Source: Channallabes apus (lineage: Eukaryota > Chordata > Actinopteri > Siluriformes > Clariidae). Taken from it: DNA of 64,000 bases. The position numbers and the translations under genes were made by a program. The notes under the pieces were generated by a model that had not been told where the DNA came from, searched no databases, and saw only the letters and a program-made list of their open reading frames with translations. How positions within the stretch are numbered: the stretch's first letter is position 1; every line of letters starts with the position of its first letter. Below, piece by piece: positions 1 to 64,000 of the stretch. The stretch covers positions 11,428,229 through 11,492,228 of the forward strand of contig CM060104.1 of assembly GCA_030522415.1 (NCBI GenBank), in the 5' to 3' direction.

Positions 1-800
1 GCATATGGAGAAAAAAAGTTTACATTCCACTTATGAAGTACCTTTTGTTAATAATACTCTTTCATAACTGAAAGCAGAATCATTTACAAAGCATCAATAC
101 CATTCACGAAATGGGGTGATCAGCTGCTCTGGTCTTATGAGGCAGGTCAGGGATGAATGAAGCCACTGGAGAGACAGACAGACACTCTGCAGGGATCTGG
201 TGACCTTTAGAATGAATTCTACTGCCTTCCTGAGTGATTGCATCTCTATAGAATGCGCCAGTCAGTGAGGATAAAAGATTTGGCCAAGGTTGAACTTCAT
301 TTTGTTATATTTCTTGCTCCAGAAATGCTTCCTCTAATGCTGTGTGATGCAGTTTACAGCTGCTGAAAATAATTGTTGTTTATTGCCAATTAATCTAATG
401 AGTACTAGATACCCCAAGGACTGTGCCCAGCTTGATAAAATAGAAGATGTTAGGGAACAGATAGAATTTGGGGGCTGCAGGGCTCATTGTTCTCTCCCGG
501 ATGCACCTGTTAGACGCTCTTCCAAGCAGGTCTCCCCGGGAGCGACATTCCCAGGCTACCGACATACTGGCCAGCATGTGCTTGTGGATGGTAGATGAGG
601 GTTTATATGACAGATGTCAACTGCAGGCCATGCCAGCAGCAGCCTGTGAGGAAAATATCATTAATACTTTATCATGCTTTAGCGAAACCTGGCAGTCAGG
701 GGTGCACAGATTAGGCTCTAGGTGCCTCTTCTGTGCTGCCTGTTATTATTATTAGTAGAGAAGAAAGTACAGCATGAGGCTGCATAAGCCTGTAATACAG
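1..800. other. No recognised gene or repeat
   Basis: Only short open frames with no recognisable domain are present, on both strands and overlapping one another, so I take them as chance. No repeat family that I recognise is seen here. It is probably unique intergenic or intronic DNA. Confidence 0.5.
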
Positions 801-833
801 TATATATATATATATATATATTTTTTTTTATTT
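801..833. repeat. (TA)n microsatellite followed by a T tract
   Basis: About eleven TA units run into a stretch of nine T. It is a simple low-complexity tract with no associated gene. Confidence 0.9.
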
Positions 834-1647
834 ATACACAGTAAAGTCAGATAACTGTAGCAGAGGGAAAAAACGATAGAGAATCCCATGCATATGTGTT
901 ACTATAGTTCCTACACTGGCTCCTATAATTACTCAAAAACCTTGTCTGATTTTGTTTCTTTTTTATTTATATTTCTTTAGAATATAGACAAGCATTGAAA
1001 AAGGAAAAGCATTATTTTATATTTTTCTTTACAAAATGTGTTAATCCATGAAGCATCTACCTTTGAGCATTTGAAGCCTTTTTTTTTTATTCTTCCCCGT
1101 GCATCTTATCCCCAAATCCACAGCAGTACCAAGGTTATTTAGAGGCACTAGCTGGCCTTCTGTGAGGCCTGCATGAGAGATTGCCCTTTTTGTCCTTTCA
1201 AGATGCAGTCTGTCTAGATTCCCAGAGCAAGAAGCGATTTGAGATAAAAATGAAATCGACTATCAGCATGTCTGTCAACTATCGACAATCCCATCTGCCT
1301 TCACTGATATGGTCAGAGTGCTGCTGTGCACTCACAATTTTCAGCATGTGTGTGCCAATCAGAACAACATATAAAAAAAAGTTAAAACGGGATAAGATCA
1401 TATTAAATGTTTCTCTTAATAACAGTTCCAGTCACAAACTAAATTTAACTGGGATAATATAAAAATTTGGGATATTTTTTTTCTTGAAATGCAGTGGTCA
1501 ATGAAACATATGGAGTTTCTCTTGTTTCTCTGTTTGTTTTGCAGAATTTTCTTATCAGTGGTAAAATCCCCCCCCCCCCAATTTTTTTTTATAGGAGTAG
1601 CCCAAAAGTAATCTATGAATATGTTATGGAGTAATCTATAACTATGA

Positions 1648-1648
<1 letters not shown>

Positions 1649-1710
<62 letters not shown>
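1649..1710. repeat. (CA)n microsatellite
   Basis: About 30 uninterrupted CA units lie at the edge of a Tc1-like remnant. The minus-strand open frame that starts inside it reads Met-Cys-Val repeats and is not a gene. Confidence 0.97.
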
Positions 1711-1715
<5 letters not shown>

Positions 1716-2645
1716 AAAAGAGATGGCACTATATTTTACACATGACTAAGATAGTGCCCACCCTTTTAAATATTTAAATACAACCTCAGACAAACAACAA
1801 AATGTAACTTTTTTCTCCATTTCACCTTTTTTTTTTACCATTAACCTTGCCTTTACTTATATACTTACTTATTAACAAAAATGTCAAAAAGAAAAAAAGC
1901 AAAACCCAGCAAAATCCCAGATTCAACATCTTATAAATCCACCATTGACAGCAAAAAACTTGAAGTGATTACTTTCTGTATCAGTCGCTCACATCATTTT
2001 AGTCAATTCTTCTTTACAACATTGCTTCAGTTCATTAAGGTGTTTTTTCCATTCCAAAACCTCAATTCTTTTATTTTTCAGCCATTCTGGTGTTGATTTA
2101 ATGATGCTTAAGATCATTGTCTTGTTGCATTACCCAATTTTGACAAATTTTTGCCTCTCAGACAGATGGCCTCACATTTCTAGAATACTGTGGAATACAG
2201 AGGGGCAATGGATGCAAGGTGCCCAGATCCAGATCTTTTGTGGTTGCAAAAAAAAAAAAAGCCGAAATCATCACCACATTCTGCTGAAATGCTGTTTTCA
2301 CCATACATGGAGCTGGGCAGTAAGCTATAGGAGTTCTGCTTTGTTTAAATACAGTTTTGCAAACCTCACTTATGTTCGTTTTAGATAGAAGAGGTTGCTC
2401 CTGGCAACCCTTCCAAGCAAACCATAATTGTTCAGTCATCTTCTAAGCATGCTGTCATAACATACACCTGGATGCTTCAAACCAGCAAACTGCCAAAACT
2501 TCTGCTTTTATAGAGGTCTACACACCTGCTGATGATTAATTAAGGGATGATGATTAGTAGCACCTGGCTGCAACTTACACTTCTAAATCCTGTGGAAGCA
2601 ATAAAGAGATACTTAGTATTGGCTTAATTCTTAAATAAATAATGG
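1711..2645 (-). mobile_element. Tc1-like DNA transposon remnant (family 1)
   Basis: This is an internally deleted copy of a Tc1/mariner element with its transposase read on the minus strand. The left part (about 1,770-1,890) carries the family's terminal segment containing AAATACAACCTCAGAC. The middle (about 2,020-2,440) is the reverse complement of decayed transposase, including the stretch around the conserved SPDLNPIE-type region and the EESMN-type region further on. The right part (about 2,460-2,620) matches the leader ahead of the transposase start. No frame stays open across the transposase, so it is inactive. Family placement rests on remembered similarity to common fish Tc1 copies. 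The same family recurs at 33,241, 36,300, 40,922 and 45,045. Confidence 0.75.
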
Positions 2646-2876
2646 TATGGTGGAAAAAAGGCTTAACACACTCTTGGCATTCTCTCAGTCAGGCTCATGA
2701 GGTAGTTACTTGGAATGGTTTTCCAACAATCTTGAAGGAGTTCTCAGAGATATTGAGTACTTATTGGCTGCTTCTCCTTCACTCGTTGGCCCATCCCATC
2801 CCAAACCATCTCAATCAGATTTTAGATTGGTAGATTGTGGGGGTAAGGTCATTTGATGCATCACTGTCCTTCTTGG
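2646..2876 (-). mobile_element. Tc1-like DNA transposon fragment (family 2)
   Basis: A second, different fish Tc1-like family abuts family 1. Recognisable parts are the leader with CACTCTTGGCATTCTCTCA and a decayed transposase segment around 2,720-2,876, including an NPIEMVW-type region in reverse complement. The fragment is cut off by the 3' end of the L2 LINE that begins near 2,877. It has no coding capacity. Confidence 0.65.
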
Positions 2877-5067
2877 ACAATCACCTCACCGTCAACAAAC
2901 CTGAGTGATCAAATGAGACTGAGGAAGACAGCATCTAAACATACCAGTTCACCATAATACTCTACGTCCATGAGTCCCCCAGATCTGCTCCTTTACCTTA
3001 TGGCAAATCTATTCATAAAAATGCTTGGCTAAATAAATAGGTTTTGAGCCTAGACTTAAACACTGAGACTGTGTCTGAGTCCCGAACACTATTTGGAAGA
3101 CTATTCCATAATTTTGGGGCTTTGTAAGAAAAAGCTCTGCCCCCAGCTGTAGTTTTCATAATACGCGGTACTGATAAGCAGCCTGCATCCTTTGACCGAA
3201 GTAGGCGTGGCGGATCATAAGACACTGGCAGTTCGCTCAGATACTGCGGGGCGAGACCATTTAATGCCTTATATGTCAAGAGTAGTATTTTAAAATCAAT
3301 GCGAAATTTCACAGGGAGCCAATGTAGTGAAGATAGGATAGGGGTGATGTGCTCATATCTTCTGGTTCTAGTGAGGACTCTCGCTGCTGCATTCTGGACT
3401 AGCTGAAGCTTGTTTATGCACCTAACTGAACAACCAGACAGTAAGGCATTACAATAGTCCAACCTAGAAGTGATAAAAGCATGAACTAGTTTTTCTGCAT
3501 CGTTTAGCGACAATATATTTCTTATTTTGGCAATATTTCTGAGGTGAAAGAATGCTATCCTGGTGATATTATCTACATGAGCTTCAAATGAAAGGCTGGA
3601 ATCTATAATCACGCCGAGGTCTTTTACTGTTGCACTTGACGGAACAGAAAGGCCATCTAAAGTTACGGTGTGATCTAAGATTTTACTTCTAGCTATATGC
3701 GGTCCTATGACTAGAACTTCTGTCTTATCCGGATTAAGCAGAAGGAAGTTAATTAGCATCCAATTTCTTATGTCCTGCACACATTGCTCAACTTTAGTAA
3801 GATGGTTTTTCTCATCAGGTTTTGTTGAGACGTATAGCTGTGTGTCGTCAGCATAAAAATGAAAACTAATACCATGCTTACGGATTATGTTGCCCAGAGG
3901 AAGCATGTAAAGGGAAAAAAGCAGTGGGCCTAAAACTGAACCCAGCGGAACGCCAAACTCCACTAGAGAACATGCAGAATAATCACCATTTAAGTCTACG
4001 ATCGGTCAAATAGGATCTGAGCCAGGAGAGGGCTGTACCCTTAATTCCTACTACATTTTCCAATCTGTGAAGAAGAATAGCATGATCAATAGTGTCAAAA
4101 GCTGCACTGAGGTGGAGTAATACAAGCATAGTTACACAACCCTGATCAGAGGCCAATAGGAGGTCATTTACTACTTTAACGAGTGCTGTTTCTGTGCTGT
4201 GATAAGGCCTAAATCCTGACTGATACAGTTCATGTATGCCATTTCTATGTAGATATGAGCATAGCTGCTCCGCTACTATCTTTTCCAGAATCTTAGAGAT
4301 AAAGGGGAGGTTTGATATTGGCCTGTGATTGGACAGCTGACAGGGGTCGAGGTCAGGTTTCTTAATTATTGGTTTGATAACTGCTACTTTAAAAGATTTT
4401 GGAACATAACCAATGCTGAGTGAGGAATTAATTATTCTCAACAGCGGTTCTGTTATTACTGGTACTATCTGTTTAAGAAAATGTGTCGGTATAGGATCTA
4501 ATATACAGGTTGATGAATTTGCAGAAGAGATGAGTGAAATTAGTTAATTCTCTTCAAGAGGAGTAAAGTATTCTAGGTTTGAATCTGACATGGCTAGGTT
4601 AACATCTGTATCAATTACATTGTTTGGTTTCAAAGCCTCAATTTTATGCCTGATATTTACAATTTTATTATTAAAAAAGTTCATGAAGTCCTCACTATTG
4701 CATGATGTTGTTGTGGAGATTTCTGTAGTGGTCTTATTTCTGGTTAATTTGGCTACGGTATTAAATTAAAATCAAGGATTATTTTTATTTTCTTCTATAA
4801 GAGTGGAGAGATACGTTGATCTAGCTACACTAAGAGCTTTCCTATAGTTCAGGATGCTCTCTTTCCATGCTATTTGAAATACCAACAATTTAGTTTGACG
4901 CCATTTACGCTCTAATTTCCGAGCAGTCTGTTTTAAAGTGCGCGTGTGATCGTTATACCAGGGAGCGAGTTTCTTATCTCTAATAATTTTTCTTTTAGCT
5001 GGAGCTACATTATCTAAGGTACAACGAAGTGTCGACTCTAAATATTCAGTCGCCTGATTGAGTTCTG
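2877..5067 (-). mobile_element. L2-type LINE, copy A, 5'-truncated
   Basis: This non-LTR retrotransposon copy runs on the minus strand. From high to low coordinates it shows the linker upstream of the reverse transcriptase (about 5,060-4,450), the RT and its C-terminal region (4,441-3,013) and part of the 3' UTR (3,012-2,877). The apurinic-type endonuclease half of ORF2 is missing, as expected for a 5'-truncated insertion. The 3' UTR stops earlier than in copy B, which extends to a (TTGAA)n tail. It is closely similar to copy B through the shared part. No TSD was found. Confidence 0.85.
3013..4441 (-). pseudogene. L2-type LINE reverse transcriptase, frameshifted
   Basis: The upstream part (4,441-3,983) reads the RT fingers and palm, with LSNHRPISNLPFISKILEK, the [12 protein letters not shown] region and a [12 protein letters not shown] block carrying the first catalytic Asp. 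The downstream part (3,963-3,013) has [17 protein letters not shown] and the catalytic YADD motif, then the C-terminal region with [25 protein letters not shown] and the final [10 protein letters not shown] typical of fish L2 elements. A frame change near 3,970-3,985 separates the two parts, and about 20 residues seen in copy B are lost there. One change in the RT is HLSAAFD where copy B has DLSAAFD, which removes an acidic residue. In the family the enzyme copies its own mRNA at a nicked target; this copy cannot. Confidence 0.85.
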
Positions 5068-5762
5068 TGTGAAAACAGAGAGACAGTGATGCGGTGCAGC
5101 GTTTATTGATATTTTATGGCTGCAGCAGGTGAATGAGGTGAGATTAAGTGCTTTGTGGGGGATAGTGTGAGGGTCAGCATGATTGCTTTGTGGGGGATAG
5201 CTTGTGTCGTGTCATGCCGCTGTGTGCCGGTCTGAGTGAGCGCAGCTTGTGCCGGGGAAGTGGAGGTACAGGGGTGCGGTGGACTTTTGGCGCGCAGTCC
5301 TTTGTGGTAATCTGAGTCTGCGGGGAGAAGAGAAATTAATAAGTCTCCTGTATACATTCCTCACTAACCGGTAAGATGCGGTGCCCCACCCAATTTTGTG
5401 CTTTAGTGCAGTACAAGGTGCTATCTAAGTTCCCTTTGTGCTTTCCCCAAGATGAGTGAGAAGGTGTTGTCCTACAATGTGCACTGGGCTTCAGCCCATC
5501 GCCACAGGTGCCACAAAATTTGTACAGTAGTTGTAACAGCATTACTCTGTGGTTAACCTGAAGTTCAGCTCTTCAATAAGCATCTTACTGTAACAAGCAC
5601 TGTTGATTGTTGAACCTTTTTCCTGATTATGTTCCAATACTGGCCGCTGAGAATCAGAGAGAACTGTAAGCATCAATTTTCTAGCTGATGTTTGACTTTT
5701 GCAAGGTTGGCAATTAAGGATGTGTCCATTCCATACTCTGCTGTTTACTCTGATCCATGTCT
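5068..5762. other. No recognised gene; short local duplication
   Basis: This stretch lies between the two L2 copies. Near 5,148-5,200 a segment containing TGCTTTGTGGGGGATAG occurs twice about 40 bases apart. The rest (5,360-5,760) resembles decayed repetitive DNA, but I cannot assign a family. No open frame here has a recognisable domain. Confidence 0.45.
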
Positions 5763-6392
5763 CATTCAATTCAATTCAATTTTATTTGTATTGCGCTTTT
5801 AACAATTGACATTGTCTCAAAGCAGCTTTACACAATCAAAGGAATTATTTAATTTTGTATGGAATGTGAATGTGTATGAATCATAATGGTCAGATAGTCC
5901 CTGGTGAGCAAGCCGAGGACAACAGTGGCAAGGAAAAACTCCCTGAGATGGTAATAGGAAGAAACCTTGAGAGGAACCAGACTCAACAGGGAACCCATCC
6001 TCATTTGGGTGAGACAGATAGCAGGAAATGATCTGCATTTATACAGTGTGTTAGGTGGCAGGCAGTTCAGCTATAATAGCTGATATTAATTGATGTTAAA
6101 ATGGAGTCCAGGTAGTTATTGGAGACTCAGGTAGACTTGTAGGAAGTTCCAGTCCTGAACTATCGAATTGCCAAGTCCTCAGAGAAACAGCTGTCAACAC
6201 GAGTCGAGGCCAGAACCGCCTTCTAGGTAGAGAGAATCATCCCCAGACACCAGACGCATCCCAAAGAGACACACGGGGCATCCATGTGACGAGATCTCCA
6301 ACCAGAAGCGGGGCACCAGAATGGGTCAGACAGGTCCTGAGGGCAGAGGGAGTCTGGATCACTGGCAGCTCAGGAATGACATGTGTAGCTCG

Positions 6393-6480
6393 ACAGAGAG
6401 AGAGAGAGAAAGAGTGAAAGGGGGAGACAGGGGGAGAGAGGGAAGAGAAAGAGGGGGAGAAAGAGAAGAAGAGGAGAGAT
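6393..6480. repeat. Purine-rich (GA)n tract
   Basis: Irregular GAGA, GGGA and GAAGA repeats lie inside the inferred LINE 3' UTR. Confidence 0.85.
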
Positions 6481-6774
6481 GGCAGTTAGGTATGGTCACA
6501 GTCACATAATGTATAATGTGAATGTATATTTACTGTAGGGTGCAAGCAGAGACTCCAGCAGGACTACCTATGACAGCATAACTAAAAGGGAGAGCCAGAA
6601 GGAAACACAAACATGAGGGCTCCCTGAGATGTAAAGCAAACAATCACCTCACCATCAACAAACCTGAGTGATCAAATGATAGTGGGGAAGACAGCATCTA
6701 AACATATCAGTTCACCATAATACTCTACGTCCATGAGTCCTCCAGATCTGCTCCTTTATCTAAGGGAAATCTAT

Positions 6775-8217
6775 TTATAAAAATGCTTGGCTAAACAAAT
6801 AGGTTTTTAGCCTAGACTTAAACACTGAGACTGTGTCTGAGTCCCGAACACTGTTTGGAAGACTATTCCATAATTTTGGGGCTTTGTAAGAAAAAGCTCT
6901 GCCCCCAGCTGTAGTTTTCATAATATGCTGTACTGACAAGCAGCCTGCATCCTTTGATCGAAGTAGGCGTGGCGGATCGTAAGACACTAGCTGTTCGTTC
7001 AGATACTGTGGCGCGAGACCATTTAATGCTTTATATGTCAAGAGTAGTATTTTAAAATCAATGCGAAATTTCACAGGGAGCCAATGCAGTGAAGATAAGA
7101 TAGGGGTGATGTGCTCATATCTTCTGGTTCTAGAGAGGACTCTCGCTGCTGCATTCTGGACTAGCTGAAGCTTGTTTATTCACCTACTGTAGCTGAACAA
7201 CCAGACAGTAAGGCATTACAATAGTCCAACCTAGAGGTGATAAAAGCATGAACTAGTTTTTCTGCATCGTTCAGCGACAATATATTTCTTATCTTGGCAA
7301 TATTTCTGAGGTGAAAGAATGCTATCCTGGTAATATTATCTACATGAGCTTCAAATGAAAGGCTAGAATCTATAATCACGCCGAGGTCTTTTACTGTTGC
7401 ACTTGATGGGTCAGAAAGGCCATCTAAAGTTACGGGGTGATCTAAAACTTTACTCCTAGCTGTATCTATGACTAGACCTTCTGTCTTATCCGGATTAAGC
7501 AGAAGGAAGTTAATTAGCATCCAATTTCTTATGTCCTGCACACATTGCTCAACTTTAGTAAGCTGGTTTTTCTCATCAGGTTTTGCTGAGACATATAACT
7601 GTGTGTCGTCAGCATAACAATGAAAACTAATACCATGCTTACGGATTATGTTGCCCAGAGGAAGCATGTAAAGGGAAAAAAAGAGTGGGCCTAAAACTGA
7701 GCCCTGCTGAACGCCAAACTCCACTAGAGAACATGCAGAATAATCACCATTTAAGTCTACATACTGATAACGATCGGTCAAATAGGATCTGAGCCAAGAG
7801 AGGCCTGTACCCTTAATTCCTACTACATTTTCTAATCTATGAAGAAGAATAGCATGATCAATGGTGTCAAAAGCTGCACTGAGGTCAAGTAATACAAGCA
7901 TAGTTACAGAACCCTGATCAGAGGCCAATAGGAGGTCATTTACTACTTTAACGAGTCCTGTTTCTGTGCTGTGATAAGGCCTAAATCCTGACTGATACAG
8001 TTCATGAATGCTATTTCTATGTACATATATATGAGCATAGCTGCTCCGCTACTATCTTTTCCAGTATCTTAGAGATAAAGGGGAGGTTTGATATTGGCCT
8101 GTAATTGGACAGCTGACAGGGGTCGATGTCAGGTTTCTTAATTATTGGTTTGATAACTGCTAATTTAAAAGATTTTGAAACATAACCCATGCTGAGTGAG
8201 GAATTAATTATTCTCAA
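6775..8217 (-). pseudogene. L2-type LINE reverse transcriptase, multiply broken
   Basis: Three open pieces together make the RT. Piece 8,217-8,017 has LSNYRPISNLPFISKILEK. Piece 7,928-7,176 has [17 protein letters not shown] with the catalytic Asp, [19 protein letters not shown], the YADD motif in [12 protein letters not shown], and [11 protein letters not shown]. Piece 7,074-6,775 has the C-terminal [17 protein letters not shown] and [10 protein letters not shown]. Frame changes lie near 7,180 (a short CTACTGTAG-type insertion relative to copy A) and near 7,950-8,020. The first and second palm motifs are better kept than in copy A, but the protein is not continuous. Confidence 0.85.
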
Positions 8218-8394
8218 CAGGGTTCTGTTATGCTGGTAATATCTGTTTAAGAAAATGTGTCGGTATAGGATCTAATATAAAGGTTGATGAATTTGCAGAA
8301 GAGATGAGTGAAATTAGTTAATTCTCTTCAAGGGGAGTAAAGTATTCTAAGTTCCGATCTGACATGGCTAGGTTAACATCTGTATCAATTACAT

Positions 8395-8406
8395 TGTTTC
8401 AAAGCT
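8395..8406. repeat. Target-site duplication of the SINE (left copy)
   Basis: The 12 bases TGTTTCAAAGCT at 8,395-8,406 recur at 8,792-8,803, directly flanking the SINE. L2 copy A has the equivalent unsplit sequence near 4,628, which shows the ancestral empty site. Confidence 0.85.
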
Positions 8407-8791
8407 ATGCGGCACGGTGGTGTAGTGGTTAGCACTGTCGCCTTGCACCTTCAGGGTCTGGGTTCGATTCCCCGGCCAGGCTCGATTCCCGTCTCTGTGT
8501 GCATGGAGTTTGCATGTTCTCCCCGTGCTTGGTGGGTTTCCTCTGGGTACTCCGGTTTCCTCCCACAGTCCAAAGATATGCAGGTTAGGCTAATTGGTGT
8601 TCCCAAAATTGCCCGTAGTGTGTGATTGGGTGTGTGAGTGTGTGTATGTGTGTGTGCCCTGCGATGGATTGGCACCCTGTCCAGGGTGTACCCCGCCTAG
8701 TGCCCGAAGTCTCCTGGGATAGGCTCCAGGTCCCCCGCGACCCTGAACACAGGATTAAGCGGTATAGAAGATGAATGAATGAATGAATGAA
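8407..8791 (+). mobile_element. tRNA-headed SINE (V-SINE/mermaid-like), complete
   Basis: It begins with a tRNA-like head holding RNA polymerase III A and B boxes. The conserved central domain of fish V-SINEs follows (GCATGTTCTCCCCGTGCT and the TCCCACAGTCCAAAGA region), then a CA/GT-rich linker and a LINE-like tail (TCCTGGGATAGGCTCCAG onward). It ends in (GAATGAAT)n. Perfect 12-bp target duplications flank it. In this family the tail recruits a partner LINE enzyme. The open frames seen through it on both strands are not genes. The same family occurs at 10,741, 14,972, 24,340, 31,823 and 32,018. Confidence 0.92.
8418..8471 (+). promoter_or_regulatory. Internal RNA polymerase III promoter of the SINE (A and B boxes)
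   Basis: The A-box-like TGGTGTAGTGG is at 8,418-8,428 and a perfect B box GGTTCGATTCC is at 8,461-8,471, with spacing typical of tRNA genes. It is a SINE head rather than a tRNA gene, because the 3' half of the cloverleaf is replaced by the SINE body. Confidence 0.8.
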
Positions 8792-9272
8792 TGTTTCAAA
8801 GCTTAATTTTATGCCTAATATTTACAATTCTATTATTAAAAAAGTTCATAAAGTCTTCACTATTGCATGATTATGTTGTGGAGATTTCTGCAGTGGTCTT
8901 ACTTCTGGTTAATTTGGCTACGGTATTAAATAAAAATATAGGATTATTTTTGTTATTTTCTATAAGAGTGGAGAGATACGTTGATCTAGGTACACTAAGG
9001 GCTTTCCTATAGTTCAGGATGCTCTATTTCCATGCAATTTGAAATACTAACAATTTAGTTTGACGCCATTTACGTTCTAATTTCCAAGCGGCCTGCTTTA
9101 AAGTGCATCTGTGATCGGACCAGGGAGCAAGTTTCTTATCTCTAATCATTTTAATCATCACCATTAATGACTCTCTTTTTACCTTTCACCTTTTTTAGAA
9201 TATTGGTCCCAATTTAGTTTGCAGCTATCCAAACACTATGTGTTGTTTTGACACCAGGTACACCCTCAGACC

Positions 9273-9325
<53 letters not shown>
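9273..9325. repeat. (AAT)n microsatellite
   Basis: About 17 uninterrupted AAT/TAA units. The poly-Asn and poly-Tyr open frames through it are artefacts. Confidence 0.97.
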
Positions 9326-9639
9326 TGCATCCTGCTATTCTTTCAAGCAAGTGAGACATCAAATTTTTCCTCGCATAAGTGGCAAAAGCCACTGCTGACC
9401 AAAACGAACACAAACGCATTTACCGAAAACATTGTGATTATCTCCCAGACTTTTGGGAAAATATTTTGTGGACTACTGAGACAAAAGTTTAACTTTTGCA
9501 TAAAATGTGTGCGTCCTGTCACATGTAGTCTGAAACTAACACAGCATTTCATAAAAAGAACATCACACTAACAGTCAAACCTGGTAGTGGCTAACCTTTC
9601 TCACTCTAGTCGATTTCTTTTTTACACCATGAGAAGAAT

Positions 9640-9935
9640 TTGCCCATTTCTTTTTACACAGGCTACTCAGATGCTTGTTCAGTTCCTTGTAATTTCAAGA
9701 CTGGTCTACTGCAACTAACTTCTGGCAAGTCTGCCTCTGTCCACCATTTATCCTCTGCAACCGATCCAGAATCTCATTTTCAATCTTCCCAAGTTTTCTC
9801 ACACCACCCCACTTCTCTGCTCCGTGCACTGGCTTCCTGTAGCTGTCTACATAAAATTCAATTGATCCTTTCCTACAAAGCTAAAAATGGCCCAGCACCC
9901 ACTTACCTCTCAACTAAATTAAAACTAAAACTGAA
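9640..9935 (+). pseudogene. LINE reverse transcriptase C-terminal fragment
   Basis: Read in shifting frames, this stretch gives the end of a fish non-LTR RT: a (D)YCN-type start, LLASLPLSTI, LIFNLPKFSHTTPLL, a VHWLPVAV block and finally YKAKNGPAPTYL. It is a different LINE family from the L2 copies at 3-9 kb. At least two frameshifts are present and no endonuclease or YADD motif is seen, so it is a truncated, dead 3' fragment. Confidence 0.65.
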
Positions 9936-10145
9936 CTAAGGTTTTGGAGTAGCCTAGTCAAAGTCCAGATTTAAATCCAATTAAGATGTTGTGGCATGAT
10001 CTTAAACAGGTTAAACCATCCAATGTGGCTAAATTAAAACAAAGACAGGTGAATGCCTCATTGTCAGTTTTTGGAAATGCTTCAATGCAGTTGTTGCAGC
10101 CAATTATTAGTTTTAAGGGGAAATTACTTTCACATTATCTTTGTG
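9936..10145 (+). mobile_element. Tc1-like transposon fragment (family 3), 3' end
   Basis: The segment resembles the last part of a fish Tc1 transposase gene, with a decayed SPDLNPIEMLWHDL-type stretch at about 9,953-10,000 and a VIAANY-type ending near 10,090. The usual post-ORF sequence ending in AATTACTTTCACA follows. It is heavily mutated with no continuous frame. Confidence 0.65.
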
Positions 10146-10168
10146 TTATCTTTGTGTAATAAAAAAAA

Positions 10169-10202
10169 GTCTCTCTCTCTCTCTCTCTTCTCTCTCTTCT
10201 TT
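10169..10202. repeat. (CT)n microsatellite
   Basis: About 14 CT units followed by TTCTCTCTC. Confidence 0.9.
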
Positions 10203-10727
10203 TATATATATATAAAGCACAATGTCAAGAACAGAGCTGATTCTGCCCTTCAGATGACTTACCACACACTGAGTGCATCCTGAATTGCCAATGCCAATGT
10301 GATGACCCAGATGCTAAAACCAGCTAAGGTGGTCCTTGGCTGTCATACTGAATTTAATGCTTGGCCAGAGCGATCTCTGGGGTTTGTTGATTTGTGTGGC
10401 TTCATAGCACTACAGAACTTCCTGTTCATTATGTTAATCATGAACCACACAAGTACCTCAGGCAAGGCAATTAATTGCCCTCATAACATTTTTAATTTTG
10501 CGGCCCCTCAGGCTAAATCAGCTTCTTTTACTGCATTGGATTATTGGGTTAATGTGATTTGAGTTTATATGCAAGGTGTTTAAATCAATAGAAAACTCTC
10601 AGGCACCACTGGAGGAGAGAAAATTTAAGAGAATCCCAGCTAGTATTCGATAGTATTTATAACCTCAAAACGTACATCTGTATGAAAAATGTTGGCCTTA
10701 TTATTTTGATATAGTATTTTAAATATA
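10203..10727. other. No recognised feature
   Basis: Short open frames only. No domain or repeat family is recognised. Confidence 0.5.
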
Positions 10728-10740
10728 CTTTAGTGTACTA

Positions 10741-11074
10741 CTCACTCTCTTACTCATCTTCTATACCGCTTTCTCCTGTATTCAGGGTCGCAGGGACCTG
10801 GAGCCTATCCCAGGAGGCTTAGAGCACGAGGCAGGGTACACCCTGGACAGGGTGCCGATCCTTCGCAGGGCACAAACACATACACACACACTATAGGAAA
10901 TTTGGGAACACCAATTAGCCTAACCTTCATATCTTTGGAATGTGGTAGGAAACCCGAGTACCCGGAGAAAACCCACCAAGCACGGGGAGACTCCATGCAC
11001 ACAGAGACGGGAATCGAGCCGGGACCCAGGAGGTGCAAGGCGACAGTGCTAACCACTACGCCACCATGCTGCTG
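10741..11074 (-). mobile_element. tRNA-headed SINE (V-SINE/mermaid-like), complete, reverse orientation
   Basis: This is the same family as the SINE at 8,407, on the minus strand. The tail (CTTCTATACCGCTTTCTCC) is at the low-coordinate end and the tRNA-like head at 11,030-11,070. Perfect 13-bp duplications CTTTAGTGTACTA flank it at 10,728-10,740 and 11,075-11,087. It lacks about 50 bases of the head-to-core linker relative to the other copies. Confidence 0.92.
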
Positions 11075-11087
11075 CTTTAGTGTACTA

Positions 11088-12930
11088 ATATATGCAAAGC
11101 AACAGACAATAGACATCCAGTCCCTACTTTCATACTTTTTTGTGCATTTGTTGACTGAACAAAGACAAATTCATCAAATTGTTCAAGCAGAAACAGATGA
11201 TCATATGTTTCTGTTCTCTCAGAAAAATATAATATTTATTCTGTACTTTTTATTACTAAATATGTGCAGTTACATTACTATTTTGAACTAAATGAGATAA
11301 CTAACAAAAAATACCCCTTGCACTATAATAATCCCTATATATTAAGGCTCAATAGCTATATGTGTAGAGCCGCTTGCATATGTGAATTGTTGGTTTCTAC
11401 AAAATGGAGGTGGCAGGCTACATTGCTGCAGCTTGATGCAGGCACAGGCACTAAATGGCTCCAACAGGATATGCTGCGCAGTTCCAGACCCAAACAGAAA
11501 TTGCTGTGTCCTCAATGTCCTACGCAATCACTCATGCTCTCTTTACACACAGTGGCGTGTCATTTGGTGCCAGCATCATGCTAACTATTGAGAACTTTGT
11601 GGTAAGGTGATGGAGGAGGTGAGGTTTGGTGTGAACATGCTGACCAGCACTTTCCCTCCTGTCAGTACCAATCAGTATCTTCGAAGTTAATGGAGAACAC
11701 AAAACCTATTTAAAAGCTACATTTACCACTTGGCTGATTCCATTACATTGTGTAATTTCCAGGTGTCACATTTCCCCTCCACATGTCTGTCTTAATGCTC
11801 CCCCAAGCAGTCTCTGATTAGTCAGACTCTACTGGCTCCCAAAATTCACTTGCACCATGATGGGGATAGCATGCAACTTGCTCGATCAGTACAGGGGAAA
11901 ACTGTCTTTACTTTCAGTCAATTAAATGTATGATGCTCATCTTTTTTTACATTAGAGACAATCAAATCAGATCTTTTTAACATCAGTTTATATCCCTGTA
12001 CAACAACCAGTATCAATCCCTTAAAGAGTATATTCTTTGTCTTTTATTTATTTTTTACTTGACAACTTTACTTGATGTTTTTTTTTGACAATATTTTTTT
12101 CCATATTACATGTTTTCACAATTGATTTGGCTAATTTAATAAGGCAGTATTGCACTTCTCAAAACCACATTTATAAAAAGTAATTTTTCACAACAGAGTG
12201 TCAAAAGCAAATGCATTTAGAATTCATTCAAATGATTATTGCGTAAATACTGAAATCAAGTGTTCTGGTTGTTTAGTGAAATGAGTTTTATATGTTACTT
12301 TGAGTTAGTTCCAACTGTCCCTAGTTCCTACAGTGCGGCCAACACTACAGTACATACTACTACACTACAGTATAGTTGCTTTGTCATTGTACGAGCCATC
12401 TCAAGCAAAATAATTACTTGAATACTTTAAACAAAACATGCAAAACATATACAAATGTGCTGACTACTCAGTAGAGTTTTTAAGGGCAGTTAACACAGTT
12501 AAAGGTCAACCAATGATACCACAGAGAAACAAATCAATTCAGGTACTTGTCACATAATTTTAAGCATACAGTATAACTCTACTGTGTGTATGTCTCAGCT
12601 AAATGTGGTAAATTTTTTGGTAAAAATTGAGAGACCTGCTAATCCTAATAGAAATGCAAATGCTGTACAATGATAACTACTTGTCAATAAAAGAGAAGAA
12701 AAATTGTTTGTTGGTACAAGAGGAAGACAAATAGAACAATTTTGGACCATGTCAGACTGAAAACCATGGTCATACTATCGAAGAAGTAGGAGGGAAAGTG
12801 TAGCCAAATGTAAGACTATCCACTATTTTATCATCCCACATTTAGGAGGGAAAATGGTCGCCAAAACCCACATTCAATTTCAGTCATGGGAGTATTTTCA
12901 GCAAGAAAACGCATTTGATACCATTATTTC
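11088..12930. other. AT-rich stretch without recognised genes
   Basis: Small overlapping open frames around 11,340-11,590 occur on both strands but show no domain or splice context that I can support. The rest is AT-rich with homopolymer T runs. No mobile element is recognised. Confidence 0.5.
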
Positions 12931-13316
12931 TGTCATGAAGCAGACTCGGAGAGTGCAGGTGCAGTTAAGATATTTATTAACAAGAGTGTCTATGAGCAAG
13001 ACAAAAAAACCAGTAGGGATAATCCAGAATCGAGAGTCGAAAAAACAAGCAAGGGTCAGGCGATGTGCGTTGGGCATAAACGGGATCAGGTTAAACTCGG
13101 AAACAAAAATACAAGCGGGGTCAATATCAGAAAACAGGTATGTAAGAATGGCTAGGTAACGACACTGGAAATCAATCAAAGGGAGCGTATACTTCGCAAT
13201 GACCAGAAGAGTCTCTTTTATAAGTTCAGTCATTAGTTTCAGGTGTTAGTATTCAGGTGAGCAGCAGTGTTGGTGTTGGGAGTTGTAGTTCTTAGTAGCT
13301 CTGACAATTTTAGCCT
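12931..13316 (-). mobile_element. Solo LTR of a Ty3/gypsy-like element
   Basis: The block starts TGTCATGAAG and ends GCTCTGACA on the plus strand, so TG...CA termini with inverted TGTCA/TGACA ends are present. In the minus orientation it has a TATAAAA box and, further on, an AATAAA polyadenylation signal in the right order. Flanking 5-mers ATTTC (12,926-12,930) and ATTTT (13,317-13,321) match at four of five positions, as expected for an old 5-bp duplication. No internal region or second LTR is present, so it is interpreted as a solo LTR left by LTR-LTR recombination. Confidence 0.7.
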
Positions 13317-13321
13317 AAATA

Positions 13322-13909
13322 AAACTTTGTTTCTTTAGTAACTGCTCCTATTTCCTTCCAAATCACCTCTGAACTGTCAGTGTTATTCTGTTTACAGCTA
13401 ACGCAAGCTACAAAGGTAACAAGCTTCTAACATACAGTAAGACTGATTCCCATATCCCTTTCTAACTCTTGATCAATAGTATTACTTGGTGTGTGGAACA
13501 ATGGATTATACACACTTGTGCAATAGCATTTAACAGTGTTTTATATTCAGCCTCGGGATTCTAGAAATTAACTAATATTCTATAACTGCAAATATAAAGA
13601 GAAACCTTATGTAAGGAAAATGTAATATGTGTTGCTGGAGTAAAATAACTAGTTAAATAAACAAATAAATCATAATATGTTAAATGGCTGCACTCTTGTG
13701 GTTATGGCCCCATTACAACCATGCTAATATTCAGTACAGCAAGATGACCTCAAGTGTGATATTGCCTAATCAACACAATTAAACACTGCTAGCATGCTGA
13801 ACTAATAACCTGACACCCTTAAATGATGCCAACTTGTATGAGAACATGAGTACTAAAGAAATTATAATTACAAGAGCATGACCTTTGGAAGGAATTACAT
13901 GTAACATTC
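13322..13909. other. AT-rich stretch without recognised features
   Basis: No gene or repeat is recognised. Confidence 0.5.
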
Positions 13910-13917
13910 ACATAAAC

Positions 13918-14091
13918 CCGGTGGTTCTCAACCCTGGTCCAGGAGGACCACCTGTCCAGCTAAATTTAGTGTTGTCCCTGTTTTATCACGTTCATTTCGA
14001 TTTATTTGAGGTTAATTAGCTTATTAATTAAATGTATGTTAGGAGCTGAGGAAACACTAAAACATATAGGGCAGGGGGGTGAGAACCACTA
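13918..14091. mobile_element. hAT-like MITE
   Basis: This 174-bp non-coding unit has imperfect terminal inverted repeats built on GTGGTTCTCA (left 13,921-13,930; right about 14,080-14,089 in reverse complement). They are flanked by ACATAAAC (13,910-13,917) and ACGTAAAC (14,092-14,099), a 7/8 match to the 8-bp duplication typical of hAT elements. Exact ends are uncertain by one or two bases. Confidence 0.6.
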
Positions 14092-14099
14092 ACGTAAAC

Positions 14100-14970
14100 T
14101 GATATTTCCAGTGAGTGCCAAGATTAGGATGCATGTCAACAGTTTTTTTTTGCTAATGGAAATTATTAATTTAGACTGGTGAAAATATTTCAATATTCAT
14201 ACTTAAGAAAAATATGCTGGTATAAAGATTTCATGGGTTTATTTTGTTTATTCATAGCCATGGTTATTTGTTATTTGCTTCTGTTATTTTTGTTGTAAGA
14301 AAATATAAAAATATGCATATATAATGTATCTTATATATGCTGTTACGATCTGTACCATTTTAAAATTTCTGCTGTAATCATAAGGATTCTTTATTATTTT
14401 ACATTTGTATAGATGATTTATAATTCCACAATCTGGTATCATTCACAAATTAATCCTTTTTGCGTACGATTTAAAGTTTTTTTCTTCTGTTGTTTCATGA
14501 AGCATTTCCTTGTCACTTTACTGTAAGCCAGGCAAACACTGTGCGATTTTTATTGATTTGGTGTGCCCTGTTAACTCTATATGTTTTGATCAAGCTTGCA
14601 GGACATCCTAAATTTGTGACCTCTTAGCTCACAATGTTTTTTTAAGTAACAGCAAAAGTAAACAGTTTGTTTGTTATTTTCTGGAGAGAACACAATCCAG
14701 GACTTATGTACTTAAGAAAATAAAAACAACATATTACTGTAACATATTACTTTTTGTTAATAATTTGCTATGCAGTAGAGTAATGTACTGTAGCAATACA
14801 GTAGTAACACTATTTTCTTCTTAGGAACTGGTAACACAGAGTCAACCCAAATTTCCGACATGCCAGAAATCCATCTGATCATCATTCAATGGTAAGATAT
14901 CCCTTTACTTGTCCCACAGCGGGGAAATTTCTTAAATTTCCTTTGATTAATCAGTCCCAAGGATCCTGCT
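14100..14970. other. AT-rich stretch without recognised features
   Basis: No domain or well-preserved repeat is recognised. A short segment near 14,891-14,930 resembles a degenerate fish LINE tail (TTTACTTGTCCCACAGCGG). Confidence 0.45.
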
Positions 14971-14971
14971 T

Positions 14972-15125
14972 GGTGGCACGGTGGCTTAGGGGTTAGCACT
15001 GTCACCTATCACTTCCAGTTTGCATTGAGGGTCTGTGTGCATTGATTTTGCTTGTCCTCTCTGCCATTGGCCTCCAATGTTCCCTAGTTGGACAACAGAG
15101 GTTCCTAGATGGATGGATGGATGGG
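14972..15125 (+). mobile_element. Old, degenerate tRNA-headed SINE
   Basis: The head GGTGGCACGGTGGCTTAG and a shortened core (GGGTCTGTGTGCATTGA) are visible, followed directly by a (GGAT)n tail at 15,107-15,124. Most of the central domain and the tail are deleted. Confidence 0.6.
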
Positions 15126-16239
15126 GGATCATGCTTACACTGCACCTCAAATAACAACTGATAACATTGGACCGAATCCATACAATCTCTGCCCAACCTT
15201 AGTGATCTAGGGATACATCTAGACTTGTAGTGCTGTTGTGAGAAATTGTTTGTTGTCCAAAAGCTCTTTCCAAATAAATGAATTTGGGGGTGTAACATTC
15301 AAAATCATCTCATTTCAAATGACAGCAATGTGCATTACAACATCCTATTAAAGCTTGGACCAGAAGCTAATGATTCATAACGGTATGTAATTAATTTAAG
15401 TTTACACTCAAGTGTATGTCAACACATTTCAACACAGATAGAAGAACTATTATGATGATGATGATGATGATATGATAATGCATTTGATGCTTATGGACAG
15501 AGATAGAGAGAGAGAAACCTTTTTGACTTTTAAGTGTCTTTTATTTTGAAACATTCATGGCATGTCTATCTTACTGACACATAAAGAGTTAAATAAATAA
15601 TGAATAAAATAAATAAATAAATATTTAGATAAATAAGTGAAATTAAATTAATTAAAAGAAAAGCAATTTTACCTTTCACATGAGTAAATAGAATTAAATA
15701 AAACAATAAAAAATCTAGACATAATGGACAAAAGGTAGATGGATGCACAATCACATAATAAATAAAATCCTATAATAGTTTGATTTTACTGTGTCAAAGT
15801 CAAAAAAAGAGCCCCAGTAACTTACATAGAGTATATACAAGCAGAGAGTAGAGTGAAGTAATATAAAATCATATATAACATAAACACACCCACAAAAAAG
15901 TAATAGTTAAATAAATAAATAAAGAAAGAAAGAATAGATGTCTTGACAACTCTATATGTGCGTACACCTATATAACTTTTCATTTAGAAGTGTACTGTTA
16001 AAAGGTTATAATTAACAGATAATTTTCCAGACCATAAAATCCTGCAGTTTATCTGTCATTTGTGCAAAGACAAATTCAGTTTTCAGTCTTTTTTTCTTGT
16101 AAGCCATGTAGCCAGTTTTGCTTGGCCTATTAGGAAATTATTTATGCAAATATTTTCTTTTGTTTACGGCTGAGTATTTCGGGCCAAGAATGTACAAGCT
16201 TTCAGTTAAGATTTAATCAAACCTTGCTATCAATTCTCT
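15126..16239. other. AT-rich intergenic DNA with simple repeats
   Basis: Short tracts such as (GAT)n near 15,452-15,470 and AAATA-type runs near 15,590-15,640 and 15,905-15,935 are present. No coding or mobile unit is recognised. Confidence 0.5.
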
Positions 16240-17657
16240 TAAAGTGCTAAACAATAGCCCTAGGTCAAAAGTTTTCTCCCTCCCACAGAAGGGGCATGTT
16301 ATAGCTACATTGGAGTTGATATGTGCTAGGTGTCTGTTTGTGGCCACACTGTGCGCTTCTCCACAGGGGGTTTGTACAGGGACCTCCAGCTGCCTTGTGG
16401 GGAAGAGCCCGGTGCCAGCAGATCCGACCTCGACTCCTTCACCCTGTCCAGAGAGTTCTGATGGGTGACCTTCACACTAACTGTGTATAGGGCTTTCTTC
16501 GTGGCATTTTTAAAGTTTGTCAGTTGAGGTACCCTGATGGATTCATCTGGTTGCTTCTGGTTGTTCTGCTGCTGCAAGAAGGGAGAGGGGGGAATGATTG
16601 CCAGGCCCCTCCAGAACCCCGTTATAATTCCTCTTTAAACACTGGAGGCAGCGCTAGACTGACCTCTCTCAACATTCCCTGCAGCAGTTGATGGGACTGA
16701 ATTTTCGTTTCCTCCCCAAGTGTTGTGGTAGGTTTCCATGTTTCGCCAGTCCTTCAGTCCCCACGTTTTGTAAGTCCAGCTTTTTGAAGACGTTGATGTA
16801 AATTCCTTTTTGCTGGAATCTAAGTGGATTACTAAATAGGGGCTCTTGATTTACACAGTAGCACGGCTGATTTCCTGTTCTGCTGATTCTCAAAAGAGAT
16901 GACCATGCTTTTAAAACTGTCTGATAAAACCTTTTTGTCTTTGATGTGTTGATCTCATTTACGTCCATTATGAATAAATGTCTGTCATATTTGAAATCCT
17001 CTACCCTTTGGAGGCCATGTTGACTCTATGTCGTAGAGCAATCTTTGTGCTTTCTGAAGAAAGAAGGTTTTTATTTGGTTTGGTCGGTCCTGGCCTCTCT
17101 CCTGTATCGGCAGGTAGAGGACTGGTGCCTGTGTACAGTGTTGCCCGTTTCAGAAAAAGTCCAAAATCCTTCTCTGAATCTTTCTGACTGTTGTTTCTGG
17201 TGATTCTGGTGCTTGTGCCACAGCATCAAGGCAACCAAATTGTTGGCGACCAGTACCCTCCAAGTGAACTTTGCACTTACCTTCTCCAACAATCCCTCCC
17301 TGTTTTTTTTTTTTTAAGCAGGTATTTTCTTTCCCTAGGTAGATTCCCAGGTATTTAATACCTGTTCTTTCCAATTGCAAATTCTCTGGAAGTTTGGGAA
17401 TTTGTTCTCCAATTTTCAGACTATTGGAGAGGACTTGAATCTCCTCTTTTTTGGTAATAAAAACCAGTATATCATCTGCTTAAGCGATGCAACTACTTTA
17501 TCTGGTATTCCACATTCTGATAGTCCATTCATGTTTTTCCTTAATTGATATAAAAGAGTTATAGTTGCCCTGACAATGGGCACCCTTGCCCGATCCCTCG
17601 CTGCATTTTAAAAGGACAGCTAAGTCCTTCTCCAACTTTAAGCATGGTACAAGCATT

Positions 17658-19440
17658 TCAGTATAAAAGCTTAATCCATGCTATGAACCTTGCTCCCATC
17701 CCAAATGCATCTAATGTATGAAAAAATATACAGTAGGTGAGGTCCACTCTATCAAAGGCTTTTTCTTGGTCCATAGATAAAAACCCCAGGTCATAAGAAT
17801 TGATATTACACAGATCTTTCTTGTCACGTATTCTAAAACATTGTCCATTATTCTCTATCCAGGCAAGCAATACTGTAAGTCTGACTTCTGTGTATTAGTG
17901 CGCCTATACTGTATGTATTTCTTCTGTTTGACAATCATTTTGAGAGTATCTTGTCTGTACATTAAAAAGCTGCAAGTCTCCAGTTTTTTAAAACACCTCT
18001 TTTTTTTGGAAGCAGGGATAAAACAGTAGTTGTGTACTGTACTGTAAGTCTGGTCCCAATGTTTCCCAGAATTGTTTGTAAAATTCAGCTAGGAGTCCAT
18101 CAATGTTAGATAGCTGCTGCACTCCTGAGGTTCGATGTCCATGATGCCTAATGCTTCCATTTGTCCTTCCATTAGCTTTGGTATCTCTTTTGTTGGTTCC
18201 TCTCTGCATTGTGGACCAGTGGCCTCCTCATGGTATAGTTCTTTGTATAAATCAGCTGCAATTTTTCTCATTTCCTCAGGTAATGTGGTTATGCTTCCAT
18301 GAAGACGTTTTAAGCACATCATGTGATTGTGTCGTCGCATTTTCCGTTCCAAGTTGAAGAAGTAAGAGGTTGGGGCGTCAATGACTTTGATGTTGGAAAT
18401 TTGTGATCTGATGAGGGCTCCCTTGGCATGTTCATGTAGATAAGAGCTTAGTGCCTTCATTTTTGTTTCATTTTCATTTTTAGTATTTCAATATTTCATT
18501 ATCTCAGTTTTTTTTATCTCTCTCTCTTATTCTTCACCTGCAACTTTTGTTATTGCATTTGTATGCATTGTGTATTGCCGGCAAAACATTTTAATTGTGC
18601 TTTTTCCACCTCCCACCGTGTGAATAAGGATTTGAATTCCCTTTTCATTTGTCTCAATTCTTCCCAAAAGATTGAGAATTTAAAACAAATTTTGATCTTG
18701 AAGCAGTTTTAGGTTAAAACACCAGTAAGTTCAAGGTTTTGTATTGTCAGACAATATAAAATCTATTGTGACCATGTGGTGATCTGAAAAACCACTGGGA
18801 TAAATAAAACTCTTTAAGCTTTTGTTTCTGTCAGTTTTTGTGAAGTAAAATCTATCTAGTCTTGCAGCACATATTCTGTGGTTTTATCCATGTGTATTGT
18901 TTTACTTCCTGGTTCTTTTTTCTCCATGGATCTATAAATCCACATGTTTTGATAATATCATCTAAAACTACAGAAGATTGAATGTGTTTTCTTATCTACT
19001 GTGAGGCCTATGGTGCAGTTCCAGTCTCTACCCATATCTACAATGTGGTTGCTGCTACTGTATGTTGTGTGACTATATCTCCTATTTTATAAAATGTTTT
19101 GTCTCGCTTACTTCCCGTGTTTCAGGTATAAACATTTATGAATAAATAATTAAACCCTCCGATTTCAGCATGTACCAATAGAACATGGTCCTGCTCTACC
19201 TCAATATTTTTAGTGATGGTTGCTTTTAATCTTTTTCAAAGTAAAATTATTGCACCAGCGCTGAGATTTGACCCATGACTAAAAAAAAGTTGGTCTTCCC
19301 ACCTCATCCTCCATTCTGTGTTACTTGTAGAAAGGTAACATCTGTTTGGTGATTTGTGTGACTACAGCCTGTTTCTTTCTATCCATGCCCCCATTAATGT
19401 TTAAATTGCCGACTCTTAACTTATCCATGTAAAAGAGAGG
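17658..19440 (-). pseudogene. Tx1-like LINE ORF2 (endonuclease and reverse transcriptase), pseudogene
   Basis: The endonuclease start is visible in the frame around 19,430-19,321 (LRVGNLNINGG, the usual N-terminal Asn motif). Its C-terminal part, with CAARLDRFYF and FSDHHMV (the SDHH catalytic region), lies at about 18,960-18,740. At 18,460-18,090 is the pre-RT region with the DAPTSYFFNLERK motif. At 17,870-17,658 an RT palm block reads LGFLSMDQEKAFDRVD, with the first catalytic Asp, then AFGMGARFIAWIKLLY. The second palm motif is not found. In intact relatives this protein nicks DNA and reverse-transcribes the element; here it is broken in many places. Confidence 0.75.
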
Positions 19441-19499
19441 TAAGAGGAAAGAAGAGCAGATGAGGACAGCTGTAGTCAGAAAAAAGACACCCATGTGAT

Positions 19500-20000
19500 A
19501 TGACTGAGTCATTTTTTAATTCTGAATTATGCTTCTTTTTTTCTAAGAGTCTTTCTTTTTCTCTTTTTGTAGCCTTGTTGCCATTTTTCTCAGGATGAAC
19601 CTTTTTGCTTAGTGGTGCCAAAGTGGCAGCTTGTTTTTTTTTTTTTTTTGCTATAGAAACAAAAGATTTGTCTGTATCTGAGAAGTAGTCAGACACATTT
19701 ACAGATTCTCCATCCATTGCATCCAGAAAGTTATTGATTTCTTCTAGCGGTCATGGTGTTCTTCTTCTTCTTTGCAGCCACAACAGCATTGTTTTCTGTC
19801 TCCTCTTCCTCAGACTCACTGTCTTCATTGTCCTGTGTATCTTCCTCATCTTCGATGTCCATATCTCTGGACTCCAAATCATGCTTCTTCCGTAGCACTT
19901 CTAAATTTCATTTCAATCATTTTATCAGCATTCTCCACAGTTCCACCTATGTTTTCTTTAGTTTTGCTGGCTTCGCTATGCTGGCTTCTTTAGCACCAGA
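19500..20000 (-). pseudogene. Tx1-like LINE ORF1 C-terminal region, pseudogene
   Basis: Minus-strand frames give an acidic stretch (DMDIEDEEDTQDNEDSESEE) followed by AAKKKKN and then a Lys-rich segment (MDGESVNVSDYFSDTDKSF and KKKKKQAATLAPLSKK). This composition and its position just upstream of the endonuclease fit the RNA-binding ORF1 of Tx1-like LINEs. No zinc knuckle can be seen. The assignment rests mainly on position. Confidence 0.5.
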
Positions 20001-20050
20001 ATCTACTGTACTAAACCATGACCTCGGGACTCGTTTCACAGTGCACCCGC

Positions 20051-20258
20051 AATAGAGGGGGTTTGTTTACTATTACATAATTAATTTTTTTTATTATTTT
20101 TATTTTATTGTTTTTTTTTTATACTTTTTTTGTATTATTTACGCATCGAGTCTAATGTGTCCCACTGAAAGAAAGAAAAATAAAAAAATATTAGGTAAAA
20201 AGTATGAACAGTGGCTTTCACACTCCACACACTGCTCTCACACATCAACTCCCAGCAT
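20051..20258. other. T-rich and A-rich tract
   Basis: Low-complexity sequence at the upstream edge of the LINE remnant. No gene is seen. Confidence 0.5.
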
Positions 20259-20260
20259 GC

Positions 20261-20296
<36 letters not shown>
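20259..20296. repeat. (GA)n microsatellite
   Basis: About 16 GA units at 20,263-20,294. Confidence 0.93.
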
Positions 20297-20298
<2 letters not shown>

Positions 20299-21084
20299 AG
20301 AAAACACATATCTGAGGACAGATCAAACCTGACTATATCAATGGTCTAGTACTTATTGTCTATTCAGTTTCCTGTAGTTTATCTCTGTGTTATCTTGTGT
20401 CTTTTGACCGAGAAGTAGTTAAGATTTAATCAGGGAACGCTCATGACTTGTGGTTTTGGAATCAATATTCCTAGAGGATACAATCAAGCAGGTCATTTTG
20501 ATTTGTGACCAAGAGTACGCTTGCCGTACTAGGTACAGAAAGGTAAGACTAGGTAAGAAAGAGTGAAAAAGCAGCACATTTGTACTATAAACTAAATCCT
20601 TTTAGCAAATGAAGCAATATGCCTTCTAAGAAACCAAAAAAAAAAAGAAATAGTCATGGACTAACAAAATTATTTGTCTAGGAAATTTGTAACTGTTACA
20701 AGAGTTAGAGCAACACAAAAACTCATGATTGGCATTTTCTACTGTATGTAAATACTAATTCAGTTATATAATTATTTTTTCGATATTTAAAAATGAACGG
20801 AGCACGCAAATGCCAATGTGGACTATTTGGCTACAGTGTTAACTCGTGCAAACACTAAAATTCCTTTTACATAGTGTATGTCATTTGTCATGTGACTCTG
20901 TGGTTCTCCTGCTCAAATGTATTTTGCATAATACATACTGTTTAGCTTTGTTATAGAACTTACATGTTTTCATCTATTGTTCACTCCTCTTTACACCTGA
21001 TCACATCTTATCAGACAGGTCATGATTTCGGTAAAGAATTACTATCATTGTGATTTGTGCATAAAATGGGGCCACAACTTGTAA
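20297..21084. other. No recognised feature
   Basis: AT-rich DNA with no supported gene or repeat family. Confidence 0.5.
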
Positions 21085-21660
21085 GTACAGTCACCATCAA
21101 CTTCATTAGTTCACCTTAACCTGCCCACCTGCAAATTCATGCACTTATATCTAATGAGCCAATTATGTAGCAGGAATGCAAAAAAAAAAAAAAAATGCAG
21201 ATACATTTCAAACGCTCCAGATAATTTTTGCATCAAACATTAGAACAAAAAAAGTGATTTTTGTGACTTTGATCATGGCATGTTTGTTGGTGACAGATGG
21301 GTTGATTTGGGTATTTAAGAAACTGTTGATCTCTTAGGAGTTTCACACATGCACACATACGCGCACAGACACACCTGTTCCTAGAGTTTTGACAGAATAG
21401 TGCACATTTTTTTAAACACATCCTGTCATCAGAGGGCCTGCAGGCTGAAACACCTTGTTGAAGAGTGAGATAAAAGTAGAATATCCAGATTGATCTGATT
21501 TAATAGTAACTGAACTAATTACTTTTTACAACCACAATCAGCAGAAAAGCATCTCAGAATGCCTCATACTCACCTCACAGGACAGCAAAAGACCACCTTG
21601 AGGTTCACTCCAGAGAGCAAAATTTTGAGGTTATCATGGGAACTCTCCCAAATTTGACAT
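21085..21660 (+). mobile_element. Tc1-like transposon fragment (family 4), 5' half
   Basis: The stretch matches the start of another common fish Tc1 family: a leader with ACCTGCAAATTCATGCACTT and ATGAGCCAATTATGTAGCA, then the N-terminal transposase region in decayed form (about 21,245-21,460). The AGCAGAAAAGCATCTCAGA region is at 21,540-21,560. Frames are broken throughout and the catalytic half is missing. A CA-rich insertion lies near 21,345-21,375. Confidence 0.7.
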
Positions 21661-21792
21661 GACATTTGAAAAGGCTGTTTTTTTTTTTTTTAAACCTTAA
21701 CTGAATAGTTTATTTGTAATTGTCACAAAATCACCTTAACAGCTAACTCTGATTCAGCCTGATACACTTTACCTGTTTTATCTTGTCACAGC

Positions 21793-22590
21793 TCAATCTG
21801 TTGTCGTTCCTCACTTACTCCTCACTAGGCTCACTTGATAGACAGCCTTCTCTTCTGCAGATCCCTGAACGGGCAGGGCTGCTGGAAACAGGCATGGCTT
21901 TGAGGCAATTAGCGCAAATGGATTGTGGGCTTCTCCCTGCATTATAAAAGCAGGGCAGGGAGTGTTGCTTGGTGTCTGTCTGATCTGGCGCTGAAGATCT
22001 ATGGAGTAGAGTCGCGCAGCGGATGCTATAAATGCGGAAGAATGGCATGCGAGTGGAGTGATGTAACGCATTCAAGGGGGTTTTCAAAGAAAGCAGTCGT
22101 TTGATCGCCGCATGAAGGACAGCCGCGTGAACACTGCACAAGCTCCCACAGCATTCACACTCCCACGTAAAAAGCCACCCTTTGAGATCATCTCATAATG
22201 CAGAAGAGGAAAAAAGACCCAGCTGTCGGACATCAGAAGGGACTACTGTCTGAGGCTGCGCCCAGTGGAGATGGGATGGGCTGGTTGGTTAGGTCAGCAG
22301 TAAAAAGAGTGCTCAAGGAGATGCAGGAGACGCTACCTCCAGGGGCATACTCTACCATTTTGCCCGCTGCCATCGCTCACCAGCCTGTGCCAGCATGCCA
22401 GCTGGGCACTGCCACCAGACCTGCACATGCAAACGACCTCCTTCACTACTTTCCTTCCCTTCCCTTTCTTTCTATTATCCCTTCTTAAACCCTTTTCCTA
22501 ACCATTTTTCTAAATAGAATTCCCCTATTTCCTTAAGACTTTGTCTTGTATATGTGTTTATGGTGCTGCCCATGCATCAAACCTATTACA
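21793..22590 (+). repeat. LTR-like direct repeat, copy 1
   Basis: From about CTGTTGTC at 21,798 this ~790-bp block is repeated, with moderate divergence, at 22,745-23,495. Shared landmarks in the same order are a TATAAAAG box (21,943-21,950), GCTGAAGATCTA, a GGACAGCCGCGTGAACACTG-like segment, CATCAGAAGGGAC and a pyrimidine-rich 3' part ending near TTTATGGTGCTGCC. A TATA box in the first third followed by a long transcribed-looking region is LTR-like. I do not recognise the family. Short open frames inside show no domain. Confidence 0.5.
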
Positions 22591-22744
22591 CTGGTGGGGG
22601 AACTTTGCACGAACCCTGGGATGAGAACCTAACGAGGCTGAGTTTAGGAGACAGGCAGTGTCAATGCCGACAGTGTCATTGGCTCGGAGATAAGGGAGGA
22701 GCAGTGGCACATTGTATGACAGTGATGGGCATGCACATACTGTA
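22591..22744 (+). other. Short spacer between the two LTR-like repeats
   Basis: About 150 bases separate the repeats. It starts near CTGGTGGGGGAACT, which looks vaguely like a tRNA-type primer binding site, and contains a purine run AAGGGAGGAG at about 22,694-22,703. If the repeats are LTRs, this would be the remnant of an internal region. Confidence 0.35.
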
Positions 22745-23495
22745 AATCTGTTGTCACTACTTGCTCACTCCGTAGGCTTACTAGATAGACGGCCTCCCCT
22801 TCTGCAGGTGCGTGAAGGGACAGGCTGGGAACAGGCATGGCTGCGAAGCGATCAGTGCAAATGGATTACGGGCTTCTCCTCGTGTTATAAAAGCCGCGCG
22901 GGAATTGTAGATCGGGGTCTGTCTGGTCTGGTGCTGAAGATCTACGGAGCAGAGATATGCGGCGGATGCTAAAGGCAAAAATGGCAATCGGGCGTAGAAG
23001 TGCCAGTCGCTCCAGAAACTTCAAAAGCGAGTAAAGGAAAGCATTTCTTTAATCACTGCATGGAGGACAACCACGTGAACACTGCATAGGGACTCGCATT
23101 CTCGTGTAGAGCCAGCCTTCAGGATCCTCCTGTGGATGAGGGAAAAAAGGCCACTACGCATCCACATTAAGGTGCCCATTTCCGGCACGGGGAAAGCCGC
23201 CTAGCCATCAGATGTCAGAAGGGACTTCGACCTGAGGCTGCCCAAATGGAGTTCTGGGCTGGAAGGGGCTGGTTGGCCCAAGAAAAAGAGTGCTCATGGA
23301 GACGCAGGTGCCACTGCCTACGTGGGCCCATTCTGCCACTCTCTCCGCAATTGCTTGTCAGCCTGTGCCTGCATGGCAGCAGGGTTCTGCCACCAGACCT
23401 GCACATGCACACATTCACATACTTTCCTTCCCTTTCTTTCCACCCTTAAGACCTTGCCTTGTGTCTGTGTTTGTGGTGCCGCCTGTTAAAATCTG
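22745..23495 (+). repeat. LTR-like direct repeat, copy 2
   Basis: Second copy of the block at 21,793-22,590, with TATAAAA at 22,886-22,892 and the same order of landmarks. It ends near GTTTGTGGTGCCGCC (about 23,470-23,485), after which the two copies diverge. The two copies differ by many substitutions and small indels, so the duplication is not recent. Confidence 0.5.
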
Positions 23496-24326
23496 GAATC
23501 AGTGAAAAGTCAGTCGCATTAGCTACATTAGCAGCAGTTCTTTACAGAGAATGCAATACTGATAGTTATTTTTTCCTTGTTTGTTTTCTTTTTGTGTTTA
23601 TTTCTTCTCCTTTTTTGTAAAAACAAACACTAACTTGTATAATCCTCACAAGAGGGTGAGTTGTGTGAATTGCATTGAGAAACCAATTTTTTATTTTTTA
23701 TTTTAATTTGTAGAAAAGTCTCTGTGATAATAAAGTCTGTCTTATAAAAAGACAGTAGTAGGGAAACGCACAGGAGAAGACATCACTGGCTTTTAATATA
23801 GCTGGTCTCCTCCAGTGCAAATTGCAGGTCACCAGGTTGATATGCTGGTTGAGCCCTCCTTCCCCAGCTGATGCTCAAAAGCCAACTGGTGCTAAAGTAT
23901 ATTAAATGGGCTTAAATGATCTCTAATGATTCCTTTTGTTCCATCAAAATGTAACTAGCCTGAAAGTGTTCTTAATTAATAATAGAAACTAAAGGCCAGT
24001 TTATTTGAATGTAAAAAATTATTAAAACAGTTGTTTCAATGTAACCACATTGTGTAGGAGTAATTGTTAGTCTTATTGACAGCTTAATAAATGGGTAAAA
24101 TAGTTGAAAGAAAAGCAAGCTATACTGGGCTTTGTAAGCATATTTTCCAACTTTCATTATATTGCACTCATTTTCATGTTTCATATGTAGAATAATAATC
24201 AGAATAGTTATTATTAATAATACCCTGTCATAGGTATTTAAAGTTGCCCAGCTTTGTCTGGCTGAATCAGACCAAAGCTGTCCTTGAACCAGAAATAAGT
24301 AGCAAAAATAAACCAAGATCATGCAT
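23496..24326. other. AT-rich stretch without recognised features
   Basis: No gene or assignable repeat is seen. Confidence 0.5.
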
Positions 24327-24339
24327 TATTTTTAGTCTT

Positions 24340-24716
24340 CATTCATTCATTCATTTTCTATACCGCTTAATCCTGTGTTCAGGGTCGCGGGGGACCTGGA
24401 GCCTATCCCAGGAGACTTCGGGCACTAGGCGGGGTACACCCTGGACAGGGTGCCAATCCATCGCAGGGCACACACAAATACACACACTCACACACTCATT
24501 CATACACTACAGGCAATTTAGGAACGCCAATTAGCCTAACCTGCATATCTTTGGACTGTGGGAGGAAACCGGAGTACCCGGAGGAAACCCACCAAGCACA
24601 GGGAGAACATGCAAACTCCATGCACACAGAGACGGGAATCGAGCCTGGCCGGGGAATCGAACCCGGACCCTGGAGGTGCAAGGCGACAGTGCTAACCACT
24701 ACACCACCGTGCCGCC
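24340..24716 (-). mobile_element. tRNA-headed SINE (V-SINE/mermaid-like), complete, reverse orientation
   Basis: Full-length minus-strand copy. The (ATTC)n tail starts at 24,340 and the head ends in GCACGGTGGTGTAG (reverse) near 24,700-24,714. Perfect 13-bp duplications TATTTTTAGTCTT lie at 24,327-24,339 and 24,717-24,729. It is close to the copy at 8,407 and looks recent. Confidence 0.93.
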
Positions 24717-24763
24717 TATTTTTAGTCTTGTAGAGCTTTAATAATACAAAAAAAAAATGCAAA

Positions 24764-25436
24764 TACAGTGGAACCTCGGATTACGAGCATAATTCATTTC
24801 GGAAGTGGGCTCGTATTCCAAAAGACTCGTAAACCAAATAAAAATTTCCAATAAGAAATAATGGAAATGTAAATTATTCGTTCTACAGCCCCCCCAAAAA
24901 ATACATAAAAATAATTAACACAAAATATAAAGTAAAAATAGTTTTCTGTTTCTTGCGCTGCCGAGTGTGTGTGTTATGTGTGTGCGCGCGTGTAATTTGA
25001 CACTGTGCCGGTTGTGTGCGAGTGAAGACACACACACACACATACACACACACACACACACACGAGAGAGAGAGAGAGAATGTGAACCGGCGCAGTGTCA
25101 AATTATGCACGCGCACACACATAACACACACTCCGCAGCGCAAGAGAAAGAAACACACACACACACACACACACGGATGTTGATTATACAAGTAAGAGAC
25201 GAGCACTAAGACCCAGCAGAGGAGATGACTACCCACAGCACAAGAGAGAGAAAAACCGTTGGCTCAGTTGTGCTCACGCGATGCTCAGCGTCAAATCAAG
25301 AAGCGCATGCGTGATACATGATACTCCGTGCTCGTAAACCAAGACAATGCTTGTTTTTCAATATTTATTTAAAATCTTTGCTCATCTTGCGGAACACTCA
25401 CAAACCGCGTTACTCGTAATCCGAAGTATTACTGTA
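24764..25436. mobile_element. Tigger/pogo-like MITE with TA target duplication
   Basis: The non-coding 669-bp unit at 24,766-25,434 has terminal inverted repeats starting CAGTGGAACCTCGGATTACG on the left and CAGTAATACTTCGGATTACG on the right (reverse complement). A TA dinucleotide flanks each end, the signature of Tc1/mariner-superfamily insertion. The terminal sequence resembles the Tigger/pogo group, which is a remembered similarity. The interior holds CA/GT and GA microsatellites and a long imperfect hairpin (24,950-25,016 against 25,082-25,146). No transposase is present, so it relied on an enzyme encoded elsewhere. Confidence 0.8.
24950..25146. repeat. Long imperfect inverted repeat inside the MITE
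   Basis: The left arm (24,950-25,016) and right arm (25,082-25,146) are reverse complements over about 65 bases with few mismatches, separated by a 65-base loop rich in CA and GA. Both arms contain the word AATTTGACACTG (or its complement) and alternating GT/GC tracts. The structure could extrude as a cruciform or be transcribed into a hairpin RNA. Confidence 0.75.
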
Positions 25437-26070
25437 ACGTGAGAAACTTTATACCACTCTTTTACCAAAAAAGCAAACAGTTCAGCTTTGCATGATGGTT
25501 TGTGACCATCCATCTACCTCATGATGACATTCCAGAAGGTTTCAGGAGTAAATTGCAATGGTCTATTATTTTTTTCCAGAGCTGTATGTTACTTCTATAA
25601 CATTCTATTAAGTGTGGTTATATCTCCTGAAAGACATGACAAAGATATGACTTTCCCATCTCTTCCCTCTTTGGCCTTTACGATCCTCAAATTGCATAGT
25701 AAGACATCAGGAAGAGATATCTGCACTTCACTGGTCACAGAGCTTGCTTATTGCAAATGCTGCAACATTATTTACTACAATTATTGAACTATTCTTGTAC
25801 AGGAAGTTAGGTACTGTACAGTAAGTAATTTATTTTCCCAAAGACTTAACCTACTATACGTGCTTCAACAACCCTGACAATTGGCAAAGGTTGATTTTTT
25901 TTCCTTGCATTATCCTTTTTTTTAAAGTCAGCAACCACTTTGAATGTGCAGCTGTGAATATTTCTGTCTACAAAAATATTCACAACTATGTGTTATAAAC
26001 AACACATATCTGTAAGACAACAGTTATCTTCAGTCTTAAAAAGCATATGCCATTTACAGTATGTTAAAAC
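25437..26070. other. No recognised feature
   Basis: AT-rich DNA with short open frames lacking domains. Confidence 0.5.
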
Positions 26071-26708
26071 TGTCACATCTGTGCCACCACGGTCCGGGGA
26101 AATAAGATCTGGGTCTCCGGACTACTGAGCCGCACCTTGTCCCCCCTAGTGTGTGAACATGGTATGTCTTCCCCATTAACAGAATGATGGGCACCTGTGT
26201 CTCTTCCATGTGTGTCTCTATAAAAGCCAGTCGAACCCGGACACATTTGTCCGTTCACTGTTGTCTTCATGTTATGTTCGTTTGGTGTCATCTAATCCCT
26301 CTGTGTGTGCGTGTCTCCTCCTCAGGACTGAGCAGAGTCTGCAGGGTCGGGTTAAGACCTGTCATTACAGGTATTGTGGATCAAAGTCAAGGCTGAGACG
26401 TGAGGCGCGAGCGCCATTATCTCATGTGACTGCTACTGTGTTTTTCTTGGAAGTAAAGGACTGTGCTTGTGTGTAACTGTGCCCGCCTGCAGACCCAGCC
26501 TGAGGAGGTTCCCTAAGGATTGTCCCTGTTTGGTTTCATTGTGTTTGTTTTTTGTTGTGTGCTTGTGATTTTGTTTAAGTTTCGTTTTCAACCAAGACTA
26601 TCTTTAGAAGAAAAGAACTTTAAAGAAAAGAGAAAATAAAACGTGAAATTAAGTTTGAACTTGAACCTGCATCTTGCGTCCTTCTTGAATAAGCCAGAGA
26701 TCATGACA
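26071..26708 (+). repeat. 5' LTR of the truncated gypsy element
   Basis: It begins TGTCACATCTG and ends ATCATGACA, giving TGTCA...TGACA inverted ends. TATAAAA is at 26,219-26,225, and the inferred transcription start (26,249) begins the segment complementary to the putative primer binding site. An AAATAAAA-type signal is near 26,634. No 3' LTR is present for comparison. Confidence 0.75.
26249..26257 (+). promoter_or_regulatory. Putative self-primer (5' end of R) of the truncated gypsy
   Basis: GTCCGTTCA starts 30 nt downstream of the first T of the TATA box. It is the exact reverse complement of TGAACGGAC at 26,711-26,719, which lies two bases beyond the LTR end. This is the Tf1-type self-priming layout. 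The pairing is 9 bp here, with mismatches at both ends. Confidence 0.6.
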
Positions 26709-27803
26709 GATGAACGGACCTTCATGGACGCAGCAGGTGTACCCTTGCCTGACGATGACCCTTGCCTCCACAGTTACCTGCGTACCCAGCAGCAGGAGAT
26801 CAGCAGTCTGGCACGAGCCGTTCACGACCTGGCATGCAGCGTGACCCAACTCGCGACATCGAAGCTCCCTCTGGTGACTCCACCAGCGAACGCTACACCT
26901 CAACTACCACGCCCAGCGCCACCGGAAAGGTACGGAGGTAACCCCGAGGGTTGCCGAAAATGTCTGCTAGCTTGCGATCTCTATCTCGCAGATTTTCCAA
27001 ATATGACTGACTCCCAAAAAGTGAGTTTCGTTACACAGCATCTCACAGGAAGAGCGATGGACTGGGCGACAGCGGTGTGGAGCACCGGAGGCGTAGCCAC
27101 CACCAGGTATCGGCGGTTCATCAAGGCACTTCGCGCTGTTTTCGACCACCCAGACCAGGGCAAATCAGGAGAACAGCAGCTGCTGAGGGTGAGACAGGGC
27201 GCTTCCTCAGTCTCAGAATATGCGGTGCACTTCCAAGTGCTGGCTGCAGAAAGCGGGTGGTGTGAAAAAAGCCTACTGGCTCGATTTCGTGACGGATTAA
27301 ACCCGGAGATTCAACTTGAACTCGCGTGCAGAGACGCTGAACTGTCACTGGAGGACAACATAACCTTAGCTATCAAACTGGATCAGCACCTCCGCGGGCA
27401 GCAGCGCCGCCCCCCGCTCCGAGCAGCTCAGCACGCAGCGCTGCAGAACCAGCCCCCCTCAGCAGCCACCTCCCGAGCGCGAAGGAACCTCGACCACCGA
27501 ACCAATGGACCTACAGTAGCCACGTCACGCCTGTCCGCCACGGAGAGATCCCGGAGAATGTCTGCTGGTCTGTGCCTGTACTGTGGAGGCGATGGACACC
27601 TTGTGAAAGCGTGCCCGTTACTGAAAGTAACCCATCGCACCCCCCCACGCACGCACACACCCTTTTGTATTCCTGCACATATTTCATTTAATAATCGTTC
27701 TGTGTCTGTCTTTCCTTTAATAGATTCCGGGTCGCTGGCAACCTCATCTCAGCCTCTCTCCTTTCCGCGCTGCAAGCTCCCGTGTCGAAGCTTCCATCCC
27801 TGA
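26703..27803 (+). pseudogene. gypsy Gag with zinc knuckle, running into protease
   Basis: The frame is open from upstream, and I take Met at 26,703 (MTDERTFMDAAGV) as the start because gypsy A begins MTEPRAV at the matching place. The Met codon overlaps the LTR end. The retrotransposon Gag core is visible (FVTQHLTGRAMDWATAVW, YRRFIKALRAVFDHP, LRVRQGASSVSEYAVHFQ), then a CCHC knuckle CLYCGGDGHLVKAC. After a linker comes the protease motif PLIDSGS at about 27,711-27,731. The frame is lost at about 27,790, where the protease continues in another frame. Gag packages element RNA in the cytoplasmic particle. About 367 codons from this start. Confidence 0.8.
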
Positions 27804-29345
27804 TATCTGTTAAAGCTCTGGATGGGCACACACTTAACCAGTCGCCGCTTAAAGGAATCTCCACGCCCCTGCGATTAACTTTCCCCGGCCACTCTGAGGA
27901 GATAAATTTCTTCGTGCTTCCTCAGGTGGACCATTCCGTCGTGCTGGGTCACCCATGGCTCAGATTTCACAATCCTAATTTTGATTGGGCTAACGCACAC
28001 ATCCAATCATCGTCAAAACGATGCGCTAAAACATGCAATCCGCAAGCTTTAGCAGTCCAAGTCACCACCATTGAGAGCCCGAGCAATAAAGTGTCCCAAA
28101 GTGTGCCTCCAGAGTATGCGAAGTTTCAGGATGTGTTTAGCGTTGGGGCAGCCGCGAGACTTCCTCCCCATCGTCCATGGGATTGTGCTATTGAACTCCT
28201 GCCTGGGAAAGCACCGCCTTACTCGCGTATTTATCCATTGTCCTTGGAGGAAACCAAGGCGATGGAGGAATATGTAGAGGAGGCTCTCAGGCAAGGACTC
28301 ATTAGCAGGTCCACGTCTCCCGCTTCGGCAGGTTTCTTTTTTATAGAGAAAAAAGGCGGGGGCTTAAGACCCTGCATTGATTATAGAGGGCTCAATGCAG
28401 TTACAGTAAAGTACAAGCACCCACTGCCGCTGGTACTCCGAGGAGCCTCCATATTCACCAAACTCACCAAACAGCGCTTACAACCTCGTTCGTGTGCATA
28501 AAGGGGATGAATGGAAGACAGCGTTTAGCACCTCATCAGGTCATTATCAATATAATGTGATGTCATATGGGCTGGTAAACGCGCCTGCGGTGTTTCAGGG
28601 GTTCATGAATGACGTGTTTCGGGATATGTTTAACCGTTGTGTGATAGTATACTTAGATGATATTCTAGTATACTCAAGGTCGTATTCCGAGCATGTCAGT
28701 CACGTGACCGCCGTCCTTCGGCGCCTGCGTGCACACGGGCTCTATGCGAAGGCAGAGAAATGCGAATTCCATCAACGGGAGATAGCATTCCTCGGCTATC
28801 GCATAGGGCCACTGAGGGTCGAGATGGAGAAAACCAAGGTGGAGGCGGTACCCGGGTCAGTGGCCGGAACCCAGGTCAGTAAAGGCGCTACAGAGTTTCC
28901 TCGGGTTTGCTAATTTTTATCGGAGGTTCATTCGAAACTTCAGTTCGGTGGCAGCGCCCCTCACCTCACTCCTTAAGGGTAAACCAATGAAACTGAAAGC
29001 ACTCACTGCCGAGGCAGAGTGCTGTCCCAACGTCACGGGCAACCTGAGAAACTCCATCCTTGCGCGTTCTTTTCTAGAAAACTGACACCTGCCGAACAGA
29101 ACTACGATATCGGTAATCGGGAACTGCTCGCACTCAAAGCGGCGTTAGAGGAGTGGAGACATTGGCTGGAGGGAGCTAAGCACCCCTTCGTGGTCTTAAC
29201 CGATCACCGCAATTTAGAGTATATCCAACAGGCCAAAAGATTAAACACTCGACAAGCCCGATGGGCGCTGTTCTTTACTCGCTTTCATTTTCACATAACC
29301 TATCACCCCGGTTCCAAAAATAAGAAAGCAGATGAGTTGTTTTCA
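27782..29345 (+). pseudogene. gypsy Pol: protease end, reverse transcriptase, RNase H
   Basis: The first piece (27,782-28,501) continues the protease/spacer (LGHPWLRFHNPNFDW) and enters the RT with [45 protein letters not shown] and RPCIDYRGLN. A small deletion at about 28,465 removes the LDLRSAYN motif that carries the first catalytic Asp, and shifts the frame. The second piece (28,494-28,913) has GDEWKTAF and the catalytic [10 protein letters not shown]. After another break, the RNase H piece (29,019-29,345) starts inside the domain at VLSQR, lacking the first Asp motif, and ends at [10 protein letters not shown]. Integrase is absent. The protein is dead on several counts. Confidence 0.82.
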
Positions 29346-29416
29346 AAAACGTTTTCTGAAGGATGCTGCTTTTATGGGTGTGGCAACGCCGTGGTAGGGC
29401 AAATGAATATAAAGCT

Positions 29417-30911
29417 TGTCAGACCCGATTACGCCACCCAGACGTTAACCGGGGAAATAACACCAATAAGGAACAGAGGTTCGTTAGACTGAATGAACGA
29501 GAGACAGGGATACAAATTTACAAAACTTTATTATAATTCACAATAAAACAAATTAAAACATTCCATCACGTGCAATGCTGGATGTCAGATAGCCATCACA
29601 CATGATCAACAAAAAGGACACGGCACTCTGTGTACTCGCACAACAAAAAAAAAATTAAACAATACAGACAAAGAGAAACAATTTCGGGCACAGGCTTCTC
29701 AGCGGCAAGGGCAGACTAACGGAGGTACCGGCCTCACAGGTGCACTTCACACACATCCACACACTCACACAAAGTGAAATGTGAACACAAGCTGCACTGC
29801 ACTCCACACAATTATACTACCCTCAGTCCTCTGAGCTAGCTAGCCTCCCTTTCCAACAGTGCCGGCCATGAACTAACACAAAACACAGAGACACAATAAA
29901 CAAAGACACTCAAATTAACCCAAAAAAACACAACATATGAAGAAGGCAGGAATAAAGAGTTCTCATTGCCTTAAACACAAAAAAACAAAAAGCAAAAGAC
30001 AAGACCAAATATAACAATTTAACCAAACAACAAAATATATCAAATAATAAAATAATTCTGACGGTTCACTAAAATTATTACATCAAGTTTGGAGTTCTCC
30101 TCGGGCTACGTTACGACATATAATACACTCACAACTGTATATAGCCAGAACCAGCCTTCAGGCAGTAGCATGGCACCTCCAAACCACTATTACCGTCACA
30201 GACAAAAATAAAAATAATAAAAGAACCAAAACTAACTCAGGGAAACAATCAGGGGAGAGAACCCAGAGAAGAAACAGCAGAACCGTCCTCAGTCAAATGC
30301 GGAGGGCCAATATTTCCGCCATCACGAGACTCACTGGCACTGCATCAGACACCCGTAGCTCGCTAAAAAAACGAAAGCCATGACTAAATCACAACTTTTT
30401 CATAAGCCAGAGAAAACGAAACCTACTTACCTGGCAAATCGTTGCGCCACGCGAGTTATAGCGCTGCTCACAGCTCACCATGAGCCATGCAGGATAATGC
30501 ATGCACAAAGAAGGGTCCACGGCTAAGTTATAAACAAACTCCGGTTAGCATCACCCAACGGCAAAACGCACAGCACGTAAGGAGCGGATACCTACCCAAC
30601 AACAAGTGGACAGTCTGACTCCACCAGATATCAGGTAGCCAATGCGCACACTAATGGAAAAATAAAACATCTGCATTTTAATGTGCATGCCCACCTCTTC
30701 ATGAGTCACATAGCTACAAGCAACAATCACACACCTTCTGTCCGTGCGCACGCCGTGAAGGCGGTCCCAGTCGTGACGTATGCCAGGTAAGATAAAATCC
30801 AGCCTTAAGTACTAATGGGAACCATTCTAATAAGCTACCCTGGGTGACAAATCACCTATCTGTGAGCCAATGGGAAAACCCCATTGCCCACATTACCACA
30901 TGGGTCTCACA
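29417..30911 (-). mobile_element. Solo-LTR-like block, family unknown
   Basis: The plus-strand ends TGTCAGACCC (29,417) and GGGTCTCACA (to 30,911) form an imperfect 10-bp inverted repeat with TG...CA termini. On the minus strand a polyadenylation signal AATAAAG lies about 130 bases from the far end, which fits an LTR of about 1.5 kb. It contains no domain-bearing frame. No 5-bp duplication is evident (AAGCT versus GGTAA), so truncation or an alternative non-LTR nature stays possible. It sits exactly where the gypsy pol at 26-29 kb is cut off. Confidence 0.45.
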
Positions 30912-31815
30912 GGTAATTTCTAATCAGATAACAAAATGGGGTTTGAACATAATTTTGGCTTCAGGATATTAGTCTTTGTATATCAAAGTGAATGTGAAAT
31001 GTGGAAGACCTGTTTCAGTTCTGCTCTACTGCATAGTGAATTGAGCTTGAGTGGACTGTAGCACCATAACCTCTTTAGATTGAGCTGACATTATCCTGAA
31101 CTCCTGTGCAGTGGGATTTTACTCAAATGTAAAAAGGTTCAAACCTTCAAAAGTTTAAAAACAAACAAAGAGTTCAATAAAAACAGAATACATTCCACCT
31201 TTTACATTTGTTTAATAATAAGGTTGAATAATAGATGCAGTACTTGGCAGTGAGCTCACAGCACATTGAATAGAATAATTGGAATGCTTGCAAATATTTT
31301 GATCCAATGCTTAGATTATACTAGACTTTGAGAGTTCCATATATGTAATGATTATGTAACATTTGCATAGTAGACATATAATACTTTTTATCCATTTATA
31401 ATCATATTCAAATGTTGTTCAAACAGGAATTAAGTAAATTCCAGTTATCAGATTCCCTTGTTTTTTCTCCAAGCATATTTTGAGCTTAGTCTGCTATCAA
31501 GAGACTATTTTATTCTCCTCTGTCCATCCACTTTTTCCAGTGATGCAAATCTAAAAGCAGGGATCTTTAACTCCAGGCCTGGAGGGCCAGCACCCAGCAC
31601 AAAGTTTGTTAAACTGTCCAACACCGGTTGATGATTTTTCTGCTCAAGCAAAGCTGATTCAGCGGGGCTATTTAAGTATTGATGAATTAGAAATAGTGCT
31701 GAACACTGTCCCTCCCCTGGTTCCTTCATTAAGGAACACCCTTAGCTCTGTTATAATGCACTTACACTAGAGACTACTTCTATAAATGTCAAATATTCTC
31801 CTTAGACTAACAGAA
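30912..31815. other. AT-rich stretch, possible old fish repeat at 31,560-31,735
   Basis: Most of it shows nothing recognisable. The segment near 31,575-31,600 (CCAGGCCTGGAGGGCCAG) resembles the end of a common cyprinid/catfish short interspersed DNA repeat, but no matching second terminus is seen. Confidence 0.35.
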
Positions 31816-31822
31816 TTGTATT

Positions 31823-31972
31823 CATTCATTCATCTTCTATACCGCTTTATCCTGTATTTAGGGTCGCGGGGACCTGGAGCCTATCCCAGGAGACTCGAGG
31901 CACGAGGCACAAGGCAGGATACACCCTGGACAGCGTGCCAATCCATCGCAGAGCACACACACACTCATTCAT
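31823..31972 (-). mobile_element. 5'-truncated SINE, reverse orientation
   Basis: Only the tail half of the tRNA-headed SINE is present (CTTCTATACCGCTTTATCC to the CA-rich linker). It is flanked by 7-bp duplications TTGTATT at 31,816-31,822 and 31,973-31,979. Loss of the head is typical of incomplete reverse transcription. Confidence 0.8.
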
Positions 31973-32017
31973 TTGTATTAAAATTACTATTTATTTATTA
32001 GAATAATGTATTAAAAT

Positions 32018-32428
32018 GGCGGCACGGTGGTGTAGTGGGTAGCACTGTCGCCTTACATCTCCAGGGTCCGTGATCGATTACCCGGCCAGGTTCGATTCCC
32101 GTCTCTGTGTGCATGGAGTTTGCATGTTCTCCCCGTGCTTGGTGAGTTTCCTCCGGGGTACTCCGGGTTCCTCCCACAGTCCAAGGACATGTAGGTTAGG
32201 TTAATTGATGTTCCCAAATTGCCCATAGTGTGTGAATGGGTGTGTGAGTGTGCTCCACCGATGCCAGTTCCCAAGTGCCGGATGAGAAAGGAGAAGGGTT
32301 GGGCGTAGGGCTAGCAACCCGCCCCGTAAAAATCAACCGTTACGGAAACAACGAGAAAAAGGACTTGTTGCCCTATGCACTGATCGGCTCTGGTGGCCTA
32401 AAAAAAAAATGTAATTAAAAAAAAAAAT
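32018..32428 (+). mobile_element. Chimeric SINE: usual tRNA head and core, foreign A-rich tail
   Basis: The head and V-SINE core (32,018-about 32,252) match the other SINEs. At the GTGTGAGTGTG linker the sequence switches to about 150 bases not found in any other copy here (TGCCAGTTCCCAAGTGCCGG onward). It ends in A-rich runs rather than (GAATGAAT)n. The 9-bp duplication TATTAAAAT at 32,009-32,017 and 32,429-32,437 brackets the whole composite, so head and new tail appear to have inserted as one unit. Confidence 0.75.
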
Positions 32429-32437
32429 TATTAAAAT

Positions 32438-33240
32438 AAGTACATACAATTAAACAACCAATCAACCACTTTTGGTTTTCAGATTTTGGGGCTTGACAGC
32501 TATAATATAAATAAATAAATTAAATGCAGGAATTTAAATACAGGCCTTTCACTCTTGCAGACATTATACTCTTCCTAGTGCAATCATTCTACATTGTAAG
32601 TCTCTTCATCAGGAGAGTTTTTATAGTTGGACAAATCAGGCTTCTTTTTATTTCATAAATCTTAATGTTTCTTCTTGTTCAGCCGCTATTCTTTGTCTCT
32701 CTTGGAATGATTTGCAGCCATTCTGTGATTGTCCAGTAGCAGCATTCTTTCATCAGCACCACTTGAGCTCAGACAATCAACTGAAACCCTTACCTGGTTT
32801 CCCCTGCCCGTTACTACAGCAACCACTACCACCACCTGATCATACCTCTATTCACTGAGCCTGATTCTATGGCCAGTTCACAGATCAGTAAAATGTGGTC
32901 ATGTGGCTAAAAAGAATACAACAAAAACTATCAATAATGATGTTGATGATGTCCCCTTTAAAGAGCTCAAAAATTGCGCAAACAGACTAAAGCTGAGCTG
33001 TGTCCAAGGGGAGAAGATCAATACTGTAAAGAGCTGAATATTGACTAGAAAAAAAAAAATCTTCATTGGTCCGAGTGTCCATTCTCTATCTCTCTCACTC
33101 CATTTTTCTATTTATCCTTTCGCCCTATCTCCTATTTGTCATTTAGTAAAGAGAAATAGGATATTATTCATTAGGCTGTATAAAATCGTATGCATTGTTA
33201 AGGTTGTGCTGGGATGGGCTGAATAGCTGTAAACTTGACT
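32438..33240. other. No recognised gene
   Basis: AT-rich DNA. A stretch near 32,640-32,730 has a weak transposon-like look but cannot be assigned. Confidence 0.45.
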
Positions 33241-33428
33241 GACTGTTCTTGGCAGTATAGTATAGTCATGGTAAAAAGTATCCCCTCTTTTTCTAGATTT
33301 TTTTTTTTATTGGTTCAAAACATAACAAGGTGATCTAATTATAGTGAGTCTCAGTATTAGACAAATACAACCTTAGACGAACGACTAAATACAACTTTTT
33401 TTTCACAATTATTTATTTAACAAAAAAT
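33241..33428 (+). mobile_element. Tc1-like family 1 terminal segment
   Basis: It shares about 180 bases with 45,045-45,230, starting at CTGTTCTTGGCAGTATAGTA. It includes the AAATACAACCTTAGAC-type word found in the family 1 termini, and ends with TTTATTTAACAAAAAATT. It may be the left end of the Tc1 copy whose transposase remnants lie at 36,300 and 40,922, split by later insertions. Confidence 0.65.
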
Positions 33429-33515
33429 TGTAACGAAACTAACCTGGATTGACCAGAAAACGTAGCTTCAGTGGTTTAGCCCTTTGTAGCGTGGATGGTA
33501 AACCCAAACGTCTAA
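33429..33515 (-). repeat. Fragment of a sushi-type LTR, reverse orientation
   Basis: This is the reverse complement of the last ~85 bases of the gypsy A/B LTRs (compare 36,905-36,992 and 45,775-45,862). Recognisable words are AACTAACCT, TGGTTTAGCCC, GTAGCGTGGATGGT and AAACCCAAACG. The rest of the LTR is missing. Confidence 0.75.
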
Positions 33516-33933
33516 GTAAGCGAGTATCACGAGCCAGCCTGATCGCCCTAGTACTTCCAGGTCATAACTCCCATCCATATTGTTTCCCACTCTCCCAGCC
33601 AATTACCTGAGTCCACCTGTCACTAATCAAGCTACTCTCCTGCAGCTTTAAAAGGAAGCTGGAGACTTCACTCGGTGCCGATGTATCTTACATGCGTGCC
33701 TCCAGTCCTGTCTTGGTGTTATTTTTGATCTGTATATTCAGTGTTTGACCCTGCGTGTTTTTTGGATTTCATTCTTGCCTTGCCCTTTGGATTATCGCCT
33801 GCTTTCGGATACTGCCCTTGTGTATGACTTCGCATGTTTACCGACCTTTGATCTTGGATTACGCTTCGGGATTTCTGCATTTCGGATTTCTCCCTCTGCA
33901 TCTCTGGATTAACGTCACTCCTGTCTTTGTGTG

Positions 33934-33935
<2 letters not shown>

Positions 33936-33990
<55 letters not shown>
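33936..33990. repeat. (GT)n microsatellite
   Basis: About 26 GT units inside the gypsy 5' LTR-like region. A related tract occurs at 35,572-35,598. Confidence 0.95.
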
Positions 33991-33995
<5 letters not shown>

Positions 33996-34149
33996 TGTGT
34001 ATTCGCGGCACTTCCGTGTTCGTGGACAACGGACAAGTGTGCTCCCACTAACAATTCGAATCTCATTCGAGCATTAGTTGCTGCTACCGCATGTGCTCTG
34101 CGTTTGCACAAAAGCGCACTCATCACAAGCGATTGTCAGCCGGACTCTA

Positions 34150-35560
34150 TTTCCCGTTTTTTCGACCGTGTCATCGACCAGCGACGAACCCAGCGGATTT
34201 GGAACAACTCAGACAGGCACTTTCAACACAAGGAACCCTGTTAGGGTTCCACCAGCAAAGCATCAAACAAGTCAGTCAAACATTCTCCTCCATCTCCTCA
34301 CAATTGGAACAACTCCTAGCTACATCCTCTCCTACCATTTGCCAAGAGCCAAACCTCCCGCATCCACGGCCTTGAATGGCACACCCGGAACATGCTGCTC
34401 CTTTGTTTCTCAGTGTTCCCTGTTTCTGGAGCTCCAAGCATCATCTTTTCTCACGGAGCGCTCTAGAGTGGCATTCATGATCACACTCCTAACCGAGCAG
34501 GCAAGCGAGTGGGGAACTGCTGTTTGGGATGCCAACAACCTATGTTGTTCTACTTTCAAGATGTTCACTGAAGAGATGAAAAGGGTGTTCGACTGCTCCA
34601 ACTCTGGCAGGGACACCGCCAGGCAACTACTGGAGCTCCGCCAATACCCTCGCTCTGCTTACGATTATGCTATTGACTTTCGCATACTGGCTGCATCCAC
34701 GAATTGGGACACCCAGGCGCTCTATGATGCCTTCCCTCACGGCCTTTCTGAGGAAATCAAGGATTGCCTGCTCGTCCAGGAGCTACCCAGCGATCTTAAT
34801 GGTCTCATGGAGCTAGCAGGACGTACAGACACTCGGTTATCTCGCAGACACCACACTCAACCTCCATCCTCGCTCAGACCCAGGTCCTCAGCCCCACCTC
34901 GACCGCCTACCTACCCTCTTTCTTCACCAACTTCTAGGTCTGACCCTGAGCCCATGCAGGTGAATCGAACCCGCATCTCTCTGGAGGAGCACCAGCGAAG
35001 ACTCCAGTCTGTTTCATTTCAGAATCTCATTTCTGCATCGGAGGTGAAGGACCTCAATCTCCCAACAACCCTGCATGACAATCCACTTTCCGTTCGGGCC
35101 CTTCATGGAACCCCTTTGCCTGCCATTACCCATCGTACCATCCCAGTTACTCTACAGATTTCTGGTAACCATACAGAAGATCTTCCCTTCCTAGTCATGC
35201 ACCATGCCCATACATCTCTCATCCTTGGACGACCCTGGCTTACCCGGCACAATCCCCACATTGACTGGATAAAGAATACGATCCAGGAATGGAGCCCTTC
35301 ATGTCTGACATCCTGTCTCAAGTCAGCCCGTTACCCACCTGCTACAGATTCCACCGACAAGGACTTCCCTGACCTGTCTACCGTCCCTCCTGAATACACA
35401 GATCTCAAACTGGTTTTCAGCAAGTCACGAGCCCTCTCGCTACCACCTCACAGGCCCAATGATTGTGCTATTGACCTCCTCCCAGGCACCACTCCCCCCA
35501 GGGGGAGGCTATATTCGCTCTCTTCAAAGGAAAGGGAGGTTATGGACAAATATATCTCAG
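34150..35560 (+). pseudogene. gypsy Gag-protease-RT N-terminus, frameshifted
   Basis: The Gag N-terminus is in the frame near 34,180-34,375 (NPADLEQLRQALSTQGTLLG), a pattern common to fish gypsy Gags. The frame then shifts and the Gag core follows (FMITLLTEQASEWGTAVW, FKMFTEEMKRVFD, YDYAIDFRILAAS). The CCHC knuckle and protease catalytic motif are deleted between about 35,010 and 35,040. The protease end (LILGRPWLTRHNPHIDW) and the RT entrance (PPHRPNDCAIDLLPG, RGRLYSLSSKEREVMDKYIS) complete it before the (GT)n tract. No catalytic RT motif remains. Confidence 0.75.
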
Positions 35561-35720
35561 TATATATCTCAGTGTGTGTGTGTGTGTGTGTGTGTGTGAG
35601 TGTGTGTATATTTGTGGACTTCCGTGTTCGCGGACAACAGACAAGTGTGCTCACATCAACAATTTGAATCTCATTCACTTCATGCCGAAATAATCAATCG
35701 AGCATTAGTTGCTGCTATAT

Positions 35721-35784
35721 AAATACTATTTTGTTTATTATTTTGGCCTGGGTCCATCCTGAATCTGATCCTCCTCCTCCTCCT

Positions 35785-35828
<44 letters not shown>

Positions 35829-36299
35829 CAAACCTCATTATTTCATCAGTTAATGATTGGATCTAGTTCTTTCTGCCATATACCACCATTTCCATACAGT
35901 TTAAAATAGAACCCTGAACCATTCTTTTGCTGTATGGCCCAACCCTAGACTGGGACGTAACACCATATTTAAGTGACCACTTTGATTTTCAAGCACAAGA
36001 AAGACAACAGCTTTATTATGCAAAGGTGTTCCTTCAGTTAAAAACAACTAGTTTGAGATTTATATCTGCTCATCTTTTTTGAACTATGCTAGAATGCCTC
36101 ATCCCACCCCCGCTGTTAAAAAAAATAAAAAAGTAGCTCGGTAACTTTAAATTTTTTAATGAGCTACTTTTTACTTTTACTTGAGTAGATTTTTGCAATG
36201 GTAACTTTACTTGTACTTAAGTAAAATTTCTCTGAAGTAACAGTATTTGTACTTGAGTACAAAATTTTATTACTCTTTCCACCTCTGGTCCCAACACAT
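35721..36299. other. (GT)n microsatellite and a fish interspersed repeat fragment
   Basis: A (GT)n tract lies at 35,786-35,825. At 36,130-36,290 the alternating ACTTGAGTA / TACTTAAGTA words ending in CTCTTTCCACCTCTG resemble a widespread fish non-autonomous DNA repeat. No gene is present. Confidence 0.45.
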
Positions 36300-36622
36300 T
36301 AAACCCAAAGTCAAATTTTCAATGCTCAGAGAAATACCAAAAAACAAAAAGGAGCTATGTCTCAGACCCTCCAGGACTTAGTTAGCATGTTAAAATGTTA
36401 AAAGTGCATAACAACACAATTAGAAAATGAGTGAACAAGTATGGTTTGCTTGAAAGGATTGCCAGAAGATAGCCTCTTCTTTCTAAAAAGAACATGGAAG
36501 CATAACCGAGGCTCCCAATACTGCTTCTGAACAAACCACAAGGGTTCTGAGACAATGTCCTATGAACAAATGAAACCAAAGTGAAGGTGTTTGACCTTTA
36601 TGCCTGGCACAAGCCAAAAAGC
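36300..36622 (+). mobile_element. Tc1-like family 1 transposase fragment, left of gypsy A
   Basis: This is decayed transposase DNA in plus orientation. It corresponds to the region from the DNA-binding domain (ATGCTCAGAGAAAT, CAGGACTTAGTTAGCATG) into the catalytic domain (AAAGAACATGG, AAACCACAAGG). No frame is open. It breaks at the gypsy A insertion and resumes at 40,922. Confidence 0.7.
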
Positions 36623-36992
36623 TGTCATGCACACTCAGCCGCGGCCGGCACTAGGACCCGGAAGTAAGACGGTCGCGAACCTGAAAGCATAAAAGGATAC
36701 AAGATGGCGCCGCACACCGCTCTGTCATTGAGTTTTGTCCATGTCATTTCGGAATCGTTCCCGTGTATGTGAGTACTCACTTTCTTGGCTTTGCTTCCAG
36801 ACTGAGTGTGTGTTTATAGAACGAGGGTTAGATTGTGTCTTTCCTTTGCTCATTTATTGTGAGAGTTCTTAGATCAAATCGCGTGATTTTCCTGCCCGCT
36901 TGTGTTCCATCCGCGTTTGGGTTTACCATTCACGCTACAGGGCTAACTGCTAAATCTACGTCTTTTTGGTCGTCATTAGGTTAGTTCAGACA
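36623..36992 (+). repeat. 5' LTR of gypsy A
   Basis: It begins TGTCATGCACAC and ends TTCAGACA. CATAAAAGG at 36,688-36,696 serves as a TATA-like box, and the inferred start of R is 36,719. About 70% similar by eye to the gypsy B LTR, so they are different but related families. Confidence 0.9.
36719..36729 (+). promoter_or_regulatory. Putative self-primer at the 5' end of gypsy A RNA
   Basis: GCTCTGTCATT begins 31 nt after the start of the TATA-like box and is the exact reverse complement of the 11 nt at 36,994-37,004. In Tf1 the first 11 nt of the mRNA fold back and prime minus-strand synthesis; length and position agree. The 3' LTR has the same 11-mer at 40,648-40,658. Confidence 0.75.
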
Positions 36993-36993
36993 G

Positions 36994-37004
36994 AATGACA
37001 GAGC
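36994..37004 (+). promoter_or_regulatory. Putative primer binding site of gypsy A, overlapping the gag start
   Basis: AATGACAGAGC starts one base past the 5' LTR. It pairs with 36,719-36,729 over 11 bp and contains the gag ATG (36,995-36,997) and the codons for Thr2 and Glu3. No room for a conventional tRNA primer site exists between LTR and gag. Confidence 0.75.
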
Positions 37005-38023
37005 CTAGAGCAGTGAACCCAGCGGATCACGCACGCCTGTGCGATGTGGTTGACCAGCATGCTGTGCTTATCAATAAGCTCACCGGGGAGCTCGATTCTC
37101 TGCGCCGGAGTGTCCAAGACGTTGCGGCCTTGCGCCGCGAGGTGGCGGAGCTTAAGTGGGAGAACGCGAGCCTCCGGGCGACTGTTGATGGCATGGCTAG
37201 CGGTCCGCCCGCCGCAGCGGCCCCGCACCCGCCCTTCTGATGTTTTCCTAGCACTTACGGATAAATGGGATGGCACGGATGGGAAGTGCAGTGTGTTTTT
37301 AACATCGCTGGAACTGGTGTTTGAGTTAAATGCCACCAAATACTCCACCGACCGGCTACGCATTGCACTGCTCGTTTCGTTGCTATCAGGGCAGGCAGCA
37401 GAGTGGGCCACGGCAGTCCTGCGCGCTGACACTGACACCCCACACTCGTATAACGAGTTCACCCGTCAGCTTAAGCTAACTTTTGAGCATCCTGCGGGCG
37501 AGGTTGAGGCCGACACGAAGCTCTATCATCTGCGGCGGGGAGGATTGTCCGTGAGCCGGTACACTGCGGACTTCCGCACCCTCGCCATCCAGACCTCCTG
37601 GGGAGACGCAGCCCTCCGGACGTCCTACTTCGAGGGACTGGCTACTCGTATCAAAGACGAGCTAGCTGGACGAGAGCTGCCAGCCACACTGGAGGGGCTG
37701 ATCCAACTGGCCCTCCTCATTGACCAGCGCCTTCTCTCCCGTCCAAAGCCAGCACCTCGAACCCTGCTGCCAGCTCCCACCTATACTCACACCATATCCA
37801 GACCACCACCCACCGTCACCCCGCCTTCACCGGACGTGTCGGATCTCCACCCCCTGCCGTGGTTGACACTGGAGCCGGGGAACCCATGCAACTAGGGCAC
37901 GCCTCCCTGACCGTGGCGGAACGCGAGAGGTGTTACCGCGAAGGACTGTGCGCCTACTGTGGTTCAGCAGCGCACAACCGAGCCACCTGTCCCTTCTGTC
38001 CGGGAAACGCCCAACCCCGGTGA
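36995..38023 (+). pseudogene. gypsy A Gag, two compensating frameshifts
   Basis: The start MTEPRAVNPADHARLCDVVD (36,995) is followed by a coiled-coil-like heptad region (LTGELDSLRRSVQDVAALRR). A one-base loss near 37,225 in a C-rich linker moves the Gag core into the next frame: SDVFLALTDKWDGTDGKCS, LRIALLVSLLSGQAAEWATA, YNEFTRQLKLTFEHPAGEV and VSRYTADFRTLAIQ. A second shift near 37,800-37,840 restores the first frame, in which a CCHC knuckle ([14 protein letters not shown]) is read before a TGA at 38,021. In related elements Gag coats the RNA in particles. The start is chosen because ATG lies within the conserved primer-site segment, as in gypsy B. Confidence 0.82.
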
Positions 38024-38114
38024 ATGAGAGGAGAGACTCACCGGGCACCATCCATCTCTCCGCCACCACCGAAACCACCAGACAACCAGAAACCACCTCA
38101 AGACCTCCTACAAA

Positions 38115-40583
38115 TTGGTGCGCATCAGGGAGGGTGATGAGTGGAAGACGGCCTTCATCACCCCCACTGGACACTACGAGAGCCTGGTTATCCCTTTTGG
38201 ACTCTGCAACGCACCCTCGGCCTTCCAACGATTCATCAACGATGTCCTCAGGGACATGCTAGGCCAATGGGTGATCGTTTATCTGGACGACATATTAATT
38301 TACTCCCGTACCACTGAAGAACACACCCGGCATGTTAGAGCGGTTCTAAAGAGATTGCTCGCCCACCAGCAGTACTGTAAGCTGGAAAAGTGTGCTTTTC
38401 ATGAGCACTCCACCACGTTCCTGGGTTTTATCATCACGCCCCAGGGTGTGGCCATGGACCCGCAGAAGCTGGAGCTTGTACGTCACTGGCCCCTACCCAG
38501 GACACTAAAACAGATCCAACGCTTTCTCGGGTTTGCGAATTTTTTTCGTCGCTTTATCTGGGGCTACAGTAAAGTTGCAGCACCGGTCACTGCACTTACC
38601 AGGCTCTCCACCCATTCCTTCCAACTCAACCCTACCGCCATCTCAGCTTTCCACAGATTCTGCCACCTGTTCACCACCGCACCTATTCTTCTCCATCCGG
38701 ATGCCAGCCAACCGTTCGTTGTGGAGGTGGACGCGTCGGAGGTGGGCGACGGCGCTGTTCTCTCTCAACGAGGTCCAGACCAGAAGCTACACCCATGTGG
38801 CTTCTACTCCAAAAAGTTCAACCCCACTCGGCAGCGATACGGAGTAGGGGACCATGAACTGTTGGGCATAAATTGGGCTTTGGAGGAATGGCGTCACTGG
38901 CTCCAGGGCGCCAGTGTGCCGTTCATCGTCTGGACGGACCACCAGATCCTACTCATGATCCGTAACCTAAAACAGTTAAACCCACGACAGGCACGGTGGG
39001 CCCTGTTCTTCGAACAGTACGATTTCCATCTTTCGTACCGCCCGGGGTCAAAGAACACCAAGCCCGACACCCTCTCCCGTCAGTACGAACAAGAGGCGCC
39101 CCAGGCGGAGCCCGTGCCTGTCCGTCCACCCACCCGGATCATCGCACACCTGCACTGGGACATGGAAACGAGGGTCCGTCAGGCACTGACCAACGAACCC
39201 GCACCGGCAGGCGTGCTGCCCAGACGGCTCTATGTTCCCACTCCACTCAGGCCCGAAGTCCTCCAGTGGGGCCACTCTTCGCCCATCGCGGGACACCAGG
39301 GAACCCGAAGAACCCTCACCTTTGTGGGACGGGCCTTCTGGTGGCCGTCGAGGAGGAGGGAGGTCACCGAGTTCGTCCGGGCGTGCCCAGTGTGCGCCAG
39401 GGCGACGAACTCTAACCAACCAACGCCGGGGGAGCTCCAACCACTCCCAGTTCGCCGTCGGCCCTGGTCGCACATTGCCGTCGACTTCATCACGGGCCTG
39501 CCGGCCTCGGAAGGAAAGGACGTCATCCTCACCATCGTGGACCGCTTCTCCAATGCAGTGCACCTGGTGGCCCTCACCGGACTCCCGTCAGCTAAAAACA
39601 CAGCCGAGCTGATATTGGAGCACGTAGTCCGATTGCATGGGTTCCCCAAGGACATCGTTTCGGACAGAGGTCCCCAGTTCACCGCCCGGTTCTCGAGGGC
39701 TTTCTGCCATCTGATCAATTCGTCCTGCAGTCTGTCCTCCGGTTACCATCCCCAGACGAATGGTCAGACGGAGCGAACCAACCAACAGCTGGACCGTTAC
39801 CTGAGATGCTTCGTGTCGGATCGTCAACGCTCCTGGGCCCGCTACCTCAAGTGGGCTGAGTTGTCCCACAATCTCCATGTGTCCTCAACCACCAACCTAA
39901 GCCCATTTGAGGTGTGCTATGGTTTCCAACCTCCGATGTTCGCCCACCAAGAACCGGAGGTTGATGTACCATCGGCCCAACAGTTGGTTCACCAGTGCCG
40001 GCGGCTATGGCACCAAGCCAACCTCGCCATACGGCGCACCAACACCAGCTACGTAACTCATCACCGCCGCCGGCACCCCCCGGGACGGTTGTACCACATA
40101 GGTGACAAGGTGTGGCTTTCCACCAAGAACCTCCACCTGCACACAGATTCACGAAAGCTATCACCCAGGTTCATTGGCCCATATCGCATCACCCTCAGGA
40201 TCAACCCTGTCACCTACCGGCTCCAGCTGCCTGCGGCGCTCCGGATCCACCCCGTCTTCCACACTTCCCAACTGAAACCATTCATCACCTCACCCATGGT
40301 TACACCCACCCCCCCTGCTCCTCCCCCCGTATCATTGACGGTGGCCCTGCTTACACCGTGCGATGGATCCTCGACGCGCGCCCTTGGGGCAGGGGCACCC
40401 AGTATCTGGTTGACTGGGAGGGCTACGGCCCCGAGGAGCGGTCTTGGGTTCCAGCTCGCTTCGTCCTCGACCCCAGGCTCATTAGGGACTACCGTCACCG
40501 GGTATCCTCCACCCCTGGACCGTCCGGAGTCGGTCCTGGACAGGGGGGTACTGTCATGCACACTCAGCCGCGACCGGCACTAG
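38115..40583 (+). pseudogene. gypsy A Pol: RT (C-terminal half), RNase H, integrase
   Basis: One 822-codon frame is open. It starts inside RT at [13 protein letters not shown], keeps the catalytic [12 protein letters not shown], and reads the connection (LGFANFFRRFI) and RNase H ([45 protein letters not shown]). The integrase follows, with an HHCC-type zinc region (H-X-H then CPVCARA) and a DDE core ([27 protein letters not shown]). The GPY/F module [19 protein letters not shown] is intact. The protease and the RT front with the first catalytic Asp are deleted. After about residue 735 the frame is wrong because a base is missing in the C run at 40,323-40,328, so the chromodomain is read only in the next frame. 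Met at 38,115 is just the first ATG and not a natural start. Confidence 0.88.
40329..40550 (+). pseudogene. Chromodomain at the C-terminus of gypsy A Pol (out of frame)
   Basis: In the frame one base off the main pol frame the sequence reads [20 protein letters not shown], then [19 protein letters not shown], then DPRLIRDYR. The aromatic and WEGYG / SWVP pattern is diagnostic of the chromodomain that chromoviruses carry after integrase and use to direct integration to marked chromatin. A single-base indel at 40,323-40,328 separates it from integrase. Confidence 0.88.
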
Positions 40584-40921
40584 GACCCGGAAGTAAGACG
40601 GTCGCGAACCTGAAAGCATAAAAGGATACAAGATGGCGCCGCACACCGCTCTGTCATTGAGTTTTGCCCATGTCATTTCAGAATCGTTCCCGTGTATGTG
40701 AGTACTCACTTTCTTGGCTTTGCTTCCAGACTGAGTGTGTGTTTATAGAACGAGGGTTAGATTGTGTCTTTCCTTTGCTCAGTTATTGTGCGAGTTCTTA
40801 GATCAAATCGCGTGATTATCCTGCCTGCTCGTGTTCCATCCGCGCTTGGGTTTACCATTCACGCTACAGGGCTAACTGCTAAAGCTACGTCTTTTTGGTC
40901 ATCATTAGGTTAGTTCTGACA
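40552..40921 (+). repeat. 3' LTR of gypsy A
   Basis: 370 bp, TGTCATGC...TTCTGACA, preceded by the purine run GGACAGGGGGG. It matches the 5' LTR apart from about twelve substitutions and no indels that I can see. Confidence 0.9.
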
Positions 40922-41345
40922 AAAATATTTTAGCAGAAATATGAAAGACACCATTGTCAAGCACAAAAGTCCTGATGTGTATTTATTTGCAGCCACAGGA
41001 CCTGGACATGTTGCAATCTTTGAGTTATCCATGAACTCCTCTCCTCTCATGAACTACGCCATCTGCCCAACAGCTAAAGCCTGGGCAAAATTGGACCTTG
41101 CAACCAGTAAATCCACATCAGAATGGCTGAAAAATAGAAAATTAAAGTTTTTGAATAACTTAGTCGTGACCAAGTCCAGACCTCAACCCAACTGAAATGC
41201 TGTGGTTGGACCTTAAGTGCATTAGCATAAGCATAAGCGAATACCCAAAGCTCAATGAACTGAAGCAATGTTGTAAAGAAGAATGTGCCAAAATTCCTTT
41301 ACAACAAGAGTGACTCATAAATGAATTGATTACTTCAATATTAAA
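40922..41345 (+). mobile_element. Tc1-like family 1 transposase fragment, right of gypsy A
   Basis: It continues the transposase split at 36,622. Readable pieces are ATGPGHVAIFELSMNSSP, a catalytic-domain segment around WLKNRKLKF, and a decayed SPDLNPIEMLW-type stretch at about 41,170-41,205. The D and E of the DDE triad cannot be placed in a single frame. It ends near 41,345, just before the L2-type LINE. Confidence 0.75.
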
Positions 41346-41388
41346 TATTGTCTCGTTTAAAATAATTCAATATTAGAATCAGACATTC

Positions 41389-44300
41389 CAAGATGGCGCC
41401 AGTGTTTGTGGCTTGCCGTCTGTCATCTGTCTTACTTGTGTGTTTATTATTACTTTTAGCTTCACAAAATATCTTCTCACTACTGGTGTATGATCGCCAA
41501 TCACTACTGAATCTTCGTTGGTCTGCAGTGGATTGGGGGCAATTTGACAATGAAGTACGTGATTCTCTCCCACCACTGTTATCGGGGATACCGGCTTTCC
41601 TCTACCGGGCCCCACGCTCACCTCGCCGGAGAAAGAGTCACAGGCGCCGAGGTAAACGCGGCGGGCGATTAGTGAAGTTGAAGGCTTTTCTGGCTCAACA
41701 TGGATCGAGTACTCGCCTCTCTGTTTCCTGGCGATTCTGTGATGAGGTCGACTCATGGTTAGTGCCTGTTTCTGGCTCGGATCAGTGGAGTGAAACACCG
41801 CGACCCCGCCCACTCTACCTGCGCCAGCGAGGAGTGAATCTCCAGAATCTGCGGCCTCTGGCGCGCGCTCCCCTCGCTACTGCTGTATCAGCTCCGGCTC
41901 CCATCAGGATGGGCCTGGTAAACACCAGATCCGTAATGAACAAAACGTTTATCTTAAAGGAGTTTTTTACCTCACAGGAATTGGATTTCCTCTGTGTGAC
42001 TGAAACCTGGCTGTCTCCTGGTGAGTCCAGCGCGATCTCTGAACTCCTGCCGTGTGATTGCCGGTATTTAAATACTCCGCGGTCCTCTGGTCGTGGAGGA
42101 GGTCTAGCTACTGTTTTTAAATCGAAGTTTGTCTGTAAACAGTTGTTTCTCCCGGTCTTTTTCTCCAGCTTTGAAATAAGCCTTTTTGAGCTGGCTCAGT
42201 CTCCTGCGCTGCTGTGTGCTGTGGTCTACCGGCCGCCTAAGTACAATAAGGACTTCTTAAGTGACTTTGCTGATTTCTTGGCTGAATGTATGCCTAGATA
42301 TGATCAAGTGGTAATTGTTGGGGATTTTAATATTCATGTGTGCTGTCCTGACAAGCCCCTGGTAAAGGACTTTTTAGATTTAGTGGACTCTTTTAACTTT
42401 ATTCAGTCTGTCAATGGTCCCACTCAGAAATGTGGGCACACATTGGATCTTGTACTGTCTCGTGGCTTATCTGTCCTCAATGTGGAAATTGGGGATGCTG
42501 TGTTTTCAGACCATATGCCTGTTTTATTTGATTTTGTACCTTTCTCTCAACCTGTTAAATCGTGTGATTCGGTTCGTCACTGCCGTGTCTTTAATCCCAC
42601 CTCCGCCACTCATTTTTCTGCAATTTTCACTTGTGACTGGGATTTACAATCCTCGGCGTCGCTCAGCACTGAGGAGCTAATATTCCAGTTTGATTCTGCC
42701 TGTCAAATCGCATTGGATTCGGCAGCTCCCTTAAAAATCAGACGATCAAAGGCTAGATCAGAGCCATGGCTAAATGATGTCACCCGTGCTGCTAGAAGGG
42801 AATGCCGGAGAGCTGAACGGAGGTGGAAAAAGGACAGGTTACAGGTGTCATTGGAAATGTTAAGAGGAAGCTGGTGTCATTATCAAAAAGCTGTGAAAGC
42901 CGCTAAAACAAATTTTTTTTCTGATCTTATTGTTTCTAATTCTCATGACTCTCGTGTTCTTTTTAACACATTGAACTCTGTTCTTAATGCTCATGAACCT
43001 GTCCCTTTGAAGGCTTCTATGGAAACCTGGAACCTGGATGAATTTCTTCACTATTTTATGGATAAGGTTAAACACATCAGGTCCCTTGTTTTACCATCTG
43101 TTAGCGACCCACCAATTTTAAGACCTTGTATGAATGTGTTCGAGCATTTTGAGCCTGTCTCCCTTACTTTTTTAGGGGATCTGGTTTCCTGTAGTAAGCC
43201 ATCTGGCTCCCCTTCTGATATTACCCCTCCTAATTTTGTTAAGGAAGTTTTCCCCATTTTGGGTCCTTTTATTCTTGCTATTATCAATAGCAGTTTAATT
43301 TCTAGTGTGATGCCGAAAAATTTTATACATGCTGTGGTGCAACCCTTGCTAAAAAAGTCTGGCCTGGATCCTTCTGTTTTGTCAAATTTTAGGCCTATCT
43401 GCAAGCTACCTTTTTTGGCCAAACTCCTGGAAAAAATTGTCCATTTGCAACTGCAGCCCTTCCTTTATGAACAGTCAATTTTGGAAGTTTTGAGTTTTGA
43501 GTCAGTACTGAGTCTGCTCTTCTAAGAGTTTTTAATGACATTTTCTTAGCAACCGACTCCGGGGACTCTGTACTACTTGTGCTTCTAGATTTAACAGCGG
43601 CTTTCGACACCATAGACCATGAGATTCTTTTATCCAGGTTGGAACAGTGGGTGGGCATTACAGGCTCAGCTTTGCAGTGGTTTAGGTCCTACCTCTCTGA
43701 TAGAACCTTCTGTGTCAGTGTAGATGGTTTCACTTCCAAATCTGCTGCCCTTCCTTGGGGGGTACCACAGGGCTCCATTCTTGGTCCACTTTTATTCTCC
43801 TTGTATTTGCTCCCACTTGGAGCTATTTTCCGGAAATATAACATCTCCTTTCATTTTTATGCAGATGACTGTCAGGTTTACCTCCCATTAAAACACAGTG
43901 GTGCATGTTCTGTCAAGCTTCTTCTGGACTGCCTTGTTGATGTTAAAAGATGGTTGGCGTTTAATTTCTTGAATGTCAATGAGGGAAAGACCGAAGTTAT
44001 GTTGTTTAGACCAAATGGCTCCCGCAAATCTCCTCGCTTTGACCTCTCCTCCTTGGCCCCTTTTGAGAAAGCCATGATTACAAATTTGGGTATTAAAATG
44101 GATCCTACTCTAAAAATGGATAGCCAAGTAAATGCTGTTGTAAAATCCAGTTTTTTCCATTTGAGGCGAGTAGCAAAGATTAAGCCTATATTGTCAAGGC
44201 TGGATCTGGAATCGGTTGTCCATGCTTTTATAACCTCTCGTCTTGACTACTGTAATGCTTTATTCTTCGGAATCAACCATACCACTATGGCTCGCCTACA

Positions 44301-44998
44301 GTTGGTGCAAAATGCCACAGCTCGTTTTTTAACTGGTACAGGCAGACGGGAGCATATTACCCCAATCTTGGCTTCCCTTCACTGGCTTCCAGTGTATTTT
44401 AGGATCCGTTTTAAAATTCTTTTATTTGTATTTGAGTGTTTAAATGGTCTTGCCCCTGCCTATCTGGTGGAATTGCTGCACCCATATGTTCCATCTCGCT
44501 CCCTCAGGTCTACTGACAAGCTGCATCTCCAAATTCCAAAATCCCGATGCAAACTTCGAGGTGATCGAGCCTTTTCAGTAGCTGCTCCTCATCTATGGAA
44601 TGAGTTACCCTTACTCATTCGACAAGCTCCCTCAGTGGCTGTTTTTAAATCTCGTTTAAAAACTCATTTCTACTCTCTGGCCTTCAACCCAGTGTGAAGT
44701 ATTTTTATTGAGATGTTTTATGTTTTATTTCTTGCTGCTACTTTTATTATCATTATTTTTTATTATTATTAGAAGTATGTTATTTGGTTCGCTATGTTCT
44801 TAGTTGCTTCTTTTCTTGTTACCATCATTTAAATTTTTTAATTTATTTTTACATTTATTTATTTTTATTATTTTATATTATCGATTTACCCTGCTGTTTT
44901 TTGGCCTAAATGTTGACTTTTGTACAGCACTTTGGTCAGCTTTGTTGTTGTTTTAAAGTGCTTTAGAAATAAAGTGGTATGGTATGGTATGGTATATT
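41389..44998 (+). mobile_element. L2-type LINE, nearly full length
   Basis: The element starts near CCAAGATGGCGCC at 41,389, a start typical of this group, and has one long ORF2 region. It ends in an AT-rich 3' UTR with TTTAAAGTGCTTTAGAAATA and a (TGGTA)n tail at 44,978-44,995. It is a different family from the copies at 3-9 kb, although the RT C-terminus is alike. No clear target duplication is seen, which is usual for L2/CR1-type elements. One frameshift is the only lesion found in ORF2. Confidence 0.85.
41393..44697 (+). pseudogene. L2-type LINE ORF2: endonuclease and reverse transcriptase, single frameshift
   Basis: The first piece (41,393-43,525; 710 codons) has a hydrophobic N-terminal segment (residues about 10-30), a basic region (PRRRKSHRRRGKRGGR) and then an apurinic-type endonuclease. 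Visible motifs are GLVNTRSV, CVTETWL, VVYRPPKYN, VIVGDFNIH and FSDHMPVLFDF. The RT begins with LSNFRPICKLPFLAKLLEK. The second piece (in frame from about 43,505; first Met 43,579; ends 44,697) has [35 protein letters not shown], catalytic YADD, and the C-terminal HITPILASLHWLPV and FKSRLKTHFYSLAF. A small deletion around 43,490-43,510 removes the QSGFR-type motif and shifts the frame. Start chosen at the first ATG after the 5' end, inside AAGATGGCG. Confidence 0.88.
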
Positions 44999-45044
44999 AT
45001 AAACCTTATGAATACATGCTATTTACAATGTTTATGTGCAAACT
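44999..45044. other. Short spacer between LINE and Tc1 copy
   Basis: 46 bases of AT-rich DNA with no identity. Confidence 0.4.
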
Positions 45045-45474
45045 GCTGTTCTTGGCAGTATAGTATAGACATGATAAAAAGTTAGTATCCACTCTTTTTC
45101 TAGGTTTTTTTTTTGGTTCAAAGTCATCTAATGATAGTTAGTCTTAGTATTAGACAAATCCATCCTTAGACAAACGACTACATACAACTTTTTTTTTCAA
45201 AAGTATTTATTTAACAAAAAATTTATCCAAAAAGAAAAAAAAACATTTAGGTCATATGTGTGATTACTTCAAGTGATATTGAAGTAATTGCTGCTAAAAG
45301 TGAATCTACAAGTAATTGCTGCTAAAGGTGAATCTACAAGAATGATGTTGAATCATGGAAGATACTTAGTATTAACCACATGTTTGTTTGTTTGTCATTC
45401 TGTTAAAAAAAATGGCATGGAGAAAAAAGTTATATGCTGTTATTTGTCTGAAGTTGTATTTACCTAAACAGGTA
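45045..45474 (+). mobile_element. Internally deleted Tc1-like family 1 copy
   Basis: The left terminal segment (45,045-45,240) resembles 33,241-33,428. It is joined directly to the end of a transposase gene (GATTACTTCAAG, GTAATTGCTGCTAAA) and the right terminal segment (GAAGTTGTATTTACC at 45,450-45,464). A 28-29-base unit (TAATTGCTGCTAAAAGTGAA...) is tandemly duplicated near 45,287-45,340. Gypsy B has inserted at or near its right end. Confidence 0.7.
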
Positions 45475-45479
45475 CCCAC

Positions 45480-45862
45480 TGTCATGCACACTCAATCTGC
45501 GCCCAGCACTAGGACCCGGAAGTAAGGCGGGCGCCAAACCAGAAGTATAAAAGAGGTAAACATTCGTTGGCTTACCGCTCAGTCATTGAGGTTCGGCCCA
45601 TGTCGGTTACGGTTGTCATCCTTCGAATCTGTGAGTACTCACCATTCTTGGGTTTTTACTTTCTGATCTTGAGTGCGTATTTCTAGGACGCGGGTTAAAT
45701 TTGTGTTTTTCCCTTGCTCCCCTTTCGTGAGAGTCCTTAGACTAAATCGCGTAGTTATCCTATCCACTCGCTAATCTCCGCGTTTGGGTTCACCATCCAC
45801 GCTACATTGGGCTAACCGCTAAAGCTACGTCTTCTGGTCACCGAGGTTAGTTCAATCTGACA
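45480..45862 (+). repeat. 5' LTR of gypsy B
   Basis: TGTCATGCACAC...CAATCTGACA. TATAAAA is at 45,546-45,552, and the inferred R start at 45,577 lies 31 nt from the first T. Confidence 0.93.
45577..45587 (+). promoter_or_regulatory. Putative self-primer at the 5' end of gypsy B RNA
   Basis: GCTCAGTCATT is the exact reverse complement of 45,864-45,874. It differs from the gypsy A self-primer at one position (A for T). The 3' LTR carries the same 11-mer at 50,269-50,279. Confidence 0.75.
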
Positions 45863-45863
45863 G

Positions 45864-45874
45864 AATGACTGAGC
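45864..45874 (+). promoter_or_regulatory. Putative primer binding site of gypsy B, overlapping the gag start
   Basis: AATGACTGAGC begins one base past the LTR end. It contains ATG (45,865-45,867), ACT (Thr2) and GAG (Glu3). Gypsy A has ACA at Thr2. The synonymous difference is matched by the opposite change in the self-primer. Confidence 0.75.
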
Positions 45875-46850
45875 CGTCCGCGGTGAACCCAGTGGATCAT
45901 GCGCACCTCTGCGATGTGGTGGATCAGCATGCCGAGCTAATCAACAAGCTAACCGGAGAGATCGCTACTCTGAGCCTGGGCCTCCAAGACGTGGCGGCCC
46001 TGCGCCGCGAGGTTGCGGAGCTCAGGCGGGAGAACGCGGATCTCCGCGCGGCTGTTGCTAGCGCGGCTAGCGGGCCCCCCGTCGCGGCGGCCGCAGCGCC
46101 GCACCCCCCTCCCCCCCCTCCTTCTGATGTTTTCTTATCCTTACCAGAGAAATGGAATGGCACGGACGGGAAGTGCAGTGTGTTTCTAAGAGCATTGCTC
46201 TACTCGTTTCGTTGCTCTCAGGGCAGGCAGCTGAGTGGGCCATGGCAGTTCTCCGGGCAGACACCGCCCACTCATATAATGAGTTCACCCACCAACTCAG
46301 ATTAACTTTTGAACACCCTGCGGGCGAGGTGGAGACCGACACAAAGCTCTATCACCTGCAGCAGGGAGGATCGTCCGTGAGTCGCTACACCGCCGAATTT
46401 CGAATACTCGCCGTCCAGACCACCTGGGGAGACGCAGCGCTCTGGACATCCTACTACGAGGGACTGGCTTCCAGGATAAAAGACGAACTAGCCGGGCGAG
46501 AGCTTCCTACCACATTGGAGGGTTTAATCCAACTCGCCCTCCGAATTGACCAACGCCTCATCTCTCTCCCGAGGCCAGCCCCTAGAACCCTGCCGCCAGC
46601 ACCCACCTTCGCCTTCACCCCCCCACGACCACCAAGTCCTGCTACCAACACCACCTATGGACATGTCGGTTCTCCACCTCCTGCCGTGGTTGACACGGGA
46701 GCCGGGGAACCCATGCAATTAGGGCGCGCATCCCTGACCATTGCAGAACGAGAACGACGCTTCAGAGAGGGGCTCTGTGCCTATTGCGGTTCAGCGGAGC
46801 ATCACAGAGCCATATGTCCACGTCGCCAGGGAAACGCCCAAACCCGGTGA
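45865..46850 (+). pseudogene. gypsy B Gag, frameshifted by a 55-bp deletion
   Basis: The N-terminus MTEPSAVNPVDHAHLCDVVD and a coiled-coil-like stretch are followed by a Pro-rich linker and PEKWNGTDGKCSVFL. A 55-bp deletion relative to gypsy A (near 46,190) shifts the frame. The rest of Gag reads in the next frame: ALLVSLLSGQAAEWAMA, YNEFTHQLRLTFEHPAGEV, a Pro-rich spacer, EPMQLGRASL and the CCHC knuckle CAYCGSAEHHRAIC. It ends at a TGA at 46,848-46,850. About 30% of residues in the spacer are Pro, Ser or Thr. Confidence 0.85.
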
Positions 46851-48713
46851 GTGATGGGAGCTGCTCACCGGGTCACCTCCACCTCTCCGCCACGACACCT
46901 AGCGTCTCTCGTCTCATGGTACAGGTATCCCTCCAGTTTGGCCACAAACGGGTCAGAAGTACTGCATTCATCGACTCCGGGGCCGCAGGCAGCTTCATTG
47001 ACTCTTCCTATGCCAAAGAACTGGGGGTAAAGTTCGAAACGTTATCCCAGCCTGTTCGACGGTCGGCCCCTCTCCTCCAGCCCCACTACCACCCAGACTC
47101 AACCCATCACCCTCATCGTCGACCATCACCACGAACTGATTCAGTTCCACCTCACCTCCGTCTCATCTCCACCTATCATACTCGGGCACCCGTGGCTTCT
47201 ACAGCACGATCCATTAATCTCTTGGACACAAAAAAGGATCTTACAATGGGGCCCGACCTGTTCCGAACTCTGCCTACGGGCTTCGGCTGGGACGTGCTCT
47301 AGGGAGTCCGAGGACCCCGACGTCGACACCAACGCCATCCCTGTCGCCTATCAGGACCTGGCTGAAGCGTTCTGCAAGCGACGGGCCACTCATCTACGAC
47401 CTCATTGCCCTTACGACCTGGCAATAGATCTTCAGCCGGGTTCCATCCCTCCCCGCGGCCATCTCTACTCCTTATCCACCTCCGAGACGCGGGCGATGGA
47501 GGAGTATGTGTCTTCTGCCCTACGTCATGGTACCATCCGACCCTCCTCATCACCCGCTGCCGCGGGGTTCTTCTTCATGAAGAAAAAAGGCGGCGAACTA
47601 CGCCCATGTGTCGATTATCGGGGGCTCAATAACATCATGATTAAGAACCGCCACCCTTTGCCTCTTACCAACTCTGCCCTGAACGCCCTCTCTGGTGCCA
47701 CCATTTTCACGAAGTTGGACCTCCGGAGCGCCTACAACTTGGTGCGCATCAGAGAGGGGAATGAGTGGAAGACGGCCTTCATCACCCCCACAGGACACTA
47801 TGAAAGCCTTGTCATACCATTTGGACTTTGCAATGCACCAGCAGCCTTCCAACACTTCATAAATGACGTTCTCAGAGATATGCTCGGCCGGTGGGTTTTC
47901 GTCTACCTGGACGATATCCTCATATATTCACATACCCTTACAGAACATGTCCAACACGTCAGAGCGGTACTGAAGAGATTAATCGCCCACCAACTGTACT
48001 GTAAGTTGGAAAAGTGTGCTTTTCACGAGCACTCCACCACGTTCCTGGGTTTTGTCATCTCGCCCCAGGGTGTGGCCACGGACCCGCAGAAACTCAAAGT
48101 TGTGTGTCATTGGCCCCTACCCAAGACCCTCAAGCAACTTCAACGGTTTCTCGGGTTTGCAAACTTCTATCGTCGCTTTATCTGGGACTACAGTATGGTT
48201 GCGGCCCCACTAACTGCTCTGACCAAACCCTCTTCTCATCACTTCCAACTCAACTCTACTGTCATCTCCACTTTCCACGAACTCTGCCACCGATTCACCT
48301 CTGCACCCATTCTTCTTCATCCAGATGCCAACCAACCATTCGTTGTGGAGGTGGACGCCTCGGATGTGGGCGCCGGGGCCGTTCTATCCCAACGAGGTCG
48401 AGACCAGAAGCTACACCCTTGTAGCTTTTTCTCCAAAAAGTTTGATCCCACTCAGCAGCGATACGGGGTAGGGGACCTGCGAGCTGCTGGCCATAAAGTG
48501 GGCATTGGAAGAATGGCGACACTGGCTCCAGGGCGCCAGAGAACCATTTATCGTCTGGACCGACCACCAAAACCTCATCACCATCCGAAACCTCAAACAG
48601 TTGAACCCCAGACAGGCGCGGTGGGCTCTGTTCTTCGAACATTACAATTTCCATCTTTCCTACCGCCCGGGGTCCAAGAACATCAAAGCCGACGCACTCT
48701 CACGACAACATGA
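46784..48713 (+). pseudogene. gypsy B Pol, first part: protease, RT, start of RNase H
   Basis: Protease lies in the frame from about 46,880 (VQVSLQFGHKRVRSTAFIDSG, then AAGSFIDSSYAKELGV), with the catalytic DSG. A frame change follows near 47,060. The RT is open from about 47,300 ([19 protein letters not shown]) through [58 protein letters not shown] (first catalytic Asp) and [11 protein letters not shown]. The RNase H begins with [20 protein letters not shown]. An inserted base near 48,479 breaks the frame before the second RNase H motif. The longest open piece is 47,496-48,713. Confidence 0.88.
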
Positions 48714-49527
48714 AGAGGACGCTCCCCGGGCGGACCCTGCGCCTGTCCTACCATCATCCAAGATTATCGCCCCACTCCGTTGGGAACTGGAGACAAGGGT
48801 GCACCAAGCGCAGGCTTCGGAGAACGAACCGGCAGGCGTGCCACCTGGATGACTCTACGTACCCAACGCAATGAGGGGCGAGGTCATCCAATGGGGACAC
48901 TCCACCCCCAACTCTGGACACCTAGGTACACAACGCACCCTACACTTTGTCCGACGTGCCTTCTGGTGGACCTCCATGGCGAAGGAAATCGACGAGTTCG
49001 TCCAGGCGTGCCCAGTTTGCGCCCGGGCTAAGAGCACCAACCGACCAACACCCGGGGAACTCCAACTGCTCCCTGTTCCCCGCCGGCCCTGGTCGCACAT
49101 TGCCATTGACTTCATCACGGGCCTGCCGGTCTCAGAAGAGAAAGACACCATCCTAACCATCGTGGACCGTTTCTCCAAAGCTGTGCACTTGGTGGTCCTT
49201 TCCGGACTCCCGTCAGCTAAACAGACAGCCAAGCTGATATTAGAGCACGTAGTCCGTCTGCATGGGTTCCCCAAGGACATCGTCTCGGACAGAGGGCCCC
49301 AGTTCACTGCCCAGTTCTGGAAGGCCTTCTGCCGTCTGATCAACTCCACCTGCAGTCTCTCATCCGGTTACCACCCTCAAACTAATGGTCAGACGGAGCG
49401 GACCAACCAACAGCTGGAGCGCTACCTGAGATATTTCGTGGCTGATCGTCAGCGCTCCTGGGCCCGCCACCTCACCTGGGCTGAACTTTCTCACAATCTC
49501 CACCGCCACCAAGTTAAGCCCTTTTGA
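48505..49527 (+). pseudogene. gypsy B Pol, second part: RNase H end and integrase, with a TGA
   Basis: The frame resumes with [20 protein letters not shown] and [17 protein letters not shown] stop TGA at 48,850-48,852 replaces the Arg codon seen as CGG in gypsy A (PRRLYVP), consistent with a CpG transition from CGA. The integrase continues in the same frame: a zinc region ending CPVCARA, then [17 protein letters not shown] and [10 protein letters not shown], the D, D and E of the active site. An 8-bp deletion near 49,505 (compare gypsy A 39,870-39,900) shifts the frame. Confidence 0.88.
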
Positions 49528-50203
49528 GGTGTGCTACGGTTTCCAACCTCCGATGTTCGAACACCAAGAACCGGAGGTTGACGTACCCTCGGCCCACCAG
49601 TTGGTCCGCAGGTGTCGACGGGTATGGCGCCTTGCCAATGCAGCCATACGACAAGCCAACACCCGTTACATCACCCAACACCGCCGTCGACACCCACCGG
49701 GACGATTGTACCACGTAGGTGACAAAGTCTGGCTGTCTACACAGAATTTACATCTCCACACTGAATCCAAGAAACTCTCCCCCAGATTCATCGGCCCTTA
49801 TCGCATCACCCACCGTATCAACCCTGTCACCTACCGGCTCCAGCTGCCTGCGGCGCTCCAGATCCACCCAGTATTCCATACCTCTCACCTCAAACCCTTC
49901 ATCACATCACCCATGATTACACCCACCCTCCCAGCTCCTCCTCCCCGGACCATCGACGGCGGTCTCGCCTACACCGTACGCCGAATCCTCGACTCGCGCC
50001 CTCGGGGCAGAGGTACTCAGTACCTTATTGACTGGGAGGGCTATGGCCCCGAGGAGCGGTCTTGGATCCCGGCCCGGTTCATTCTCGACCCCGAACTGAT
50101 TCGAGACTACCGTCGCCGGGTATCCTCCACCCCCAGGATCGTCAGGAGCCGGTCCTGGACAGGGGGGTACTGTCATGCACACTCAATCTACGCCCGGCAC
50201 TAG
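49510..50203 (+). pseudogene. gypsy B Pol, third part: integrase C-terminus and chromodomain
   Basis: It is open in a third frame: [20 protein letters not shown], then [19 protein letters not shown] (GPY/F module) and [12 protein letters not shown]. The chromodomain [15 protein letters not shown] / [20 protein letters not shown] follows, complete and in frame with the GPY/F module, unlike gypsy A. The frame runs on into the 3' LTR, ending at 50,203. Confidence 0.9.
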
Positions 50204-50554
50204 GACCCGGAAGTAAGGCGGGCGCCAAACCAGGAAGTATAAAAGAGGTAAACAAACGTTGGCTTACCGCTCAGTCATTGAGTTTCGGCCCATGTCGGTT
50301 ACGGTTGTCATCCTTCGAATCTGTGAGTACTCACCATTCTTGGGTTTTTACTTTCTGATCTTGAGTGTGTATTTCTAGGACGCGGGTTAAATTTGTGTTT
50401 TTCCCTTGCTCCCCTTTTGTGAGAGTCCTTAGACTAAATCGCGTAGTTATCCTATCCACTCGCTAATCTCCGCGTTTGGGTTCACCATCCACGCTACATT
50501 GGGCTAACCGCTAAAGCTACGTCTTCTGGTCACCGAGGTTAGTTCAATCTGACA
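50171..50554 (+). repeat. 3' LTR of gypsy B
   Basis: 384 bp, TGTCATGC...CTGACA, followed by the CCCAC duplication. One inserted base and about seven substitutions distinguish it from the 5' LTR. Confidence 0.93.
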
Positions 50555-50636
50555 CCCACAATGATTTGCTACTATAAAATCAAGCATCATTATTTCTCCT
50601 TGCATGCTATAACCAGTGATCATAGATGTTGTAATA

Positions 50637-51400
50637 AGATAAGATAAGATAAGATATAGCTCTTTGTCCCACAGTAGGGAAATTTATTTGCCATAGCAAC
50701 ATAGGAAAATGTTCAAATAGAAAGTGGGGACTTTAAAGTGTATGAATACAAAAGAAAAAGACCTTTCAAACGAATTGCTTAGTTTAAAATGGTGTTTTCG
50801 CACACTTGCTATTGCAACGAATTGCACTAGTATAATATTGCACAGTTTAAAATGGTCTTATTGCACATTGCTATTGCAAAGAATTGCACTAGGATAATAT
50901 TGTATTGTTTAAGGTGGTGTATTTGCACAGTTGCTATTGCACAAAAATGCAAATATATTGTAGCTATATTGTAAGATAGTGTTACTATATTTAAGATATT
51001 GTTATAACTATATTGTTTTTACTACTATTTTAACTATATTGTAAAATTCAAGATATTGTAACAGTGTATGACTGGTTCACTGGGAGCAGGTCTGATTGTA
51101 CAGTTTAATTGCAACAGGGATGTAAATCCTTCAATATCACTCTTTCAGATACTTAGGCTGTAACAGCCTTTTCACTGGGAGAGCTGCTCAGAGAATGAAC
51201 TGTTTCATACAGGGTGTGAGGGTCATTCTTTAGCAATGATGGTAGCTTATCTACCATCCTATGTTCTCCCACCTCATTACAGTGTCCAGGGGAATCCTCA
51301 GAATCAGGGAATTCCTGCTGCCTTTTGCTTCTCAGCAGACCACAAGAGGACCCGAGAGGGCCTGTCATCACATTATCTGCCCTCAGCTCCTAAATTGTTG
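50637..51400 (-). mobile_element. 3' region of a fish LINE with (GATAA)n tail, reverse orientation
   Basis: A (GATAA)n run at 50,637-50,657 is followed by CTCTTTGTCCCACAGTAGGGAAATT, the familiar tail of a fish non-LTR element read backwards. Tandem-like TTGCTATTGCA words follow (50,805-50,945), then degenerate sequence to about 51,400. No RT motif could be read, so the family is left open and the right boundary is approximate. Confidence 0.5.
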
Positions 51401-51975
51401 CTGAAGGTGCTTGAGCAAAAATTCCATATCTTATGATATTTTATGACATTTCCCTGGTAGACCATGCTCATTGTTGAACCTAGAAAGAGGAGTCATGTAA
51501 TGACAGAAACCACCTGGTTAGATAGCCATTATTGTCTTTTGGCTTTTGACAGGGTTAGATGGCTGTTGTTAAAAAAAAGTGTCAATTACACACTTTATGG
51601 CCAGGGTTTCAAATCAATCACTCTGTGGGTATCTGTTTTCTAATCATGTACAGGACCATGTCTTATTCCTCATAAAATCTCTGAGACAGCATTGCACTCA
51701 GCCCTGTCTCAGAAGTGTCAGTGAGCTAAGTAAAGGGGCATTCACATTCCAGATCCCTCATCACAGGTAAATATATGCTTTAGGTATCTGAAACACCTGC
51801 TTTGCTGTCCTAGACCACCATATCTAGTCTGGCTGCACTTTTTGTCAGGTTTGAAAGGGGGTGGGGGGTGCTATAAAACAAACTTCCTCTAATATCCTGC
51901 CAACGCCCAAAAGATATGCCACTTTGAGATGGACCAAGATTTTGTCCAGGTAGGCCTTTTACTTTCTTCCTACTT
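51401..51975. other. No recognised feature
   Basis: No domain-bearing frame or known repeat is seen. Confidence 0.5.
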
Positions 51976-51980
51976 GATAG

Positions 51981-52439
51981 TGTAACACAGAGTGGACTCA
52001 CACAGGAATATGGTTTTCAGGAAGAGTGAAGTTTATTGACAGTTTCGTAATATGCAATACGGAGACGGTAAAACTTTGTTTTACTGATTGTACGTTGATC
52101 CGTTTCCGAAGCGGGTGAGCGGACAGCGAGGAATATTGACTTGGACATACTTTGGAACACGTACCCCGGATTCACGACTGAGATAGAGGACGACAACTGG
52201 GATACTTCCTAGGAAACACAGATAGCACAGGTAAGTAATTGCGATAAGTAATCTCTTTACTTGCGTGTCGGAGATTCGGTCCACTTTCGATGGTACGAGC
52301 TCGGTTGCGAAGTGGAGCGTGATGTGTGTATTTGTAGGTGTGTCTTGATTGACCTCAGGTGGTGATGATTAGAATTCCGGAGATGGAGGGCACAACACAC
52401 AACGTCTGACTGTGTTCGGAGCCTGGCCCAACTGCGACA
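51981..52439 (-). repeat. 3' LTR of gypsy C
   Basis: 459 bp; on the minus strand TGTCGCAGTTGG...CTGTGTTACA. TACAAATAC acts as a weak TATA-like box. Confidence 0.9.
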
Positions 52440-53101
52440 TTACCCCCTCCTCCACGACCCGCTCCTGAGGGTCGACCTATCTGCCGTCGAGGTGGCCTAC
52501 CTATTCCTCTGGGCGCTGGGCATTCAGGGTGAGCTTGGTGAAACTCCTCTAGTAGAGTGGGTTCAAGGATGTCATCTCGTGGCACCCAGGATCTTTCCTC
52601 TGGCCCTTAACCTTCCCAATCTACCAAATACTCCAAGCGCCCACCACGGCGGAGAGAGTTCAGAATGTCCCGGACCTGGTAGACGGTACCTTCATCAACT
52701 ATGATTGGAGGAGGGGGCATTTCCTCTTCTGGACCAGACTCTGTGGGAGAAAAGACAGGGTCTTGATATCTTTTCAGCAATGAGACGTGAAAAGTAGGGT
52801 GAATTCGGTATTGTGGGGGTAATTTTAATTTGTACGTTACCAGGTTTATCTGTTCCCTGATCGTGAATGGCCCGACGTACCTGGGATTGAGCTTCATGCA
52901 GGGCTGACGTAGGCGCATGTCTTGAGTCGAGAGCCATACCTTGTCTCCGATCTGCCATGTTCTTATGTCTGTGTACCGCTTGCTGCAAATGATGGTGAGC
53001 TTCCTCCCAGACTCTCTCACTCTCCCGGAACCAGCTATCGACCGCCGGGAGATCTGAAGGTTCCCCATTCCAGGGAATAATGAGGGTTGGTAGCCTAGCA
53101 T
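52440..53101 (-). pseudogene. gypsy C Pol: integrase C-terminus and chromodomain with a stop
   Basis: The frame reads [20 protein letters not shown], the GPY/F module [18 protein letters not shown] and [12 protein letters not shown]. The chromodomain VYQVRDILNSLRRGGRLEYL / VDWEG then meets TAA at 52,607-52,609, where gypsy A and B have the Tyr of WEGYG. Reading resumes in frame as [20 protein letters not shown], so a one-base nonsense change has cut the chromodomain in half. Confidence 0.85.
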
Positions 53102-53942
53102 GCACTGGAAAGGTGAGAGACCTGTAGTCGGTTGTCGTAGTGAGTTCTGGGCATATTCGGCCCAACCCAGGAACTGGTTCCAGGAGTCCTGGCGACCATG
53201 ACAGAAAGTACGGAGGAAGCGTCCGATCTCCTGTATCTTGCGCTTGGTTTGTCCGTTTGTCTGAGGATGATACCCTGACGACGGTCACACCTAGGAGTCT
53301 GAAGAAGCTACGCCAAACTCTTGATATAAACTGTGGTCCTCTATCTGAAACGATATCCTCTGGGATGCCAAAGTATCGAAAGACCCGGTTGAAGAGGAGT
53401 TTGGCTGTATGAATGGCTGTCGGTAAACCTCGGAGAGGGATCAGTCGACATCCTTTAGAGAATCTATCCACGATAACGAGGATGCGGGTATATCCATCAG
53501 ACTCTGGCAGATCTGTGATTAAGTCTACTCCTAAGTGTGACCATGGAATGGGCAGTGGTTAAAGTTTCCTTGCAGGTAGGTGTCGGGGACTTTTTGACTG
53601 AGCACATTCCACGCATACATTGACATACCTTCGTACCTCCTTCTCCATATTTGGCCACCAGAATCGATCCTGTAGGAGAGAGAGAGTGCCAGTAATCCCA
53701 GGGTGGCCCGTACCTAATGAAGAGTGTGCGTCGTGGATCAGTGCATTTCGATCCTCCTCCTGAACAAACCTGCGATTTGGAGGACAGTTTGGGGGAGTGA
53801 TGGGTGCTGACTCTGATGCTGATGGTGGATGATTCCAGATGATGGGGTTTACAAAAACCTTTTCTGGAAGTATTGTTACAGGTTCCTCACTGGCATCGTT
53901 CAGTGTGTGTATTCGTGAGAGGGCGTCTGCCTTGATGTTTTT
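52695..53942 (-). pseudogene. gypsy C integrase, broken
   Basis: The spacer and zinc region are read at about 53,780-53,600 (GTGHPGITGTLSLLQDRFWW, then CVECAQSKSPR). A stop TAA in [10 protein letters not shown] lies near 53,560. The DDE core follows: [20 protein letters not shown], then [12 protein letters not shown]. The Glu motif (NGQTER-type) is disrupted by a frameshift near 53,255 to 53,260. The stop at the left end of RNase H (53,943) separates it from the RT piece. Confidence 0.82.
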
Positions 53943-55154
53943 TTATCCTGGACGATAGGAAATCCTGAGATTGAAGCGAGAGAAGAACATCGCCCACCGT
54001 GCCTGTCGTGGGCTGAGTCTTCTTGCCTCTCGTAGATATTGCAGGTTTTTATGATCGGTCAGGACTAAAAACTGGTGTGCTGCCCCCTCCAGCCAGTGTC
54101 TCCATTCGTCTATGGCCATTTTGATCACCAGCAATTCACGGTCCCCAATATCATAATTTCTTTCAGTTGCATTGAACTTTCGTGAGAAAAATGCACATGG
54201 ATGAATCTTTGCTGGATTCCCCTGCTGTTGGGAAAGGACGGCCCCCACGCCGGAGGTTGACGCGTCTACTTCCACTATGAACGGGAGTTCTGGATCTGGA
54301 TGTATGAGGATTGGGGCAGAGCAGAAGGCTTGTTTTAGTCGTTGCAACGCTGACTCGGCTTCTGGGGTCCATTTCAGGGATCTGGGTTTACCACGGAGTA
54401 AAGAAGTTAGTGGGCAAGCAATAATGCTATAATCCGCGATAAACCTTGTGTAAAAGTTTGCAGACCCCAGAAAATGCTGCAACTCTTTAATGGTAGTCGG
54501 TGTAGGCCAGGTGGAAATGGCAGATACCTTCTCATCCATCCTAATCCCGTTCAGGTCTATGGCGTATCCGAGGAATTTCACTGAGGTCTGGTGAAATGAG
54601 CACTTCTCTGCTTGGAGGTAGAGCTGTGCGTCACGTAGTCGCTGGAGTACCTTCATGACGTGTTGTCGGTGTTCTGCGTCGGATCTGGAAAATATCAAAA
54701 TATCATCAATGTAGACAATGACAAAGATGTGTAAAGAGTCTCAAAGGGTTTCGTGCATAAAATTTTGGAAGACGGCTGGGGCATTGATCAGTCCGTAGGG
54801 CATCACCGAGTACTCGTAATGTCCGGTGGGTGTTATGAATGCCGTCTTCCAATCGTCTCCCTTTCGGATCCTGATCAAATTGTATGCACTACGGAGATCC
54901 AATTTGGTGAACATAGTGGCCTCCCTGAGACATTCTAAGGCCGCTGGAACCAAGGGTAACGGGTAACGGAATTTAACGGTGGCTTTGTTGAGGGTGCGAA
55001 AATCGATACACGGCCGAAGTATCTTTTTTGTCCACAAAAAAAAAAACTGGATGCCGCTGTAGAAGTGGACGGACGAATGTAGCCTTGCTGTAGCGCCTCT
55101 GAAATATACTCCTCCATGGCTTTTCTCTTCTGAATAGAGAGTGGGCAGATGCAT
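53943..55154 (-). pseudogene. gypsy C reverse transcriptase and RNase H, broken
   Basis: The first piece (about 55,010-54,741) has [38 protein letters not shown] (catalytic Asp), [20 protein letters not shown] and [14 protein letters not shown] at about 54,739 (Arg to stop, CpG-type) precedes the catalytic [10 protein letters not shown]. The second piece (54,698-53,943) reads the RT connection ([20 protein letters not shown]), [11 protein letters not shown] and RNase H ([48 protein letters not shown]). It stops at RISYRPG*, where the family continues GSKN. A poly-A-type tract at 55,036-55,047 marks another frameshift. Confidence 0.85.
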
Positions 55155-55567
55155 CCCCGGGGTAGTGGTTTTCCAGTGAGTAGTTCAATTGCGCAGTCCC
55201 ATTGATGATGTGGTGGTAATTGGGTAGCTTTTTTGGGGCAGAACACATCGGCGAAGGCGGAGTATTGAGGGGGGATTTCAACGGACTGTCGATCCACTGG
55301 GCTCTCGATCGATGTAGCTTGTGGACTTAGCTTATGGGGTTGGAATGGTAGAGCGGGCAAACTTTGTGGTGAGCACGCTTTCCCCCACTTAAGTACTTCT
55401 ACCGTGGCCCAAGAAATGATGGGATTATGTTTAACTAACCAGGGTCGTCCTAAGACCACATCAGCGGTGGACTCCTCTAGAACAAGAAACTTTATTTCTT
55501 CTTGATGTAGTATTCCAACTTGGAGAGTGACGGGTCTGGCCGAAAGGCGTACTGACCTTTTGGACAA
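54935..55567 (-). pseudogene. gypsy C protease C-terminal part and RT entrance
   Basis: Piece of Pol with QVGILHQEEIKFLVLEESTA, DVVLGRPWLVKHNPIISWA and the RT entry [43 protein letters not shown]. The protease active site (ALLDSGSARNFISG) is at the end of the Gag frame at about 55,660-55,625. A frame change near 55,590-55,620, by a tandem 12-base repeat (CTACACAGGTAT twice), separates the two. Confidence 0.8.
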
Positions 55568-55578
55568 AGGTCTTCCTG

Positions 55579-56622
55579 TTATGGTTTGTACCTGGTAGAG
55601 TCTTTCTGTCGGGGTGGTCTACACAGGTATCTACACAGGTATCCAGAGATGAAGTTCCTGGCTGAACCAGAGTCAAGGAGAGCGGCCACTGAAACGGAAA
55701 TGTGGGAGGCAGTAAGGTTCACAGTGGTGGTGAGGGGCTGTAATTTTTCGATGGTAGATGAAAATGCACTCACCAGAGGATGAGGAGGTTTGATGGGGCA
55801 CTCACGTCTGAGGTGCCCAGCATTGCCACAGTACAAACAGAGATTCTGATGTAGTCTTCTCTGCCGTTCTGTAGAGGAGAGACGTCCTCGGTCTAGCTGC
55901 ATGGGTTCCACTCCAGAATCATGGAGCCTGACGGGTTCTGGTTGTCTGGAGAGAAGCTCTGCTGGGTTCTTCACGTTGGGGTGGCAAGAAACGAGACGTG
56001 CTGCACAACGAATAGAGAGCTGTATGACTTTCTCTAGCCCCAAAGAATCGTTGTGGGTCGTCAGCATGAGCCGCAGGTTGGGTTCCAGCCCTTGATGATA
56101 AGTAGTGATAAGGGCCTGTTCATTCCACACACTTGAGGCTGCTAGCATACGGAATTGTAGTGCGTAATCTTGTACTGGTTGATCCCCTTGCTTCAGGAGG
56201 TAAAGTTGCTCACCGACCGATTCCTCGCTGTCCGTGCGCTCGAAAACTTCCTGGAAATGTTCTACAAAGAGGTCGTAGGAAGCAATCAGGGTGTCTATCT
56301 GGTCTATCTGGTGTGACCAGATAGACTCCGCCCACTGCAAAGCTGGTCCAGATAGAAGAGAGATGATGTAGGCTATTTTTGCCTGGTCAGTTGGGTAACT
56401 TAACGGTTGCATAGAGAAAGTGTGTGCGCACTGTAACAAAAATCCCTTGCAATTCCCCGCCTGGCCAGAGAAGGGCGCTGGACGCTCCATGGGGCTGGAT
56501 GCCGGCGGTGCTGAGGAAGAGCTGGAAGTGCCGGTGGCTGTACTCGGCAATGGCGGGGGTATGGTAGTAAATATCCGGCGTAACTGCTCCACCAGCGCGT
56601 GAATGGGATCTGTTTCACTCAT
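55579..56622 (-). pseudogene. gypsy C Gag with zinc knuckle, running into protease
   Basis: I choose Met at 56,622 (MSETDPIHALVEQLRRIF), 27 bases beyond the LTR edge, because the frame upstream runs into LTR sequence. The Gag core reads FSGQAGNCKGFLLQC, AKIAYIISLLSGPALQWAE, YDLFVEHFQEVFERTDSEES and QPVQDYALQFRMLAASS. The knuckle is CLYCGNAGHLRREC at about 55,845-55,800. The frame continues into the protease (AALLDSGSARNFISG) and stops at 55,579. This is the longest intact coding piece of gypsy C (about 348 codons). Confidence 0.85.
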
Positions 56623-56638
56623 TCCGATAGTTGTTATG

Positions 56639-56647
56639 GTCCGAACT
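56639..56647 (-). promoter_or_regulatory. Putative primer binding site of gypsy C
   Basis: On the minus strand AGTTCGGAC lies two bases past the 5' LTR. It can pair with GTCCGAGCT at 58,530-58,522, which starts 30 nt from the TATA-like box (eight Watson-Crick pairs and one G-U). The gag ATG lies outside this site. Confidence 0.5.
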
Positions 56648-56649
56648 TC

Positions 56650-58656
56650 TGTAACACAGAGTGGACTCACACAGGAATACGGTTTTCAGGAAGAGTGAAG
56701 TTCATTGGCAGTTTCATAATATGCAATACGGAGACAGTAAGGCTAAATCCCAATTCTATTTTCTACCCCTTTAAATATTTTTTAAATATTTCCCCTAAGA
56801 AATGGGACACCACAACAACACTGTTATACGTCATCATACGTTGTCGCTAGTTCCTAATGTTACGTCAGAGGACATGCGCCGATGTTTATCACACATTCCA
56901 ATAAGAGAGAGATTACTCACTCCCAAAGTTTTTTTGCGCCGTATTTCGATTTTTTAAAAAGTTGCTTATTTTCACCACGAAAACGGATGAGCCTTCGGGT
57001 TTCCTCAGCCGTCCCTATACAGAATATAAATTACAAAATTGTGGTCACATTGCAATAAGTAAGAATAGTGTAAGCACCGTTCATTTACATGTACACATTG
57101 TAACGCTCGTGTTTGATTTTAGAGCTTATTACAAAATTTCGGGGTCTTAAATCTAAATAAGGGCATATTACACTTACTTCCGGTATTGCGCAACCTTTGC
57201 GGAGCAAGAGAAGACACACGACAACTCTTAAACCAAACCGATGTGTATTAAAGTGAACTAAAGACAAGAACAAACAAACCAATAAGGTACACCAACAAAA
57301 CTATATATACAACAGTAAACAATGTCAGTAATGTATGCGAGTGTGTGCGTGCATATGTATGAATGTCCAATCCGTGTTATTGTGAATGTATGGGATGGTG
57401 AACGGGGGAAATGGTTCGGTCTCACCAGAGAATGATGTAAAGTCCGGGAGCACGAGGTAACGGAATGAGATGGGTATTGATTGAAACCAGGAAACAATAA
57501 TCCACGGAAACTCCAACCAAGCTCTCTCTCTCTCATCCAAAGTACAGCGCGCTGTCTTCATTTCTCCCCCCCGTAGCGTCATGCCGATTCCGGCTTTATG
57601 CCGGCACACGTGGTCGGAACCAAAACCCCGTCGTCATGGAGACAAAGATAAACCGTATAGGGTTTGTTAAAAAGGCCTGGTGGTTTTACATTTTTTCTAA
57701 CCACTTTATTTTTAGCCCAAATAACTACTCCTTTATGTGGCTGCGCTACAACATATGGCCGTAAGCAAAACACACAATGCGTTATCAAATGCTCAGCAAA
57801 CTGCCGTTCTACTGAACTTTCATATTTGTTTGTAGCATGCAGTAAAGTGTACAGTATGCGACATAAAAATATATTTTTGTATAAGTTTGCTATCCGCTAG
57901 CAAACTTTAGCGATTTTTTTGCAAACGTTTCTTTACAGAACATCACCATAAACACAAACACAAGACTAGAGGTAATATACATATAATGAAAACTTGTCAT
58001 AAAAATCTTTATTAATGGCAAAAATTAACATTTATGTATCTGCTTGCTCGAGTGAGCAGCCATGTTGAAAATTTCGCTTAGCCCTTCGTTTGAAGTGTGG
58101 TCCCAAAAAATCTTAGTTTGGAGCGCTATCTGGCCCTTCCCCTTCCCCCTACCCCTCCAACCAAAAGAGAAATGAGACACCCCTACCCCTTCACGTGAAC
58201 GTGCCAAACGGAGGGGTAGGGCTAAGTGTAGGGGTAAGGGGTAGAATTGGGATTCAGCCTAAGACTTCTTACTGTAGCAAAGTTTAAACGGAGTGAAAAG
58301 CGTTTTACTGATTGTCCGTTGATCCGGTTCCGAAGCGGGTGAGCGGACGGCGAGGAATATTGACTTGGAGATACTTTGGAACACGTACCCCAGATTCACG
58401 ACTGAGATAGAGGACGACAACTGGGATACTTCCTAGGAAACACAGATAGCACGGGTAAGTAATTGTGATAAGTAATCTCTTTACTTGCGTGTCGGAGATT
58501 CGGTCCACTTTCGACGGTACGAGCTCGGACGCGGAATGGAGCGTGATGTGTGTATTTGTAGGTGCGTCTTGACTGACCTCAGGTGGTGATGATTAGAATT
58601 CCGGAGATGGTGGGCGTTGTCTCTGACTGTGTTCGGAGCCTGGCCCAACTGTGACA
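56650..58656 (-). repeat. 5' LTR of gypsy C, interrupted by a MITE
   Basis: The outer parts (56,650-56,739 and about 58,261-58,656) match the 3' LTR. The extra 1,521 bases are a separate element. A further ~40-base difference just right of the MITE (58,261-58,303) may be older LTR sequence deleted from the 3' copy. Confidence 0.88.
56740..58260. mobile_element. Non-autonomous DNA element nested in the gypsy C LTR
   Basis: This 1,521-bp block is present in one LTR and absent from the other. Terminal inverted repeats AGGCTAAATCCCAATTCTA (left) and AGGCTGAATCCCAATTCTA (right, reverse complement) match at 18 of 19 positions and continue in C-rich CTACCCCTT words. No frame inside has a recognised domain. 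Target duplication is uncertain: AGACAGTA on the left and AGACTTCT on the right match at only five of eight. The superfamily is not identified. Confidence 0.75.
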
Positions 58657-58661
58657 GATAG

Positions 58662-59694
58662 CCTGGTTGCAATCTTCTGGGAATTTAAATATGAGGAACT
58701 TTCCAAGTTACTTTAGATTGGAAAAGCTACTTGGATGAGGAGTAGTGAAACATTTCTACTGAACTCAGAAGTCCAGTTAACATGACTCATTTTCCAGACA
58801 CTCTACCTAATTTTTTCATACAAAGAAATAAAATATTTTACGATTGATTATGTAATGCCTTGTTTACACTATGTTGTATTTCTTTTGTCATTACTGTTTT
58901 AATTAGTATCATGATTTCAGAACATATGAGACAAACTGGTTTTAAACTTCCTGCAGGAAGAATAAACATACTGTACAATAATCTGTCAATATCAATCTTT
59001 GAAGGTTCAGATTTCTTTATTTGGAGTAAACCATGCTATGTCTCATGTTTGTTTGTGTTTGGTGAGGATTTGTATTACTGTGTCTTCTGCATACTCTGAT
59101 TTATTTATGGTAAACTATCGTGTTGATTGGCTCTGCTGAGTGATGTGCATAGCCATGCCCACTTTGAGGGCAAAAGCACTATATTTGTAAAAAAAAAAAA
59201 AATGGCGCAGATTTAACTTTAGGCAAATACTGAAGGACTAGAAAAGTTTGATTAAATTCTGTCGAGCCAGTTTTTCATGATGTTGTAAAAAAATCAGCTG
59301 GACAGACATACAGCTATAATGCGCAGACATACAGACAGAAACTTTTCTGAGACTGGTTTCAGGTTCTCCAAGGTATGAAATGTAAAAATGTCTTTGAAAG
59401 ATTGAGTACTAACCACTGTACAGACAAAAACAATTTAAATTTTATTTATATAGATGTTCTCTACAAATCCATTGCATGCAACAGTTCACTGAGCCAACCT
59501 AATTTATGATCATGTAGGGACTGTGAGATCAGGCCAGAAGCTTGCAGTTTGAGGGGAATCACCCAGTCACCTGGTTGGTCTGGTTGGTTGTTAATTGACT
59601 TCTTTTCTTCCTGTTCCTCGTCCATTTGATCTTTTATGATGGACGCCACATAGAAAATTGGCTCCTGTATGTTCTGCCACTATTAAGTGTAATA
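58662..59694. other. No supported gene
   Basis: A 62-codon minus-strand frame (59,649-59,461) is Glu/Lys-rich at its start but matches nothing that I recognise. The rest is AT-rich. Confidence 0.45.
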
Positions 59695-59699
59695 CATAT

Positions 59700-60053
59700 T
59701 GTAAGTGCCATATCGCACTTGTTATGAATTTGCTGTTGTGTTTATTTTATTTTATTTGCTGTTATTTCATTTATTCTACCTTGTTCTATTCATTAGCAAA
59801 GCATTAAGCATTAAGTTTGTTACATAAGCCATAAGCTTTATATTTCTTAGTCATGCATCATAAGTTGACAATCGTAGGTTGGTCTGTGATGTCATTCTAC
59901 TATTACATGCATTTGTGTGACTGTGATATGTTAGAGAGTTCAGTCTAGATGTGGAAGGCTAAGGAAACACAAGCTTTTGACCGTAAGCCCGGTAAGCTAA
60001 GAATGTGAGATACAGCAACTAGGTTGTTGTAACCGTAAGCTCCCGTAAGTGGA
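59700..60053 (+). repeat. 5' LTR of the BEL/Pao element, truncated
   Basis: 354 bases match the first part of the right LTR, with a ~5-base difference in the TTATT run and a duplicated ATAAGCC. It ends at CCCGTAAGTGG, where the sequence jumps into pol. Confidence 0.85.
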
Positions 60054-60062
60054 AATGTTAAC

Positions 60063-60927
60063 TGGATCCATGGTCCCTCCTTTCTCAAAGAAGTAGAGTG
60101 CAAATGGCCTGAAAATATTCATGACACATCAATAAAAGAAAATTTTGATGAAAATGCTGATGAAGTTAAGCTCTCAGCTTTAGTGAATATTGTGAGCATT
60201 ACAAAATACACAGACACAGACGCAGTGAGTAAACTGATTAATCATCACTCTGACTGGCACAAGTTAAAAAGATCCGTTGCCTGGATCCTTCGCATCAGAG
60301 ACATGCTGAAACAAAAAACAGAAAGGGTTAAAACACAAGTAGATGACCCAAAGACAGAAAATCACAAGTCTCTAAAAGCTCAAGACCTAACAAGAGCAGA
60401 AAACAAAATCATTAAGTTCACTCAAAGACAAAATTTTAAGGAAGAACTTCTCACGTTGCAAAAGGGTAGAGCAGCAGCAGAATTCAAACAGGGAATTCAC
60501 ACACAGCCAAAACGAAAGGCATCTGTGAAAAGAAACAGCTGCTCGCCCAAAATGGAACCTCTGACACCAAACCACCTGCTGCTGATGAAAAAACAGCCAA
60601 ACCTGCCCTCTGGATTCTTCAAAAAGGAAGACATCTATGCACGTCGCAGGGAGAAGCAGATCCAGCATCTATCAGACCTGCTCTGGAAGCGATGGGTGCG
60701 TGAATACTTGCCCTTGTTCCAGGGGCGGCAAAAATGGTTTCAAAACAAAAAAAACCTCTCGCTTGGAGATATAGTGTTAATAACTGATGAGTCTTCTCCA
60801 AGCAATTCATGGGTTATTGGATAAATCACGAAAGTGTTCCCAGAGACGTGTGTTAGTTAAAACTAAGACCAACTCTCTGGACAGACCCATCGACAAGCTG
60901 TGCCTCATATGTGAAATGGACTGTTAA
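60063..60927 (+). pseudogene. BEL/Pao Pol C-terminus (integrase end)
   Basis: The frame opens with [20 protein letters not shown], runs through [37 protein letters not shown] and [21 protein letters not shown]. It then reaches the typical BEL/Pao integrase tail: [58 protein letters not shown] stop TAA replaces Lys at about 60,822. After a further frame change VLVKTKTNSLDRPIDKLCLI ends at 60,927. The catalytic DDE triad is upstream of the deletion and missing. A Met-started open piece is 60,183-60,824. Confidence 0.82.
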
Positions 60928-61113
60928 ATGTGTGGTAATATGTTATGAAATTTGATGCAAACACAAATGTAAACACCTGAGATAAATATCACACACTTAA
61001 AAGATTTAAAACGTTTTAGAAGGTTAAGAATGTTTGATTTCATGGCTTTATCAAAAAAAAAAAACACAAAATTGTAATTGTCAGTCTCCATGCCTGTCAA
61101 TTAGGGGCTGGAA

Positions 61114-61746
61114 TGTAAGTGCCATATCGCACTTGTTATGAATTTGTTGTTGTGTTTATTTTATTTTATTTTATTTGCTGTTATTTCATTTATTCTACCT
61201 TGTTTTATTCATTAGCAAAGCATTAAGCATTAAGTTTGTTACATAAGCTTTATATTTCTTAGTCATGCATCATAAGTTGACAATCGTAGGTTGGTCTGTG
61301 ATGTCATTCTACTATTACATGCATTTGTGTGACTGTGATATGTTAGAGAGTTCAGTCTAGATGCGGAAGGCTAAGGAAACACAAGCTTTTGACCGTAAGC
61401 CCGGTAAGCTAAGAATGTGAGATACAGCAACTAGGTTGTTGTAACCGTAAGCTCCCGTAAGTGGATATATACAGCAAGAGTGTTATTATATTCGTAAGCT
61501 AAGACTGTAATTTACAAGATACAGCAAACAGGTTGTTGTAAAAGTCAGAGATTTGCAAGATGCAGCAACTGGTGTCTGTAATCACAGTGGATTTACTCAA
61601 GACGACTGTATGAAGTGTTGATTCTTTGATGCTGACAAAATAAACTACAGTACAAGAGACAAAGAGATTGGACTTCTGTCGTGTGAGTGAAACTTTAAAC
61701 CAAAGCTACGCGTCAAAACTGGTGAAATAATATGACCGCATCTACA
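61114..61746 (+). repeat. 3' LTR of the BEL/Pao element
   Basis: Complete 633-bp LTR with TG...CA ends. ACAAAATAAACTACAG near 61,634-61,649 contains an AATAAA signal. Repeated GTAAGCTAAGA and ACAGCAAC words occur in its middle. Confidence 0.85.
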
Positions 61747-61751
61747 CATAT

Positions 61752-63160
61752 ACTGTACCCAGATAGCACACACGACGCGGAGACATCTATGCGACGTCGT
61801 CTTTTTCATCTGGCAGATGTCTTGCAGAGGGCGTTTGCTCATCTGGAAGACGTCGCCGAGACGTCCGTGCCGATGTTAGAACGACGCTTAGCCTACGTAT
61901 TTAAGACGTAAATGAATTAAAACGACCCTGATCCACTCTTTAGATGATGTTAATCAGATGTTTATACATCTGCCAGATGTCGGATAGACATCGTTTTATT
62001 AAAACACCCCCTCACATTATTTTAATTAAATACCCTTGGCACGTCTATAATGCTCCCTAATGCATGTTACAATGACCAAATATGATAATAAATAAATAAA
62101 CCACACTCTCAACTAGTAGTAAAACACAAATTCGTTTATTTTTAATTAAAAAAATACATTTAATAACAAGCAAACATTTGATTAATTTATACAAAAACGA
62201 GAAAACGAAATAACAGCAACTTACAAATGAGGTCTCAATTTGAAAAGATGTCCAAAAATAAAACACCACAAATAAGTATTAAATCATAGAAAAAAAATTA
62301 AACACCAACAGAAACGGTTTGTACTTAACTGTACAATGTAAGTATGACTTTTAAATATGACCGTTAGCTACATTGGTCAGGAAACTCGTGAAGTCAGATG
62401 CAGACATGACACTTTCAGTCACAAAGAAAAAATATAGAGATAGATATTCAAATAAAATTCATGATACTTAATTTAGCAAATTAACAATATTTATACTTTG
62501 TTCCTTTCGCTTCACAACTCATGAGAACAGACCGAAACCAGAACCGAACCGCAGATTAAGCACGCGCATATAACCGTCGGTATTTTAAGTGTAATTAAAA
62601 ATACAAGAAATAGCTTAAACTAAAATAGAACATCGCTAAACAACAGGTGACATTTATGTTCAGTATTTCATTTCTATTTAGAAAGATATGTAGTTGCTAA
62701 CGCTAACAACCTAACTAAATGGCTGCGTCATGCTAGCACTACAGTTAACAGTTTAGCGTTCATTCATCACTTCACCATCTTCGTAACCCTGCAAACATTT
62801 TACAGAGAAAGCTAAAAAGCTCAGACATCTTATCCGTTTCTTTCATACACAGGTGGGGTTCTTTGGCTAGCAGCTATTCTCAGCTAAATTATCATCCAAT
62901 ACCTCAGACCAGTCGGAAAGTTTGTGTGTAACCTTAACACGATAACAGTAATAAATGTTACACATAGTAATACTTTTTCAGTCATATTTTACTTAGGTGA
63001 GTGAACATGTGTATACAGACCTTGTATTTAACGTAATTTTCCCTTAAATATCCGAGGAGAATGAACCGTCATCAGCTGTGTGGGAGCTCAAGAGACACGA
63101 AGCTGACTGACAGCCGCTGAATACACCTGTGAACTTTGTGGGAGGGGCCAAGCAAACTTC
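61752..63160. other. AT-rich DNA with a short degenerate repeat cluster at 61,760-61,995
   Basis: At 61,760-61,995 words such as CATCTGG, CAGATGTC and GACGTC recur on both strands. They resemble a fish tandem or interspersed repeat. From 62,000 to 63,160 nothing recognisable is found. Confidence 0.45.
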
Positions 63161-63275
63161 AACCCAGCAGCTCGGTTACACAAAAACTATCTCTGTAAAT
63201 AACCCAGAAAAATGACCCAACAGCGGCAACCCAGCGTTGGGTAGAAAAAACAACCCAGCATTTTTTAATGTGTAC
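63161..63275. repeat. Fragment of a common fish interspersed repeat
   Basis: The words AACCCAGCA, AATGACCCAACAG and CAACCCAGCGTTGGGTAG, followed by CCCAGCATTTTTTAATGTG, resemble the end of a widespread fish DNA repeat. The other terminus is not seen, so it is probably truncated. Confidence 0.5.
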
Positions 63276-64000
63276 ATGCATGAATTTAACACGTATACAT
63301 TTGTGTTTGTTGTATTTCTGTTGTTCATCTGACTTTATCAAAACGCGCGCCGCGGGTACACGTGAACATTTTACATTCAATAAAAGGCTTATTCATAGCC
63401 ACATTTCGGCCATTCACACACATGTATTGTGCTTCGTTGTTTGTACACACTTTTACTTTTCCCCTTCTAATCTCCCCTTTGATAAAAAGCCTCCGAATAT
63501 GAGCAGCTTTATTTCACTCATAATATTCCTCTATCATAAAGAGAGGCGACATACGTATACTTGCTGATTAAACACTGCATTTTTTTAAAAAAGTGAAAGC
63601 GTGCGCGATGTGAGCAGCTTTAATTATTGATAATTAAATAATTATTAAATGGTGGACATAAACAGCAAAAAGAACAATATAATTTTACTTTTTGCATGCA
63701 TGCATAACAAATAACAAAAAATTTCATCTGGGGCCAAACGAAGGACATCTTTGATTAATTTTTCAGCCGATTCTGTCGGAGACTGAAGGATTGGATTCCT
63801 GATAGCTGAAGCCGTAAGTTAAAAGAAAGAAAAATTATTTCAAAGAATAATTTAAAAGAAATTACAATAATTTAATAAATATAAACCAGTCTTTTCATGA
63901 ACACTTAATTAACGTCAGATATTTTGTCTTCTTTTTTCTTCATGTAGTTCTTCTGAATAAACTTATGGAAGCCCGTTTCCGCCACTAAAAAACAAAAAAA
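63276..64000. other. No recognised feature
   Basis: AT-rich DNA up to the window edge. A pyrimidine tract and an AATAAA word near the end could belong to an exon or an element beyond the window, but nothing supports either. Confidence 0.4.

Follow-up and report, generated by a model that had tools for sequence, protein, structure and literature searches.

The window analysed here, a stretch of 64,000 nucleotides of the Channallabes apus genome, carries two gypsy elements, A and B, in which a short segment of the 5' long terminal repeat (LTR) recurs as its reverse complement just behind the LTR. This arrangement raises the question of whether such elements prime reverse transcription with the 5' end of their own RNA, and of what keeps the two segments matched. 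A sequence-only reading of the window had proposed that both families prime themselves independently of a tRNA and that the duplex is under selection and evolves by covariation. We re-examined these claims in the window and in the 1.16 Gb assembly that contains it.

Complementary segments in elements A and B

Elements A and B both lie on the + strand, with the following features.

36623..36992, + strand: 5' LTR of element A, with ends TG...CA and 96.5% identity to the 3' copy
36688..36695, + strand: TATA-like box of A, CATAAAAG, starting 31 nt before the first position of R (R+1)
36719..36729, + strand: putative self-primer of A, GCTCTGTCATT, the inferred first 11 nt of the RNA, 11/11 complementary to 36994-37004
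36994..37004, + strand: primer-binding site (PBS) of A, AATGACAGAGC, the exact reverse complement of GCTCTGTCATT, with the gag ATG (36995-36997) inside
40552..40921, + strand: 3' LTR of A, with the R 11-mer repeated at 40648-40658
45480..45862, + strand: 5' LTR of element B, next to the target duplication CCCAC at 45475-45479
45546..45553, + strand: TATA box of B, TATAAAAG, starting 31 nt before R+1
45577..45587, + strand: putative self-primer of B, GCTCAGTCATT, 11/11 complementary to 45864-45874
45864..45874, + strand: PBS of B, AATGACTGAGC, with the gag ATG (45865-45867) inside
50171..50554, + strand: 3' LTR of B, with the R 11-mer repeated at 50269 and CCCAC following at 50555

The exact reverse-complement 11-mers described earlier were recovered in both elements, as were the distance of 31 nt from the TATA-like box to the first segment and the start of the second after a single spacer G past the end of the 5' LTR (36992 in A and 45862 in B). 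The two LTRs of A are 96.5% identical and those of B 97.9%, in each case over the aligned stretch. B is flanked by a perfect 5-bp target duplication, CCCAC, and no perfect duplication was found at the LTR flanks of A (AAAGC / AAAAT).

A one-mismatch search for GCTCNGTCATT returned 9 matches in the window against 3.8 expected, and 9 matches were reached in 2 of 100 shuffles. The 11-mer count in the window alone is a modest signal, and the strength of the observation is the exact 11/11 pairing at two independently fixed places (TATA+31 and LTR+1), which recurs in other families. The DNA of A and B is about 76-80% identical and their duplexes differ at one pair only; the differing base is indeed compensated on the other side, so that all 11 pairs are kept. 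The PBS of both elements contains the gag start codon (AATGACA/TGAGC, translated MTEP), and the base that covaries occupies the synonymous third position of a Thr codon in gag, hence the PBS side alone is unconstrained there by the protein. As the difference between A and B amounts to a single substitution that many copies have inherited, it is by itself weak evidence.

Further elements in the window

Two more elements with paired segments, C and D, and a gag-protease frame, E, were located in the window.

56650..58656, - strand: 5' LTR of element C, interrupted by an insertion of 1.56 kb (56741-58301); flanking duplication CTATC
58522..58530, - strand: putative self-primer of C, GTCCGAGCT, 30 nt after TACAAATA, forming 8 Watson-Crick pairs and 1 G-U pair with the PBS
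56639..56647, - strand: PBS of C, AGTTCGGAC, after the LTR end CA and GA
26071..26708, + strand: 5' LTR of element D, TGTCACATC ... CATGACA
26249..26257, + strand: putative self-primer of D, GTCCGTTCA, 30 nt after TATAAAA at 26219, pairing 9/9 with the PBS
26711..26719, + strand: PBS of D, TGAACGGAC, after the LTR end CA and GA, within the gag frame that opens at 26703
34078..35667: element E, gag-protease frame

Both parts of the C 5' LTR (58302-58656 and 56650-56740) match the C 3' LTR (51981-52439), where the R arm has diverged and reads GCAACCGAGCTC instead of the GTCCGAGCT of the 5' copy. The reverse transcriptase (RT) of C is about 47% identical to that of A. D is represented by its 5' end, no 3' LTR of D having been found within the window. 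In E, no R and PBS segments pairing over 9 nt were found where they would be expected, and the element was left out of the further comparisons. By eye, the promoter region of E resembles that of the L086 type described below, and the stretch up to gag is shorter.

Classification of the elements

Domain searches in A identified Retrotrans_gag/Ty3_capsid, RVT_1, RT_RNaseH and rve, in the order of Ty3/gypsy. The domain SH3_Tf2-1 (PF24626) was found at the integrase C-terminus of both A (E 2.4e-23) and B (E 3.8e-24). A chromodomain (PF00385) was present in B (E 3.3e-11), and the piece of A that was tested gave no chromodomain match at E<=1. With Ty3/gypsy domains and a Tf2-type SH3, A and B are Tf1/sushi-type elements. 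Scans of viral contigs with RT pieces or an RT alignment returned no relatives.

Complementarity between the RNA 5' end and a site beside the LTR is shared by the four elements, at 11/11 in A and B, 9/9 in D and 8 pairs plus 1 G-U in C. In the 15 rows assembled from these elements and from other loci of the genome, R+1 is a G that follows a pyrimidine and lies 29-31 nt past a TATA-like box (for the extra loci, distances were read directly from 36-nt strings), and the duplex begins 1-2 nt past the CA of the LTR in all 15. A conventional tRNA-complementary site had been named as an observation that would speak against self-priming; TGG at the LTR end, which would pair with the tRNA 3' CCA, is absent in 15/15 rows.

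Copies across the genome

A query with the A LTR returned 20 loci, 12 of which pair at 11/11 and two at 10/11 (L008 and L012); the other six reach scores of 4-7 and seem to be LTRs with no PBS next to them. A query with the start of the B gag returned 30 loci, with 22 pairing at 11/11, three at 10/11 and five lower because their LTR is lost or broken. Among the 30 loci found with the C gag, whose PBS position was anchored by the LTR end, 23 pair at 9/9 as GTCCGGGCT/AGCCCGGAC. The exceptions carry 8 pairs plus 1 G-U (L055, L063, L066), 7 plus 2 G-U (L056), 8 (L064) and 7 plus 1 G-U (L052), and L051, which is the window element C itself, scores 7/9 because its R arm falls outside the flank analysed.

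Eighteen more loci of this genome were examined in 20 short stretches. Thirteen of the 18 (L081-L088, L091, L092, L093, L095, L098) show both arms, with 9-11 nt paired; in L086 and L087 the R arm was absent from the first stretch and pairing reached 10/10 once 550 nt further upstream were included. In L089, L096 and L097 the PBS is present and the R arm lies beyond the part that was read, the sequence of L094 ends ahead of the PBS, and L090 has a PBS-like stretch with no partner within the 571 nt read. The paired length depends on the type, being 11 in A, B and L098, 10 in L086 and L095, and 9 in the C, D, L081, L088 and L093 types.

Genome-wide matching of both arms, with gap ranges of 252-282 for A and 255-285 for B, returned 268 pairs of R_A with PBS_A and 1587 of R_B with PBS_B, against 4 for both cross-pairs together. 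Two types akin to D gave 33 and 50 matched pairs and 0 cross-pairs; the 33 include at least one doubled place, and a backwards control of the D-type pattern on one strand matched 1. All these numbers count copies that share descent and not independent events. The PBS of the two D-like types is coding and carries, in the gag frame, GAA in one type and GCA in the other, so that the change of the pair also altered the protein.

The earlier reading had named divergence of the two segments without compensation as evidence against its claim. Such changes do occur in single copies, namely in the A-type loci L008 and L012, the B-type loci L030, L037 and L048, and the C-type loci L052, L056, L063, L064 and L066, and they are taken as decay after insertion.

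Covariation of primer and primer-binding site

An alignment of R starts with PBSs, compared with permuted controls, was carried out on 11 distinct primer types, each of which pairs with its own PBS, together at 98/99 Watson-Crick positions. When primers and PBSs were permuted among the types, the mean was 52.1 and the maximum 89, and none of 200,000 permutations reached 98. Off-diagonal pairing had a mean of 4.3 of 9 positions and a maximum of 8. Eight of the nine pair positions vary among the 11 types, the first (G-C) being constant.

The types were also grouped by gag identity into seven lineages, which themselves share ancestry. Their own pairing was complete (63/63), and only the true assignment out of 5040 permutations reached 63, the next best giving 57. 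Comparison of the lineages two by two showed that 111 of 189 positions differ on both sides of the duplex and 0 on one side. In a shift control on 14 rows, no register other than the true one, or that shifted along by a single step, reached 8/9 in any row. The rows had been chosen as paired by an inverted-repeat search, and the tests thus measure the specificity of pairing and not an unbiased rate of it. The evidence for covariation is broad.

RNA folding

In 12/12 representatives, A and B included, the minimum-energy fold predicted for the RNA from R+1 to just past the PBS holds the full duplex, with a mean pair probability of 0.92-0.99. The whole leaders of A and B are predicted to be mildly more stable than shuffled sequences, since 2 of 200 shuffles folded as well as A (z -2.5) and 6 of 100 as well as B (z -1.75). 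Duplexes flanking the PBS, which form the 'pretzel' of Tf1, were searched in 20 tests on 10 representatives, and only L081 went beyond z -3. Scores were weaker in D after the PBS (-1.8) and in L069 before it (-1.9), and the others were weaker still or positive. Flanking duplexes of the Tf1 type would therefore seem mostly unsupported as a general feature.

Probable self-priming and the origin of the matched pairs

Taken together, the 11 primer types matching their own PBS, the absence of TGG and the predicted folds support the earlier claim of priming without a tRNA, and elements A-D are very probably Tf1/sushi-type LTR retrotransposons that start minus-strand synthesis with their own first 9-11 RNA nucleotides. 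According to the model of Tf1, transcription would begin with the G of R, at a distance of 29-31 nt from the TATA-like box. The RNA 5' end would pair with the PBS that lies 1-2 nt past the 5' LTR, the RNA would be cut by RNase H behind the paired stretch, and the freed 3' end of the primer would be extended into U5. Self-priming is a documented mode of the Tf1/sushi group and the mechanism is hence not new.

The same duplex might instead act as a cap-proximal stem, covering or abutting the start of gag and controlling translation, dimerisation or packaging, with a tRNA or tRNA fragment as the primer. A stem at nucleotides 1-11 would be expected to hinder ribosome loading, and the gag ATG, which A and B carry within the PBS and D and its kin at the LTR end, is placed in a way that would suit such a role. 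However, the start codon lies outside the duplex in the C type, L093, L095 and L098, the PBS-side arm is found where a primer normally binds, 1-2 nt past the LTR, in every one of the 15 rows, and the lack of TGG at the LTR end argues against a tRNA; we consider this explanation improbable. Still less credible is the view that chance or shared ancestry accounts for the pairing and that the 11-mers are what is left of a single inverted repeat in an ancestor. The overall identity of A and B, with one differing pair, could be read in this way, but the 11 primer types vary at 8 of the 9 pair positions while each still matches its own PBS, which makes it highly improbable.

Granted self-priming, the cause of the covariation is a separate matter, and here the sequence-only reading stood in part: covariation itself was upheld, whereas its attribution to selection was not, as copying of the primer into the PBS would also produce it. 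Compensatory point mutation under selection is the usual reading of covariation, and the G-U pairs in L055, L056, L063, L066 and C are compatible with wobble intermediates. Against it stand the absence of one-sided differences at the 189 positions compared among the seven lineage representatives, which had been chosen as paired, the abrupt limits of the match, at R+1 on one side and nucleotides 9-11 on the other, and an invariant C opposite the cap that selection on the duplex leaves unexplained. None of these points is decisive, and selection remains a plausible cause, to which we assign somewhat less than an even chance.

As a more tentative proposal, less likely than not on present evidence, the PBS may not be inherited at all and may be renewed in each replication cycle, when plus-strand synthesis copies the capped self-primer. 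Every new copy would then receive a PBS written from the primer, a change in R would be carried into the PBS so that the pair stays matched, and the copying would leave a C derived from the cap. The base that follows the PBS duplex, at the site opposite the RNA cap, is C in 15/15 rows, and the base after this C varies. In those rows the position before R+1 is C or T and never G, hence the invariant C does not form a pair with the LTR. Four loci with only the PBS in view also show the C if the end of the PBS is set by analogy. Rewriting would explain both the exact, sharply bounded complementarity and the C as a 'cap footprint'; were the PBS copied from the primer, covariation would need no compensatory selection. 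R would then drift freely and the PBS would follow, even where Gag residues change, as from GAA to GCA in the kin of D. The invariant C could instead be an unchanged ancestral base; the lineages are few and come from one genome.

tRNA-primed elements copy their tRNA during plus-strand synthesis. A paper by Atwood-Moore et al., reportedly entitled '... is not removed during reverse transcription', is relevant to the idea of primer copying. According to passages of PMC6280763 and PMC8401752, reverse transcriptases are able to add a C when they copy the cap.

Comparison with known self-priming systems

Tf1 and Tf2 of Schizosaccharomyces pombe were reportedly the subject of Levin's papers of 1995 and 1996, and the vertebrate Tf1/sushi group, with sushi-ichi of Takifugu, is said to have been treated by Butler et al. 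in 2001. The elements described here resemble Tf1 and Tf2 in the complementarity of the RNA 5' end to the PBS and in the Tf2-type SH3 domain. Unlike in Tf1, their primer would measure, judged by pairing, 9, 10 or 11 nt depending on the family, the gag ATG lies inside or beside the PBS, and the flanking 'pretzel' duplexes were not clearly found. They share with the vertebrate Tf1/sushi group a fish host, the Ty3/gypsy chromovirus type and, probably, self-priming, the comparison with sushi-ichi being by description only. In Tf1 the first 11 nucleotides of the RNA are complementary to the PBS and RNase H cuts between nucleotides 11 and 12, as stated in a section of PMC7175516. Part of PMC10085805 presents self-priming as a feature that the Tf1/sushi group has in common, and the literature describes it for members from both fungi and vertebrates.

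As far as excerpts of PMC4600332 and PMC10085805 describe them, Tj1 of S. japonicus and Tosmo/Tcry also have a PBS complementary to the RNA 5' end and a 5' LTR ending in CA; unlike the Channallabes elements, they live in fungal hosts and show a Gag/Pol stop-codon arrangement. No description of primer/PBS covariation or of a cap-derived base was found in the open-licence full-text literature searched.

A property proposed for vertebrate sushi elements has thus been put to the test, in a single genome that holds numerous primer types, each fitting a PBS of its own. Should the primer serve as template for every new PBS, the covariation of the duplex would report a copying step and not selection; if true, the base opposite the cap would be a trace of the RNA cap copied into DNA, which can be checked in any such genome. 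In plants, self-primers of the Tcn1 clade and of the TAR copia lineage were predicted as LTR stretches complementary over at least 10 bp to a site 0-5 bp after the 5' LTR, according to the relevant passage of PMC6317226. The search logic of that plant survey is the same as the one used here, and its 10-bp floor, as given in that passage (PMC6317226), would miss the 9-nt duplexes of the C, D and L093 types. Judging from these duplexes, an annotation that requires 10 bp probably counts too few self-primed elements.

Primer-binding site and gag start codon

The base just past the duplex between the primer-binding site (PBS) and the inferred RNA 5' end, lying opposite the inferred RNA cap, was a C in all 15 duplexes compared, which had been chosen as paired from window elements and same-genome loci. 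The gag start codons of the Tf1/sushi-type LTR retrotransposons A, B and D were located as follows:

36995-36997, plus strand: element A, inside the PBS
45865-45867, plus strand: element B, inside the PBS
26703-26705, plus strand: element D, within the final LTR bases

The location in D is shared by its kin, related primer types elsewhere in the same genome, and in all of these the PBS itself is coding sequence. Since the PBS either contains the gag ATG (A and B) or is coding (D and kin), the primer sequence is coupled to the Gag N-terminus.

Other elements in the window

2877-4990 and 6640-9152: two directly repeated copies, ~2 kb and 90-94% identical, carrying minus-strand reverse-transcriptase frames (RVT_1)
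41393-43525 and 43579-44697: probable LINE lying between A and B, with frames for an endonuclease and a reverse transcriptase
56741-58301: insertion of ~1.56 kb within the 5' LTR of element C (minus strand), with complementary ends AATCCCAATTCTA / TAGAATTGGGATT
59700-60056 and 61114-61468: repeats (95.6% identity) enclosing a DUF5641 frame (60183-60824)
34078-35667: open gag-protease frame of element E, 529 codons

The insertion in C is, given these ends, probably a nested DNA transposon. The region 59700-61468 may be a BEL/Pao remnant. Element E has a TATA-like promoter region near 33647; no recognisable PBS was found for it. At 33437-33510 lies a piece of the end of an A/B-type LTR, in inverted orientation.
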